A stretch of 53,204 nt of DNA, from positions 1-53,204 of the forward strand of contig JAHJNJ010000021.1 of assembly GCA_018820925.1 (NCBI GenBank), read 5' to 3'. Numbering within the stretch: the stretch's first letter is position 1; each line of letters opens with the position of its first letter. The DNA comes from Gammaproteobacteria bacterium (GTDB lineage: Bacteria; Pseudomonadota; Gammaproteobacteria; Burkholderiales; Gallionellaceae). Made by a program: the position numbers and the translations under genes. Shown here piece by piece: positions 1 to 53,204 of this stretch. Below the pieces are notes generated by a model that was not told the DNA's origin, ran no database searches, and worked only from the letters and a program-made list of their open reading frames with translations.

Positions 1-3
1 GAT

Positions 4-68
4 GGGTGGAGCGGAGCGATACCCATCATATTCTTCTGTCATCTGTTGGGTATCGCTCCGCTCCACCC
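4..68. repeat. 22-bp perfect inverted repeat (REP-like hairpin)
   Basis: Positions 4-25 are the exact reverse complement of 47-68, separated by 21 bases. The arms contain GCGATACCCA, and GCGATACCCATC recurs in the composite palindrome at 40127-40257, so this belongs to a dispersed family. It lies downstream of the nucleotidyltransferase-like gene that ends at 180 and could act as a transcription barrier. No U-tract follows, so I do not call it a terminator. Confidence 0.8.
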
Positions 69-179
69 AACCTACCCATGTCCGCTGTCCCGCGCGAAGC
101 GGAAGTTCCAAGACGCAGCTGCTGATTTCCGATAAGGCCGAACTCCGGCCTGATGTGTATCGGGCATGGTTCACTGTAC

Positions 180-944
180 TCACTTGGCGTATTTATCGAT
201 CTCCGAGATCAATATGGGCAAGCGCTTCGACAGGAAACTTTTGTTCTTGATGTTGACTTGCAGAGTCTCTGGAGAAATCGCCTCATAGATTTCTGCCCCA
301 TGCTTCCTGGCAAAGATACCGGCAGGGCTGCGGGCGGTTTCGGCAATCTTTTCGATTGCCTTGATTGCGATTCCCTCATTGCGCTTGATCGCTTCAAGGA
401 TATATCGTTTTGCCACTTCGATCGAAAGTTCGATCTGCCGCAGCCCATTCCTGTTTTGCTTTTCTTGAATTCCGCGATAGTTCTCAACGCGGCTTACCAG
501 AACATCCAGTGGGTGCATCACAAGAAATGTGTTGCCTTTGATAGATGCCTCTACGGCGCGGGTGCGCACCGCTTCAGAATCAAGGTTGCCTATCCGGTGG
601 ATGACATCGATGTTCATGAAGGTCTTGGCCGCATCGTCTATGACGAAGACCTGCCCGCACAGAATGGTTATGGCTTTGCGCGGAGGATACGAGGCCTTTC
701 CGGCGATGATGCCTGCCAAGACTTTCACATGGTCGCGCTTGCCAAGGAAATCTGCATCCCGGCTAACATAGGCTTCATCCTCGTCAGTGGGCGGTGTTGC
801 ATCTATCGAGTAATGCTCGACCCAGAATGCCAAGGCTTGGCCGCCGACCAGAATGAGGTCGCCGGGAATATGGGAGAGAAGCTGAAGGACAACTTCTTTA
901 CTGATCGGGACTTCGGTCAGGCCGACAGGTTCAGAACTCTTCAT
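180..944 (-). CDS. Nucleotidyltransferase-like protein, probable toxin partner of a Phd-type antitoxin
   Basis: 254 residues. The N-terminal third carries a nucleotidyltransferase-fold signature: ILVGGQALAFW near residues 31-41, then SRDADF near residues 61-66. This resembles the GG...DxD pattern of the MNT/AbiEii type. The rest is helical without recognised motifs. The start codon lies inside the end of the upstream antitoxin gene (14-base overlap), which implies translational coupling and a toxin-antitoxin arrangement. Phd/YefM antitoxins usually pair with Doc or RelE toxins, so a nucleotidyltransferase partner is less usual. Toxicity is inferred from gene order; an antibiotic-nucleotidyltransferase-like role cannot be excluded. 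Confidence 0.7.
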   Translation of the reverse strand: MKSSEPVGLTEVPISKEVVLQLLSHIPGDLILVGGQALAFWVEHYSIDATPPTDEDEAYVSRDADFLGKRDHVKVLAGIIAGKASYPPRKAITILCGQVFVIDDAAKTFMNIDVIHRIGNLDSEAVRTRAVEASIKGNTFLVMHPLDVLVSRVENYRGIQEKQNRNGLRQIELSIEVAKRYILEAIKRNEGIAIKAIEKIAETARSPAGIFARKHGAEIYEAISPETLQVNIKNKSFLSKRLPILISEIDKYAK

Positions 945-1233
945 TCTTGAACTTTACCGCCGACTTCATTCCCTTGAACATGGATGCATCGGACGATTTT
1001 GCCTGTCCCTGACTGACTGCATTGGCGAACTTTGTACGGCTCTTGTTCTTTTCTGCGGCATACGTATCCTGAATGAACCCCTGCACTCCGGACAGCTCAC
1101 GGAAATATTCGGCCGAAACCAATACGACCGCCTCACGCCCGTTTTTCGAGATGGCGACAGCCTTCTCGGCCAGGGCCAAATCAATCACCTGTCCAAGTCG
1201 GTTCTTTGCTTCTTTTGCGGTTACAGTTTGCAT
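931..1233 (-). CDS. Phd/YefM-family antitoxin
   Basis: 100 residues. The N-terminus MQTVTAKEAKNRLGQVIDLA is the typical Phd/YefM DNA-binding fold, followed by the usual hydrophobic strand (VAISKNGREAVVLVS). The charged, probably disordered C-terminal half would be the toxin-neutralising part. The gene precedes and overlaps the nucleotidyltransferase-like gene. A palindrome embedded in the likely promoter (1246-1266) fits the autoregulation known for this family. Confidence 0.85.
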   Translation of the reverse strand: MQTVTAKEAKNRLGQVIDLALAEKAVAISKNGREAVVLVSAEYFRELSGVQGFIQDTYAAEKNKSRTKFANAVSQGQAKSSDASMFKGMKSAVKFKNEEF

Positions 1234-1239
1234 GGGGTA

Positions 1240-1268
1240 AGAATAGCTAAAGTAGCTACTTTTAGCAA
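1240..1268 (-). promoter_or_regulatory. Probable promoter and autoregulatory operator of the antitoxin-toxin pair
   Basis: Read on the minus strand, a -35-like TTGCTA (1268-1263) and a -10-like TATTCT (1245-1240) are separated by exactly 17 bases. The spacer region is an almost perfect palindrome (1246-1266, core GTAGCTAC). A repressor bound there would block RNA polymerase. Only six bases separate the -10 from the antitoxin ATG, so the transcript would be leaderless or nearly so. Confidence 0.55.
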
Positions 1269-1428
1269 GACTGGTTCAGTCCCCGGTCTCGGTTTTGTTC
1301 GGCTCGCGCCGTGAGCTTGCTGCTTTGCTCAACTAATCTGCCAGATTTCAATCCATGTTGACTTGGCAGCAATGGCCGATCATCGGCCGCAGCGATCCAA
1401 TGTTGCCGGGATAGCTACTCGTTGGTTT

Positions 1429-2433
1429 CTACCGGGCGATTGCCATACCGATGATAGCCGCCCCCAGTTCCTGCTTAAGGATCGCATCCGCCTGATCCAT
1501 GGCGCGCCGGGCGGAGCCTTCCTTGTTCTGGGCGTTGCCCTTGATCGTCCATTGCCGGGTGCCGCGTATCCGGTTGCCGGCGGTTTCGATCAATGTGATT
1601 TCCAGGTTGCCGCGTTGCCAGTACCAGCCATCTTTCAAACCCAGATCGACCAGATTCATGTTCGCCTGCACGACGAATTTCGGTTGATCGCCGGTATCCA
1701 GCACGAACCCGCTTTGAGCCAATGCACCGGCTACCATTTCCTTTAATCCTGCGGGGGAGTCTGCCGTCACGCGCGGCGCGATGCTTACCCGTTTCAGCAA
1801 CTCGCCCATATCCGATTTGAGTTTGGCGCTGCTCCATTGCGCTTCCATGCCGCGGCCGGTGATATCCACGACCTGCAAATTCTTTTGCAGCGCTTCGCGT
1901 TCCTGTTGCACTTCGAAGGCGCGGCTGGCAGCGGCGATCTTCATGAACAGGTCGTCGGCCTTGCGTGATTGTTCGATGTGGGTGCGGGTGGTGGCGTCGA
2001 GGTCGCCGATCTGTTGGCGCAGGCTGGCTGCGGTCTGCAGGCGCGGCAGGACGGCCAGCGCGTGGTGGCTGCCGCCGGCGGGGTCTTGCCACAGTTCGGC
2101 GATTTGGATGCCGCTGATGATCTTGTCGGTGCGGGTGCTGATCTGGCGCGATGCCTGTTGTTCATACTGCAGCGCGCCGGAGGCATCGGATTTGGAGCGC
2201 TGTATGTCGTCGCTGCTCACGACCACTGCCACCTGGAACACTTTGGCTACATCGGCGCGCGCGCGGTCTTTTGCTTCTTCCTGCGTGGCGGCCTGTCCGC
2301 GACCGGTCAGGTATTGCTCGCTTTTATATTTGGCACTGTTACCGGCGACCCAGTCGGGTACGGTTGGCTGGCTGGCACAGCCGGAGAGCAGGGAGAGCGC
2401 CAGTGCGATTGCGGAATAGGCAGAGAATTTCAT
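1429..2433 (-). CDS. LPP20-family outer-membrane lipoprotein
   Basis: 334 residues with a lipoprotein signal: hydrophobic stretch then LLSGC, Cys about residue 19. An N-terminal LPP20-like region follows (PDWVAG..., YLTGRGQAATQEEAKDRARA), the pattern of proteins that begin with 'PxWV' and an alanine-rich AxxxA helix. The C-terminal half has a strand-rich region (LEITLIETAGNRIRGTRQW). The start is supported by AGGAG about eight bases upstream. It is the last gene of a four-lipoprotein minus-strand operon, 25 bases after the COG3014 gene. The molecular role is unknown; location in the envelope is inferred from the lipobox. Confidence 0.75.
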   Translation of the reverse strand: MKFSAYSAIALALSLLSGCASQPTVPDWVAGNSAKYKSEQYLTGRGQAATQEEAKDRARADVAKVFQVAVVVSSDDIQRSKSDASGALQYEQQASRQISTRTDKIISGIQIAELWQDPAGGSHHALAVLPRLQTAASLRQQIGDLDATTRTHIEQSRKADDLFMKIAAASRAFEVQQEREALQKNLQVVDITGRGMEAQWSSAKLKSDMGELLKRVSIAPRVTADSPAGLKEMVAGALAQSGFVLDTGDQPKFVVQANMNLVDLGLKDGWYWQRGNLEITLIETAGNRIRGTRQWTIKGNAQNKEGSARRAMDQADAILKQELGAAIIGMAIAR

Positions 2434-2458
2434 TTTTCATCTCCTGGTGACGTGATCA

Positions 2459-3928
2459 TTAGGGCAACGTATGCCGGGTCAGGTAGGTCTTGCGTTCCTT
2501 GCGGATGACGATTTGCGGCAGCACTTCGGTTGAAATCGCCTGTCCGTCAATTCCCAGCAACTCCACGGTTACATCATAGCTGCCCGGCGGCAACGGGAGC
2601 CGGGCCAGTTGCACGTTGGCGGGCAGTGTCAGCCAACTGCGCGTGTCGGCGCGTTCGGTGGCGATGGCGGCCACCCGCACGAGCAGCGAACCGAGCAGCC
2701 TTGCGCCTGCATCATCCCCCTGTCTGCCGGATTTATCCACGGCCTCCTGTATCACGCCCTTGGATATCGCGCGGGCCACGGCGCGGGCGGTGATGGCGGG
2801 CATGCGCGCGCTGAGGCTGGCGCGGGCAATGGCGTCGATGTCTTCCATCAGTTGGGTGTCGGCCTGCCTGCCGGAGACGCTGATGCGCGCGCCCGCGATG
2901 CGGTTGGGGCGCGATTCGTAATAGGGCAGGGCGATATTGACCAGCACCGGCGGTGCGGTCGATTCGGATACGGCCTGTGCCGCGCGCCTGGGCGGCAATG
3001 GGCGAGGGGGGCGTTTGGATTTATCGATCACGACCGAAGGGCCCGGTGCCCAGGTTCCGATGACATGCTCGCGCTTGATGGGCGCGAGGCCGCTGTTCAG
3101 GATGAAGACCAGTTCGCCTTCCGGCTCTGCCCGCGTGGCGTTTTTTTTCGGCGGCACAATGTCGAATTCCTTGCGGTACTTCGCCAGTTCCCCGCTCAGG
3201 CCTTGCCTCTGTGCGAGTCGCACCAGGTCTTGCTTGAGCATGGCCGGTATGTCGACGGAAAAATTCTCCCGGTATTTCTTGTAGGCCTCATAGGCCTTGC
3301 GGTAGGAGATCATGGCATCGCTCCATTCGCCCAGTTCCTCGTAGATCAGGCCGGAGAGGTAGCGCGACAGCGCATCTTCCGTGAACTTGCTGGCCGGGAT
3401 GTCCTCGCCGATCTCGCGCAGCTTGACGTCCACCTGCAGGGCTTCGACCCGGGCCTCGTCGCGCTCGCCGAGTTCCAGGTAATTGAGCGCCATGTAAAGA
3501 TGCACCAGCACCTGCTCATAGTCGTCACCGGCGTAACTGACGGTGGCGTCGTTGACCACGAAGGACAGCGCGTTCTCGCTGACGCTCTCGGCATACAGCC
3601 GTTCCATCTCCTGCTTGGCGGCTTCCAGCGACTCGTTGGAGGCTTTGAAATCGCGCTTCATGCGCTGCACCATGCCCTTGTTGAGCAGATACAGCACGCG
3701 GTCTTTCTGGTTTTTGGAGTGTTCTTCGATGGTCTGCAGCGCCGCGTCGTATTGCTGTTCCGCCAACTGCTGCTCGACGATGCCGAAGGAACTGCTGTAG
3801 GTTGCGCAACCGGTCAGGGCCATGACGCAGGCCAGCGTTGCCAGCCGGACAGAAAGTCTGCCGATGCGCACCGGCAGACTTTCCATCCCGCCACACAGGA
3901 GCAGGGTGGAAAGCGGGAGTCGCGTCAT
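2459..3928 (-). CDS. COG3014-family lipoprotein with TPR-like helices
   Basis: 489 residues. A lipobox (ALTGC) is preceded by a hydrophobic stretch. The first half is built of helical repeats resembling TPRs (for example ALNYLELGERDEARVEALQV and RYLSGLIYEELGEWSDAMIS). The second half carries a proline-rich linker (RPPRPLPPRRA) and a strand-rich domain. The start used here leaves seven bases after the LpoB-like stop; an internal ATG at 3886 would give a more normal signal-peptide length (Cys at about residue 27) and is a real alternative. Genes of this family commonly sit with LPP20 and LpoB-like genes, as here, suggesting a role at the outer membrane or in peptidoglycan synthesis. Confidence 0.75.
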   Translation of the reverse strand: MTRLPLSTLLLCGGMESLPVRIGRLSVRLATLACVMALTGCATYSSSFGIVEQQLAEQQYDAALQTIEEHSKNQKDRVLYLLNKGMVQRMKRDFKASNESLEAAKQEMERLYAESVSENALSFVVNDATVSYAGDDYEQVLVHLYMALNYLELGERDEARVEALQVDVKLREIGEDIPASKFTEDALSRYLSGLIYEELGEWSDAMISYRKAYEAYKKYRENFSVDIPAMLKQDLVRLAQRQGLSGELAKYRKEFDIVPPKKNATRAEPEGELVFILNSGLAPIKREHVIGTWAPGPSVVIDKSKRPPRPLPPRRAAQAVSESTAPPVLVNIALPYYESRPNRIAGARISVSGRQADTQLMEDIDAIARASLSARMPAITARAVARAISKGVIQEAVDKSGRQGDDAGARLLGSLLVRVAAIATERADTRSWLTLPANVQLARLPLPPGSYDVTVELLGIDGQAISTEVLPQIVIRKERKTYLTRHTLP

Positions 3929-3935
3929 CTGCAGG

Positions 3936-4547
3936 CTAGTAGTTCAGCTTGCTGCGCTCCACCAGTTTCTTGATCTTCTTCTGTCCTACCCAGACCTTGC
4001 GGTTGTCCGCCAGGCTGATCAGGGTCAGGTCCACCTGATAGAAACGCAATTGGGTTTTGCCGGAAGCGTCGATGATGGTGTTGATGGTGCCCTTCAGCAT
4101 GAAGTCGGCGCCTTTCTCCGCGCCCATCGGCTTGCGCGTGGCTTCTGTGGCGTTCAAGTCCTGGTCCTTGCGCTCGTCGCGGATTTCCTGGCGCTCGGTG
4201 GACGATGCGACAAACTCCACACGGTTGGAATTGATCATCTCGCGCTCGAGATCGCTGACGAAGGTGTTGACGTTGATATGCTCGTGGCTCAGGTTGCGCA
4301 CCTCGCCCACGATCACCGCCGGCTGGCGTTTCCGGGTGCGGGTGAAATCTTCCAGCCAGGCGCGGGCCAGCACATCCTTGATCATCTCCGCCGACACCAG
4401 CTGCGAATCCGTGTCGTTCCATGCGCCGCTCAGGTCTATCGTTTTGTCCACTTCCACACGCTCCACCGACGTGGCGCAGCCGCCCATCAGCAATGCCAGG
4501 GCCAGCAGCGCGGCGGACGTACCTGTTGAAATTAGCGAACGGCTCAT
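3936..4547 (-). CDS. LpoB-like penicillin-binding protein activator lipoprotein
   Basis: 203 residues. A lipoprotein signal ends at MGGC. The mature part contains PAVIVGEVRNLSHEHINVN, then a segment on errors and ranks typical of LpoB (REMINSNRVEFV), then GADFMLKGTINTIID and a strand-rich end (YQVDLTLISLADNRKVWVG). In Enterobacteria LpoB is an outer-membrane lipoprotein that activates PBP1B. The ATG overlaps the TAA of the preceding LPP20 gene (TAATG), showing coupling. A specific PBP partner in this organism is inference. Confidence 0.8.
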   Translation of the reverse strand: MSRSLISTGTSAALLALALLMGGCATSVERVEVDKTIDLSGAWNDTDSQLVSAEMIKDVLARAWLEDFTRTRKRQPAVIVGEVRNLSHEHINVNTFVSDLEREMINSNRVEFVASSTERQEIRDERKDQDLNATEATRKPMGAEKGADFMLKGTINTIIDASGKTQLRFYQVDLTLISLADNRKVWVGQKKIKKLVERSKLNY

Positions 4548-5116
4548 TATTTGTTCTCCTTGGCAACGCGGTCAAAAATATTGTCCGCCTGGGTTTCGAT
4601 ATAAAGTTTCAAATCGGCGTTCATGTCCTGCACGCCACTCAGCGTTTCCTTGACGTGCTTCATGTCCAGTTCGGCGATGGAATAGATGGTATTGGTTCTG
4701 GGGTCGCGCCAGGAGCCGATGATCTTGGCGCCGGTCAGGTTGACCTTGCTCAGGCTCTTGATCTGGCGCGATACCGACTCTTCGGTTACGCCGGTTTCGC
4801 CTGATTTGGCGGCGGCCATGTAGTCGTTGGTCACCACATCCATGTAGGACGACAGCACGCGCGCCACTTCGGCCCGTGCCCGGTCGTCGGCCATGGATTT
4901 CTGCAGCGACATATCGCCGACCGGCGGGGCGAGGCCCACGCCGTGGAACAGGCGCCCATCCTTGTTGTTCAGGATGTTGGTGCCCTCGTTGACCCAGTCG
5001 GGCGCACCTTTGATTCCCAAGTCGCTTTCGACTTTGGTGGTGCTGGAACAGGCCGCAATGACGCCGGCCAAGGCGGCAATGGTTAACAATTTTGCAACAG
5101 CAAGTGATATTTTCAT
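4547..5116 (-). CDS. LPP20-family lipoprotein
   Basis: 189 residues from the ATG at 5116, chosen because AGGAG lies just upstream and it gives a normal lipoprotein signal ending in VIAACSS. It contains the LPP20 hallmarks APDWVNEG, HGVGLAPPVGD and a DDRARAEVARVLSSY helix. It is the first gene of the operon LPP20, LpoB-like, COG3014, LPP20. A longer reading frame reaches 5218 but lacks a signal peptide at its start. The two LPP20 proteins of the operon differ in length and share only the N-terminal pattern. Confidence 0.8.
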   Translation of the reverse strand: MKISLAVAKLLTIAALAGVIAACSSTTKVESDLGIKGAPDWVNEGTNILNNKDGRLFHGVGLAPPVGDMSLQKSMADDRARAEVARVLSSYMDVVTNDYMAAAKSGETGVTEESVSRQIKSLSKVNLTGAKIIGSWRDPRTNTIYSIAELDMKHVKETLSGVQDMNADLKLYIETQADNIFDRVAKENK

Positions 5117-5235
5117 GACGTTCTCCTGGAGTGGAAAAACAGGTTTGAAGTTGTCGTTTTGACAATCGTGCGATATCGGCAACGGCGCCATCATAATGCG
5201 GGCGGTGAGCAACCGCAATTAATCGGCAGGATAAG

Positions 5236-5244
5236 TGCTACAAT
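5236..5244 (+). promoter_or_regulatory. Possible extended -10 promoter for rhlE
   Basis: TGCTACAAT is a good extended -10 element; no convincing -35 is seen, which extended -10 promoters tolerate. It would give a leader of about 120 bases before rhlE. The rest of the 5117-5372 intergenic region also has to hold the divergent lipoprotein-operon promoter, which I could not locate. Confidence 0.4.
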
Positions 5245-5372
5245 GCGCGCCGCGATATCGTTTCAGTCTAGTTGTCGCCGCCGATTCCGGTTCGCAGCAC
5301 CCACCTCATTCAGCCTCAGACTGGCGCTCATACAGGGCGACAGGCCGTTTGTAACAAGAAAGAAAATAAACA

Positions 5373-6710
5373 ATGTCATTTGCATCCCTCGGCCTGTCCG
5401 AAGAACTCGTTCGCGCCGTCACCGAGCGCGGTTATACCGAACCCACCCCCATCCAGGCGCAGGCCATTCCCGTCATCCTCAAGGGCGGCGACCTCATGGG
5501 CGGCGCGCAGACCGGCACCGGCAAGACTGCCGGATTCACATTACCGCTGTTGCAGCGCCTGATGGCCAAACCCGTCACCGGAAAACATTTCATCCGCGCA
5601 CTGGTGCTCACCCCCACCCGCGAACTCGCCGCCCAGGTGGAAGAAAGCGTGCGCATCTACGGCAAACACCTGCCGCTCAAATCCATGATGATGTTCGGCG
5701 GCGTCAACATCAATCCGCAGATCAAGCAACTGCACGGCCGCGTGGATATCCTCGTCGCCACGCCGGGGCGTTTGCTCGACCACCTGCAGCAAAAGACTGT
5801 CGACTTGTCGCATGTCGAGATCCTGGTGCTGGACGAAGCCGATCGCATGCTGGACATGGGCTTCATTCGCGACATCAAGCGCGTGCTCGCCGTGCTGCCC
5901 AAGCAACGCCAGAACCTGCTGTTCTCCGCCACCTTCTCCGACGAGATCAAGCTGCTGGCCGACGGCCTGCTCAACAATCCGGCGCTGATCGAAGTGGCGC
6001 GCCGCAACCAGACCGCCGAGCTGATCGAACAGCGCGTGTATCCGGTGGACCGCGAACGCAAGCGCGCACTGCTCACGCAACTCATCAAGGACAACAACTG
6101 GTTCCAGGTGCTGGTGTTCACGCGCACCAAACACGGCGCCAACAACCTGGCCGACCACCTGAACAAGGAAGACATCCCCGCCATGGCGATTCACGGCAAC
6201 AAGAGCCAGGCGGCGCGCACGCGCGCGCTGGCCGAGTTCAAGACCGCCAAGCTGCAGGTGCTGGTCGCCACCGACATCGCCGCGCGCGGTATCGACATCA
6301 TCGAACTGCCGCATGTGGTGAACTACGAGTTGCCCAACGTGCCGGAAGATTACGTGCACCGCATCGGTCGCACCGGCCGCGCGGGCTCCGAGGGCGAAGC
6401 CAGCTCGCTGGTGTGCATCGACGAAAAGAAACTGCTGCACGACATCGAGCGCCTGATCAAGCGCGAGATCACCGTGGTGCAAATTCCCGGATTTGAACCG
6501 GACCCGCGCATCAAGGCTGAGCCGATCTTGAACGGACAGAATCGAGGCCAAGGCGGACGCGGGCAGGGACGCGGACAACCGCGCAGCGGCGGCGGACAAG
6601 CGCGCACAGGCGGCGGTCCGCGCAGTGGAGGCGGCAAACCGGCAGGCGGAGCGAGTCGCGGCGGTGTTCCCGCTTCGGCACAACACCGCTCCGGCGGTCG
6701 CGGCCGGTAA
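5373..6710 (+). CDS. rhlE: DEAD-box ATP-dependent RNA helicase RhlE
   Basis: 445 residues. All DEAD-box motifs are visible in order: Q-motif ([24 protein letters not shown]), motif [12 protein letters not shown], Ia PTRELAAQV, Ib [41 protein letters not shown] and [12 protein letters not shown]. The C-terminal tail is rich in Gly, Arg and Gln (about residues 390-445), as in RhlE, which uses such tails for RNA binding. The role is RNA unwinding in ribosome maturation and cold or stress adaptation in the cytoplasm. It appears monocistronic and is followed by a large palindromic repeat. Confidence 0.95.
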
Positions 6711-6715
6711 TTCAA

Positions 6716-6793
6716 GTAGGGTGGGCACGTTTTTGTGCCCACGCGGAGTTAATGTTGCAGACAGCGTGGGCACATGAAACGTGCCCACCCTAC
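6716..6793. repeat. Palindromic repeat with 17-bp arms and two nested hairpins
   Basis: Arm 6716-6732 is the exact reverse complement of 6777-6793. Two inner hairpins share the same stem GTGGGCAC/GTGCCCAC (6721-6728 with 6735-6742; 6766-6773 with 6781-6788). The element fills the whole space between rhlE and the DUF1415 gene and may end rhlE transcription, although no U-tract follows. Confidence 0.85.
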
Positions 6794-6805
6794 TGGGAGG
6801 ACAGA

Positions 6806-7378
6806 ATGAATACTGACGTAACCAACGAAGACGCCATCGCCGCCACGCAACTCTGGCTGGAGAAGGCCGTGATCGGCCTCAACCTGTGCCCGTTCGCCAA
6901 GGGCGTGCACGTCAAAGGTCAGATACGCTACTTCGTGAGCGCCGCGCAAACACCGGAAGAATTGCTGAAGGATGTGATGCGCGAGCTGGAAGTGCTGGCC
7001 GAAGCCAGCCGCGACAAGATCGACACCATTCTGCTGATCCATCCGCATGTGCTGACCGACTTCCTCGACTACAACGACTTTCTGGAAGTGGTGGATGGGG
7101 CGCTGGAGGAACTTGATCTGGCGGGCGAACTGCAAGTTGCCAGCATGCATCCGCGATATCAATTTGCCGATACCGAATTCGACGACATCACCAACTTCAC
7201 CAACCGTTCTCCTTATCCGACGCTGCACCTGATCCGCGAAGACAGCATCGACGAGGCGGTCGCATCGTTTCCGGAAGCGGAGACCATCTTCGAGAAGAAC
7301 ATGGAGACCATGCGCAAGCTGGGGCACGAGGGCTGGAATGCGTTGGGACTGGCCGACGTTCAGAAGCACAAGAGCTAA
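6806..7378 (+). CDS. DUF1415 family protein
   Basis: 190 residues from the ATG at 6806, which has GGGAGG seven bases upstream; an ORF extension upstream runs through the palindromic repeat and is not used. Family features are the start segment WLEKAVIGLNLCPFAKG, the run of acidic residues around DFLDYNDFLEVVD, and HPRYQFADTEFDDITNFTNR with PYPTLHLIRE. These are the conserved blocks of DUF1415, a cytoplasmic family of unknown function found in proteobacteria. The conserved Cys-Pro and His-Pro suggest an enzymatic or metal site, but no activity is established. Confidence 0.85.
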   Translation: MNTDVTNEDAIAATQLWLEKAVIGLNLCPFAKGVHVKGQIRYFVSAAQTPEELLKDVMRELEVLAEASRDKIDTILLIHPHVLTDFLDYNDFLEVVDGALEELDLAGELQVASMHPRYQFADTEFDDITNFTNRSPYPTLHLIREDSIDEAVASFPEAETIFEKNMETMRKLGHEGWNALGLADVQKHKS

Positions 7379-7384
7379 GCTTAT

Positions 7385-7433
7385 GTAGGGTGCGTTTACG
7401 CACCATCGCCAATGGTGCGCAAGCGCACCCTAC
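7385..7433. repeat. Palindromic repeat between the DUF1415 gene and srkA
   Basis: The outer arms GTAGGGTGCG (7385-7394) and CGCACCCTAC (7424-7433) are perfect complements, with an inner stem around CACCAT/ATGGTG. A related half-element (GCGCAAGCGCACCCTGC) occurs near 14171-14188. The repeat ends ten bases before the srkA start. Confidence 0.8.
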
Positions 7434-7442
7434 CAGGTTGAA

Positions 7443-8453
7443 ATGACGGTATCCTTGCTTCCCATGGATACCAACCAGGACCACTCTTTTTCTTCGCTCA
7501 CTCCCGATTGCGTACTCAACGCGCTGGAAAGCATCGGCCTGCGCTGTGACGGACGACTGCTCGCGCTCAACAGCTATGAGAACCGCGTGTACCAGATCGG
7601 CATCGAAGACGGCGCTCCGCTGGTCGCCAAGTTCTATCGCCCGCTGCGCTGGAGCGACGAAGCCATCCTCGAAGAACACGCCTTTGTGCAGGAACTGGTC
7701 GAACGCGAGATCCCCGTGGTGCCCGCCATGATTATCGATGGCAAGACGCTGCATCTGTTCGACGGCTTTCGTTTCTCGGTATTCGCCAGGCACGGCGGCC
7801 GCGCCCCCGAACTGGAAAACCGCGACACGCTGGAATGGCTGGGGCGTTTTCTCGGCCGCATCCATGCCGTCGGCGCGATCAAGGATTACCAACATCGTCC
7901 CACACTCGACATTGCTTCCTTCGGTATCGAACCGCGCGATTTTCTTTTGGCCAACGGCTTCATTCCCGCCGACATCGACGCGGCTTACCGCAGCGTGGCG
8001 CAGCAGGCGCTGGACGGCGTGCGCCATTGTTTCGACCGCGCGGGCGAGGTGAAGCATCTGCGCCTGCACGGCGACTGCCACGCGGGCAACGTGCTGTGGA
8101 CCGACGACGGTCCGCACTTCGTCGACTTCGACGACAGCCGCATGGGACCGGCGGTGCAGGATCTGTGGATGCTGCTCTCCGGCGAGCGCGAAGATCGCGT
8201 GAAACAGATGGGCGACGTGCTGGCGGGCTACGAGGATTTCTGCGAATTTGATGCGCGCGAACTGCACCTCATCGAAGCGCTGCGCACCCTGCGCTTGATT
8301 CATTACGCTGCATGGTTGGCAAAACGCTGGGACGATGCCGCTTTCAAGCACGCCTTTCCGTGGTTCAACACGCAAATCTATTGGCAGAACCGCATACTCG
8401 AATTGCGCGAGCAGATCGCGTTGATGGATGAGCCGCCGTTGTGGCAGAACTGA
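7443..8453 (+). CDS. srkA: Stress response kinase A (YihE/SrkA-like Ser/Thr kinase)
   Basis: 336 residues of the APH/choline-kinase fold. Family features are the start LTPDCVLNALESIGL, the SYENRVYQIG segment, VAKFYRPLRWS with the ATP-binding Lys, the catalytic HGDCHAGNVLW and the metal-binding FVDFDDSRMGP. SrkA in E. coli counters stress-induced death by phosphorylating protein targets. The length matches the family (about 330 residues). An alternative ATG at 7464 would trim seven residues. It stands alone between a palindromic repeat and a 212-base spacer. Confidence 0.92.
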   Translation: MTVSLLPMDTNQDHSFSSLTPDCVLNALESIGLRCDGRLLALNSYENRVYQIGIEDGAPLVAKFYRPLRWSDEAILEEHAFVQELVEREIPVVPAMIIDGKTLHLFDGFRFSVFARHGGRAPELENRDTLEWLGRFLGRIHAVGAIKDYQHRPTLDIASFGIEPRDFLLANGFIPADIDAAYRSVAQQALDGVRHCFDRAGEVKHLRLHGDCHAGNVLWTDDGPHFVDFDDSRMGPAVQDLWMLLSGEREDRVKQMGDVLAGYEDFCEFDARELHLIEALRTLRLIHYAAWLAKRWDDAAFKHAFPWFNTQIYWQNRILELREQIALMDEPPLWQN

Positions 8454-8665
8454 TTGTGAATAATTGTACGGACGTTCGAAGCTGGGCCTTCGACGACGCT
8501 CAGGAATAAAGGTTTTGTCCAAGGGGGAATGTCAAAATATGCTGTTCTCAACAAAGGCTTCGACAGGCTCTGATGTAACTGCTAAGTATTGAACTAAGCA
8601 CGATACCCCTGTGCTAAGTCACTACTTAAGCCCGAACGGATTAAATTTCATTTGGCATTACGAAC

Positions 8666-9055
8666 ATGAAACCCTTTTCCACACTCTGCCCCTGTGGCAG
8701 CACTAAACCCTACACCGACTGCTGCGCTCTGTATTTGGAAGGCAACGAACCCGCCCCCACCGCCGAAGCCCTCATGCGTTCCCGCTATACCGCCTATGCG
8801 CTGTCGCGCGAAGACTATCTGCTGGCGACCTGGCATGCTTCCACGCGCCCGCCGGCACTGGATTTGGCGGATGACACACATGCAAAATGGATCGCACTCG
8901 AGGTGAAACGCCACGAACTACAAGACGCCGACCACGCCATCGTCGAGTTCGTCGCGCGTTACAAAGTGAATGGCCGCGCGCACCGTATGCATGAAGTCAG
9001 CCGCTTCGTGCGCGAAGCGGGACGGTGGTTCTATGTGGATGGAGAGGTGGATTGA
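8666..9055 (+). CDS. ychJ: YchJ-family protein with SEC-C zinc motif
   Basis: 129 residues. The N-terminal CPCGSTKPYTDCC is the SEC-C type zinc ligand set, followed by the family segments PTAEALMRSRYTAY and YLLATWH, and a C-terminal NTF2-like part (VEFVARYKVNGRAHRMHEVS, FVREAGRWFYVDG). YchJ is a UPF0225 protein of unknown function; the single SEC-C knuckle at the N-terminus is complete here. Neighbours give no further clue. Confidence 0.9.
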   Translation: MKPFSTLCPCGSTKPYTDCCALYLEGNEPAPTAEALMRSRYTAYALSREDYLLATWHASTRPPALDLADDTHAKWIALEVKRHELQDADHAIVEFVARYKVNGRAHRMHEVSRFVREAGRWFYVDGEVD

Positions 9056-9168
9056 AAATGCGCAAGGCCGCCTGTTTTGGAAAATTTTCCTTCAGCATTT
9101 TCGTTTCGGGCCGTTATCATCCCTGATGCACCCGGCGGGAACCCCTTTCAAACAGGATGAATGTTTTC

Positions 9169-11529
9169 ATGGCCGCTAAAAATATCGGGCGTTTCTCGAT
9201 CATCCGCGAACTGGGCAAAGGCGCGCAGGGCACCGTCTATCTTGCCCATGATCCGCAACTGGAACGCGAAGTGGCGATCAAAACGCTGCGCCCGGGCTCG
9301 ACGCATACCGAAAGTCTGCTGCGCGAAGCGCGGATCGTCAGCAAATTGCAGCATGCCAACATCGTTCCCCTCTATGACGCGGGCGAGTATCAGGACGGCC
9401 CGTATCTGGTTTGTGCCTATGTCGAGGGCGGCACGCTGGCGAAGATGCTCAAGGATGGCGCGTTGTCGCCGGTCAAGTCCGCCGAGATCGCGTGCCTGAT
9501 ACTGGATGCGCTCGAATACGCCCACCAGCAGGGCGTGATGCACCTCGACATCAAGCCCGGCAACATCATGATCGGCCGGCGCGGCCAGCCGATGCTGATG
9601 GATTTCGGCATTGCCCGCCTGATGAAAGAACAGAGCGAAGACAGCCAGGAAGTGATCGGCTCGCCGCAATACATGGCGCCGGAATGCATTGCCAACGGAA
9701 CGATTGATGCCGGCGCCGACCTGTATTCGGTCGGCATGGTGCTGTATGAAATGGTCACCGGCGTTCCCGCGTTCGCGGGAGACAATGCTTTCAATGTCAT
9801 GAATCGAGTCGTGCACGAACCTGTCGTCCCGCCTTCCGCACATGTTCCCGAATTGAACGAGAAGCTGGAAGCGATCATTCTGAAGTCGGTGTCAAAAAGA
9901 AAAGAAGATCGCTACCCGGATGCGGCAACCATGCGCAACGCGCTCCGGGAATATCTGGGCACGCTCGGCGAAGCGGTAGCCAAGGACGCGCACAGCACGC
10001 TGGATTTCCTGCTGCGGCGCATGCGCAGCAAAAGCGACTTTCCCGCACTGTCCAGCATCATCACCGAAATCAACAAGATCGTCTCGTCGGAGTCGGACAG
10101 CGCCAACAAGCTGGCACGCGTGATCCTGCAGGATTTTGCCCTGACCAACAAACTGCTCAGACTGGTCAACACCGTTTCCTACGGCCAGTTCGGCGGCAAG
10201 ATCAGCACCATTTCCAAGGCCGTCGTCATTATGGGCTTCGAGACGGTGCGCAATATCGCGATGTCGCTGATCATGCTCGAATTCATGCACAACAAAGCCC
10301 TGGCTTACAAGCTCAAGGACGAAGTGGTCGCGTCGTTTTTCTCCGGCGTGCTGGCGATACAGCTGGTGGAGGGGCCCAATATTCGCGCAGCCGAAGAACT
10401 GATGATCTGCTCCATGTTCCAGAATCTCGGGCGCATGCTGGTGACTTACTATTTTTTCGAAGAGAGTCAGGAAATATCCCGCCTCATCGAGCAGGGGCAG
10501 AGCGAGGACCAGGCCGCCATCATGGTGCTGGGGCTGACCTACAACCAGATTGGCATCGGCGTGGCAAAGAGCTGGAACTTCCCGAAAAGTCTGCTCGAAG
10601 GCATGGAAAAGTTACCCGCCGGCGAGCCGGTGAAAAAACCCAGGCTGCCGATCGATCACGTGCGGGCGACGGTGGGGATGGCCAATGAATTGTGCGAGAT
10701 CGCATCCACGACCGACCCGCGCGAGAAATCCAGGGAGCTGAACAAATTGCGTCTCCGCTACCAGGAAGCACTCGACGTGCCCGAGCACAAATTGAACGTG
10801 GTGCTGGAAAGCGGCCTGCAGGAATTGACGAGCAGGGCCATGACGCTGGAGATCAACACCACACGCAGCTCGATCGTGAGCAAGGTACGCCAATGGACCG
10901 GGTCTGCCATCGACACCATTCCGGAGGGCACGAAAAAAGCCGATGTGATGAACGGCGTACACGGTATCGAATCTGCGCTGAATGCAAAAGACCCGAACGA
11001 AGCAAACGCCAGGCCCGATCCGGTCACCGTCATGGGGGCCGGTATTCAGGATGTGACCAATACGCTGGTGGAAGACTTCAATCTCAACGACGTGCTGCTG
11101 ATGGTGCTGGAGACGATGTACCGCGGGCTCGGGTTCAAGCGCGCCATCATCTGCATCCGGGACAACAAGATCAATGCCATGGTGGCGCGCATGGGGCTGG
11201 GCGAAGGCGTCGACGACGTGACTCCACATTTCCGCTTCAAACTGGCGTTCGAACCGGACGTGTTCCACCTGGCGATTGAAAAAGGCGTGGACATCGTCAT
11301 CGAAGATCTTCGCGCAAAGAGCATCGCCGACAAAATTCCCGTCTGGTACCGGCAACTGGTCGACGCACAGAGCTTTATCCTGCTGCCCGTCGTCATCAAC
11401 AAAAAATCCATCGGCCTGTTTTATGCGGACATGCAGGTCGCCAACAGCCTGAAACTCTCCGAACAGCAATTGTCGCTGCTGCGCACCCTGCGCAACCAGG
11501 CGGTGCTGGCGATCAAGCAGAAGATGTAA
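9169..11529 (+). CDS. Ser/Thr protein kinase - HDOD - GAF signalling protein (copy 1)
   Basis: 786 residues. Domain 1 (about 1-270) is a Hanks-type kinase: glycine loop GKGAQGTVYLA (16-26), ATP Lys38, catalytic HLDIKPGN (125-132; Leu replaces the Arg of HRD), DFG (145-147), APE (170-172). Domain 2 (about 285-490) is an HDOD domain (DFPALSSIITEINKI, LLRLVNTVSYGQF, VVIMGFETVRNIAMSLIM). Domain 3 (about 620-780) is a GAF-like sensor (VLLMVLETMYRGLGFKRAII). The ATG at 9169 is chosen over 9157 because it aligns with the start and leader of the downstream paralogue: AACAGGRTGAATNT precedes both. Lacking the HRD arginine, the kinase may not need activation-loop phosphorylation. The role is probably signal-dependent phosphorylation; substrates are unknown. 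Confidence 0.88.
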   Translation: MAAKNIGRFSIIRELGKGAQGTVYLAHDPQLEREVAIKTLRPGSTHTESLLREARIVSKLQHANIVPLYDAGEYQDGPYLVCAYVEGGTLAKMLKDGALSPVKSAEIACLILDALEYAHQQGVMHLDIKPGNIMIGRRGQPMLMDFGIARLMKEQSEDSQEVIGSPQYMAPECIANGTIDAGADLYSVGMVLYEMVTGVPAFAGDNAFNVMNRVVHEPVVPPSAHVPELNEKLEAIILKSVSKRKEDRYPDAATMRNALREYLGTLGEAVAKDAHSTLDFLLRRMRSKSDFPALSSIITEINKIVSSESDSANKLARVILQDFALTNKLLRLVNTVSYGQFGGKISTISKAVVIMGFETVRNIAMSLIMLEFMHNKALAYKLKDEVVASFFSGVLAIQLVEGPNIRAAEELMICSMFQNLGRMLVTYYFFEESQEISRLIEQGQSEDQAAIMVLGLTYNQIGIGVAKSWNFPKSLLEGMEKLPAGEPVKKPRLPIDHVRATVGMANELCEIASTTDPREKSRELNKLRLRYQEALDVPEHKLNVVLESGLQELTSRAMTLEINTTRSSIVSKVRQWTGSAIDTIPEGTKKADVMNGVHGIESALNAKDPNEANARPDPVTVMGAGIQDVTNTLVEDFNLNDVLLMVLETMYRGLGFKRAIICIRDNKINAMVARMGLGEGVDDVTPHFRFKLAFEPDVFHLAIEKGVDIVIEDLRAKSIADKIPVWYRQLVDAQSFILLPVVINKKSIGLFYADMQVANSLKLSEQQLSLLRTLRNQAVLAIKQKM

Positions 11530-11742
11530 CTTTCCATAAAGGGTGTCCGCAAATGTCGGTTCAAATCTCTCAGGTATTGCCTGCCGTAATCGCCTTGCTC
11601 CGGCTATTTGATCGGTGTATCCAGCCGCACATCCGGCGAAAACAGCCGTTCATTGAATATCCACTTCAATATCGAGGATTAGAGCCATAACATCCGGGAT
11701 GTACCGGGCGTGAACAATTCTTGAACAGGGTGAATATCTCTC

Positions 11743-14106
11743 ATGGCTGCCAAAAGAATCGGGCGTTTCAATCTTCTGCATGTGCTGGGCAAAGGGACGC
11801 AAGGCTCGGTCCATCTCGCCTATGATCCGCAACTGGACCGCCAGGTGGCCATCAAGATGCTGCGTCCGGGCGCCGCGCATACCGAATCGCTGCTGCGCGA
11901 GGCGCGCATCGTCAGCAAACTGCAGCATGCCTGCATCGTGCCGCTGTACGACGCGGGCGCACACGAGGGCGAACCCTACCTGGTCTGTGCCTACGTCGAG
12001 GGCGGCACCCTGCAACGAATGCTGCGCGAGGGCGCCCTGCCGGCCGTAAAGTCCGCCGAAATTACCAGCCTGCTGCTGGATGCACTCGAATACGCGCACC
12101 AGCAGGGCGTGCTGCACCTCGATATCAAGCCCGGCAACATCATGATCGGACAACGCGGACAGCCGATGCTGATGGATTTCGGCATCGCCCGGCTGATGAA
12201 GGAGCAATGCGACGACAGCCAGGAAGTGATCGGCACGCCGCAATACATGGCGCCGGAATGCATCGCCAACGGCGGCGTGGATGCCAGCTCGGATCTGTAT
12301 TCGGTCGGCATGGTGCTGTACGAGATGGTGGCGGGCGTGCCCGCCTTCACCGGCGACAACGCATTCAATGTGATGAACCGTGTCGTGCATGAAGCTGCCG
12401 TCGCGCCTTCCGCACACAACCCGGAACTGGACGAAGGGCTGGAAGCGATCATCATGAAATCCATCGCCAAGCGCAAGGACGAGCGCTATCCCGATGCGAA
12501 GAGCATGCGCAATGCGCTCAGGGATTATCTGGGCGCGAACGGTGAAACGGTCGCCACAGACACCCACAGCACCCTGGATTTCCTGCTGCGGCGCATGCAC
12601 AGCAAGAGCGATTTCCCCGCACTGTCCAACATCATCACCGAGATCAACCAGATTGTCGCCTCGGAATCGGACAGCGCCAACAAACTGGCGAGCGTCATCC
12701 TGCAGGACTTTGCCCTGACTTACAAACTGCTCAGGATGGTCAACACCGTCTCCTACGGCCAGTTCGGCGGCACCATCAGCACCATCTCCAAGGCCGTGGT
12801 GATCATGGGTTTCGAGACCGTGCGCAATATCGCGATGTCGCTGATCATGCTTGAATTCATGCAAAACAAGACGCTTGCCCACCAGTTCAAGGATGAAGTG
12901 ATCGCCGCGTTTTTCTCCGGCGTGCTGGCAATCCAGCTGGCGGTGGGGCGCAACATACGCGATGCCGAGGAACTGATGATCTGCGCCATGTTCCAGAATC
13001 TCGGGCGCATGCTGGTGACCTATTATTTCTTTGACGAGAAGCAGGAGATCGCCCGCCTCATCGAGCAGGGGCAGAGCGAAGACAATGCCGCAATCCACGT
13101 GTTGGGGCTGACCTGCAACCAGATCGGCATCGGCGTCGCCAGAAGCTGGAACTTTCCCAAACGACTGCTCGACGGCATGGGACGGCTGCCTGCCGGGGAA
13201 CCCGTGAAGAAACCGAAAAACGAAATCGAACTCGTGCAGGTGATAGTCAACATGGCGAACGACCTGTGCACGATTGCGATGGGGTCTGCACCGAACGAAA
13301 AATCGCAGGCGCTGAACAAGGTGCGCTTGCGCTACCAGCAGGCACTCGACATCTCGGAACACAAACTCAACGCCGCACTGGCGACCGGCTTGCAGGAGCT
13401 CGCGAACCGTGCCATGACGCTGGATATCAACACAACGCACAGTCCGCTGGTGAAGAGAATACAAAAATGGAGCGGACTGGCAATCAACACCCTGCCGAAA
13501 GGCATAGCGAAGCAGGATGTGCAGAACGGCGGGGTACAAGGCATCGAATCGGCGCTGAATGCCGAGGAAAAGGAAGAGCGGCATATCCCGCCCGATTCCG
13601 CCACCATCCTGGGTGCGGGCATCCAGGATGTCACCAACACGCTGGTCGAAGACTTCAAACTCAACGACGTGTTGCTGATGGTGCTGGAGACCATCTACCG
13701 CGGGTTCGGATTCAGGCGCGCGATCATCTGCATCCGCGACCCCAAAATCAACGCAATGGTGGCGCGCATGGGCCTGGGGGCAGGTGTGGAAGAGGTGATC
13801 CCGCGCTTCCGCTTCCAGATGACACCCGAGGCGGACGTATTCCACCATGCCATCGAGAAGGGCGTCGACATCGTAATCGGAGACCGGGACGCGCCGAGCA
13901 TCGCCGGCAAGATTCCCGTCTGGCACCGAAAATTGATCGATGCACAGAGCTTCATAATATTGCCCATCGTCATCCACCATAAGACCGTCGGCCTTTTCTA
14001 CGCCGACAAGCAACAGGCCAATAGCCTGAAACTCTCCGAGCAACAACTGTCGCTGCTGCGCACCCTGCGCAACCAGGCGGTGCTGGCGATCAAACAGAAG
14101 AAGTAG
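11743..14106 (+). CDS. Ser/Thr protein kinase - HDOD - GAF signalling protein (copy 2)
   Basis: 787 residues, a close tandem paralogue of the preceding gene with the same order kinase (GKGTQGSVHLA, VLHLDIKPGN, DFGIARL, APE), HDOD (DFPALSNIITEINQIV, MVNTVSYGQFGG) and GAF (VLETIYRGFGFRRAII). Identity is high throughout, lowest in the HDOD-GAF linker (about 510-620) and at GAF surface positions, as expected for duplication followed by sensor divergence. A 213-base spacer separates the copies, so it may have its own promoter. The catalytic residues needed for phosphotransfer are kept in both copies. Confidence 0.88.
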   Translation: MAAKRIGRFNLLHVLGKGTQGSVHLAYDPQLDRQVAIKMLRPGAAHTESLLREARIVSKLQHACIVPLYDAGAHEGEPYLVCAYVEGGTLQRMLREGALPAVKSAEITSLLLDALEYAHQQGVLHLDIKPGNIMIGQRGQPMLMDFGIARLMKEQCDDSQEVIGTPQYMAPECIANGGVDASSDLYSVGMVLYEMVAGVPAFTGDNAFNVMNRVVHEAAVAPSAHNPELDEGLEAIIMKSIAKRKDERYPDAKSMRNALRDYLGANGETVATDTHSTLDFLLRRMHSKSDFPALSNIITEINQIVASESDSANKLASVILQDFALTYKLLRMVNTVSYGQFGGTISTISKAVVIMGFETVRNIAMSLIMLEFMQNKTLAHQFKDEVIAAFFSGVLAIQLAVGRNIRDAEELMICAMFQNLGRMLVTYYFFDEKQEIARLIEQGQSEDNAAIHVLGLTCNQIGIGVARSWNFPKRLLDGMGRLPAGEPVKKPKNEIELVQVIVNMANDLCTIAMGSAPNEKSQALNKVRLRYQQALDISEHKLNAALATGLQELANRAMTLDINTTHSPLVKRIQKWSGLAINTLPKGIAKQDVQNGGVQGIESALNAEEKEERHIPPDSATILGAGIQDVTNTLVEDFKLNDVLLMVLETIYRGFGFRRAIICIRDPKINAMVARMGLGAGVEEVIPRFRFQMTPEADVFHHAIEKGVDIVIGDRDAPSIAGKIPVWHRKLIDAQSFIILPIVIHHKTVGLFYADKQQANSLKLSEQQLSLLRTLRNQAVLAIKQKK

Positions 14107-14120
14107 TTGTTCCTCCTCTT

Positions 14121-14144
14121 GCCGTATAGTCACTACAATACGGC
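14121..14144. terminator. Weak hairpin after the kinase pair
   Basis: GCCGTAT (14121-14127) and ATACGGC (14138-14144) form a 7-bp stem 15 bases after the stop codon of the second kinase gene. There is no U-tract, so termination is only a possibility. Apart from this and the dispersed repeat at 14287-14450, the 14107-14570 intergenic stretch shows nothing gene-like; the antisense frame there is mostly repeat sequence. Confidence 0.3.
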
Positions 14145-14286
14145 ACATCAATATCAACCATCCTGCAGGGGGCGCAAGCGCACCCTGCCTGACACAATTA
14201 CTGAGAGGTAAACCGCGCCGGGGGATTCAAAAGGGTTTGACCTGTGCGGCAGACATCAACAAACGATAGGGTTACACCGCAATGTT

Positions 14287-14450
14287 CCCTCCCCCCTTGC
14301 AGGGGGAGGGGTAGGGTGGGGGTAGAAAGCAGGAGCGGATTATGTCCGTAGTTTCTACCCCCATCCGAGCGTGTGTTGTTGGGGCGAATGCCCAGTACAA
14401 CCACGGCCGACTCCTTGCGGGTGCAATCTTCCCACTTGCAGGGGGGAAGG
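14287..14450 (-). repeat. Dispersed 160-bp repeat, copy A
   Basis: The reverse complement of this stretch matches 39963-40117 over almost its whole length: GC-rich ends around CCCCCTTGCAGGGGG, an internal CACCCGCAAGG, a shared GGCCGTGGTTGTA, GCCCCAACAACACACGC and GGATGGGGGTAGA. Its termini are short palindromes. It is non-coding and probably a MITE-like or REP-composite element. A further end-only fragment lies near 38341-38368. Confidence 0.85.
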
Positions 14451-14570
14451 AGTTGGAGTTCCGCCGCCTTGAGTTGATCCATGGTTTTATCGGCCCCCTT
14501 TGAGGGGCTCACAAATTAAAACCCCCGGCTCTGGCGGGGGATACTTACAAATGGAATGACACGGACAACC

Positions 14571-15116
14571 ATGAACACAGAAACCGACAACAACTACCTG
14601 GTGATCACCGCCTGCGGCGAAGACAAGATTGGCCTCGTCGACCGGCTGGCGGGCCGCATTGCCGACAGCGGCTGCAACATCGAAGAAAGCCGCATGGCCG
14701 TACTGGAAGGGAAATTCGCCTTCATCATGCTGGTCTCCGGCTCGTGGCATGCGCTCTCCAAACTGGAAGGACTGCTGACCCCGCTCGGCGAACAACTCGG
14801 CCTCACCATCACCCACGAGCGTACCCGCAAGCGCGAACGGGCCGAACCCGCCATCCCCTACACCATCGAAGTCGTGGCCATGGACCAACCCGGCATCGTG
14901 CGCAGCCTCGCCGCTTTCTTCTCGCGCAACGGCATCAACATCGAAGAGCTGCAAACCAACACCTATCCCGCCCCGCACACCGGCACGCCCCTGTCCTCCG
15001 TCGTCATGACCGTGGGCATACCCGCCAAAGTGCACATACCCACCCTGCGCGGAGACTTCCTCGATTATTGCGACGACCTCAATCTGGACGCGACGTTTGA
15101 ACCGGTGCGGGGGTGA
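14571..15116 (+). CDS. gcvR: Glycine cleavage system repressor-like protein with two ACT domains
   Basis: 181 residues from the ATG at 14571; an ATG at 14556 would add five residues and neither start has a strong Shine-Dalgarno. Two ACT domains are visible. The first begins YLVITACGEDKIGLVDRL and continues CNIEESRMAVLEGKFAFIML. The second begins YTIEVVAMDQPGIVRSLAAF and continues INIEELQTNTYPAPHTGTP. This is the GcvR architecture; in E. coli GcvR binds glycine and represses gcv genes by acting on GcvA. No gcv genes are in the window, so the specific target is inferred from the family only. Confidence 0.8.
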   Translation: MNTETDNNYLVITACGEDKIGLVDRLAGRIADSGCNIEESRMAVLEGKFAFIMLVSGSWHALSKLEGLLTPLGEQLGLTITHERTRKRERAEPAIPYTIEVVAMDQPGIVRSLAAFFSRNGINIEELQTNTYPAPHTGTPLSSVVMTVGIPAKVHIPTLRGDFLDYCDDLNLDATFEPVRG

Positions 15117-15387
15117 GGGGAGTGGTTGCTGAAGTTGGCTGGGGATGGCTGCTATGATCAGATGGTCGGCGTGATTGTTTTGAGAGAGTGCTCTTCGGCC
15201 GAAGCGGACAGTGGTAACTAATCCAGCAATTGATGTCTGAGCGTCTGCTTTTTTGATTCAGAGCCGCCTGGTTCAAGATAGAGCCGGGCACTACGGCACA
15301 TTCCCCTCATTCGCATTACAATTGCAGCCCAAAACGCGGCCTGGATTTTTATAACCTTCCGCCACGACGAACTAACAACAAAAACAC

Positions 15388-17880
15388 ATGGCCATCAAGA
15401 AATCCGAACTTTATTCCTCACTCTGGTCAAGCTGCGACGAGCTGCGCGGCGGTATGGATGCCTCGCAGTACAAGGATTACGTCCTCGTCCTGCTGTTCGT
15501 CAAATACGTTTCCGATAAATACGCGGGTGATCCCAACGCGCTGATCAATGTGCCAGCCGGTGGCAGCTTTGCCGACATGGTGGCGGCAAAGGAAGACAAG
15601 GAGATCGGCGACAAGCTCAACAAGATCATCGGCAAGCTGGCGACCGCCAACCCCGCTTTACCCAGCGCGAAAGACTTTCCGGACTTCAACGCGGAGGACA
15701 AGCTGGGCAAGGCGGAAGCCATGGTGGACCGCCTCACCAAACTGGTCGCCATATTCGAGAGCATGGACTTCGGGCGCAACCGCGCCGAGGGCGACGATCT
15801 GCTGGGAGATGCCTACGAATTTCTGATGCGGCATTTCGCCACCGAGTCCGGCAAGAGCAAGGGGCAGTTTTACACCCCGGCGGAAGTGTCGCGCATCATG
15901 TCCATGGTCATTGATCTGGGTTCGGCCAGCGATCCTGATCAGAGCATTTACGACCCGACCTGCGGCTCCGGCTCGCTGCTGCTCAAGGCGCACGATGAAG
16001 CCAAGAGCCGCACCGGGCTGGACCTGGCGCTGTACGGGCAAGAGATGGACAACGCCACTTCCGCCCTGGCGCGCATGAACATGGTGCTGCACGATTGCCC
16101 CACGGCGGAAATCTGGCAGGACAACACCTTATCGCATCCGTACTTCAAGAACGCCGACGGCGGCCTCAAGACCTTCGACTACGTGGTGGCCAATCCGCCG
16201 TTCTCCAACAAAAACTGGACCAGCGGCCTCGACGCGGTCAACGACCTGTATGGTCGCTTCGAGTACGGCATCCCGCCCGACAAAAACGGCGACTATGCCT
16301 TCCTGCTGCACATGCTCAAGAGCCTCAAGAGCACCGGCAAGGCGGCGGTGATTTTGCCCCACGGCGTGCTGTTCCGGGGTGGCGCGGAATCCGACATTCG
16401 CACCCGCATCATCAAACACGGTTACATCAAAGGCATCATCGGCCTGCCGCCCAACCTGTTCTACGGCACCGGCATCCCCGCCTGCATCATCGTGCTGGAC
16501 AAGGCAGGTGCGGCGGGGCGCAAGGGCATCTTCATGATCGACGCCAGCAAGGGCTACATCAAGGACGGCAACAAGAACCGCCTGCGCGCCCAGGACATCC
16601 ACAAGATCGTGGACACCTTCACCCGTCAGGTGGAAATGCCCAAATATGCGCGCATGGTGCCGCTGGATGAAATCGCCGATCCCAAAAACGGCTTCAACCT
16701 CAACCTGCCGCGCTACATCGACAGCAGCGAAGCAGAAGATTTGCAGGACATCGAAGCACATCTCAAGGGCGGCATACCCAATCGCGACATAGACGGCCTC
16801 GCCCCCTACTGGCAAGTGTTCCCCAAGGTGCGCGGCGAACTCTTCTCCCCTCTCCCGCAAGCGGGAGAGGGGCAGGGGGAGAGGGTCGTCGGCTACTGCC
16901 AACCCAAAGTCGAACCCAGCCAGGTCAAAGCCACCATCTTCAGCCACCCGGAATTCACCGCCTTCAACCAGCGGGTGACCCAATTGTTTGCGCAATGGAT
17001 AGCGGCCAACGCCCCGCTGCTCAGCGGCATCAAACAGGGCGACCGCCCCAAGATGCTGATCGAAACCCTCTCGGAAAATCTGCTGGATACTTTCCGCAGC
17101 GCGCCGTTGATCGACCCCTACGATGTTTACCAGCACCTGATGGACTACTGGGCGGCCACCATGCAGGACGATGTCTGGGTCATCGCCAGCGATGGCTGGG
17201 AAGCGGCCAGAGTCGTCCGGCAACTCTTGCCGACCAAAGACAAAAACGGCAAGCCCGTCTATCGCGAAGAGCATGATTTCGTGTTCGACAAGAAGCGCTA
17301 CAAAGCCGACCTCATTCCGCCCGCCCTGATCATCGCGCGCTATTTCGCCGCCGAACAGGCTGCCATCGAGAAAATGGAGGCAGCGGCCGCAGCCCTTGAG
17401 CAGCAAATGGAAGAAATGCGCGAGGAACACGGCGGCGATGACGGCTTGCTGTTTGAAGTGATGGAAGACGGCAAGATCAGCAAGGCTGCGGTGAAGGACA
17501 GACTGAAAACCATCAAGGGCGACAAGGCTGCCGCAGATGAACGCAAAGTGCTGGAAGCCTATGCCGATCTGGTCGAGCAGGAAGCCGCCGCCAGCAGGCA
17601 AGTGAAGGATGCGCAACAGGCGCTGGCTACCCAGGTCGCCGCCCAATACGCCCAACTCACCGAGGCCGAGATCAAGACGCTGGTGGTGGACGACAAATGG
17701 CTGGCCGCGCTCGCGATCAGCGTGCAGGGCGAACTGGATCGCGTCAGCCAGACGCTCACCGGGCGCATCAAGCAACTGGCCGAACGCTACGCCACGCCGT
17801 TGCCAGAACTGGTCAGCGAACTGGAAACGCTGTCTGCCCGCGTGGAAGAACACCTGAAGAAGATGGGTTTCGCGGCATGA
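15388..17880 (+). CDS. hsdM: Type I restriction-modification methyltransferase subunit HsdM (extended)
   Basis: 830 residues, longer than the usual 500 or so. The N-terminus (ELYSSLWSSCDELRGGMD, YVLVLLFVKYVSDKY) is HsdM_N. The N6-adenine methyltransferase core follows: FYTPAEVSRIM, SAM motif I DPTCGSGSLLLKA (about 190-202) and catalytic NPPF (about 269-272). A C-terminal extension of roughly 300 residues, partly coiled coil (about 645-760), follows; this long form is known in some type I systems. At about residues 487-499 the sequence SPLPQAGEGQGER is a translated palindromic repeat, inserted in frame. The ATGA overlap with hsdS shows coupling. It methylates adenine in the recognition site as M2S. 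Confidence 0.93.
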   Translation: MAIKKSELYSSLWSSCDELRGGMDASQYKDYVLVLLFVKYVSDKYAGDPNALINVPAGGSFADMVAAKEDKEIGDKLNKIIGKLATANPALPSAKDFPDFNAEDKLGKAEAMVDRLTKLVAIFESMDFGRNRAEGDDLLGDAYEFLMRHFATESGKSKGQFYTPAEVSRIMSMVIDLGSASDPDQSIYDPTCGSGSLLLKAHDEAKSRTGLDLALYGQEMDNATSALARMNMVLHDCPTAEIWQDNTLSHPYFKNADGGLKTFDYVVANPPFSNKNWTSGLDAVNDLYGRFEYGIPPDKNGDYAFLLHMLKSLKSTGKAAVILPHGVLFRGGAESDIRTRIIKHGYIKGIIGLPPNLFYGTGIPACIIVLDKAGAAGRKGIFMIDASKGYIKDGNKNRLRAQDIHKIVDTFTRQVEMPKYARMVPLDEIADPKNGFNLNLPRYIDSSEAEDLQDIEAHLKGGIPNRDIDGLAPYWQVFPKVRGELFSPLPQAGEGQGERVVGYCQPKVEPSQVKATIFSHPEFTAFNQRVTQLFAQWIAANAPLLSGIKQGDRPKMLIETLSENLLDTFRSAPLIDPYDVYQHLMDYWAATMQDDVWVIASDGWEAARVVRQLLPTKDKNGKPVYREEHDFVFDKKRYKADLIPPALIIARYFAAEQAAIEKMEAAAAALEQQMEEMREEHGGDDGLLFEVMEDGKISKAAVKDRLKTIKGDKAAADERKVLEAYADLVEQEAAASRQVKDAQQALATQVAAQYAQLTEAEIKTLVVDDKWLAALAISVQGELDRVSQTLTGRIKQLAERYATPLPELVSELETLSARVEEHLKKMGFAA
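16847..16872. repeat. Palindromic repeat inserted in frame within hsdM
   Basis: A 12-bp perfect stem (16847-16858 with 16861-16872) with a 2-base loop sits inside the coding region; a related purine-rich flank continues to about 16885. It is translated as part of SPLPQAGEGQGER, unlike the surrounding HsdM sequence. Such elements are normally intergenic. The reading frame stays open through it. Confidence 0.8.
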
Positions 17881-19145
17881 CCATGGAACTGAAAGCGCGC
17901 GAGGCACCGGCCCGTTATCAGGTCATGCTGGATGTTCAGCGTGTCAGGCCGGGGTATAAACAGACCGAGGTTGGGGTGATTCCGGAAGATTGGGATGCGC
18001 TGCCCTTTGCTGAGCTTTTTGAATTTAGAAACGGCGTCAACGCTGACAAAGCGTCATATGGCCAAGGGGTGCGCTTTATTAATGTCTTGGAACCGATAAC
18101 CTATTCGCATATCTACGGCCCAGAAATTACGGGTCAGGTTACGTTGCCAGTGGCCGTTGCTACTTCTTACGCAGTCCGGCGAGGGGATGTTCTCTTCAAT
18201 CGCACGTCTGAGACGCAGGATGAGGTTGGTTTGGCAGCAACCTATCTTGGAACTGAGCTAGTCGTGTTTGGTGGGTTCGTTATTCGCGGTCGCCCAACCG
18301 ACCAACGGTTCGACCCCATTTACTCGGGCTACGCACTGAGAGCGCCCATTATCCGATCACAGATCATTCCAATGGGGCAAGGCGCGATTCGCGCCAACAT
18401 TGGTCAGAAAAATCTGAGTCTTGTTGTTACACCAGTTCCTCCACTCCCCGAACAGCGAGCCATCGCTGCCGCGCTGTCGGATGTGGATGCGCTGCTCGCC
18501 AAGCTCGACCAACTCATCGCCAAGAAGCGCGACCTCAAACAGGCCGCCATGCAGCAACTCCTCACCGGCTCGACCCGCCTGCCGGGGTTTAGCGGGGAGT
18601 GGGAGGTAAAAACCATCGAAGAACTTGAGAAGATGGGTTTCGTTAAGCTTTCGCGTGGAAAAGTCATTTCAAAGAAGGATATTGAGCGTCATCCCGGTGA
18701 CTGTCCGATTTATTCCTCATCAGTGAAGAATGATGGCTTATTTGGTTGTTATGGCGAACACATGTTTGATGAGGAATTGATTACTTGGTCAGTCGATGGC
18801 GGGGGGCATTTTTTTCATAGAGCCAAGCACAAGTTTTCAGTGACCAATGTTTGTGGCTTTATGCGGGTGGATACATCAAAACTCGGTTATCGATTTTTAG
18901 CGGCACAACTCCAGCTTTTGCACAGCAATCTGAATTTTGATTATCAGGATAAGGCGCACCCAAGCGTAATTCGGAAAGCCTATTCAGTTTTTATTCCAGA
19001 CTTGGAAGAACAAACCGCCATCGCCGCCATCCTTTCCGACATGGACACCGAACTCGCCGCCCTCGAAGCCCGCCGCGCCAAGATCCGCGACCTCAAGCAG
19101 GGCATGATGCAGGAGTTGCTGACGGGACGCATCCGGCTGATTTAG
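17877..19145 (+). CDS. hsdS: Type I restriction-modification specificity subunit HsdS
   Basis: 422 residues from the ATG that overlaps the hsdM stop (ATGA); the open frame upstream of it is a shadow of hsdM. Two target-recognition domains (about 45-180 and 240-370) are each followed by the conserved helical repeat: PLPEQRAIAAALSDVDALLA with KKRDLKQAAMQQLLTGS, then LEEQTAIAAILSDMDTELAA with KIRDLKQGMMQELLTGR. This is the standard pseudo-symmetric HsdS layout, specifying a bipartite site. The TRD bases are more AT-rich than the conserved repeats, as is usual for exchanged TRDs. The recognition site cannot be read from sequence. Confidence 0.93.
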   Translation: MTMELKAREAPARYQVMLDVQRVRPGYKQTEVGVIPEDWDALPFAELFEFRNGVNADKASYGQGVRFINVLEPITYSHIYGPEITGQVTLPVAVATSYAVRRGDVLFNRTSETQDEVGLAATYLGTELVVFGGFVIRGRPTDQRFDPIYSGYALRAPIIRSQIIPMGQGAIRANIGQKNLSLVVTPVPPLPEQRAIAAALSDVDALLAKLDQLIAKKRDLKQAAMQQLLTGSTRLPGFSGEWEVKTIEELEKMGFVKLSRGKVISKKDIERHPGDCPIYSSSVKNDGLFGCYGEHMFDEELITWSVDGGGHFFHRAKHKFSVTNVCGFMRVDTSKLGYRFLAAQLQLLHSNLNFDYQDKAHPSVIRKAYSVFIPDLEEQTAIAAILSDMDTELAALEARRAKIRDLKQGMMQELLTGRIRLI

Positions 19146-19172
19146 GAAAAACATAATGGAGGCTACGAAACT

Positions 19173-19709
19173 ATGCTGAATCGGTTTGCCAAGTTCCTGC
19201 TTGTTGCCACTTCGCTATCCCCGATCCTGGGGGCTGTTGCCGTCAATCAATATTCGCTTGGCAAGCCGATGGCTATGTGGCTGCCGTGGCTTGTCGTTGC
19301 CCTTCTGCTGGTGTTTATCTGCTGGGGGCTGCTTCACTATTCAGCCAAGAGTGCGCAAAAGCAGACTGTGCGCGTTGCGGAGTTCGAGAACAATGACAAG
19401 GAGGTACTTTCCTTTCTGCTGGCCTATCTGCTGCCGGTCCTTTCGTCAAAGGACATGGCGTTTGACGGCCAATGGATGACTGGCGCCTACGTTATTGCCG
19501 TCATTTTTCTGGTCATCGTGCATGCCGGCATTTTCCATTTCAATCCGGTCATGGGGTTGTTGGGGTACCACTTCTACGGGGTCAAGAACAGCGATGGTGT
19601 GGCTGTGCTGGTCATCAGCAGACCGGAACTGCGCCGCCCCGGCATAGACGTGGAAACCGTTCGGCTTGCGCATAACATTTACTTGAACACGGGAGAGGCA
19701 GATGCTTGA
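19173..19709 (+). CDS. kwaA: KwaA-like membrane protein of a Kiwa anti-phage system
   Basis: 178 residues with four predicted membrane segments (about 6-25, 34-54, 77-93 and 103-124) and a soluble C-terminal tail. GGAGG precedes the start by a normal distance. It overlaps the next gene, a DUF4868 protein, by eight bases. KwaA of Kiwa is a four-helix inner-membrane protein paired with DUF4868 KwaB, so the call rests on topology, length and partner rather than on sequence motifs I can name. It would sense phage attachment or injection at the membrane together with KwaB. Confidence 0.75.
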   Translation: MLNRFAKFLLVATSLSPILGAVAVNQYSLGKPMAMWLPWLVVALLLVFICWGLLHYSAKSAQKQTVRVAEFENNDKEVLSFLLAYLLPVLSSKDMAFDGQWMTGAYVIAVIFLVIVHAGIFHFNPVMGLLGYHFYGVKNSDGVAVLVISRPELRRPGIDVETVRLAHNIYLNTGEADA

Positions 19710-20583
19710 GAATTTTCAGCTTGCAGTCATTGCGAAACGGAGCGGACAGATACGTCTCTTCCAGATACCGCTACACCAGGATTTGCAGGTGATGCTTGCC
19801 GAAAGCTGGGGCGAGCAATATCAGAGCTTCGCAGGCAATGTGCAGGAGGTCGATTTTGACGCCGGGTACAACCCGGAAGATCACGAACGTTTTGCGCTGC
19901 ATGGCTATGAACTGCCTGTCTGGCTCGAAAATGAAAACAGTCAAACAGTGGCGATGCTCGATCCCATCAGCCAGCATGAGGACGTTATCGAGTCCATCAA
20001 GGGCATCGTGGCGTTTGCGCGGGACGACGATGGTGAAGAGTTGATGTTGTTCCAGAACTTCAGCCGTACCCATGTAATCCGCCCAGGACGCTTCTTGTTT
20101 CTGCAAAACAATACTTACGAGACAGCGCAACGTCCGGGTCTTGCGCTGGATGGGAAGCTGAGTGCGGTGTATTCAATGACAACACGGAAGTTGCTGTTCC
20201 AGAATTTCCGCACGACCAATACCTTCCTGCCGCTTTCGGAGTTCTATGAGGAAGCGACCGAGAATGAAATCCGCGAGGTGCTAAGCCATGACTTGTTGGA
20301 GCCGGAGGACGCAGATGCACTGGTAACGGAAAGCAATCAGTGGTTCCGGAAGCGGTTTGCCATGCTCAGGGATTCCGGAATCCTGGATAACTACAGTGCG
20401 AGGCAGATCAAGGCGCATGCAAATGGCTATGAAATTGACATCAAGGTCAGGAACAACAAGATCGTGTTTCCGGCTGACAAACCCGCCGCCAAGCGCCTGC
20501 TCCAGTTCCTGAATGAAGAACTTTATCGCGGGCCAATCACGGAAACGCTTTACGAGACAAACTCAAAGCGTGAAGCCGATTAA
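19702..20583 (+). CDS. kwaB: KwaB-like (DUF4868) protein of a Kiwa anti-phage system
   Basis: 293 residues. The C-terminal half has the DUF4868 pattern: a hydrophobic strand with LLFQNFRTTNTFLPLSEFY, YEEATENEIREVLSHDLL, then KRLLQFLNEELYRGPITETL and YETNSKR at the end. These are the signature blocks of the KwaB family. Length is close to known KwaB proteins (about 310). KwaB is cytoplasmic, binds DNA and acts with membrane-bound KwaA against phage replication and late transcription. The pair sits between hsdS and the DUF6088 regulator inside the RM locus, so it is co-directional with restriction genes. Confidence 0.87.
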   Translation: MLENFQLAVIAKRSGQIRLFQIPLHQDLQVMLAESWGEQYQSFAGNVQEVDFDAGYNPEDHERFALHGYELPVWLENENSQTVAMLDPISQHEDVIESIKGIVAFARDDDGEELMLFQNFSRTHVIRPGRFLFLQNNTYETAQRPGLALDGKLSAVYSMTTRKLLFQNFRTTNTFLPLSEFYEEATENEIREVLSHDLLEPEDADALVTESNQWFRKRFAMLRDSGILDNYSARQIKAHANGYEIDIKVRNNKIVFPADKPAAKRLLQFLNEELYRGPITETLYETNSKREAD

Positions 20584-21030
20584 TGGTGGGGAATGGATCG
20601 GAGGCGGCGGTGCCGTCGACGAGCTTCAGGATGGTGAAGGGGTGAGGGGGCGACCGGTGCTGGGTGGTTTCGGCATGTGCGGGCTGCGTTTTCGAGATAA
20701 TTTCCCAGTCGAAATTTTGCAATTCAATGATTCGGCGAATAAATTCTGCCTGAATTCGAGATAATCTTTTGCGCTTCTGCAAATAATTGCCGGGGCGCGC
20801 TTTACGTTTCTGAGAATAAGGCGGTGCGCTATTTTAGATTTCGCGTGTTTTTGAGAATAAGCACGAAGCTTGTTTTAGTTTTTTGCGAAAACCTGAAATA
20901 AGCGATTTTTCTGTTCATGACGATCCTGCGCTTTGCGGGGCTGGTTTCTTGGCAGTTTCCTTTTATCCCGAGCCGTGCTATTTTCAGCAAAACGATGTGG
21001 TTTTCCTGAAAAAGATTTCATGGAAATGAA
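20584..21030 (+). promoter_or_regulatory. Regulatory spacer with 41-bp tandem operator-like repeats
   Basis: This 447-base stretch has no convincing gene. Its distal part carries TGAGAATAAG at 20811-20820 and 20852-20861 and CTGAAATAAG at 20893-20902, exactly 41 bases apart. Copies 1 and 2 continue with a spaced GC..TTTTAG half, making an imperfect inverted repeat of the form AATAAGC...GCTTGTTTT. Related TTCGAGATAAT sites lie at 20691-20701 and 20755-20765. The site precedes an AbiEi-like DNA-binding gene, so autoregulation is likely. GCTTTACGTTTCTG at 20799-20812 also occurs before the gene at 30974. Confidence 0.6.
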
Positions 21031-21639
21031 ATGCAAGCGATTGAACAATCGATAATTTCAAGAATTTACGGGCGCGGGAGGGGTTGGGCGTTCACCAAGA
21101 CCGATTTTGTGGCTGAGTTCGGGGAGGTGAACATCCACCAGGCGCTTTCTTCGCTGGCGAAGGCGGGGACGATACGTCGCACCTGCCGGGGGGTGTATGA
21201 CTATCCCCGCTACAGTGAATTGTTGAAGCAGGTGTTGAGCCCGGATATGGATCAGGTGGCACAGGCGCTGGCGCGCAAGTTCAACTGGCGCATTCTGCCA
21301 TCGGGCGATGCGGCGCTGAATCTGCTGGGGCTCTCCACGCAGGTACCGGGCAAGTGGATTTATCTTTCCGACGGTCCCAGCCGCGAGTATGAGATTGGCA
21401 AACACACGCTGGTATTTCGCAAGTCGCCGTTGAAGGATGTGGGCTTCAAATACCGCGAGAGCGGGCTGGTGGTGCTGGCGCTCAAGGCGCTGGGCAAGGA
21501 TCGGGTGGATGATGCCGTGATTGCAACGATCCGGCAGCAATTGGATGCCAAGGCTTGCGAGCGCATGCTGAAGGATGCGCGCTCATCGACAGGCTGGATT
21601 TTTCAGATCATCAAGCAGTTGTGCGGGGAGCGCGGCTGA
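21031..21639 (+). CDS. DUF6088 (AbiEi-antitoxin-like) transcriptional regulator
   Basis: 202 residues. The N-terminal winged-helix resembles AbiEi antitoxins: SIISRIYGRGRGWAFTKTDF, then VNIHQALSSLAKAGTIRRTC and GVYDYPRYS, the classic 'no HTH mismatch' block of DUF6088. The C-terminal domain (WRILPSGDAALNLLGLSTQ) is the AbiEi C-terminal type. AbiEi proteins normally precede an AbiEii nucleotidyltransferase; here none follows and the next gene is an AlbA_2/HATPase protein. It may be a stand-alone regulator of the RM locus. The 41-bp repeats upstream are candidate operators. Confidence 0.85.
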   Translation: MQAIEQSIISRIYGRGRGWAFTKTDFVAEFGEVNIHQALSSLAKAGTIRRTCRGVYDYPRYSELLKQVLSPDMDQVAQALARKFNWRILPSGDAALNLLGLSTQVPGKWIYLSDGPSREYEIGKHTLVFRKSPLKDVGFKYRESGLVVLALKALGKDRVDDAVIATIRQQLDAKACERMLKDARSSTGWIFQIIKQLCGERG

Positions 21640-21673
21640 TGGACAAAACGTTTGCCAGAAAGGCTAAGCTGCC

Positions 21674-23032
21674 ATGAAAGAAAATCAGATCGTCGAATGG
21701 AAGCAATCTTGGCGCGATGAATATCTGAAATGGATATGCGGTTTTGCCAATGCGCAGGGCGGCACGCTGGTGATCGGCAAGAATGACAAGGGCGAGGTGC
21801 TGGGCATCGCCAATGCGGCGAAGTTGCTGGAGGATATTCCCAACAAGGTGCGGGATGTTCTGGGCATGGTGGTGCCGGTGAACCTGCACAGCGAGGGCAG
21901 CAAAGACTGGCTGGAAATTGTGGTGGATGCTTACCCCAGCCCGATCAGTTACAAGGGCGAGTATCACTACCGTAGCGGCAGCACCAAACAGGAGTTGAAG
22001 GGCGCGGCGCTGGATAAGTTTTTGCTGCAAAAGCGGGGCAGGCGCTGGGATGGTGTGCCGGTGCCGGGATTCCACGCGGGGGATTGCAGCCCGTCGGCTT
22101 TCGGGCTATTCAAGGCCAGGGCGATCAAGAGCGGACGTTTGAGCGCGGAGGTGTTGCATGATGGCGACGATGCGTTGCTCGAAAATTTGCAGCTCAAGGA
22201 AGGCAGCTATCTTAAACGCGCGGCGGCTTTGTTGTTCTGTGACCAGCCGGAAAAATTCGCCAGCGGCGCTTACATAAAAATCGGTTTCTTTGTGACCGAC
22301 GACGATTTGCGTTATCAGGACGAAATCCACGGCAACTTGTTCGAGCAGGTCGAAAAGGCGCTGGAGCTTTTGTTTACAAAATATCTGAAAGCCTACATCA
22401 ACTACGAGGGGCTTCAACGAGTAGAGGCGTTCCTGTTCCCCTATCCAGCTCTCCGCGAGGCCTTGCTCAATGCGGTGGTACACAAGGACTACAGCAGCGG
22501 CATCCCGGTTCAAATCAGTGTTTATGACGATAGGATTGTGCTCTGGAGTTCCGGGCAATTGCCGCAGGACTGGACGCTGGAGCGACTCCTGGGCAAACAT
22601 CCTTCGGCCCCCTACAACCCGCTTATCGCCAATGCTTTCTTTCGTGCAGGTTATATTGAGTCGTGGGGGCGAGGCATCGAGAAAATCAATCGCGAGTGCA
22701 GGGAGCATGACATTGCGCCGCCCCTTTACGACTACGGGATGTCAGGTTTGATGATGACTTTTCAGGCCAATCCTAAGCATTTAGTGGGGAGTGATTCTGA
22801 AAAAACTTCGGTGAAAACTTCGGTGAAAACTTCGGTGAAAACTTCGGTGAAAACGCCGATGAGAATTCTTGAGCTGCTGGAAGCCAATCCCCACATGACG
22901 CTTGCCGAGGTCGCTGCCAACATAGGCAAGACACTGCGCGCTGTAGAACTCGCCAGTTCAAAGTTGGTAAAAGAGGGACGGTTGAAACACATTGGCCCGC
23001 AAAAAGGCGGTTACTGGGAGATAACGAAATGA
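21674..23032 (+). CDS. AlbA_2 domain and HATPase_c_4 ATP-binding regulator
   Basis: 452 residues. The N-terminus is an AlbA_2 (Schlafen-like) domain: VEWKQSW, ICGFANAQGGTLVIGKNDKG and YRSGSTKQEL. The middle has the HATPase-like block YPALREALLNAVVHKDYS and SWGRGIEKINREC typical of the RecG-like/transcriptional-regulator family. A low-complexity TSVK repeat (about 378-393) leads to a C-terminal winged helix (TLAEVAANIGKTLRAVELAS). Such genes are frequent within type I RM loci. It follows the DUF6088 gene by 34 bases and overlaps hsdR by ATGA, so it is co-translated with hsdR. Probable role: regulator, or RNA/DNA sensing in defence; not established. Confidence 0.85.
   Translation: MKENQIVEWKQSWRDEYLKWICGFANAQGGTLVIGKNDKGEVLGIANAAKLLEDIPNKVRDVLGMVVPVNLHSEGSKDWLEIVVDAYPSPISYKGEYHYRSGSTKQELKGAALDKFLLQKRGRRWDGVPVPGFHAGDCSPSAFGLFKARAIKSGRLSAEVLHDGDDALLENLQLKEGSYLKRAAALLFCDQPEKFASGAYIKIGFFVTDDDLRYQDEIHGNLFEQVEKALELLFTKYLKAYINYEGLQRVEAFLFPYPALREALLNAVVHKDYSSGIPVQISVYDDRIVLWSSGQLPQDWTLERLLGKHPSAPYNPLIANAFFRAGYIESWGRGIEKINRECREHDIAPPLYDYGMSGLMMTFQANPKHLVGSDSEKTSVKTSVKTSVKTSVKTPMRILELLEANPHMTLAEVAANIGKTLRAVELASSKLVKEGRLKHIGPQKGGYWEITK
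22802..22849 (+). repeat. Four perfect 12-bp tandem repeats in the AlbA_2 gene
   Basis: AAAACTTCGGTG is repeated four times without mismatch, followed by a degenerate fifth copy. The unit is a multiple of three, so copy-number change would alter the length of the TSVK linker without shifting the frame. It sits just before the C-terminal winged-helix domain. Confidence 0.95.
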
Positions 23033-26000
23033 GCCTCATCGGCCAGCCGGAGCGCGCAACACAGAACCGTGTCGTCGCACTGTTCCGCGACCGCCTGCAC
23101 TACGACTATCTGGGCGACAAGACCGAACTCGACAACCTCAACATCGAGCCTGAGTTGCTCGCCGCCTGGCTGCAAAAGCAGGGCGTGAGCGAGACACTGA
23201 TCAAGCGCGCGCTACACAAGCTGAACAACGCCGCGACCGACACCGGCAAACATCTCTATGACCGCAACAAGGAAGTTTATGACCTGCTGCGCTACGGCGT
23301 GAAGGTGCAGCCCGAGGCGGGCGAGAACCATGTCACGGTGTGGCTGATCGACTGGAAGCGCCCGGAGAACAACCACTTTGCCGTCGCCGAGGAGGTGACG
23401 GTGAAGGGGGCGGATGCGAAGGCCAGCACCAAGCGCCCGGATGTGGTGATCTACGTCAACGGCATCGCGCTGGGTGTGCTGGAGCTGAAACGCTCCACCG
23501 TGTCGGTGGCCGAGGGCATCCGCCAGAATCTGGACAACCAGAAGAAGGAATTCATCCAGCCATTTTTTTCGACCATGCAGTGGCTGATGGCGGGTAACGA
23601 CAGCGAGGGGCTGCGCTACGCCACCATAGCGACGCCGGAAAAATATTATCTGAAGTGGGTGGAAGAAAGCGGCCTGCATGCGGGGGAAGCGAACCTGCTC
23701 GAACGCCATCTGTTGCAGGTGTGCGAGAAGGCGCGACTACTGGAGCTGATCCACGATTTCGTGGTGTTTGATGCGGGCACCAAAAAAGTTTGCCGCCAGA
23801 ACCAGTATTTCGGCGTGAAGGCGGCACAGGAATATATCCGCCGCCGCGAGGGCGGCATCATCTGGCATACGCAGGGCAGCGGCAAATCGCTGACCATGGT
23901 GTGGCTGGCGAAGTGGATACGCGAAAACCGCGAAGGTGCGCGGGTGCTGATCATTACCGACCGCACCGAACTGGATGAGCAGATCGAGAAGGTGTTTCTG
24001 GGCGTCAACCAGAAGATTTACCGCACCAAGAACAGCGACGACCTGATCGACAAGCTGAACGGCGCCACCGAATCGCTGCTGTGCTCGCTGGTGCACAAGT
24101 TTGGCCGTCAGGGAAATGGTGATGCGGAAGGTGATGAAGGAACAAAAGCCTTCATCGAATCTATCCAGAAGCTGCCTGCGGACTTCAAGGCCAAGGGCGA
24201 TATTCATGTGTTCGTGGATGAGTGCCACCGCACCCAGTCGGGCGATTTGCACAAGGCCATGAAGAAGCTGTTGCCCAATGCGCTGTTCATCGGTTTCACC
24301 GGTACGCCGCTGTTGAAGGCGGACAAGCAGAAGAGCATCGAGGTGTTTGGTCGTTACATCCACACCTACAAGTTCGATCAGGCGGTGCGCGAGGGTGTGG
24401 TGCTGGATTTGCGTTACGAGGCGCGCGACATCGACCAGACGCTGACCAACAAGGACAAGATAGATCAGTGGTTCGAGGCCAAGACCAAGGGGCTGAACGA
24501 TCTGGCGCGCGCGCAACTGAAGCAGAAATGGGGCACGATGCAGCGGGTGCTTTCCAGCCAGGACAGGCTGGAGAAGATCGTCGCCGACATCCTGATGGAC
24601 ATGAGCACCAAGCCGCGCCTGATGGATGGCCACGGCAACGCGATGCTGGTGGCGGGCAGCATCTACGAGGCGTGCAAGTTCTACGAGCTGTTCGCCAAAG
24701 GGGAGCTGAAAGGCAAGTGCGCGATTGTCACCAGTTACGCGCCGAGCGTGGCGAATGCCAAGGGCGAGACGACCGGCGAGGGGGATACCGACAATCTCTT
24801 CAAGTACGGCGTTTATCGCCAGATGCTGGCCGACTGGTTTAATGAAGCCCCCGAGTCCGCGATCAACAAGGCCGAGAAATTCGATCTGGAGGTCAAGAAG
24901 AAATTCATTGATGAGCCGGGGCAGATGAAGCTGCTGATCGTGGTGGATAAGCTGCTCACTGGCTTCGATGCGCCCTCGGCCACCTATCTTTACATAGACA
25001 AGCAGATGCGCGACCACGGCTTGTTCCAGGCGATCTGCCGCGTCAACCGGCTGGATGGCGACGACAAGGAATACGGCTACATCATCGACTACAAGGATTT
25101 GTTCAAGAGTCTGGAAGGTGCGGTGGAGGATTACACCAGCGGCGCGCTGGACGGCTATGACAAGGAAGATGTGGCAGGCCTGTTGGAGAACAGGCTGGAC
25201 AAGGCACGGGAAGATTTGGAGGAGGCGCGCGAGGCGATCAAGGCGCTGTGCGAGACGGTGGATTTGCCGAAGGATTCGGCGGCCTATTTGCATTACTTCT
25301 GCGCCAGGGATTCCGGCAACGCCGAGCAACTCAAGGACAACGAGCCGAAGCGGCTGAAGCTCTACAAATTCACCGCCGCGCTGTTGCGCGCCTATGCCGG
25401 CATTGCTGGCGAACTGGCCGAGGCGAAATTCAAGCCCGACGAGATCGAGAAGATCAAGGCCGAGGTTGATCACTACGCCAAGGTGCGCGACGAAGTGCGG
25501 CTCGCAAGCGGCGACTATATTGACCTCAAGGCATACGAGCCAGCCATGCGCCACCTGATCGACACCTACATCCGCGCCGAGGAGAGCGAGAAGATTTCCT
25601 CCTTCGACGACATCAGCCTGATTCAGTTGATCGTCGAGCGCGGCCCCGACGCGGTGAATGCACTGCCCAAGGGTATTCGGAAGAGCGAGGAAGCTGTCGC
25701 CGAAACCATCGCGAACAACGTGCGCAAACTCATCATCAACGAGTCGCCGGTTGATCCTGCTTACTACGAGAAGATGTCCAAGCTGCTGGATGCCCTGATA
25801 GAGCAACGTCGCAAGGGGGTGGTGAGCTACAAGGAGTATCTCGACAAAATCGCCGCGCTGACCAAGCAGGCCACGATGCCGGGCGGTGGTGGCGGTTATC
25901 CACCAAGCGTGAAGACGTCGGCGCAGCGGGCGCTTTACAACAATCTGGGCAAGAATGAAGCATTGGCTTTGCGCGTAGATAATGCCGTGCATGAAAGCCG

Positions 26001-26199
26001 ACAGAATGGTTGGCGCAGCAACCAGATCAAGACGCAACGTGTGCGGATCGCGATCAGGCATGTTTTGGCGACAGTGATTCCCGCTGATCGGGGTTTGGCT
26101 GCACAGGAGAGCGATGACCTGGTCAGGCCAGCGCCGCTGGATTTGGAAAAAGAAACTGATCGCATACTCGATCTGGCGAAGAATCAAAATGATTACTGA
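23029..26199 (+). CDS. hsdR: Type I restriction endonuclease subunit HsdR
   Basis: 1056 residues. The N-terminus holds the PD-(D/E)XK nuclease (RPDVVIYVNG then LGVLELKR, about 142-163). The SF2 motor follows: Walker A HTQGSGKSLTMVW (about 279-291), motif II VDECHR, motif III GFTGTPL, and later VVDKLLTGFDAPS and FQAICRVNRLD. The C-terminal helical region contacts the MTase core. All catalytic residues for DNA cleavage and translocation appear present. It starts inside the stop of the AlbA_2 gene (ATGA) and its end overlaps the metallopeptidase start. It is separated from hsdM-hsdS by four genes, an unusually loose order. Confidence 0.95.
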   Translation: MSLIGQPERATQNRVVALFRDRLHYDYLGDKTELDNLNIEPELLAAWLQKQGVSETLIKRALHKLNNAATDTGKHLYDRNKEVYDLLRYGVKVQPEAGENHVTVWLIDWKRPENNHFAVAEEVTVKGADAKASTKRPDVVIYVNGIALGVLELKRSTVSVAEGIRQNLDNQKKEFIQPFFSTMQWLMAGNDSEGLRYATIATPEKYYLKWVEESGLHAGEANLLERHLLQVCEKARLLELIHDFVVFDAGTKKVCRQNQYFGVKAAQEYIRRREGGIIWHTQGSGKSLTMVWLAKWIRENREGARVLIITDRTELDEQIEKVFLGVNQKIYRTKNSDDLIDKLNGATESLLCSLVHKFGRQGNGDAEGDEGTKAFIESIQKLPADFKAKGDIHVFVDECHRTQSGDLHKAMKKLLPNALFIGFTGTPLLKADKQKSIEVFGRYIHTYKFDQAVREGVVLDLRYEARDIDQTLTNKDKIDQWFEAKTKGLNDLARAQLKQKWGTMQRVLSSQDRLEKIVADILMDMSTKPRLMDGHGNAMLVAGSIYEACKFYELFAKGELKGKCAIVTSYAPSVANAKGETTGEGDTDNLFKYGVYRQMLADWFNEAPESAINKAEKFDLEVKKKFIDEPGQMKLLIVVDKLLTGFDAPSATYLYIDKQMRDHGLFQAICRVNRLDGDDKEYGYIIDYKDLFKSLEGAVEDYTSGALDGYDKEDVAGLLENRLDKAREDLEEAREAIKALCETVDLPKDSAAYLHYFCARDSGNAEQLKDNEPKRLKLYKFTAALLRAYAGIAGELAEAKFKPDEIEKIKAEVDHYAKVRDEVRLASGDYIDLKAYEPAMRHLIDTYIRAEESEKISSFDDISLIQLIVERGPDAVNALPKGIRKSEEAVAETIANNVRKLIINESPVDPAYYEKMSKLLDALIEQRRKGVVSYKEYLDKIAALTKQATMPGGGGGYPPSVKTSAQRALYNNLGKNEALALRVDNAVHESRQNGWRSNQIKTQRVRIAIRHVLATVIPADRGLAAQESDDLVRPAPLDLEKETDRILDLAKNQNDY

Positions 26200-26917
26200 G
26201 ACCCGCCACATCAACGTCGGCAGCATCAAGGTCGAGGTGGTGCGCAAGGACATCAAGAACCTGCATCTGGGTGTTTACCCTCCCCATGGCCGCGTGCGCA
26301 TCGCCGCGCCGCTGGTGGTGAGCGATGAGGCGGTGCGCCTTGCGGTGATCGACAAGCTGGGCTGGATCAAACGGCAGAAAGCCAAGTTCGCCGAGCAGCC
26401 GCGCCAGTCACAACGCGAAATGGTGAACGGCGAGAGCCACTATTTTCTGGGTCGCCGCTATCGCCTGCGCGTGCATGAGCACAACGCGCAGCCCCAAGTG
26501 TCTATCCGTGGCATTGCCTCCCTCGATCTGTTTGTGCGCTCCGGCACTAGCATCGAGCAGCGCGAGGCCATCTTGTTTCGCTGGCATCGCGAGCAACTCA
26601 AGGCGCTGATTCCGCCCCTGCTGGAAAAATGGCAACCTATCCTGGGTGTGCAAGTCGCTGACTGGGGCATCAAGAAGATGAAAACCAAGTGGGGTAGCTG
26701 CAACGCCGCCGCCCACCGCATCTGGTTCAATCTGGAGTTGGCCAAAAAGCCGGTGCAATGCCTGGAATACATCGTGGTGCATGAACTGGTGCATCTGCTG
26801 GAACGGCATCACAACGAACGCTTCACTGAGTTGATGGAGAAGCACATTCCGTTGTGGCGGCAATATCGGGATATGTTGAACCAGATGCCGCTGGGGCATG
26901 AGGAATGGGATTATTGA
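26189..26917 (+). CDS. YgjP-like (DUF45) zinc metallopeptidase
   Basis: 242 residues from the ATG at 26189, which lies within the last codons of hsdR (11-base overlap); this start is preferred to an upstream in-frame ATG because that part is an hsdR shadow. It has the DUF45 pattern: N-terminal strand-rich part (VYPPHGRVRIAAP, AVIDKLGWIKRQKAKF), the conserved KMKTKWGSCN and the zinc site YIVVHELVHLLERHHNERF (HExxH). Such genes are common directly after hsdR in type I loci. The function in restriction is unknown; regulated proteolysis of HsdR is one idea but inference. Confidence 0.9.
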   Translation: MITETRHINVGSIKVEVVRKDIKNLHLGVYPPHGRVRIAAPLVVSDEAVRLAVIDKLGWIKRQKAKFAEQPRQSQREMVNGESHYFLGRRYRLRVHEHNAQPQVSIRGIASLDLFVRSGTSIEQREAILFRWHREQLKALIPPLLEKWQPILGVQVADWGIKKMKTKWGSCNAAAHRIWFNLELAKKPVQCLEYIVVHELVHLLERHHNERFTELMEKHIPLWRQYRDMLNQMPLGHEEWDY

Positions 26918-27015
26918 TAGGGCAGTTCTGACCCTCTCGATAATTTCGATGAACGGCCCCACAAGCGGCACCTCCAATTGATAGAAACAAAACCCGGGCC
27001 GATGCGCTGGTTGAA

Positions 27016-27675
27016 GTGACACGCCTTGAGCAGCGCAGGGATGTTGATTCGGCTGCTTTGCGGTTGACCAGGGCATTGGTGGGCAGGATGCCTGTGGCTA
27101 ACCCCAACGAGCAACCGGACGAAATGACAGGCTATACGGAGGCAGACCGTTTGGCTGAGCCGATTCAATATGCGTTTAACGAGTTGCTGGAAAATGCTTT
27201 GACGCATGCCAGACGAGCCGGATATGGAGATGCTTGCGTATGGGTTGCCTGCCAATACTATCCATCGAGTGATCTAGTTCGCTTGGGAGTTGTAGATAAT
27301 GGCTGTGGCTTCCTGGCTACCTTGCGCGGGCATCCTGCGTTGCATCAGGAAACGCACTTGGCCGCAATTCTCGCGGCCTTGCAGCCGCGAGTAAGCTGCA
27401 ACCGTGACTTGGGGTTGCGCGCGGATTCGGTCAATCAAGGGGTGGGGCTTACGACCACTCAACGAATTGCCGCGAGCGCGGGCGGTCGTTTATATATTGT
27501 GAGTGGCGATGCTATCCATAGCGCTGCCGCCTATCGACATTTGGCAGGCGGGGCATGCTGGCAGGGCGTTGCGATTGCTTTGGTGTGTAAGCGTCAGCGA
27601 CTGCCAGAGGTGCATCTGCGCGATCTGCTCCCGCCGCTCGAGCCGCAGCCCCGTGTCAAGTTGCGTTTTCAATGA
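27016..27675 (+). CDS. GHKL-type ATPase (stand-alone)
   Basis: 219 residues from a GTG at 27016; no upstream ATG is in frame after the stop at 26950. ATPase signatures are N-box FNELLENALTHARR, G1 box GVVDNGCGFLA and G2-like NQGVGLTTTQRI. There is no phosphoacceptor domain, so it resembles anti-sigma-type kinases (SpoIIAB/RsbW) rather than a full histidine kinase. It is paired with the downstream STAS-like gene, and the same combination appears fused at 30974. It sits 98 bases after the metallopeptidase gene. Confidence 0.75.
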   Translation: MTRLEQRRDVDSAALRLTRALVGRMPVANPNEQPDEMTGYTEADRLAEPIQYAFNELLENALTHARRAGYGDACVWVACQYYPSSDLVRLGVVDNGCGFLATLRGHPALHQETHLAAILAALQPRVSCNRDLGLRADSVNQGVGLTTTQRIAASAGGRLYIVSGDAIHSAAAYRHLAGGACWQGVAIALVCKRQRLPEVHLRDLLPPLEPQPRVKLRFQ

Positions 27676-27731
27676 AATCTGGCTATTGTTCAGCCACTGG
27701 CCTGCTAAATCTGTATGGGGTTAGTTAAATC

Positions 27732-28043
27732 ATGAATAGACAAATACACCTAAATCAACACGCACACGGCCATATGGTGGGTTCCCGCATGGCTGCGGCC
27801 CCCGTACGCGAAGATCTTGAAATAACCTTGGCGCAGGTGGGGGCTGAGGTGGTTTTGGATTTCACCGGCATCAGCGCGACACAATCTTTTGTCGACGAGT
27901 TAGTTGGGGTGCTAGTGCTGCGTCACGGCCCGGATATTTTGTCTCGCATTATTTTCAAAGGTTGCTCGGACGACGTGCGGGCGATCATCGAGTTTGTCGT
28001 GGCTGATCGTTGCGATCAGTACATCAAGTCTAATACTCACTAG
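27732..28043 (+). CDS. STAS-like (DUF4325) protein
   Basis: 103 residues. The central block VVLDFTGISATQSFVDELVG is the STAS-like DUF4325 signature, followed by the usual C-terminal helix. The N-terminal 30 residues are basic and His-rich. STAS-like proteins often accompany GHKL ATPases, in parallel to the anti-sigma-factor antagonist/anti-sigma pair, and the equivalent domain is the C-terminus of the 30974 fusion. It lacks an evident serine in the STAS phosphorylation position that I could identify, so a partner-switch mechanism is only an inference. Confidence 0.82.
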   Translation: MNRQIHLNQHAHGHMVGSRMAAAPVREDLEITLAQVGAEVVLDFTGISATQSFVDELVGVLVLRHGPDILSRIIFKGCSDDVRAIIEFVVADRCDQYIKSNTH

Positions 28044-28160
28044 CTGTTGTTCCCTTCGCCTTAACTAAGCGGGCCAGCTTCGCAATATTCTGCTGGCTGA
28101 ATTCTCGGAATCAAACACCTATCCGGAACTTCTGGATAACTCGCCAGGTTGGTCGGCGTC

Positions 28161-28182
28161 AGGCTTGCTTGTAGCCTTTTTT
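28161..28182 (+). terminator. Rho-independent terminator after the STAS-like gene
   Basis: AGGCT (28161-28165), a 7-base loop, AGCCT (28173-28177) then a run of T residues. The stem is short but the T-tract is clear. It separates the GHKL/STAS pair from the ATPase-TOPRIM pair. Confidence 0.55.
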
Positions 28183-28185
28183 CAT

Positions 28186-28201
28186 GTTAATTTGCATTAA
28201 C
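28186..28201. promoter_or_regulatory. Operator-like palindrome before the AAA ATPase gene
   Basis: GTTAAT-TTGC-ATTAAC is a perfect 6-bp inverted repeat located about 32-47 bases before the ATPase start. It is in a locally AT-rich region that probably holds the promoter, though no clear -35/-10 pair stands out. Confidence 0.4.
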
Positions 28202-28232
28202 GACGAAATAATGTCGAAAACATAAATTAAAG

Positions 28233-29414
28233 GTGATAAAAGTGCTGCATAGCTATGCGTTTACCAACTTCCAGTCCTTCCGTGAGCGAGTCGAGGTCGA
28301 TCTGACCATCAGCCGCAAGGTCGCCATGACCGAGTGGATGACCGAGTCCGCGACGGGCGAGCGTGTATCCAAACTGATGGCGGTGATCGGCCCCAACGGC
28401 AGCGGCAAGACGGCGTTGTTGAAGCCGATTGTTTTCATGAGCTGGTTCATCGCCAATTCATTTCAGTTGCCGCCGAATGCGGCTATTCCGATCACGCCAC
28501 ATCTGGCTGCGGGCGCTGAACCCTCCGAGCTGGAGTGCGAGCTGGATTTCGACGGCAAGCTGTGGCGTTATGTGTTGCGTTGCACGCCGGAGCGGGTGCT
28601 GCATGAGGCGCTGTATTTGAAACGCGAACGGTTCGGTTATGTGTTCATACGTGATTGGGATGCGGCGACCAACTCATACATGGTCAAGCAGCAGGATTTC
28701 GGCCTGGCACCCCAGGAGGCGCGCAAGGTGCGTCCTAATGTTTCGCTTATCGCGTGGGCCGCACAATTTGGCGTGCCGCTGGCGGCGCGTATGGCGTCGC
28801 CCAATGTGAACAGCAATGTGAATGTACTGGGTCGTGTGCAACAGGATTTGCAGAGTGCGGCGCAGCATTTTTCAACTCATCCCGAGCAACGCAAGCTCAT
28901 GGAACAACTGTTGTCGGCATGGGACCTGGGCCTGTCCGGCGTGGAGTTGATGGAAGTCGCGGTGAACAATCCGCAGCAGCCCGACCAGAAAGTCTGGGTG
29001 CCGTTTGGCAAGCACAAGAACAGGGTGGCGGAATTTCAATTGCCTTTTGCGCTTGAATCAAGCGGCACGCAGGGTGCATTCGTGCTGTTGTCGCGCTTGC
29101 TGCAGACGTTGGAGATTGGCGGTCTGGCGGTTATCGACGAATTCGAAAATGACCTGCATCCGCACATGCTGGAGCCGATCCTCGATTTGTTCGCCAATCC
29201 ATCAACCAACCCGCGTCAGGCGCAGTTACTGTTCACCTGCCATGCGGTCGAGGTGTTGAATTTGGTGCACAAGTCGCAGGTGATGCTGGTACAGAAAAAT
29301 GAAGAGTGCGAGAGCTCCGCCAGCAGGATGGATGCGGTGGAGGGTATTCGCAACGACGACAATTACTATGCCAAGTACATGGCGGGCGCTTACGGCGCTG
29401 TGCCCATTTTCTGA
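28233..29414 (+). CDS. AAA-family ATPase, RloA/AbiLi-like
   Basis: 393 residues from a GTG at 28233; a GTG at 28242 is possible. SMC/ABC-type ATPase signatures are Walker A VIGPNGSGKTALLKP (about 51-65), signature-like ALESSGTQGAF (about 274-284), and Walker B GGLAVIDEFENDLHP (about 295-309). The start block SYAFTNFQSFRERVEV is typical of AAA_15/21 ATPases that act with a TOPRIM partner. RloA was named from restriction-linked ORFs in type I RM loci and AbiLi is the phage-abortive equivalent. It is 12 bases before the TOPRIM gene. Confidence 0.85.
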   Translation: MIKVLHSYAFTNFQSFRERVEVDLTISRKVAMTEWMTESATGERVSKLMAVIGPNGSGKTALLKPIVFMSWFIANSFQLPPNAAIPITPHLAAGAEPSELECELDFDGKLWRYVLRCTPERVLHEALYLKRERFGYVFIRDWDAATNSYMVKQQDFGLAPQEARKVRPNVSLIAWAAQFGVPLAARMASPNVNSNVNVLGRVQQDLQSAAQHFSTHPEQRKLMEQLLSAWDLGLSGVELMEVAVNNPQQPDQKVWVPFGKHKNRVAEFQLPFALESSGTQGAFVLLSRLLQTLEIGGLAVIDEFENDLHPHMLEPILDLFANPSTNPRQAQLLFTCHAVEVLNLVHKSQVMLVQKNEECESSASRMDAVEGIRNDDNYYAKYMAGAYGAVPIF

Positions 29415-29426
29415 TCGGTACCGGCC

Positions 29427-29924
29427 ATGACGATCTGGAAAGCGCAACGTACATTGCTCATTGTCGGGGAAGGGCGTCATGAAGAGGCATTCCTGAACCA
29501 TCTCAAGCAGCTTTATGTGCCGCGTGGTTGCGGGCTTTCAGTGACGATCAAGAATGCACGGGGTAAAGGTGCGCTGCATGTAGTCAAATGGACAGCAGGT
29601 CAGGCTGCCATAGCGAAATACGATGTAGTGGCTGCATTGCTGGATACGGACACCGATTGGGACGCCAAGACGGAAAAGCTGGCGAGATCGAAGAAGATTC
29701 TGGTGCTCAAGTCAGAGCCATGCTTTGAGGCGATGATGTTGCGGTTGATTGGCAAAACACCAGCGGGCAATGCCCATGCACTTAAAACGCAATTCGCACC
29801 GTATGTGAATAACGATGCGACGCAACGCGATCACTATGCGGCGAATTTCGGTTCTGGATGTTTGCAGGCGGGGAGAGGCAAGGAACTTACTATCGATGCG
29901 CTGCTCAAGTTGTTGGGGCATTAA
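29427..29924 (+). CDS. RloB/AbiLii-like TOPRIM protein
   Basis: 165 residues. The TOPRIM signature is clear: LLIVGEGRHEEAFLNHL with the conserved Glu, then ALLDTDTDWD with the DxD metal-binding pair. Length and partnership with an AAA ATPase match RloB-like proteins; the ATPase-plus-TOPRIM logic is shared with OLD, AbiL and PARIS systems, in which the TOPRIM part is a nuclease released upon triggering. The trigger and target here are unknown. Confidence 0.8.
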   Translation: MTIWKAQRTLLIVGEGRHEEAFLNHLKQLYVPRGCGLSVTIKNARGKGALHVVKWTAGQAAIAKYDVVAALLDTDTDWDAKTEKLARSKKILVLKSEPCFEAMMLRLIGKTPAGNAHALKTQFAPYVNNDATQRDHYAANFGSGCLQAGRGKELTIDALLKLLGH

Positions 29925-30010
29925 GCAGTTCGGATTGCCAGTTCGTTCACCCGTCAGTTCTTTCATAAAAGCAGACTCAAGTTCGGTGAATAAATGAAAC
30001 GGAATTCGGT

Positions 30011-30502
30011 ATGACGGCACTGCGCTGCACACAAAAGCTGCTGAAGGCGATGAAGGTTTCGCCTGGCGCGCCGCCTGCTCCCGGCGCAAACCTGCTTGGT
30101 GACTGGTCGTTGCATCTGTTGCCGCTTCGCAAGAAGGTGGTTGTGGCTGTCAGCGAGCATGACAGACTGGGCTTGGTGCTTGAGGCCGCACCGTTTGCGA
30201 CCTTGCCACAGCGATTCGTCGATGCCGTGTTTGTACAGTTGCTCGCTATCGGCGTGCCGCCCGATGCGGCACGACGCGAGCGTGATGCGATGCAGCCATT
30301 GACCATCACTGCAACGACGCATTTTTCCAATCGCCTGAGTCTGCAAGCCAATTTGAAAGATTACGGTTTGACGGCGGAGATCGAATTGATGGAACGCGGC
30401 GCTTCGTTGGCAGAAACCAATGCGCAACTCGCGGACCATATCGTTGGCATTAACGGGAAGCTGGAGTTTCCGAGGGAGTTTGTGCTTAGGCGGTTGGCGT
30501 GA
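30011..30502 (+). CDS. DUF6933 family protein
   Basis: 163 residues. The start LRCTQKLLKAMKV, then GDWSLHLLPLRKKVVVAVSE and a C-terminal half ending FPREFVLRRLA, match DUF6933, a small cytoplasmic family common in defence-type neighbourhoods. It follows the TOPRIM gene by 86 bases. There is no known function. Immediately after its stop codon, in the same frame, comes a DUF3800-like fragment. Confidence 0.75.
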   Translation: MTALRCTQKLLKAMKVSPGAPPAPGANLLGDWSLHLLPLRKKVVVAVSEHDRLGLVLEAAPFATLPQRFVDAVFVQLLAIGVPPDAARRERDAMQPLTITATTHFSNRLSLQANLKDYGLTAEIELMERGASLAETNAQLADHIVGINGKLEFPREFVLRRLA

Positions 30503-30652
30503 ATGTTGGACGAGAACGCGGGGCTACAGGTGGTGGATTTGTTCTGTTGGGGTATTGCCCGCAAAGACGGGCTTGGTGATGCAGAGTGGTACGCTGTGTT
30601 TCAGGATAAGGTGAACTTCACGACGATCTACTTGCCGGAAAACGGGCAATAA
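30503..30652 (+). pseudogene. DUF3800 C-terminal remnant (49 residues)
   Basis: A short frame begins with ATG directly after the DUF6933 stop. The text LQVVDLFCWGIARK followed by WYAVFQDKV resembles the conserved C-terminus of DUF3800 (RNase H-like) proteins, which is normally preceded by about 180 residues. The N-terminal parts are missing, so it is most likely a deletion remnant that brought the DUF6933 gene next to it. It could be expressed by stop-start coupling. Confidence 0.55.
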
Positions 30653-30973
30653 AAATGACGGACCCTGTAATGCTCTATGTCCCGAGGCTTAACGCCAACC
30701 GATGGAAGGAAACACCCCAGGAACACTACAGGACTTACCCGTCAGGGTTGAAAGATGGACTTCCTGCAGGAGGCTGTCAATCCACAAACTAAAGGGGTTG
30801 TTATGGCTCACACCATACATCCCTGATATCGCTCAATAACGCGGCGGCCTCTCATTCGCCCGCCTCGGCCAGCGACCGCAATTGCCCATAAGCATTGCAG
30901 CTTTACGTTTCCGTTGCTTTTGCTTTACAATTAATCCAATCCTGCTTTACGTTTCTGCGCGCCACCATTATTC
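30653..30973 (+). promoter_or_regulatory. Regulatory spacer with 22-bp-spaced GCTTTAC repeats
   Basis: No gene is seen in these 321 bases. GCTTTAC occurs at 30900, 30922 and 30944, exactly 22 bases (about two helical turns) apart; the first and third copies extend to GCTTTACGTTTCYG. The last copy is 17 bases before the start of the wHTH fusion gene, so the repeats are likely its autoregulatory operator. The spacer also holds a copy (30833-30880) of a repeat seen at 33151-33217. Confidence 0.6.
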
Positions 30974-31984
30974 ATGACTGACGATTTGCACCATTCCATT
31001 CTAGAATTGATTGCCCAGGACGGGGGCAATGTCGCCGTTCGTTTGGCGGTGCGGCAGGGTGTGTCGCGTCAGTCTGCCAGTGCATGGTTGGCGAAGTTGA
31101 AGCGGGAAGGTGTGGTCACTTCTTCCGGCGTGGGGCGCGGCGTGCGTTACCGGTTGGCGGTGTTGGCCGATGTGCGTCAGGTCTATGAGCGCGCCGGGCT
31201 GAACGAGGACCGGGTGTGGCGCGAGCAGGTCGCGCCGCATCTGGCTGACCTGTCGCCCAACGTTCGCGATGTCTGGCATTACGCCGTGACGGAGATGGTG
31301 AACAATGCCATTGACCATTCCGGTTCGGAAAAGGTCAAGGTGGGCTTGGTGCGCGATGCCTTGAATACATCGGTGTATATCGCCGACGAGGGGGAAGGTA
31401 TCTTTCTCAAGATTCAGCGCGCGCTGAATCTGTACGATCCGCGCGAGGCGATCCTGGAGCTGGCCAAGGGCAAGCTGACTACCGATCCGGTGAACCATAC
31501 GGGCGAGGGGATCTTCTTTTCGTCCAAGGTGATGGATGCTTTTGATATCCGTTCGGGGAAGCTGCATTTCGTGCATGACGACTGGGGCACGGATGTGTTG
31601 CTGGAACGGGCTGCCGATGCGCCCGGCACGGTGGTGTTGATGCGGTTGGCGAACGACAGCAAGCGCACCCTGCAGGAGGTGTTCTTCCAGTTTGCCGCAC
31701 CGGAGGAATACACCTTTTCCAAAACCATCGTGCCGGTGAAGCTGGCGCAGCATGAAGGCGAGAAGCTGGTTTCCCGTTCGCAAGCCAAGCGGCTGACCAT
31801 GCGCTTCGAGCGTTTCCAGACGGTGGTTCTGGACTTCGCCGGTGTGGAAGAAATCGGGCAGGCCTTTGCCGATGAAGTGTTTCGCGTGTTCCAGCAAGCT
31901 CATCCGGGGACGACGCTGTTGCCGATCAACCAGACTGCCGAGGTTTCTAACATGGTGAGGCGGGCGCTGGCTTATCTTAAGTAA
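30974..31984 (+). CDS. wHTH - GHKL ATPase - STAS-like (DUF4325) fusion regulator
   Basis: 336 residues. Part 1 (about 1-70) is a winged helix (SRQSASAWLAKLKREGVVTS, GVGRGVRYRL). Part 2 (about 95-230) is GHKL ATPase: YAVTEMVNNAIDHSGS is the N-box, YIADEGEGIF the G1 box and NHTGEGIFFSS the G2-like box. Part 3 (about 258-336) is STAS-like DUF4325: VVLDFAGVEEIGQAFADEVF. This is the single-chain version of the split pair at 27016-28043, plus a DNA-binding head. It probably senses an intracellular signal by ATP binding and controls transcription; the target is unknown. Confidence 0.85.
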   Translation: MTDDLHHSILELIAQDGGNVAVRLAVRQGVSRQSASAWLAKLKREGVVTSSGVGRGVRYRLAVLADVRQVYERAGLNEDRVWREQVAPHLADLSPNVRDVWHYAVTEMVNNAIDHSGSEKVKVGLVRDALNTSVYIADEGEGIFLKIQRALNLYDPREAILELAKGKLTTDPVNHTGEGIFFSSKVMDAFDIRSGKLHFVHDDWGTDVLLERAADAPGTVVLMRLANDSKRTLQEVFFQFAAPEEYTFSKTIVPVKLAQHEGEKLVSRSQAKRLTMRFERFQTVVLDFAGVEEIGQAFADEVFRVFQQAHPGTTLLPINQTAEVSNMVRRALAYLK

Positions 31985-32098
31985 CTGCAATTCGCAGTGG
32001 GCAGAATGAAAATAGCGGGTTGGGTTAGCGCGTGTGCGTATGTTGCTCTATTGGCTATGATCGCAGCCCAAAGAGCGATGGTCTGAACCTGCTGATGA

Positions 32099-32134
32099 AC
32101 GGGCGATATGGGGTCAACGGGCGATATGGGGTCA
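32099..32134 (+). repeat. 18-bp perfect tandem duplication
   Basis: The 18-base unit beginning ACGGGCGATATGGGGTCA occurs twice without mismatch, abutting the long direct repeat. A partial match (GCGATATGG) abuts copy 2 near 34367, suggesting the repeat boundary once included it. Confidence 0.9.
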
Positions 32135-32219
32135 GCATCGCAATAGTATTGAGCAACGACCGGTACGGATCGGTTGCAGACATCTAACCAGTGTGATTTG
32201 GATGGTTGCTATTGCCGAG
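32135..32219 (+). repeat. 85-bp direct repeat, copy 1
   Basis: It matches 34375-34459 with about three differences in 85 bases. The two copies flank the decayed BRO/RhuM/Fic genes in the same orientation. Confidence 0.92.
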
Positions 32220-32353
32220 GTGCAGTCCTTCTTGAGGTGTTCACCCTACTAGGCATTGCTCAAGTGAAGTCGCATCTTTGGCTATGATCGTAGCTGCAAA
32301 AGCTACAAGCGTGCATCCACTGCTGAATCGCGCCATTGCCATGGGCTGCGAGA

Positions 32354-32382
32354 TTGACGACAGAACAATCGTTCTCTATGAT
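32354..32382 (+). promoter_or_regulatory. Sigma-70 promoter with GAAC-N4-GTTC operator
   Basis: -35 TTGACG (32354-32359), a 17-base spacer and -10 TATGAT (32377-32382). GAAC-AATC-GTTC (32363-32374) lies in the spacer. It is 40 bases before the BRO-like start. The arrangement is repeated at 33231-33259. GAAC-N4-GTTC is the core of the Gram-positive LexA box, but which repressor binds here is unknown. Confidence 0.65.
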
Positions 32383-32422
32383 GCGTTGGACTTTCCCCAT
32401 CCTTAAGCAAGGAAACCCGACC

Positions 32423-32698
32423 ATGCAGCCAGCCATCTTTGCAGATCACGAAATCCGCCGCGTGTATGACGAGGAAACGGAAACTTGGTGGTTTTCGTTG
32501 GTGGATATCCTGCAGGTATTGACCAAGCAGCCGGTTTGCCAGATCGCGCGCAAATACTGGAACAAGTTGAAGGAGCAGCTGGCGCACGAACTGTGCACAG
32601 CTTCCCCTGAGATGAAGGGATTTTCACCGCGCAATCTCAAGTACATGCGCGCTATTTTGTCAGGCAGGTTGAACACGCCGAAAGAGGGGCTGAAATGA
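32423..32698 (+). pseudogene. BRO-N / DUF1016 chimeric fragment
   Basis: 91 residues from the ATG at 32423 (AAGGAAA upstream). The first half (IRRVYDEETETWWFSLVDI, ARKYWNKLKEQL) is the start of a BRO-family (DinD-like) protein. The middle EMKGFSPRNLKYMRA is the start of a DUF1016 (YhcG/PDDEXK-type) protein, and the end has no match. The two parts belong to unrelated families, so recombination fused their 5' pieces. Neither carries a complete domain; a translated short protein is possible as the promoter is good. It overlaps the next start by 4 bases (ATGA). Confidence 0.6.
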
Positions 32699-33069
32699 GC
32701 AAGAATAAACAACCGCAAGTTACCCAGATAAAAGAAGTCTCCCTGGTCCGTTCTTCGGCTGCCGAGTACCTGACCTTTGTTGCATCCACCGGTAAAGGTG
32801 GCGTTGAAGCGATTTACGCCGATGAAAACGTTTGGCTTACGCAGAAGATGATGGGGGTGCTGTATGACGTTGAAACCCACACCATCAACTACCATCTGAA
32901 AAAGGTGTTTGCCGATAGTGAGCTGGAAGAAGAAGCAGTTATTCGAAATTTTCGAATAACTGCCGCAGACGAGGCAAAACGGGTCAGCTTCGAATTTGTA
33001 AAACACATCGGGGTGATTCAAGGTCGAGTTCGTATTTCAAGTTCGTTGTGGTGCGTGTCTATTCTTTAA
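32695..33069 (+). pseudogene. Truncated RhuM-family protein
   Basis: 124 residues. YLTFVASTGKGGVEAIYADE, VWLTQKMMGVLYDVETHTIN and LEEEAVIRNFRITAADE are the first third of RhuM proteins, which normally continue for over 200 residues. After about residue 100 the sequence departs from the family, implying a break. Its start overlaps the stop of the preceding fragment. A full-length relative (also broken) follows at 33298. Confidence 0.7.
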
Positions 33070-33230
33070 GGTTGCAAACTGTGACCTTAAATATGAGGTG
33101 CCAAATTGGCCCCTTAAATCAAGTGCCAGAATTCCTCGCATAGCCACACATCAATAATGCGGCGGCCTCTCATTCACCGCTGACTTGCCGTCATTCCCCG
33201 CCTCCGCCAGCGACCGCTCGCGATACTTGA

Positions 33231-33259
33231 TTGACAGCAGAACGTTCGTTCTGTAGCAT
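33231..33259 (+). promoter_or_regulatory. Sigma-70 promoter with GAAC-N4-GTTC operator (second copy)
   Basis: -35 TTGACA (33231-33236), a 17-base spacer and -10 TAGCAT (33254-33259). CAGAACGTTCGTTCTG in the spacer is a perfect palindrome containing GAAC-GTTC-GTTC. It is 38 bases before the RhuM-Fic start, nearly the same layout as at 32354. Confidence 0.65.
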
Positions 33260-33297
33260 CCGATGGCATGTCATCCTTGGATTAAGGAGCCCTGACC

Positions 33298-34307
33298 ATG
33301 CAATCCCATACCAATCCTCAAACACCTATTGCCATTTACCAATCAGCCGATGGTTCGATTGCAACCGAGGTTCGGCTGGAGGGGGAGACTGTCTGGCTGT
33401 CGCAGAAGCAAATGGCCGAGCTGTTCGATAAAGATGTCAGAACCATTAACGAGCACATTATCAATGCGTTCGAAGAGGGAGAACTGGTGCGAGAGGCAAC
33501 TATCCGGTATTTCCGGATAGTTCGCCAGGAAGGCCAGCGGCAGGTTGAGCGCGAGATCGAGCATTACACCTTGGACGTGATTATCTCGGTCGGCTATCGA
33601 GTGAAGTCCAAACAGGGCACGCAATTCCGCATCTGGGCCAACCGGGTGCTGAAGGACTATCTGGTGCAGGGCTATGCGCTGAACCAACAGCGGCTGGAGG
33701 CGCAGCAGGAAAAGATGGCCGAGCTTAAACAGGCTATCGCGTTGTCTGCCCGGTTGATCCACAACAAAGAGCTATCAAATACCGAGTCGCAAGGCATCCT
33801 GGCGATACTGGAAAAATACAGCCATGCGCTGACGGTGCTGGACGATTACGACCATCAACGTTTGCAGGTGGTGGGGACGCGCACGCGGGCACTGCCCAAG
33901 ATCGCTTACGCAGAGGCGATGCAGCAGATATTGCTGTGGCGCCAACAGGAGAATCTCGGCGGCTTGTTCGGCAATGAGAAAGACGAGTCGTTCAAGAGCT
34001 CGCTGGAGACCATCTATCAAACCTTCGACGGCAAGGAGCTTTATCCCAGTATCGAGAGAAGGCCGCGAACCTGCTGTATTTTATCGTCAAGAACCATTCG
34101 TTCACCGATGGCAACAAGCGGATCGCCGCCGCGATCTTCGTCTGGTTTTTGCAGCGTCACGACTTCTTGTATAACGCCGAGGGCGAAAAACGCATCGCCG
34201 ATAATGCGCTGGTCGCCTTCACATTGCTGATCGCCGAAAGCAAGCCGGATGAGCGGGAGATGATGGTCAAGGTGATCATCAACCTGATCAATGGCAAGAA
34301 CGTTTGA
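33298..34307 (+). pseudogene. RhuM-Fic/Doc protein with a single-base frameshift
   Basis: Frame 1 (from 33298) gives the RhuM-type N-terminus (VRLEGETVWLSQKQMAELFD, RTINEHIINAFEEGEL, VGYRVKSKQGTQFRIWAN) and runs to ELYPSIE. From about 34056 the next frame continues the family: KAANLLYFIVKNHSFTDGNK, then RIAAAIFVWFLQRHDFLYN and a normal C-terminus ending NLINGKNV at 34307. One missing base near 34058-34062 (expected GAGGAGAAGG, seen GAGAGAAGG) explains it. The Fic motif HSFTDGNKRI is intact in the shifted frame. It would be an AMP-transferase-like toxin; a sequencing error cannot be excluded. Confidence 0.8.
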
Positions 34308-34374
34308 AACGGCGAAAGCGCTGTACATTACTCGGGTGAAATTTCGGGAGCGACCACATGACCGTAGCGATATG

Positions 34375-34459
34375 GCATCGCAATAGTCTTGAGCAACGAC
34401 CGGTAAGGATCGGTTGCAGACATCTAACCAGTGTGATTTGGATGGTTGCTATGGCCGAG
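34375..34459 (+). repeat. 85-bp direct repeat, copy 2
   Basis: It matches 32135-32219 with about three mismatches. It lies 68 bases after the end of the Fic frame. The remaining 34460-34553 bases show nothing recognisable. Confidence 0.92.
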
Positions 34460-34553
34460 AAACGGTAGCTCACAGCACGGACCTCGAACATCTTCTGCGG
34501 GCCGAAATCTTGCTGGTTACCCAAACGCTTCCTGAATTCATGTTACCTGTTGC

Positions 34554-34895
34554 TTAAAATGGCAGGTCTCTCTTCAAGCGTTTTATTAAAGCATTGGCGC
34601 TGTCTTGCAACATTGATTCTGGATGTTTGTCGCAGTACACGCCTGTCCAATCCACGATTGAGATTTTGTCCGAGTTCTTAATGAAGTCTCTGTCGACCAT
34701 GTCGCCATACATGAAGTTGGCGCCGGATAGATATCCGTTGAGCCAGGTTGTGTAGGCTGCCCTGTCGTCGGGTTTGTTCTGGCTGGCTTGCCATTGTTCG
34801 CAAGAAATTGCGCCCAGGACGGTGCTTGCGTTGGCATTGCTCACCATCAGGCTGAATGCCAAGGCTGCCAGCGGTATGCGAAAGGTAATTTTCAT
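34554..34895 (-). CDS. Small secreted protein, Rap1a/Tai- or HdeA-like
   Basis: 113 residues. A signal peptide (KITFRIPLAALAFSLMVSNA, cleavage after ANA near residue 23) leads to a small domain with two cysteines: SCEQWQASQ and TGVYCDKHPESMLQDSANAL, plus WLNGYLSGANFMYG. The Gly-Tyr-x-x-Gly and late Cys-x-x-x-Pro pattern resembles the Rap1a/Tai and HdeA-like secreted families. GAGG precedes the ATG. A periplasmic location is expected. There is no toxin gene beside it, so an immunity role is not supported. Confidence 0.7.
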   Translation of the reverse strand: MKITFRIPLAALAFSLMVSNANASTVLGAISCEQWQASQNKPDDRAAYTTWLNGYLSGANFMYGDMVDRDFIKNSDKISIVDWTGVYCDKHPESMLQDSANALIKRLKRDLPF

Positions 34896-35161
34896 GGAAT
34901 ATCCTCGATGAAATTTTGGGGGCCGTCATTCGGCACATTCGTTATCGGCCGACGGTTGTCTTTTTGAATCCAGTTTCCAGCCACGCATCCGATGATAACC
35001 TGATCGGCAATTACAGCAGATTATCTTCCATCTCGGGCTTGCGGAATAAATTACGATACGCGAATGTGTATAAATCGCCGTCGGGTTGTGAGAATCTACG
35101 CTTAATGCGCGATTTACGGGACCATAAAATTGGAGCAGTTTTTCTTTTCGGGAAAAATTTC

Positions 35162-36154
35162 ATGAATCGGGACAAATACGCAAATACGCTGGAGTGGTTG
35201 AAGACGAATCCATCCATGGACGAACTGTGTGCAAAATTCCCCGACGATTGGGCGGCTGTGCAACAGGATATTTCCGGAATCGTCGGGCGCGGGGTCGCGG
35301 AGGAACTGAAGGCCTATCTGGAGCGTATCTCCAAACCGGTGCAGCCGGTTGCTGGGAATCAACAACAACACCGGGATGCCGCACTGTCGCAGTTCGTGCG
35401 CAGCCGCATGGCGCATGAATCGGTCAGGAAGCTTTGCCTTTCCGTGCTGGCCGCGGATACGGGGGTGAAGCAGGGCAAGCTGCGTTTCAATCTGTTCAAC
35501 GGCTTTGTTGCGCAGCGCCTGCTGTTTTCCGGGGGGCTGGTACGCAAGCCGGTTTCGCTGTTCTGGTTCCGCTTGCTATGGCCGCTGGTGTGGCAGAAGA
35601 AGCGGCTGATGCCGCTGGTGCAACCCAAAGGGATTTATTGTTTCTATTCGCGCGCGTTGATCGAGGCGCTGGCCGGGATGATCGCGGGGAGAAGCTGCCT
35701 GGAGATCGGCGCGGGCGACGGTACGCTGGCGCGCTTCCTGAAAGCGCAGGGCGTGCAGCTGACCGCCACGGATAATCACGGCTGGGAAAAGTCCGTGGTG
35801 TATCCCGATTGGGTGCTCAAACTGGACGCGCGCGTGGCGTTGAGGACTTATGCGCCGGAAGTGGTCATCTGCTCCTGGCCTCCGGCGCAGAATGATTTCG
35901 AACGTGCAGTGTTCGACACGCCCAGTGTGCAGCTGTATATCGTCATCGGCAGCCGTCACCAGTTCGCCTTTGGCAACTGGAAGGATTACACAGGGCAATC
36001 CGCTTTTGTTCTGGAGGAGGACAAGGCGCTCAGTGCACTGGTATTGCCGCCGGAACTGGAATCGGTCGTGTATGTGTTCCGGCGCAAACCGCAAGTTGCG
36101 CAGCACGTACGCCGGACTATTGTCCCAGCTTGCGATACAAGGTCTGGCGGCTGA
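35162..36154 (+). CDS. SAM-dependent methyltransferase
   Basis: 330 residues from the ATG at 35162; a longer frame reaches 34916 but that part looks non-coding. SAM-binding motif I CLEIGAGDGTLARFL (about 180-194) and the acidic ATDNHGW strand (about 202-208), then VVICSWPPAQNDFE, indicate a class I Rossmann methyltransferase. The N-terminal 150 residues are helical and unrecognised. The end overlaps the tail of the convergent sigma-54 regulator by 38 bases. Substrate unknown. Confidence 0.72.
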   Translation: MNRDKYANTLEWLKTNPSMDELCAKFPDDWAAVQQDISGIVGRGVAEELKAYLERISKPVQPVAGNQQQHRDAALSQFVRSRMAHESVRKLCLSVLAADTGVKQGKLRFNLFNGFVAQRLLFSGGLVRKPVSLFWFRLLWPLVWQKKRLMPLVQPKGIYCFYSRALIEALAGMIAGRSCLEIGAGDGTLARFLKAQGVQLTATDNHGWEKSVVYPDWVLKLDARVALRTYAPEVVICSWPPAQNDFERAVFDTPSVQLYIVIGSRHQFAFGNWKDYTGQSAFVLEEDKALSALVLPPELESVVYVFRRKPQVAQHVRRTIVPACDTRSGG

Positions 36155-38024
36155 TGCCGAGGCGGCGCGCCGCGGCCGAGATATTGCCGTGGCTGCTTTC
36201 CAGCGCGTGCTGGATGGCGGTGCGCGACAGTTCCTTGAGGTTTTGCGGAATTGCGGCGGTGATTTCCTGCAAGGCGGGTTGTTGTATCGCGGTAAGTTCC
36301 TCGGCCAGATCGTCGGGCAGGTGCGCCCAGTCGATACAGTTCTCGTGCGGGTTGAGCATCGCACTCGCGGTGCGCAGCATGCTGGAATACTGGCGGATGT
36401 TGCCGGGCCACGGATGTTGGCTCAGTTGCGCCAGCAGTTCGGGTGCGAGGAAAATATGGCGTTCCGGGTTGAGGCAGGCCAGTATGCTTTCGGTGAGCGC
36501 CTGGAAATCGTTGCGTTCGCGCAAGGCGGGCAGGTTCACCGTGAGGCCGTTGATGCGGTAATACAGGTCGCTGCGGAACACGCCCTTGTCGGCTTCGTCG
36601 CGCAGTTTGCGGTGCGTGGCGCAGATCAGCGCGAAATCGACATCGACCGGTTTGCCGCCGCCCAGCGGTGTGACCTGGCGTTCCTGCAGCACGCGCAGCA
36701 AACGGGTCTGCATGGAAAGCGGCATGTCGCCGATTTCATCCAGAAACAACGTGCCGCCGTGAGCTTCGCGCAAACGGCCGATGCAGCCTTCGCGTTTGGC
36801 ACCGGTGAAGGCGCCCGCTGAATAACCGAACAATTCCGCTTCGATCAGGTTCTCCGGCAGCGCGGCACAGTTGATGGCGACGAACGGGGCTTTGCTGCGC
36901 GGGCCGCTCTCGTGCACCGCGCGCGCAAACAATTCCTTGCCCACGCCGGATTCGCCGTGGATCAGCAGCGGGATCGGTTTGCCCGCCACGCGCCGCGCCT
37001 TGTCGGTGGCGCTGTGCCACAGCGGATCGCCGATATCGAGTTTGGCCAGCGCGTCGTCGGGCGAGTTCTGTGCGGAGGGCGACGAGCTGATGGTCAGCGA
37101 CGCCTCGTCGGCATGCACCAACGCAAACAGCATGGAGCCGTCGTGCAGATGCACCTGTACCGGCTGGCCGGACTGGCGCTTGTTGCGCGCCAGAAGATCG
37201 TCGAGGCGCATGTCCAGCGCACGACTGAGCGGAGTAGCCCCCAGGTCGGCCGGAGTCAGGCGCAGCATGGACAACCCCGTGCGGTTGGCGCCGACGATCC
37301 AGCCATCCTCGGATAGCGCGATGATGCCTTCCGCTACAGATCCAATACCTTCGGGGTGAGCATGCAGGTGCAGGCGGATGTGGCGGCGGCAGCTCGCCAC
37401 GACCAGACGGTTCTCGATCATGCGCGCGGCCATGCTGACCAAGCCCAGCGTGTGCGGATGGCGGCTGCGCTGGTCGCCGGAAATATCGATGACGCCCATC
37501 AGCGTGCCGTCCGCCGCCATGATGGGCGCGGCGGAGCAGGTGAGGAAGCCGTTGCGTTCGAGGAAATGCTCCGAACCGTGAACTTCGACGGGAGAGGCTT
37601 CGGCCAGCGACGTGCCGATGGCATTGGTGCCGCGATGCTGCTCCTGCCAGGAAGAGCCGGAAGACAGCGCCACCCGTTCGGCCTTGGTGAGGAAGTCCAC
37701 ATCGCCCAGGGTGTGCATCAGCGTGGCGCGCTTGTCGGCGAGGATCACCATGCTGTGGCTGTGGCGCACCTGCTCGTACAGGTATTCCATCACCGGGCGC
37801 GAATGCGCGATCAGGTCGTGATTGCAGGCGAGCGCCTGGCGCAGGTTGTTGCCGCTGGAGTGCTCGGTATCGGAAAGGCGGCCGGTGGGCAGCAGGCCGG
37901 AAGCCAGGCTGCGCCGCCAGGAACGCGCGATGCGTTCGTCGATCATGCCGGGCAGGCAGTCGCCGTATTCCAGCAGGTGTGATCTTGCCTGACGCAATGC
38001 CAATGCGGACGATGTCATGTTCAT
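36117..38024 (-). CDS. Sigma-54-dependent AcoR-like activator
   Basis: 635 residues from the ATG at 38024 (GGGAGAG upstream). An N-terminal GAF/sensor region (about 60-200: ERIARSWRRSLASGL, SSSWQEQHRGTNAIGT) and a PAS-like segment (about 200-300) precede the AAA+ domain: Walker A HGESGVGKELFARAVH, sigma-54 contact SAGAFTGAKREG, Walker B GGTLFLDEIGDMP. A Fis-type HTH ends the protein (NISAAARRLGISRQTLYRKL). This is the architecture of AcoR/EutR-type activators of aldehyde or alcohol oxidation. It is divergent to the aldehyde dehydrogenase gene, whose promoter has a sigma-54 signature. Confidence 0.9.
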   Translation of the reverse strand: MNMTSSALALRQARSHLLEYGDCLPGMIDERIARSWRRSLASGLLPTGRLSDTEHSSGNNLRQALACNHDLIAHSRPVMEYLYEQVRHSHSMVILADKRATLMHTLGDVDFLTKAERVALSSGSSWQEQHRGTNAIGTSLAEASPVEVHGSEHFLERNGFLTCSAAPIMAADGTLMGVIDISGDQRSRHPHTLGLVSMAARMIENRLVVASCRRHIRLHLHAHPEGIGSVAEGIIALSEDGWIVGANRTGLSMLRLTPADLGATPLSRALDMRLDDLLARNKRQSGQPVQVHLHDGSMLFALVHADEASLTISSSPSAQNSPDDALAKLDIGDPLWHSATDKARRVAGKPIPLLIHGESGVGKELFARAVHESGPRSKAPFVAINCAALPENLIEAELFGYSAGAFTGAKREGCIGRLREAHGGTLFLDEIGDMPLSMQTRLLRVLQERQVTPLGGGKPVDVDFALICATHRKLRDEADKGVFRSDLYYRINGLTVNLPALRERNDFQALTESILACLNPERHIFLAPELLAQLSQHPWPGNIRQYSSMLRTASAMLNPHENCIDWAHLPDDLAEELTAIQQPALQEITAAIPQNLKELSRTAIQHALESSHGNISAAARRLGISRQTLYRKLGQ

Positions 38025-38132
38025 GTGTGTCTCTCTCCCGGCGGTGTGTTGCACTTTCTGTTGCTGCTTTTTTGGTCAAGTATAGGACGATGGGAATGCA
38101 GTGCAATACCTGCGCCCTGAAAAACTGTCCGA

Positions 38133-38151
38133 CTGTCTCGTTTTGCGACAG
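38133..38151. promoter_or_regulatory. Candidate activator-binding palindrome (UAS)
   Basis: CTGTCTCGTTTTGCGACAG is a near-perfect palindrome (TGTC...GACA arms) about 100 bases before the sigma-54 promoter, the usual distance for an enhancer site. It lies between the regulator and its presumed target. Confidence 0.5.
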
Positions 38152-38245
38152 GTGTTACGGGATGGAACGTTGCAGCGCAAATACCCGCTTTCGCATATCG
38201 ATTGAATTACCTCATTGAATCAATGTTTCATCTTACCCACGGACC

Positions 38246-38261
38246 TTGGCACGTTACTTGA
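38246..38261 (+). promoter_or_regulatory. Sigma-54 (-24/-12) promoter of the aldehyde dehydrogenase gene
   Basis: TTGGCACGTTACTTGA matches the -24 element TGGCAC perfectly and the -12 element as TTGA for TTGC, with the right GG-to-GN spacing. It implies a leader of about 150 bases that includes an end fragment of the dispersed repeat (38341-38368). Confidence 0.65.
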
Positions 38262-38422
38262 GTAAGCAAGCGTGCAGCATTGAAGTGGGAGCGATCCGTT
38301 TGATCGTTAACAAACCCGGATTGACCATTAGCAGAAATATCCCCTCCCCCTTGCAGGGGGAAGGAACTGGCTCTGCCCAATGGACGATCGGGGATAAACA
38401 ATTACACAGAGGAGAAAACAAA

Positions 38423-39943
38423 ATGATTTATGCAGCCCCCGGCGCGTCTGGCGCGAAGATCGCCTACAAGAAACAATACGACAACTTCATCAACGGCAAG
38501 TGGGTCGCCCCGGTGAAAGGCCAGTATTTCGAAGTCGTCACGCCCATCAGCGGCAAGGTCTACACCAAGGCCGCGCGCTCCGGTGCGGAAGACATTGAAC
38601 TGGCACTCGATGCCGCGCATGCCGCAGCCGATGCATGGGGCAAGACCTCGATCACCGAGCGTTCCAACATCCTGCTCAAGATCGCCGACCGCATCGAACA
38701 GAATCTCGAAGTGCTGGCCTACGCCGAGACCGTCGACAACGGCAAGGCGATCCGCGAGACGCTGAACGCCGACATCCCCTTGTCCGTCGACCACTTCCGC
38801 TATTTCGCCGGCTGCCTGCGCGCGCAGGAAGGCAACATGTCCGAGATCAACGAGAACACGGTGGCCTATCACTTTCACGAACCGCTGGGCGTGGTCGGCC
38901 AGATCATTCCGTGGAACTTCCCGATTTTGATGGCAGCGTGGAAACTCGCCCCCGCGCTCGGCGCCGGCAACTGCGTGGTACTGAAGCCCGCCGAGTCCAC
39001 CCCGATCAGTATTCTCATTCTGGCCGACCTCATCGCCGACCTGCTGCCGCCGGGCGTGCTGAATATCGTCAACGGTTTCGGCCGCGAAGCCGGCATGCCG
39101 CTGGCGACCAGCAAGCGCATCGCCAAGATCGCGTTCACCGGTTCCACCACCACGGGCCGCGTCATCGCGCAGGCCGCAGCGAATAATCTGATCCCGGCCA
39201 CGCTGGAACTCGGCGGCAAGTCGCCCAACATCTTCTTCGCCGACGTGATGGACAAGGACGACGGCTTCCTCGACAAGGCCATCGAAGGTCTGGTGCTGTT
39301 TGCCTTCAACCAGGGCGAAGTGTGCACCTGCCCGTCGCGCGCGATCATCCATGAATCCATCTACGACAAATTCATGGAGCGCGTGCTCAAGCGCGTGGCC
39401 GCCATCAAGCAGGGCAACCCGCTCGACACCGACACCATGATGGGCGCGCAAGCGTCGAAGGAACAACTGACCAAGATCCTGTCCTACCTCGACCTCGGCA
39501 AACAGGAAGGCGCCACGGTGCTGGCGGGCGGCGCACAGGCCAAGCTGGGTGCCGATCTGGATGGCGGCTATTATGTGCAGCCCACGCTGTTCAAGGGCCA
39601 CAACAAGATGCGCATCTTCCAGGAAGAGATATTCGGCCCCGTGCTGGCCGTGACCACCTTCAAGGACGAAGCAGACGCGCTCGCGATCGCCAACGACACC
39701 CTGTACGGGCTCGGCGCCGGCGTGTGGAGCCGCAACGGCAACGTCGCCTACCGCATGGGCCGCGCCATCAAGGCCGGTCGCGTGTGGACCAACTGCTACC
39801 ACGACTACGCAGCCGGTGCGGCCTTCGGCGGCTACAAGGAATCCGGCATCGGTCGCGAGACGCACAAGATGATGCTCGACCACTACCAGCAAACCAAGAA
39901 CCTGCTGGTGAGCTACAGCGAGCAGAAGCTGGGGTTCTTCTAA
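38423..39943 (+). CDS. NAD-dependent aldehyde dehydrogenase (AldB/ExaC type)
   Basis: 506 residues from the ATG at 38423 (GAGGAG upstream). Signatures are [19 protein letters not shown], the NAD-loop FTGSTTTGR, catalytic Glu in [12 protein letters not shown] and catalytic Cys in [12 protein letters not shown]. The start MIYAAPGA and length fit the AldB/ExaC acetaldehyde dehydrogenases. Preceded by a sigma-54 promoter and a divergent AcoR-like activator, and followed by a DUF779 gene, a frequent companion. Probable role: oxidation of acetaldehyde or related aldehydes to acids. Confidence 0.93.
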
Positions 39944-39962
39944 ACTTGGAAGCAGACCTGCT

Positions 39963-40117
39963 CCTTCCCCCTTGCAGGGGGAAGGTTGCACCCGCAAGGG
40001 GTAGGCCGTGGTTGTAAGGGGCTTGTGCCCCAACAACACACGCACGGATGGGGGTAGAGTAGCGAAACGGTAGCGTCTCTACCCCCACCCTAGCCCTCCC
40101 CCTGCAAGGGGGAGGGG
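39963..40117 (+). repeat. Dispersed 160-bp repeat, copy B (inverted relative to copy A)
   Basis: It matches the reverse complement of 14287-14450 (see that entry). It lies between the aldehyde dehydrogenase stop and the composite palindrome at 40127-40257. Together these two elements fill most of the 400-base gap before the DUF779 gene. Confidence 0.85.
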
Positions 40118-40126
40118 ATGCAGTTC

Positions 40127-40257
40127 GTAGGATGGGTTGCAACAAAGTCAGGCAATCTGCTATCGAGCAAGCTCGATGCAGAATTGACACAGTGCAGCGA
40201 TACCCATCGTTTTGACAGATGCCGATGATGGGTATCGCGTTGCTCAACCCATCCTAC
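40127..40257. repeat. Composite palindrome with three nested stems
   Basis: The outer arms 40127-40139 and 40245-40257 are 13-bp perfect complements. Inside are ATCGAGC/GCTCGAT (40162-40168 with 40171-40177) and GCGATACCCATC/GATGGGTATCGC (40197-40208 with 40227-40238). The last pair is shared with the repeat at 4-68. Confidence 0.85.
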
Positions 40258-40343
40258 GGTGGCTATTCATTTTCACCCTTGCCGCCTCCCGGCGGCCTTC
40301 ACGGGGCGGGCAACCGCCCCGCGTTTCTTTGGAGGTAACCATC

Positions 40344-40703
40344 ATGGTCGAAAAAGTGATCGCCACCGACGCAGCACTCGAACTCATCGAATTCCTGAAA
40401 CAGAAACACGGCGAACTGATGTTCCACCAGTCCGGTGGCTGCTGCGACAACAGCGCCGCCAACTGCTATCTGCCGGGCGAACTCACCATCGGCGCGGGCG
40501 ACGAATACCTGGGCGAGATCGGTGGTTGTCCTTTCTACATCAGCAAATCGCAATACGAATACTGGAAACACACGCAACTCATCATCGACGTCACCGAAGG
40601 GCGCGGCGGCACGTTCTCGCTGGAAGGACCGGAAGGCAAGGCGTTTCTCACGCGTTCGCGGGTGTTTACCGATGCCGAGTGGGCGGAGTTGTCGGCAGAG
40701 TGA
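40344..40703 (+). CDS. DUF779 family protein
   Basis: 119 residues from the ATG at 40344 (GGAGG upstream). Family features are FHQSGGCCDNSAANCYLPGE with the Cys-rich motif, and FYISKSQYEYWKHTQLIIDV. DUF779 genes are usually found next to AldB/ExaC aldehyde dehydrogenases, as here, so an accessory role in that pathway is likely. The cysteines suggest metal binding, not shown. Confidence 0.85.
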   Translation: MVEKVIATDAALELIEFLKQKHGELMFHQSGGCCDNSAANCYLPGELTIGAGDEYLGEIGGCPFYISKSQYEYWKHTQLIIDVTEGRGGTFSLEGPEGKAFLTRSRVFTDAEWAELSAE

Positions 40704-40856
40704 AAACCGGCATACGCAGGTTAAACCGAATCACTCCAAACGGGCGACGACCGGAATTGTCAGGCTGCCGCAATTGCTTCAGCCAGCCTGATTCTCGCGC
40801 GATATGAAATTGGATCACCCTGAAACAGGCGGTGGCGACTGGCAGCCTTCAAGGTG

Positions 40857-41369
40857 CTATACGCCGCCGCCCCGGTGAATGATGGCGTAATAGAGTTTTT
40901 CCAGTTCCAGTTTGTGCCGGGTTTCTTCGCTGGTGAGATATTGAAACAGGTCGCGGATCGGGCCGGGCGGCGCGGTTTGTGCGAGTTCGCCGTAGTGCTG
41001 CATGGCGGCTTGTTCGCGGCCCATGGCATATTGCAGCACCGCCTGGTCGTCCGGCTGTTCGCCCAGATCGTGCACTTGCAGGCAATCTGAAAACTTGCTG
41101 TCGCTGGCAGTACGCTGGATTTCCAGTTTGACCTGTTCGGCGATGTCGGCGCGTTGGGACATGGCGCTGAACAAGTCGAAGTGAGTCTGTTCTTCCGCCG
41201 CCAGGTCTTCGACCAGATAGCGAATGCGTTTGCTCACCCTGGGAATCAGCGCGGTATAGAAATCACGCGCACTGGCCTCAAATCCGGTCGCCACTTCCAG
41301 GACCTCGCGCAATGTCGTCTTGCCGCGCAAACTTTCCATGCCCCGGCTTGCATCTCCGTTTTGCGTCAT
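40857..41369 (-). CDS. Ferritin-like (rubrerythrin-type) di-iron protein
   Basis: 170 residues from the ATG at 41369, which overlaps the stop of the upstream gene (ATGA). A four-helix di-iron pattern: ATGFEASARDFYTAL (E, Y), LAAEEQTHFDLF (EExxH), AMGREQAAMQHYGEL and LTSEETRHKLELEK (EExxH). It lacks a C-terminal rubredoxin domain, so it is not a full rubrerythrin. As the last gene of the 13-gene operon it may protect against peroxide or hold iron for the complex. Confidence 0.8.
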   Translation of the reverse strand: MTQNGDASRGMESLRGKTTLREVLEVATGFEASARDFYTALIPRVSKRIRYLVEDLAAEEQTHFDLFSAMSQRADIAEQVKLEIQRTASDSKFSDCLQVHDLGEQPDDQAVLQYAMGREQAAMQHYGELAQTAPPGPIRDLFQYLTSEETRHKLELEKLYYAIIHRGGGV

Positions 41370-43165
41370 TTTGTCTGCTCCTTTGCGGCTATCGCTTCGT
41401 GAATGCTGGCCGCGACGCGATGTCCGTCGGCCACCGCAGTCACCACATCCGGGCCGCGCACCATATCTCCGGCGGCCCACAACCAGGATTCGCTGCTGCG
41501 CCCGCCCGCGTCGACTTGCAGGCGGCCGCGGTTCCACGTCAGTTTTTCCGTCAGCGCATCGCCCAGCAGGCTGCTATCGGTCATCTGGCCGATGGCCTCG
41601 ACCACCATGCTGCCCGCGTGGAACTGTTCGTCACTCTCGTCGTAGCTTGGCGCAAAGCGGCCTTGCTCGTCGAAAATGGCCTTCACGCGCCACGTTCTCA
41701 GCCCTGTCACCTTGCCGTTTTCGACGACCACTTGCTGCGGGCCGCGCGAATCGAGGATGACGATGCCTTCTTCGCCTGCCTCCTTGATTTCTTCGGGATC
41801 GGCGAGGAAGTGGGCGCGGTCTTCCAGCGCAGTCAGCGTCACCTGCACCGCGCCGAATTTCTGCTTCTGCAGGCGGGCAAGCGTGCGCGCAATGTCCATG
41901 GCCACGTTGCCGCCGCCTATCACCACCGCCTGACGCGGTGTGCCGAAATCCTCGTTGGCCGTGGCTTGACGCAACAGATCGACCGCTTTGCGCACGTCGG
42001 CATGGTCGCTGCCGGGGATGCGCGTGGCGCGGCCGAGTTGCAGGCCGAGCGCCAGCAGCACGGCATCGTGGCTGTCGCGCAGTTGCTCCAGCGCAATATC
42101 CTTGCCGATACGCACATTGCAGCGGATATCGACGCCGACCGAGCGGATCACGTCGATGTCGCGGTCTATGCTTTCATAAGGCAGGCGATATTCCGGAATG
42201 CCCCAGCGCGTCATGCCGCCGGGTTTGTCCAGCGCTTCGTACACGGTGACGCTGTGTCCCAGTTTGGCGAGATCGAAGGCCGCAGTGAGCCCGGCCGGAC
42301 CCGCGCCGATGATGGCCACTTTCCTGCCCGTGGCCGGACCGGGGCCGCCGACAATGTCGCGGCATTGTTCGAACGACACCTGGTCCATGATGTGGCGCTT
42401 GAGCCAGCGGATGGCAATGGGGTCGCCCTCGTGGCGGGCGGCGCAGGTGGTTTCGCATTTGTGCGTGCAGACGCGGCCGCAGATGCCGGAGAACGGATTG
42501 CTGTCGTAGAGCAGCTTGACCCCGCGCAGGTAATCTCCGTCGCGCACGGCGGCGATGTATTCGGGAACCGCCATGTGGGTCGGACAGGTGGCGACGCACA
42601 GGCCGCAGGCGACGCAACGGTCGGCCTCCAGACGCGCCTGTTCGATGCCATAGCCGTCGACGATTTCGGCAAACGATTCGATGCGCGTCTCCGCTTCCAT
42701 CTCGCCCATTGCAATGCGGAATTGCTCCGTGAGCCGGTGTCCGTCGGGGCGCCGGTAGCCGAGCTCGGCGTTGTCCCAGTGTTTCTTGTCCACGCCCGGC
42801 GTGAAGCGGAATGCATCGGGATCGCTTTCCACCCAGGTGTAGGCGTTCGACATCGTGAGCGACTGGGTCATGCACACATCGACGCACAGCGCGCACCAGC
42901 AGCAGCGGCCGTAGTCGATGTTGGGACGCAGGCCGGAATCGCCCTGTTTGGTCGGGATGCCTTCGACCGGCACCATGTCGATGGCTTTGTTCTGGCAGAT
43001 CGCTTCGCACGTGCCGCAACCGATGCATTTCTCGATGTCGTTCTGGTGGAAGCCGCGATAGCGGGGCGCACCCGGACGGTCGTTGAGCGGATCGCGAATG
43101 GTCACCGGGTCGCGGAACAGGTTCTTCCACGCGGTAAAGGGGGAGAGGAGGTCGCGTACGCTCAT
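41366..43165 (-). CDS. NuoI/GltD-like Fe-S flavoprotein oxidoreductase
   Basis: 599 residues from the ATG at 43165, two bases after the NuoD-like stop. N-terminal NuoI-like ferredoxin: CIGCGTCEAIC (47-57) and CCWCALCVDVC (88-98), each a 4Fe-4S motif. A third CVACGLCVATC (184-194) leads into the GltD-like domain I with CGRVCTHKCETTC (229-241). FAD site VAIIGAGPAGLTAAFDLAKL (283-302) and a second nucleotide-binding site AVVIGGGNVAMDIARTL (about 419-435) complete it. It would move electrons between NAD(P)H and the NuoB/D-like subunits. A glutamate synthase role is unlikely as no large subunit is near. Confidence 0.87.
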   Translation of the reverse strand: MSVRDLLSPFTAWKNLFRDPVTIRDPLNDRPGAPRYRGFHQNDIEKCIGCGTCEAICQNKAIDMVPVEGIPTKQGDSGLRPNIDYGRCCWCALCVDVCMTQSLTMSNAYTWVESDPDAFRFTPGVDKKHWDNAELGYRRPDGHRLTEQFRIAMGEMEAETRIESFAEIVDGYGIEQARLEADRCVACGLCVATCPTHMAVPEYIAAVRDGDYLRGVKLLYDSNPFSGICGRVCTHKCETTCAARHEGDPIAIRWLKRHIMDQVSFEQCRDIVGGPGPATGRKVAIIGAGPAGLTAAFDLAKLGHSVTVYEALDKPGGMTRWGIPEYRLPYESIDRDIDVIRSVGVDIRCNVRIGKDIALEQLRDSHDAVLLALGLQLGRATRIPGSDHADVRKAVDLLRQATANEDFGTPRQAVVIGGGNVAMDIARTLARLQKQKFGAVQVTLTALEDRAHFLADPEEIKEAGEEGIVILDSRGPQQVVVENGKVTGLRTWRVKAIFDEQGRFAPSYDESDEQFHAGSMVVEAIGQMTDSSLLGDALTEKLTWNRGRLQVDAGGRSSESWLWAAGDMVRGPDVVTAVADGHRVAASIHEAIAAKEQTK

Positions 43166-43167
43166 GG

Positions 43168-44358
43168 CTATCTCTCGATCTCGGGCGGATAGGTATGCAG
43201 CGACACCATCAGCGAGGCTACATCGGAAATGTTGATGTTCACGATCAATCGTTCCAGCAGCGTCATGGCGTGGGTGTACGAAGGGCCGCGCACATTGACG
43301 CGGCGCGGATAACCGCTGCCGTCGGCAACCAGGTAGTAGCCGTATTCGCCGCGCGAGCACTCGCCGCGCACATAGGTTTCGCCGCGCGGAATTTTCCAGT
43401 GCAGCACGTTCGGCACGCTGGCCATCAGCGGGCCGCTGCGCGGCATTTTGGCGAGAATCTGGCGCACCAGATCAATCGACATCAGCACATCGCGGCGGCG
43501 CACGTCGGCGCGGGTGTAGATGTCGGAGTCGTGCCCGATCACCGGCTCGAAATCGAGCTCGGGATAAACCAGGTAGGGATGATCCCTGCGTACATCTTTG
43601 GGCACTCCGGCCGCGCGGGCGTTCGGCCCGGTAACCCCATAAGCATCCAGCAGCGCCGGGTCGATGATGCCGACGCCGACCGTGCGCTTCTTGAACACGG
43701 CGTTGCAGAACATCACCTCGTACACATCCTTCAGCGTGCTTTCCATTTCGCACAGCGTTTCTTCCATGCGCTTGTCGAAGCCTTCCGGCAGGCCGTCGCG
43801 CACACCGCCGGGCAGGATGAACATATGGTAGATGCGCGCGCCGGTGAGCTCCTCGAAGCGGTCGAGCATCAGGTCGCGTACATAGGTGGTCCACTGCGCG
43901 ATCACTCCCAGGCCGAGTGCGCCGGCCTGTCCGCCGAGGTACATCATGTAACTGTTGATGCGCCCCATTTCGAGAATCAGCGTGCGTATCCAGTCGGAAC
44001 GCTCGGGCGACTTGATCCCGGCCAGTTCCTCGACGGCGGCGGCGTAGCAATATTCGTTGAAATCCGGCTCGGGCACGCAGATGCGGCAGACGATGGGGAA
44101 GCACTGGATGAACGTGCGCCGTTCCATCAGCTTTTCGAAACCCCGGTGCAGATACCCGACGTGGACTTTGCCTTCCACCACTTCGTCGCCGCACACGGTG
44201 AGTTCCACCGACATATTGCCGGTGATGCCGGGATGGTTGGGTCCCTGCCACAGCTTCAGGTATTTGCCCGAGGCGAGGTCGATGTCGAGCGTGCCGTCGG
44301 CTTTTTGAGCCGGGTACTGGCTGCGGTCGGGCGTAAACAGGGGCGAGTGATCTGTCAT
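43168..44358 (-). CDS. NuoD/[NiFe]-hydrogenase large-subunit-like protein without Ni ligands
   Basis: 396 residues. Family pattern: LWQGPNHPGITGNMSVELTV, HVGYLHRGFEKLMERRTFIQ, ILEMGRINSYMMYLGGQAGA and RGECSRGEYGYYLVADGS. The [NiFe] proximal motif RxCGxC is changed to RICVPE (92-97) and the C-terminal DPCxxC to a sequence ending LHTYPPEIER, so no Ni-Fe centre can form. The complex I quinone tyrosine equivalent is not conserved either (the hydrogenase-type Cys sits where complex I has Asp). It ends one base before the flavoprotein start region and is preceded by the NuoC-like gene with one base between. Confidence 0.85.
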   Translation of the reverse strand: MTDHSPLFTPDRSQYPAQKADGTLDIDLASGKYLKLWQGPNHPGITGNMSVELTVCGDEVVEGKVHVGYLHRGFEKLMERRTFIQCFPIVCRICVPEPDFNEYCYAAAVEELAGIKSPERSDWIRTLILEMGRINSYMMYLGGQAGALGLGVIAQWTTYVRDLMLDRFEELTGARIYHMFILPGGVRDGLPEGFDKRMEETLCEMESTLKDVYEVMFCNAVFKKRTVGVGIIDPALLDAYGVTGPNARAAGVPKDVRRDHPYLVYPELDFEPVIGHDSDIYTRADVRRRDVLMSIDLVRQILAKMPRSGPLMASVPNVLHWKIPRGETYVRGECSRGEYGYYLVADGSGYPRRVNVRGPSYTHAMTLLERLIVNINISDVASLMVSLHTYPPEIER

Positions 44359-44359
44359 T

Positions 44360-44890
44360 TCAATTACCGCCCGGATAGAGTTTTTGCTTCATATGTTCGG
44401 CCGGATCGTGGGTTACCCGGCCCGGTCGCTGACTGTAGTTTTCCTCGGCGTATTTCAATGTGTCGAAATCGCGGCGGTAGGGCGGAATGTCGTTCCAGCC
44501 TTCCAGGATGAATTCCTCGTTCACGCGCGGGCTGTCGGGAAATGCGATGCCGAACATTTCGCGCAATTCGCGCTGATAAGTCGCCGCAGTCGGCCAGATG
44601 TCATGGATGCTTTGCATGGTCGCCGCGTCGCGCGGCAGCATGACCCGCAGCCCGAGCGTGCGCTGTTCCTTGCACCGCGTGAGCAGATAGGTGAGCTGGA
44701 AAATATTGTCCTCGATCCAGTCGACTGCGGTCAGCAGGACGAGGTGGGTGAAGCCTTCCCGGTCGCGCAGGTGCAGCAGCAAAGAACGCAGGTGTTCCTG
44801 CGGCACGGTAATAAAGGCCAGATCCTGCCGCTGCTCGGTCAACTCGCCGAGCGGGAACAGATTCTTGAGTTTGCTGTGGAGTTCGCGCAT
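44360..44890 (-). CDS. NuoC-like subunit
   Basis: 176 residues from the ATG at 44890; the upstream part of the long frame is a shadow of the NuoB-like gene. The 30-kDa-subunit signature is clear: DREGFTHLVLLTAVDW, NIFQLTYLLTR, AATYQRELREMFGIAFPDSP and EGWNDIPPYRRDF. NuoC is part of the peripheral Q-module. It follows the NuoB-like gene by eight bases and precedes the NuoD-like gene by one. Confidence 0.9.
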   Translation of the reverse strand: MRELHSKLKNLFPLGELTEQRQDLAFITVPQEHLRSLLLHLRDREGFTHLVLLTAVDWIEDNIFQLTYLLTRCKEQRTLGLRVMLPRDAATMQSIHDIWPTAATYQRELREMFGIAFPDSPRVNEEFILEGWNDIPPYRRDFDTLKYAEENYSQRPGRVTHDPAEHMKQKLYPGGN

Positions 44891-44898
44891 TGTTTTCC

Positions 44899-45540
44899 TT
44901 ACCAGCTGTAATCCGGCATATCCCAGTCGTGGATCACCCGTTTCTGGTTTGCCTTGTACCAGTCGAAATTTTCGGCGTAGCGGTTGGCGCCTTCGCCCTT
45001 GCCCGCGCGGATGAGTTTTTTCATGTCCTGGAATCCCGCCAGCAGCGCCTCCGGGCGCGGCATGCAACCGGCGATATACAGGTCGACCGGCAGATAATCG
45101 TCGAGCCGCTTGATGGTGTTGTAGGAGTCCCAGTACATGCCGCCGTTGATGGTGCAGGAGCCGAGTCCGATAACGTATTTGGGGCTCTGCATCTGCTCGT
45201 AGGAACGGATCGCGCGCTTGAGCGTCTTGACCGACAGGTAGCCGGAGATGATCAGCAGGTTGGCCTGGCGCGGCGTGGGGCGCCATTGCACGCCGAAGCG
45301 GTAGGCATCGAAACGCGGTGTCATCAGCGGGCGCATCTCGATCGCGCCGCAGCCGGTGCCGAAGCCGAGAATCCAGATCGATTCCGCGCGCGCCCAGTTG
45401 AACAGGTCTTCGACGATCTGGATGTAGGCGCCCGGCATCACCGTGGGAGCCGCTTCGCAGTAATAGTCGCGCAGCGGCTCGACCTCGAATTCGACGCCAT
45501 CCGGGCCTTTGATTACGCGAATTTTCAACTCTTCTTTCAT
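44899..45540 (-). CDS. NuoB-like Fe-S subunit with an altered N2 ligand set
   Basis: 213 residues. GTGCGAIEM (61-69), IGLGSCTINGGMY (124-136) and IAGCMPRPEALL (156-167) are the three Cys segments of the 20-kDa subunit. Complex I has a tandem Cys-Cys at the first position; here the second is Gly65, leaving Cys64, Cys129 and Cys159. An upstream Cys28 might serve as the fourth ligand. The ATG has GAGG upstream. It follows the NuoH-like gene after a 153-base gap with a palindromic element. Confidence 0.88.
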   Translation of the reverse strand: MKEELKIRVIKGPDGVEFEVEPLRDYYCEAAPTVMPGAYIQIVEDLFNWARAESIWILGFGTGCGAIEMRPLMTPRFDAYRFGVQWRPTPRQANLLIISGYLSVKTLKRAIRSYEQMQSPKYVIGLGSCTINGGMYWDSYNTIKRLDDYLPVDLYIAGCMPRPEALLAGFQDMKKLIRAGKGEGANRYAENFDWYKANQKRVIHDWDMPDYSW

Positions 45541-45561
45541 CTTGCAAACCTCGTGTGGTTT

Positions 45562-45621
45562 TGTAGGTGCGAATTCATTCGCACACCCAACAAACCTCGT
45601 GCGAATAAATTCGCACCTACA
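45562..45621. repeat. Inverted repeat between the NuoH-like and NuoB-like genes
   Basis: Arms 45562-45584 and 45599-45621 are complementary at 22 of 23 positions (TGTAGGTGCGAATT outer). An 11-base direct repeat CAAACCTCGTG occurs at 45545-45555 and 45591-45601. This sits inside an operon whose other joints are tight, so it may cause partial termination or stabilise the upstream or downstream mRNA. Confidence 0.85.
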
Positions 45622-45693
45622 GAAGAGCCGTAATCATTGGAATGGAATGAAGGTTCAATCGCAATTGAGAAATTCATGGTCATGGGAGCTCCG

Positions 45694-46599
45694 TCACACC
45701 AATATGATTGAAAGAATGCCCAGCGGCACGGCCCAGATCAAGAACCAGCGGATCGACTGCTCGACGCGGAAACGCGGGAACACCACACCGACGAAGGCCG
45801 ACCACAGATAGATCAGGAATACCTTGAGGAAGAAGGTGGGCCAATCGCTTGCCCCGCCGAAAAACAGGTTCATGTAGATCACAATCTTGGCGACCGGAAA
45901 GAGCGCGCGATTGGTCTGCATCAGGGCAAGGTAGGAGGAGTGATACTCGGTCGGCGGCCCGATGGGGATTTCCTGCGGCGCGAGCACGACATCGAACGGC
46001 GGGCGCATCATCGAACCGAGGAAGGACAGCATCGCCGCCGCAACCGCGACCGGGTTGGTGAACAGCGTCCAGTTCAGAATCCCGCCCTGTTGCGCCGCGA
46101 CGATCTCGGTGACCGACAAAGTTTGATACTGGAGCGCGACCGAAAATACGGCGAGTGCCAATGGCAGCTCGGAGGTGGTGACCTGAGACAGTCCGCGCGA
46201 GACACCGATGGCGGCATAGGGATGCCCGCTTTCTCCCGCCCCGAGCGCCATGCCGAGCGTGCCGAAGAAAATAAAATACAGCGCCAGAATCAGGTCGCCC
46301 GCGAACGACAGGTTCGAGAACATATACGAGCCATAGATGGCGGGTACGAACAGCAGCAGGCCGACACCACCCGACAGGCGGAACACCGGGCCGAGATAGA
46401 ACATCGCGCCGTGGGTGATCGACGAGCGCAGCCCGTAGTTTTTGAGTATGTCCACGTAGTTTTGCCAGATCGGGATGCCGTGCCGGCGCCCCACGCGCGC
46501 GGCGATTTTCTGGATCAGGGCGTTGAGCAGGAAGCCGTAGTTGACGACGATGAACAGCGTCAGCAGGGCGTAGGGGATTTTCATCCAGTCAAACTCCAT
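45694..46599 (-). CDS. NuoH-like membrane subunit (respiratory complex I subunit 1 family)
   Basis: 301 residues from the ATG at 46599. About eight membrane helices are predicted. Conserved blocks are GIPIWQNYVDILKNYG, GAGESGHPYAAIGVSRG and the long PPFDVVLAPQEIPIGPPTEY loop near the Q-side. This subunit couples the peripheral arm to the membrane arm. It starts two bases after the double antiporter gene. Confidence 0.9.
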   Translation of the reverse strand: MEFDWMKIPYALLTLFIVVNYGFLLNALIQKIAARVGRRHGIPIWQNYVDILKNYGLRSSITHGAMFYLGPVFRLSGGVGLLLFVPAIYGSYMFSNLSFAGDLILALYFIFFGTLGMALGAGESGHPYAAIGVSRGLSQVTTSELPLALAVFSVALQYQTLSVTEIVAAQQGGILNWTLFTNPVAVAAAMLSFLGSMMRPPFDVVLAPQEIPIGPPTEYHSSYLALMQTNRALFPVAKIVIYMNLFFGGASDWPTFFLKVFLIYLWSAFVGVVFPRFRVEQSIRWFLIWAVPLGILSIILV

Positions 46600-46601
46600 G
46601 A

Positions 46602-49600
46602 TCAGACTCCCGTCCACAGGAAATGTACGACAACCACGAAGGCGATGAAGTGGAAGGCGTAGCTTTGTCCATTGCCGTTATACAGGCGCCGCGACAGGTC
46701 TGCCGCAACGTGCAGAAGATTGGTCAGTCCCTCCCAGAAGCGCGTGACAAAGGGCTGCACCATGAATCCCAGCGCCTTGCGGTAGGGCGCGAAAAAATTC
46801 CAGGCGAAGTGGGTGGTCTCCGGCCGATAGGGGCGTTCGCCCGCGAACACGATGTTGAACTGTTTGACCTTCTGCGCCTTGCGGTTGACGAACAGCAGCC
46901 AGGCAAACAGCGAGCCGAAAATTACGGCCACGGCTATCATGATCGCAACCGGATTCCAGTAGCCATAATTACTGGAAATGGTGGTGCCCGCCCAGTTCAA
47001 GCCGCCTTCGGGGAAGAACTGGTTGAGATAGATATCCACACGGCGCAACGCGAGACCGGGAACCACGGCAAATACCAGCAGCAGGACGACAAAAATCATC
47101 TGCGGCAGGATGATCCAGAACGGCGCCTCCTTCAGTTTGCGGTGTTCGTCCTTCAGCTGGCCGAGGAAAACCGTATGGATCAAACGGAACAGATAAAGGA
47201 AGGCAATCGGCCCCGCGAAGAACAGGACAACCATCGGCAGGCGCGCATCGGAAGTGAGAATGGCGTTGTAGAAGATCCAGCGCCCGCCGAAGCCCGACAG
47301 CGGCGGCACGCCGGAGACGGCGATGATGCCGATCAGGGTGGCGATGAACGAAAGCGGCATTAGCGTGATCAGGCCGCCCATGCGGTACATGTCGCGCGTG
47401 CCGGTGCGCTTGGCGACGCCACCCGCCGACAGGAACAGCATCGACTTGTAGATGTAGTGGTTGATGACGAACATCAGCGCCATCAGCCAGCCCAGATGGT
47501 TCATCAGCGCCAGGCCGAACACGGCATAGCCCATCTGGCCGATGGAGGAATAGGCCAGCAGACGCTTGGCATCTTCCTCGAAAATCGCCATGAGATTGCC
47601 GAGCAGCGCAGACAGTGCGCCTATCCACAGCAAGACGTGGGTGAGTTCGATGCCGTAGAGCTGTTGCTTGCCCATGCTCATCAGCAACACGAACAGGCCG
47701 AACAATCCGGCTTTGAGCAAAATGCCGGACACCATCGGCGAAACGTCGGTTTCGGCCTCGCCGTGCGCGCCCGGCAGCCAGATGTGCAAACCGATCGCGG
47801 CGGTCTTGGTCATGAAGCCGATTGCGAGCAGCATGAACACCCAGGGCGCAAGCGGCTGGGTCAACAGGCCGAGCGAGGCGAGGTCGTACTGCGCAGCACC
47901 CTGTGCCGCCAGCGCAAAACCGGCCAGGATCAGGAAGGCGCCGCCCAGCGAGAAGACGATGTAGGAGAGTGCATGCGGCTCCGAGTGTTTGCCGCGCAGG
48001 ATGAGGAAATAGGAGCCGACCGTGAGCAACTCCCAGGCGGCAAAGAAACCGAAGCTGTCGCCGGTGCGGATCAGCAGCGCCAGCCCGGCAAACATCAGCA
48101 TCGCTGCGGGATAAAAGCCGAGACGCCGTCCGTGCTCATGGTAACTCGCGAGAAAAATGACCGGCCCACCGATGAGGATGATGACGGCAAATATCAGCCG
48201 CAAGGGATCGTATTCGGCATAGGTGAGCACAAAAAAGGCGAGCATCCCGGCAATGGCGAGGGTGTTTTTTATCCACGCGGGCAGCCATTCCAGCAACAGG
48301 AACGACAGCGCGAACAGCAGCGGCACGGTGAGCAGCAGATTGGCGTGCCCGGACAGGTCGCCCCACAGGTAGCCGAGCGCCCAGCCTGCGGCCACGGCGG
48401 CGATGACGGGCGCCAGTTTGTGCGGCGTGCAGACAACTGGCTGCGCCGGTTGTTCGCGTTTGAGGATGTAGCCGAACCAGCGGAACAGATAGCCCGCTTC
48501 AAGCAGCGCACCGAACAGGATCAGCGCCAGCAGTGCGATGCGCCCATCGCCCGCGAGCAGGCGCGCCAGTTCCCATTTGGCGTAAAAGCCCGGGAACGGC
48601 GGCAGGCCGCTGAGCATGGCGATGAAAACGATGAAAGCAAAGATGAGCAGCGGGCGGCTGCGCAGCGCGGCCCAGTCCGGCAGTGCGCGTCCGGCGATCA
48701 GGCCCGAAAGCCAGTACAGTCCGGCCTTGGCGATGGAATGGGCTAACAACAAGCCGCCCGCGACGAACAGATAGCGGTCGCCGAGAATGTCCTGCTGGCC
48801 GAGCACCGCCAGCACCAGGCCGGTTTGAGCAATCGAGGAATAGCCGAGCAGGCGCCGGTCGTTGCTCTGCGGCAAGGCCAGCAGATTGGCGGCGACGAAG
48901 GTGATGATGCCGATGCCGGTCGCCAGCGGGAACCAGGCCGCGCCGCCGATGTGCAGCAGTTTGTCGGCGGCATACAGGAATGCCGCGCCCGATGCCGCCG
49001 AGAAAATGGCCGAGAAGGCGGGGTGCGCCGACTCGTAGATGTCGAGTGCCCAGCCGTTCGCCGGAAACGGTTTCAGCTCGGCAACGACGGCGATAAACAT
49101 CAGAAAGAACGCGATTGAAGCGCCCGTTTTCAGTTCCGTGGAAGCATCGGCCATGCCGTCGATATTCAGTGTGCCGGTCGCGTGGTAGGAAAAGATGATG
49201 CCGATCAGCAGGAAGACCGAAATCGCTTGCGCCACGATCATGTATTTGAAACCGGCGGACAGGGCGCGCTCATCTTCGGACAGCAGCACCAGCCCCGCAG
49301 TGGCGATGGAAGCGAGCTCGAAAAAGACGAACAGGTTGAAAGTGTCGCGGGTGAGGATGATCCCGCACAGCGCCATCACGGCGATCAGCAGCACCGCCAT
49401 CGAACGCCGTCCCAGCGCCAGCAGGACATCTTTCAGATAGAGCGCGGAGAGCAGTCCGCTCAGGCTGACCAGCAGCGTCAGTGACGCCTCGGTCAGTCCC
49501 ATGCGCAAATTGATGGCAAAGGGCGGCGAGAAGCCCGCAGTGAGAATCTCGACCGGGGCGGCAGCGTCAACCGCGAAGGACCACAGCCATCCGGCCGATA

Positions 49601-49727
49601 CGAAATTCATGAAGACGAGCGCGGCAAGCGTCACCGCGAAGGCGGTGGCGCGCATCCCGTCTTTCAGGAACCCGAGAAAGAATGCCGCGCCCAGCGCCGC
49701 GATCAGGATGTAAATGGCGCTTACCAT
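46602..49727 (-). CDS. Fused double antiporter subunit (MrpD/NuoN-like + NuoL/MrpA-like)
   Basis: 1041 residues. The N-half (about 1-490) has antiporter-subunit signs: LFVFFELASIATAGLVLLS (key Glu), VAELKPFPANGWALDIY (key Lys) and HSIAKAGLYW (Lys). The C-half (about 500-900) has its own set: FFAAWELLTVGSYFL, MTKTAAIGLHIWLPGAHGEA and INHYIYKSMLFL. So two complete ion channels are in one chain. The last 140 residues include a charged segment (RPYRPETTHFAWNFF) and a final membrane helix. MrpA and MrpD are normally separate proteins. It overlaps the MnhC stop by seven bases. Confidence 0.9.
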   Translation of the reverse strand: MVSAIYILIAALGAAFFLGFLKDGMRATAFAVTLAALVFMNFVSAGWLWSFAVDAAAPVEILTAGFSPPFAINLRMGLTEASLTLLVSLSGLLSALYLKDVLLALGRRSMAVLLIAVMALCGIILTRDTFNLFVFFELASIATAGLVLLSEDERALSAGFKYMIVAQAISVFLLIGIIFSYHATGTLNIDGMADASTELKTGASIAFFLMFIAVVAELKPFPANGWALDIYESAHPAFSAIFSAASGAAFLYAADKLLHIGGAAWFPLATGIGIITFVAANLLALPQSNDRRLLGYSSIAQTGLVLAVLGQQDILGDRYLFVAGGLLLAHSIAKAGLYWLSGLIAGRALPDWAALRSRPLLIFAFIVFIAMLSGLPPFPGFYAKWELARLLAGDGRIALLALILFGALLEAGYLFRWFGYILKREQPAQPVVCTPHKLAPVIAAVAAGWALGYLWGDLSGHANLLLTVPLLFALSFLLLEWLPAWIKNTLAIAGMLAFFVLTYAEYDPLRLIFAVIILIGGPVIFLASYHEHGRRLGFYPAAMLMFAGLALLIRTGDSFGFFAAWELLTVGSYFLILRGKHSEPHALSYIVFSLGGAFLILAGFALAAQGAAQYDLASLGLLTQPLAPWVFMLLAIGFMTKTAAIGLHIWLPGAHGEAETDVSPMVSGILLKAGLFGLFVLLMSMGKQQLYGIELTHVLLWIGALSALLGNLMAIFEEDAKRLLAYSSIGQMGYAVFGLALMNHLGWLMALMFVINHYIYKSMLFLSAGGVAKRTGTRDMYRMGGLITLMPLSFIATLIGIIAVSGVPPLSGFGGRWIFYNAILTSDARLPMVVLFFAGPIAFLYLFRLIHTVFLGQLKDEHRKLKEAPFWIILPQMIFVVLLLVFAVVPGLALRRVDIYLNQFFPEGGLNWAGTTISSNYGYWNPVAIMIAVAVIFGSLFAWLLFVNRKAQKVKQFNIVFAGERPYRPETTHFAWNFFAPYRKALGFMVQPFVTRFWEGLTNLLHVAADLSRRLYNGNGQSYAFHFIAFVVVVHFLWTGV

Positions 49728-50077
49728 TTAAGCTCCGTGAATTTTGCGATATCGAGCGTGCGTTTCTTTTCGTAAAGCTTGAGGGCGTAGGCGAGCATCA
49801 GTGCTGTGATGCCGACGCCGATGACGATGGCGGTAAGCACCAGCGCCTGTGGCACCGGGTCGATGATGCGTGTGGCCGCCGCAGCGGCAGTGACGGTGGT
49901 GTCCAGAATCGGCGCCGTGCGGCCGGGCAGGTAGCCGACAGAGATGATGACAAGGTTGACGCCCGTATCGGCAATGCTGAAAGCGACGATCATGCGCAGC
50001 AGGTTGCGGTTGGTCAGCGCGCCGTAAAAACCGATCAGGATCAGCAGAAAGCCTGTCGCCATCGCAATATAGATCAT
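49721..50077 (-). CDS. mnhC: MnhC/MrpC-like (NuoK-type) antiporter subunit
   Basis: 118 residues from the ATG at 50077 in TGATG overlap with the upstream stop. Three membrane segments: ATGFLLILIGFYGALTNRNL, MIVAFSIADTGVNLVIIS, ALVLTAIVIGVGITALMLAY; the PVPQALVLTAIVIG block is the MrpC/NuoK signature. It carries the coupling part of the Mrp membrane arm. Confidence 0.9.
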   Translation of the reverse strand: MIYIAMATGFLLILIGFYGALTNRNLLRMIVAFSIADTGVNLVIISVGYLPGRTAPILDTTVTAAAAATRIIDPVPQALVLTAIVIGVGITALMLAYALKLYEKKRTLDIAKFTELKW

Positions 50078-50775
50078 CACAGATCCTCCGTTTCGGACAG
50101 GCTGGTCAGCATCGAGGAGAACTCGGCACCGACCTTGAGTCCGATCAGCGAATAAATCAGCGGAATCGCACCGGCCGAGATAAGTTCGCCGAGGATACCG
50201 TTGGGCAAGATGCGGCTGTCCAGAAAACCGCCCGCCAACACCAGGCCAATGAGGCCGAGCGCGATATAGGCGATTCCCGAGAACGATTCTACGGTGGCGA
50301 TCAACGTATGGCTGAAGCGTTTGAGCGGGTCGGAAAGCAGCAGCAACAGCATGCCCGAAGCGATGATCGCGCCGCCCTGGAAACCGCCGCCTGGCGTCAG
50401 GTGTCCATTCACGAACACATAGACCCCCAGCAACATGATGACGGGGGCGAGATGCTGGCTGGCGGTGGTCAGCAGCTCGCCGACGGGAACCAGGTTGCGC
50501 GGCGTTGAATCCCGTTTCCGGCCGAACGACAGCACCAGCCCCACGATGCCGGAGGCAAGGAAAAGCACGGTGACTTCGCCCAGGGTGTCGAGGCCGCGAT
50601 AGGTGACGATGATGGCAGTGACGATATTGGCCGCGCCGATGTCGCTGGCGGTATTTTCCGCATAGTAGCGGGCGGTGAAATTCAGGTCGGTGTCGGGAAC
50701 ATAGGCAAGCAGCAGGCTGGCGAACATTGCGCCGATACCGGCCAGGAGCAACAGGGCGAGGAAACGTTTAATCAT
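50077..50775 (-). CDS. MbhE/MnhB-like fused membrane subunit
   Basis: 232 residues from the ATG at 50775 (8-base overlap with the previous gene). The N-terminal part (about 1-95) is MbhE-like, with TYRGLDTLGEVTVLFLAS. The C-terminal part (about 100-232) is MnhB-like, with PVIMLLGVYVFVNGHLTPGG and GFQGGAIIASGMLLL. In Mbh-type hydrogenases these are separate MbhE and MbhF proteins; in Mrp they are the end of MrpA and MrpB. Seven or so membrane helices. Confidence 0.85.
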   Translation of the reverse strand: MIKRFLALLLLAGIGAMFASLLLAYVPDTDLNFTARYYAENTASDIGAANIVTAIIVTYRGLDTLGEVTVLFLASGIVGLVLSFGRKRDSTPRNLVPVGELLTTASQHLAPVIMLLGVYVFVNGHLTPGGGFQGGAIIASGMLLLLLSDPLKRFSHTLIATVESFSGIAYIALGLIGLVLAGGFLDSRILPNGILGELISAGAIPLIYSLIGLKVGAEFSSMLTSLSETEDL

Positions 50776-51061
50776 GCTTTTCCCCGTCATATTCGCTCTC
50801 GCCTTTTTCCCAGCTGCGGATGCGGGCCAGGACGAAGAAGAAAAGGAAGGTGGTGAGTCCGCCGCCGATGGCAGCTTCGGTCATTGCCACGTCGGGCGAG
50901 GCCAGGATCAGGAACAGCACCGATGCGAGGAGGCTGACCAGTCCGGCTGCGAGAATGGCGATGGGCAGGCTTTTGTCGCCCAATACCCGGATCGCGACAA
51001 GCGCTGCAACGAGCATGGCGATGCAAAGCACGGCGGTCATCGCCGTCATCAAGCCGCTCAT
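50768..51061 (-). CDS. MbhD-like DUF4040 membrane subunit
   Basis: 97 residues from the ATG at 51061, overlapping the MnhG stop (ATGA). Three membrane helices; the LPIAILAAGLVSLLASVLFL and ASPDVAMTEAAIGGGLTTFL blocks are the DUF4040/MbhD pattern, corresponding to part of the C-terminal MrpA region. The upstream in-frame extension is a shadow of the mnhG gene. Confidence 0.85.
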   Translation of the reverse strand: MSGLMTAMTAVLCIAMLVAALVAIRVLGDKSLPIAILAAGLVSLLASVLFLILASPDVAMTEAAIGGGLTTFLFFFVLARIRSWEKGESEYDGEKHD

Positions 51062-51399
51062 GATTTCTCCCCGGTGTCTTCGGCCAGCCGGTCTACTGCG
51101 GTCAGCGGCGATTTTGCGATACCCATGCGGTGCGCCGCGCGCGCCAGCACCTGCGAGGAGACCGGATTGGTGAGCAGGATGAACATGCCGATCAGCAACA
51201 GCTTCGTTCCCCATGCGGGTTGCAGGCAGGCTGCGCCCGCCAGCGTCAGCAGGGTACCCAGCGTGGTCGCCTTGGTACCCGCCTGGATGCGATTGTACAG
51301 ATCGGGCATGCGCACCAAGCCCAGGCTGCCCAGCAGCAGGAAGGCCGCACCGGCCACAAGCAGCAATCCGCCGAGAATGCCCAGTGGCGTATCCGTCAT
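51058..51399 (-). CDS. mnhG: MnhG/MrpG antiporter subunit
   Basis: 113 residues, three membrane helices. GSLGLVRMPDLYNRIQAGTK with ATTLGTLLTLAGA is the classic MrpG signature. It overlaps both neighbours by ATGA-type junctions. Part of the Na+/H+ antiporter-like module. Confidence 0.92.
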   Translation of the reverse strand: MTDTPLGILGGLLLVAGAAFLLLGSLGLVRMPDLYNRIQAGTKATTLGTLLTLAGAACLQPAWGTKLLLIGMFILLTNPVSSQVLARAAHRMGIAKSPLTAVDRLAEDTGEKS

Positions 51400-51656
51400 A
51401 GTCCCCGCTCCAGATAGCGTGCGACCACGATCACGCCGAGAAAGGACAGCAGCCCGTAGACCAGCGCCACATCAAGGTAAATGCCGCGTCCCTCGGACAG
51501 CGCAACGAATACGATGCCGGAGATCGCAATGATGGTCAGCACATCGAATGCCACCACCCGGTCGGCCGCCGCCGGCCCTTTGAAAAAGCGGAAAAGCGCC
51601 AGCAGGAATGCCATGCCGACCAGCGTTGCGGCCGCATAGATCAGCAGTTCAACCAT
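51396..51656 (-). CDS. mnhF: MnhF/MrpF antiporter subunit
   Basis: 86 residues from the ATG at 51656. Three helices with the MrpF blocks RFFKGPAAADRVVAFDVLT and IYLDVALVYGLLSFLG. The start lies in the end of mnhE. Confidence 0.92.
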   Translation of the reverse strand: MVELLIYAAATLVGMAFLLALFRFFKGPAAADRVVAFDVLTIIAISGIVFVALSEGRGIYLDVALVYGLLSFLGVIVVARYLERGL

Positions 51657-52146
51657 ACATGACCTCAAGATAGTGCTCGAAACCCACGACGATAGCGGCG
51701 GTTGCGGCATCGGTGTCGGTGGACTTCACGGTGACGCAGTGGATATATAGCCATTCGCCCGTCATTTCGACCGTGAGTGTGCCGGGCGTCAGCGTGATCG
51801 AGTTGGCCAGCAGGATGCGCCCCATGCGACTCTTCAGCCGGGTGCGCACTTTGACGATGCCCGGATTGAGCGGCAAGCCGGGTGAAAGCACGATGGCGGC
51901 GAGATTGAGGTTGGATTTGACCAGTTCCTTCAGGAAGAACAGGAGGTACAGCAGCGAATAGCCGAAGGCGCGCGGAGTGGGCTTGAAATCGGAAAAAATC
52001 GCGATTCCGTTCCTGAATATCAGCGCGATGATGAATGACGCAAGCACGCCGACGATGATCACATCCCCGGTAACAGACCCGTTCATCCATACCCAAAAAA
52101 AGAGGAGGGTTGCGAACAGCAGCATGAAATTCGTTGTTTTTTGCAT
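51649..52146 (-). CDS. mnhE: MnhE/MrpE antiporter subunit
   Basis: 165 residues. Membrane helices at the N-terminus, then LLYLLFFLKELVKSNLNLAA and the soluble block LANSITLTPGTLTVEMTGEW, followed by LYIHCVT, which is the MrpE signature. It is the first gene of the operon; the promoter must lie in 52147-52330 but I could not place a convincing -35/-10 on this strand. Confidence 0.92.
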   Translation of the reverse strand: MQKTTNFMLLFATLLFFWVWMNGSVTGDVIIVGVLASFIIALIFRNGIAIFSDFKPTPRAFGYSLLYLLFFLKELVKSNLNLAAIVLSPGLPLNPGIVKVRTRLKSRMGRILLANSITLTPGTLTVEMTGEWLYIHCVTVKSTDTDAATAAIVVGFEHYLEVMYG

Positions 52147-52650
52147 TCCTGATGATTCAATCGTTCAAGCTTATGCACAAGTTATTCCGTACATCCAGAC
52201 TGCCTGGCTGAAATAGCCATTCGTTTTTGCGGTCGAGGAACTAGCTTACCTTACATTCTTTCATTGTTGCAGTGAAGTTGCATGGCGTTTTCATCGCCAA
52301 ACTTCATGTATTCCGCAGTGGAGACAGTATAATTTTTAACCATTTTGGCCCGGATTGAAGCTGAAAAAGCAATTGTCCACGAAGTGGAGTAAGCAGGCAC
52401 ACCGCGTAGCGGATGCTCGCAAATTCACGAAAAAGCACGAACAGTTTCAATTACAAGCAATCAATTCCAGCCCCTCCCAAAGGATGGGGTGCCCCAATAG
52501 GAAGAAATCAATTGTTTTGTTTCATTCCAGTCGTTCGATTTTTCTCCAATACCGCCACCCGATTTGCTATAAAGTGCAACGCAGATTAACGGCATTGCCA
52601 TCCAGCATGCATAACGGACGGAATAGTTTTGAAGAGACAAGGAGTTTGCC
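52147..52650. other. Divergent intergenic region, no gene
   Basis: 504 bases between mnhE (minus) and the DUF4156 gene (plus). Open frames here have no signal, motif or ribosome-binding site and look like noise. TATAAT at 52328-52333 could be a plus-strand -10, with only a poor -35. A GC hairpin-like CAGCCCC...GGGGTG stretch lies near 52468-52491. Confidence 0.6.
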
Positions 52651-52980
52651 ATGCAATTTTCAAAAGGATTATTAGCAATCGTTGCCATTGTGTCGCTGTT
52701 TGCCGGGTTGAGTGGTTGTGCAAACAACATCTTCATCGGGGTTCACGAAGGCGCGGATCGAGTGTCCTTGGCGGAAGCCGGCCAGGTTGCCAACTGCGAG
52801 TCCAAGGGGTCGGTCATTATTAGCGTCTATGCCAAATTCAGAATTGAAAAAGACGTTGAAGCAAACATGTATCAGATGGCGCGCAACAAGGCGGCAGATG
52901 TGGGTGCAGATACGGTCGTGAAGGGCGAATCGCCTGAATTCGGCAAGCGAACTTTTGCAATGTACAAATGCCGGCCTTAA
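52651..52980 (+). CDS. DUF4156-family lipoprotein
   Basis: 109 residues. A lipoprotein signal ends LSGC (Cys about residue 23); AAGGAG precedes the ATG. The C-terminal MYQMARNKAADVGADTVV matches the DUF4156 helix-strand pattern shared with RcsF-like proteins. Outer-membrane anchoring is expected; the function is unknown. It stands alone. Confidence 0.78.
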   Translation: MQFSKGLLAIVAIVSLFAGLSGCANNIFIGVHEGADRVSLAEAGQVANCESKGSVIISVYAKFRIEKDVEANMYQMARNKAADVGADTVVKGESPEFGKRTFAMYKCRP

Positions 52981-53082
52981 TTCAGTGAGGTAAGCGTCGA
53001 TTAAATCTTCCGTTCGTGGTGAGCTTGTCGAACCATGAATGGAGGATGCCCAACATTCAACGTGTGAATCGCCCCCGATTCA

Positions 53083-53204
53083 CTAGACACTTTCCAGTCT
53101 CTCGAAATACCGTCTCTCGAACTCTACGGGAGACAGGCGGTTATTGTACCCATGACGCCGTTTCGGGTTGTAGAACATCTCGATGTAATCGAACACGTCC
53201 GACC
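53083..53204 (-). mobile_element. IS3-family transposase C-terminus (partial, runs off the window)
   Basis: Read on the minus strand, the window edge encodes FDYIEMFYNPKRRHG, then NNRLSPVEFERRYFERL, ending at a TAG (53083-53085). This is the typical end of an IS3-family OrfB (rve, DDE) transposase. The inverted GTGAATC/GATTCAC element at 53064-53083 marks the probable terminal end of the insertion sequence. Catalytic residues lie outside the window. Confidence 0.85.

Follow-up and report, generated by a model that had tools for sequence, protein, structure and literature searches.

Layout and conservation of the operon

The window (the whole 53,204-nucleotide stretch of DNA that was analysed) holds a run of thirteen genes on its minus strand, from 52146 to 40857, all of which were found in the order given by the initial annotation. 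Eleven of the twelve gene joints measure between -8 and +8 nt, and the sole wide one, between the NuoH- and NuoB-like genes (153 nt), contains a 26-nt inverted repeat. Homologue support led to revised starts for MrpF (51656), MbhD/DUF4040 (51061), the MbsE-type fusion (50775), MrpC (50077), NuoH (46599), NuoC (44890), the flavoprotein (43165) and the rubrerythrin-like protein (41369); for MbhD/DUF4040 the homologue-backed start gives 97 aa, the 148-aa open reading frame being a 5'-extended form. The features are as follows.

51649..52146, minus: MrpE-like subunit, MbsA equivalent, 165 aa (Pfam PF01899, 126 bits)
51396..51656, minus: MrpF-like subunit, MbsB equivalent, 86 aa (PF04066, 62 bits; start from homologues)
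51058..51399, minus: MrpG-like subunit, MbsC equivalent, 113 aa (PF03334, 90 bits)
50768..51061, minus: MbhD/DUF4040 subunit, MbsD equivalent, 97 aa (PF13244, 48 bits; start from homologues)
50077..50775, minus: MbhE-MnhB fused subunit, MbsE equivalent, 232 aa (PF20501 and PF04039; 6u8y_E 164.5 bits over about its full length)
49721..50077, minus: MrpC/NuoK-like subunit, MbsG equivalent, 118 aa (PF00420)
46602..49727, minus: double antiporter, fused MbsH and MbsH' equivalents, 1041 aa (two PF00361 stretches)
45694..46599, minus: NuoH-like membrane anchor, MbsM equivalent, 301 aa (PF00146; 6u8y_M 141 bits, next-best chain 54)
45559..45624, no strand: 26-nt inverted repeat in the NuoH-NuoB joint
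44899..45540, minus: NuoB-like subunit, MbsJ equivalent, 213 aa, predicted three-cysteine proximal cluster C64/C129/C159 (6u8y_J 220 bits, next-best chain 136; column counts)
44360..44890, minus: NuoC-like subunit, MbsK equivalent, 176 aa (PF00329, 92 bits)
43168..44358, minus: NuoD-like subunit, MbsL equivalent, 396 aa, lacking the quinone residues and the nickel site (6u8y_L 307 bits; tree)
41366..43165, minus: Fe-S flavoprotein, 599 aa, with a NuoI/MbsN-like N-terminus and a GltD/NfnB-type NAD(H)/FAD part (NF010590, 871.7 bits; Fer4_20, Pyr_redox_2; best fold 5jca_L)
40857..41369, minus: rubrerythrin-like ferritin-fold protein, 170 aa, with a full set of diiron ligands (PF02915, 42.7 bits)

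The gene-order search across genomes that the initial annotation had proposed was run on the best 80 of 240 matches. Among the 80 loci fetched, the twelve core genes (A to L) stand in identical order in all 54 loci that hold every one of them, and the full set of thirteen has the same order in each of six further loci checked. The operon is thus real and travels as a unit, far beyond chance, and the earlier view of a single complex I-like machine with Mrp subunits is upheld. When the neighbourhoods of the fetched loci were compared, no sulfur gene was conserved beside the operon and no other conserved neighbour emerged, the largest neighbour cluster comprising 12 loci at scattered distances. 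Among the named hosts are many sulfur-oxidiser lineages, and the operon is carried by the culture-collection strains Thiohalocapsa marina DSM 19078, Halochromatium roseum DSM 18859 and Thiothrix caldifontis DSM 21228, and also by Magnetovibrio blakemorei MV-1.

Core subunits and the MBS/MBX clade

Six proteins of the window were compared with the PDB, and for five of them (NuoB, NuoD, NuoH, the MbhE/MnhB fusion and the double antiporter) the first match was the MBS of Pyrococcus furiosus (6u8y), while in the sixth, the flavoprotein, MBS chain N matches the NuoI-like part. The NuoD-like subunit scores 307 bits against 6u8y_L, compared with 210 for Nqo4 and 139 for MbhL, and forms one clade with MbsL in the tree (support 100/99); the NuoB-like subunit is placed nearest MbsJ by the PDB comparison. 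Its cysteines C64, C129 and C159 align without gaps with MbsJ C28, C93 and C123, which the available text of PMC7684303 gives as the three ligands of the MBS catalytic cluster. The C64 column is Cys in 70 of 70 lettered rows, the column of MbsJ C25 holds Gly in 67 and Ala in 3, and the second tandem cysteine of the complex I cluster has become Gly in all 70, so that no more than three Cys ligands are predicted for the proximal [4Fe-4S] cluster. In the NuoD-like subunit, the positions of Nqo4 H38 and Y87 are taken by T46 (Thr in 77/77 lettered rows) and V95 (Val in 77/77), i.e. both residues that contact the quinone headgroup are lost. Together, the predicted three-cysteine cluster and the absence of both quinone residues make up the MBS fingerprint as far as alignments can reveal it. 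One position was counted against an MBS-type reading: where MbsL has C385, 78 of 79 NuoD-like rows have Tyr, although this cysteine is not required according to the available part of PMC7684303.

Judged from the tree, the structural matches and these columns, the operon belongs to the MBS/MBX clade. A plain complex I was rejected on account of the lost quinone residues, and a group 4 [NiFe] hydrogenase (MBH) because its large subunit would need two CxxC nickel motifs, whereas here only C94 is left of the first CxxC (RICVPEPD) and the C-terminal motif has no Cys. A categorically new complex was likewise rejected, five of the six proteins searched matching MBS first. The idea that the operon stands apart from described complexes therefore has to be given up, and the MbhE/MnhB fusion is no novelty, since it is the MbsE of MBS (6u8y_E). 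The NuoD-like tree had been suggested by the initial annotation as a way to see whether the subunits group within a characterised complex that has the same subunit set; the outcome is divided, the clade being the same but the subunit set different.

The Mrp module, with its fused MbsE and two antiporter units, is present, both units forming one chain here. The C-terminal half of this chain matches 6u8y_X over 468-1032 and its best stretch to 6u8y_H is 4-260; its AF2 model has a mean pLDDT of 73, with the C-terminal half low. Since the MbsN-like part is fused to the flavoprotein rather than standing alone, the operon is a variant within the MBS/MBX clade and not MBS itself. The machine as such is of a known kind, and it is set apart from MBS by the fusion of its antiporters, by the fusion of NuoI with the flavoprotein and by the added rubrerythrin-like gene. 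The flavoprotein family itself is already catalogued (NF010590).

Flavoprotein and rubrerythrin-like protein

NF010590 (PRK13984 oxidoreductase) is the nearest family of the flavoprotein, which scores 871.7 bits over about its full length, under the curated cut-off of 946; the Thermotoga maritima protein lies above it. T. maritima is also the only one of 14 control genomes that matches the flavoprotein family at E <= 1e-120, and its flavoprotein gene presumably adjoins mbx. The best fold is the large subunit of NfnI (5jca_L, target-normalised TM-score 0.86), while the N-terminal NuoI part is poorly modelled by AF2 (pLDDT < 50). Residues A446-L447-E448 align on NfnB Y310-R311-R312, and the E448 column is Glu in 76 of 78 lettered rows and Lys in two. 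In the accessible portion of PMC7596348, the YRR motif is linked with NADP(H) and its loss in DsrL-1 with NAD(H). Having Ala-Leu-Glu where NADP enzymes have Tyr-Arg-Arg, the flavoprotein is predicted to use NAD(H); it is 31% identical to the DsrL of the same genome, which also lacks YRR. Among 72,556 plasmid records, 219 match the flavoprotein, all below 60% identity, and the named proteins among the 30 matches listed are AegA, YgfT, GltD or NAD(P)/FAD oxidoreductases.

The rubrerythrin-like protein has a complete E, ExxH, E, ExxH ligand set (E31, E60, H63, E119, E149 and H152), invariant in 15/15 aligned sequences of a chosen subset, and a Pfam search found no rubredoxin part. An apparent flavoprotein-rubrerythrin fusion in G348 (L050/L134) was dropped and given no weight, because the flavoprotein matches there in two frames.

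Association with dsrA and candidate function

The operon tracks the Dsr sulfur pathway, a new finding here. A dsrA over the cut-off is present in 45 of 50 operon-bearing genomes, compared with 53 of 398 sampled Pseudomonadota with a match at E <= 1e-80 (52 over the cut-off); as the 50 derive from the best 80 of 240 matches, they lean to close kin. All six operon genomes within the sample of 398 have dsrA, and the source genome of the window has a dsr cluster. The link persists within groups: in Rhodoferax, the genus of G453, dsrA occurs in 5/7 operon genomes versus 22/82, and in the family of G457 in 5/5 versus 42/194 (stratified odds ratio 16.7, p = 2.6e-5, statistics that are inflated by the relatedness of the genomes). 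A dsrA over the cut-off is missing in five of the 50 operon genomes, and in the genus of G453 two of the seven operon genomes have no dsrA.

From the clade, cluster ligands, lost quinone residues, lost NADP motif, conserved order and dsrA association, all read from sequence, we infer the substrate, the direction, the ion coupling and the role of the rubrerythrin-like protein. We lean, with some reserve, towards a bacterial complex of MBX/MBS type in which NAD(H)-linked oxidoreduction of sulfane (polysulfide) is coupled to the transport of H+/Na+, so that the electron transfer between NADH and sulfur coupled to ion pumping suggested by the initial annotation is also the best reading here, as a predicted function. 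Within the fused flavoprotein, electrons from NADH would move through FAD and the Fe-S clusters, and from there to the three-cysteine [4Fe-4S] cluster of the NuoB-like subunit. The open iron of this cluster would meet the sulfur chain in the chamber that holds quinone in complex I, and this redox step, presumably close to reversible, would power both the Mrp module and the fused double antiporter. O2 or peroxide near the oxygen-sensitive clusters might be cleared by the rubrerythrin-like protein, and cells with the Dsr pathway could, under anoxia, use stored or poly-sulfur as electron sink. By the potentials, the step from NADH to polysulfide releases little energy, which is thin for two pumps and an Mrp module and counts against this reading, as do the operon genomes that lack dsrA, the absence of a conserved sulfur gene beside the operon and the poor AF2 model of the NuoI part.

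The sections of PMC9431562 available describe the MBX of T. maritima as a 13-subunit complex and predicted sulfur reductase, with mbxA up 4.36-fold with S0. In the literature searched no bacterial MBX activity was found, and for MBX in Dsr-type sulfur bacteria Endoriftia was the only case among the matches listed, subscription journals being mostly outside the scope. There, a "putative Mrp-Mbx complex" is given as of unknown function and direction in the available part of PMC11636981, and its genes have expression neighbours in common with the reductive TCA cycle, with Soe and with the proteins of sulfur globules, while the rDsr genes group with the CBB cycle. The two thus fall in different expression groups, which argues against a simple joint role with Dsr.

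One may also consider the same machine running in reverse, the ion gradient driving electrons from sulfide or persulfide onto NAD+ and sparing autotrophs the longer flow via quinone and complex I, a possibility that we regard as real but minor. The many sulfur oxidisers among the hosts and the accompanying dsrA would fit, and the NADH and polysulfide/sulfide couples lie close in potential, so that either direction is possible. The expression neighbours shared with the reductive TCA cycle in Endoriftia (PMC11636981, in the available portion) fit as well, but MBS activity and the induction of T. maritima mbxA, as reported in the available excerpts, both point to sulfur reduction. A rather doubtful elaboration is that in Dsr-type bacteria this transfer to NAD+ would be a gradient-driven, quinone-free short cut of reverse electron flow making sulfur autotrophy cheaper, which could switch in dark anoxia to NADH respiration of stored sulfur, the complex then acting as a reversible battery that links the NADH pool with the sulfur globules.

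An Rnf-like ion-pumping NADH:ferredoxin (or ferredoxin:NAD+) oxidoreductase, acting via the NuoI-like clusters and serving nitrogenase or ferredoxin-dependent carbon fixation, seems improbable. P. furiosus mbx, and by likeness that of Thermoanaerobacter, has been proposed to be an Fd:NAD(P)+ oxidoreductase (PMC3608648, in the passages available), and the Endoriftia co-expression with the ferredoxin-using cycle would agree (PMC11636981, in part). Furthermore, nifH is enriched (26/50 operon genomes versus 40/398 sampled), but 24 of the 50 have no match at E <= 1e-80 and the excess over dsrA-positive genomes (22/53, p = 0.33) is not significant, for which reason nitrogen fixation was rejected as the main link; in addition, the conserved chamber and the open cluster would have no function if electrons merely passed between NAD and ferredoxin. 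That the operon encodes a second complex I, reducing quinone and fitted with an alternative NADH arm, is very improbable, for although the NuoB/C/D/H architecture is shared and the NuoD-like subunit is 30% identical to the genome's own NuoD, both headgroup residues are replaced (77/77), the second tandem Cys is Gly (70/70) and a Nuo set is already encoded elsewhere in the genome, on a different contig.

We know of no enzyme that reduces stored sulfur to sulfide in the dark in sulfur-globule bacteria, and sulfur autotrophs are usually taken to reduce NAD+ by reverse flow via quinone. For both questions the operon offers a gene cluster, which is widespread, tied to Dsr and predicted to encode an ion pump of MBS type linked to NAD(H), and thus a candidate, open to testing, for electron transfer between NADH and sulfur. 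On the preferred polysulfide reading, MBS chemistry would no longer be confined to hyperthermophilic archaea but would also occur in common mesophilic bacteria.

Among known systems, the P. furiosus MBS (6u8y; PMC7684303, as far as its available text goes) agrees with the operon in its core subunits, in the Mrp module with a fused MbsE, in having two antiporter units, in the three-cysteine proximal cluster (predicted for the operon) and in the loss of the Nqo4 H38/Y87 equivalents. In contrast to MBS, the operon has its antiporters fused into one 1041-aa chain, its NuoI-type subunit joined in one chain with a flavoprotein for NAD(H) and FAD where MbsN is ferredoxin-fed, and an extra rubrerythrin-like gene, and it does not keep MbsL C385. 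T. maritima, with its MBX, encodes the same flavoprotein family above the cut-off. Endoriftia, from the portion of its description available, is a sulfur-oxidising symbiont with rDsr genes, Mrp and Mbx, the expression neighbours being rTCA and not rDsr. Respiratory complex I (Nuo/Nqo) shares the NuoB/C/D/H/I families, antiporter-type subunits and NADH as predicted donor, whereas the operon lacks NuoEFG and the quinone residues and has the Mrp E/F/G/B parts and the predicted three-Cys proximal cluster. Finally, the flavoproteins NfnB, DsrL and GltD have the Fer4_20, FAD and NAD(P) parts in common with that of the operon, which differs in its NuoI-like N-terminus, of the kind found in a membrane complex.

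Layout and surroundings of the operon

The thirteen genes and the order proposed for them in the initial annotation were borne out, all lying on the minus strand between 52146 and 40857. Taking starts as supported by homologues, 11 of the 12 joints measure between -8 and +8 nt. The sole wide joint (153 nt, NuoH-NuoB) contains an inverted repeat, and because the same gap in the relative L037 is only a few bases, this may be an inserted palindromic element. The window is one entire contig of a 3.44 Mb genome, and its features are:

40857-52146, minus strand: the thirteen-gene complex I-like operon
45559-45624: 26-nt inverted repeat within the NuoH-NuoB gap
36117-40703, adjoining the operon: sigma-54-type activator, aldehyde dehydrogenase and DUF779 protein
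15388-31984: defence-like island with type I restriction-modification HsdM and HsdR, proteins of Schlafen/AlbA_2 and KwaB-like type, and an AAA_21 ATPase with an RloB-like protein after it (the RloB match slightly under cut-off)

The genes at 36117-40703 look like an aldehyde unit separate from the operon. Elsewhere in the genome (L040, contig C24, 7087-8739) there is a Hyf-like cluster whose large subunit lacks the nickel cysteines; excerpts of PMC4053972 describe Hyf-like clusters with such a loss.

Relation to MBS and predicted chemistry

The operon is of a kind already known, MBS/MBX. Six window proteins were searched against the PDB (the remaining seven genes are assigned from Pfam and gene order only), and for five of them the first match was the membrane-bound sulfane reductase (MBS) of Pyrococcus furiosus: NuoB-like, 220 bits (next chain 136); NuoD-like, 307 bits (Nqo4 210, MbhL 139); NuoH-like, 141 bits versus 54; the MbhE/MnhB fusion, 164.5 bits over nearly its full length; and the C-terminal half of the double antiporter, 193 bits to chain X. 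MBS chain H had its best match at the N-terminal positions 4-260 of the antiporter (143.5 bits), MBH chain H being marginally higher (144.7). The GltD part of the flavoprotein matched Nfn-/Stn-type flavoproteins first, and its NuoI part MBS chain N. In a NuoD tree (IQ-TREE, 23 rows) the window family, Delongbacteria, the genome G348 and MbsL formed one clade (100/99) separate from complex I, within which the branching is unsure because long branches, MbsL included, were flagged. G348 is dsrA-positive, and its locus (L134, contig C10, 12481-16314) represents an MBX-like variant that branches more deeply (NuoD 49%, flavoprotein 53%); the flavoprotein match there occupies two frames, one of which continues into a partial match to rubrerythrin, so that assembly error or decay is likely.

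According to excerpts of PMC7684303, the proximal [4Fe-4S] cluster of MBS has three Cys ligands (MbsJ C28, C93 and C123) and an open iron held to act on polysulfide, mutants of C25, C85 and C385 are still active, and MBS is without equivalents of the complex I quinone residues Nqo4 H38 and Y87. Window NuoB C64, C129 and C159 align gap-free with these ligands, C64 being Cys in all 70 lettered rows (72 rows in total), and at the C25 position the operon family has Gly (67) or Ala (3). In 77/77 NuoD-like rows (79 in total) the H38 position holds Thr and the Y87 position Val; G348 is an exception, with Glu at the former and Val retained at the latter. NuoD C94, the equivalent of MbsL C85, is conserved in 77/77, and the C385 position is Tyr in 78/79 rows and Cys in one. 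Given the ligand match and the missing quinone residues, we predict from these alignments that the defining chemistry of MBS is kept and quinone binding lost.

The 599-aa flavoprotein, in which 17 cysteines are invariant (81/81 rows), consists of NuoI-like, Fer4_20 and NAD/FAD parts, the last having the NfnI large subunit as best fold; in the structure model the GltD part is good and the N-terminus poor. Its A446-L447-E448 aligns with NfnB Y310-R311-R312, the YRR of NADP enzymes, with Glu in 76 of 78 lettered rows and Lys in two. Kinetics in the excerpted PMC7596348 associate YRR with NADP(H), and DsrL-1, from which the motif is lost, with NAD(H); replacement of YRR by Ala-Leu-Glu, with a near-constant Glu, would predict that the flavoprotein uses NAD(H).

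Distribution and association with Dsr

With flavoprotein family NF010590 as marker, 4 of 34 genomes from the window's genus gave a full-length or near-full match (one interrupted by a contig end), as did, at E <= 1e-120, 6 of 398 sampled Pseudomonadota, including G348, whose match was weaker and to part of the profile only. All thirteen genes occur in identical order in six loci (G003, G032, G066, G086, G070 and G153); the nearest named carrier is a Sideroxyarcus MAG (L051, Gallionellaceae), with gene identities as in G003. A genome_contigs scan (one genome per species, 84,980 species) yielded 240 stretches with a relative. Hosts among the best 80 of these, which were kept, are Gallionellaceae, Rhodoferax, Dechloromonas, Propionivibrio, Chromatiaceae, Thiothrix, Sedimenticola, Magnetovibrio, Magnetospirillum, Magnetococcales, Hyphomicrobiales, one Delongbacteria MAG and others, and the order of the twelve core genes, MrpE through flavoprotein, was kept in 54/54 loci having them all.

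Among the best 80, 69 loci have at least 600 nt past the flavoprotein, and in 56 of these a script placed the rubrerythrin-like gene directly downstream; by reading the count is 60, because in four (L104, L113, L121, L122) the match lies within a longer ORF with the same end point. In three purple sulfur bacteria (L084, L087, L091) the gene is upstream of MrpE, not at the operon end, and in six of the 69 loci (L094, L100, L109, L125, L126, L130) it was not seen. In the Delongbacteria locus it was not seen. The diiron set is complete in 15/15 aligned proteins, and the protein is presumably protective.

Above cut-off, dsrA (TIGR02064) was present in 45 of 50 operon-bearing genomes, which we selected from the 80 loci, mostly on long contigs, and of which G488 and G489 appear identical to G153 and G086, and G452 to G032; it was not found above cut-off in G456, G470, G480, G493 and G500. 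Of the 398 sampled Pseudomonadota, 53 had dsrA at E <= 1e-80 (52 above cut-off), among them 6/6 operon genomes of the sample (p = 4e-6). Matched within-group controls, at E <= 1e-60, gave 4/4 operon genomes versus 21/30 in the window's genus (uninformative alone, the G003 match being partial and below cut-off), 5/7 versus 22/82 in Rhodoferax (p = 0.025) and 5/5 versus 42/194 in the family of G457 (p = 6e-4). The stratified odds ratio was 16.7 (p = 2.6e-5), with kinship inside groups uncorrected and strata that overlap the 50-genome set in operon genomes. As a specificity check, nifH was found in 26/50 operon genomes versus 40/398 sampled, a rate not significantly above that of the dsrA-positive sample genomes (22/53, hand-counted; p = 0.33).

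On one contig of one Rhodoferax genome (G453, C31) the operon flavoprotein (131314) lies ~49 kb from dsrA (81335). The window genome has a Dsr cluster (L133, contig C18: dsrA, B, F, H, C, M, K, L, O, P), in which DsrM and DsrP are below cut-off and DsrL is assigned by broad family and position; where NADP enzymes carry YRR, this DsrL reads Ser-Val-Phe, consistent with the DsrL-1 pattern in the excerpts of PMC7596348. With nifH on contig C15, the organism looks like a diazotrophic sulfur oxidiser.

Proposed mechanism and comparison with known systems

Electrons would pass from NADH via FAD and the flavoprotein Fe-S clusters to the three-ligand cluster and on to sulfane sulfur, and ions would be translocated via the NuoH-like anchor, the fused antiporters and the Mrp part. 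The potential of NADH is about -320 mV and that of poly- or elemental sulfur/sulfide about -260 to -275 mV. Since this energy span is small, the main alternative, the same complex driven in reverse by an ion gradient, is plausible.

For Endoriftia, excerpts of PMC11636981 name a "putative Mrp-Mbx complex" to which they assign no direction; its genes have expression neighbours in common with rTCA, sulfur globule proteins and Soe, the rDsr genes going with the CBB cycle; this split counts against a simple joint role with Dsr. Thermotoga maritima has a 13-subunit MBX, with mbxA 4.36-fold up with S0 (PMC9431562, in part), and its genome encodes NF010590. As far as the literature searched shows, what is new here is the spread of the operon through Dsr-type sulfur bacteria, the conservation in them of the MBS cluster together with loss of the quinone residues, and the predicted NAD(H) arm, antiporter fusion and rubrerythrin-like partner.
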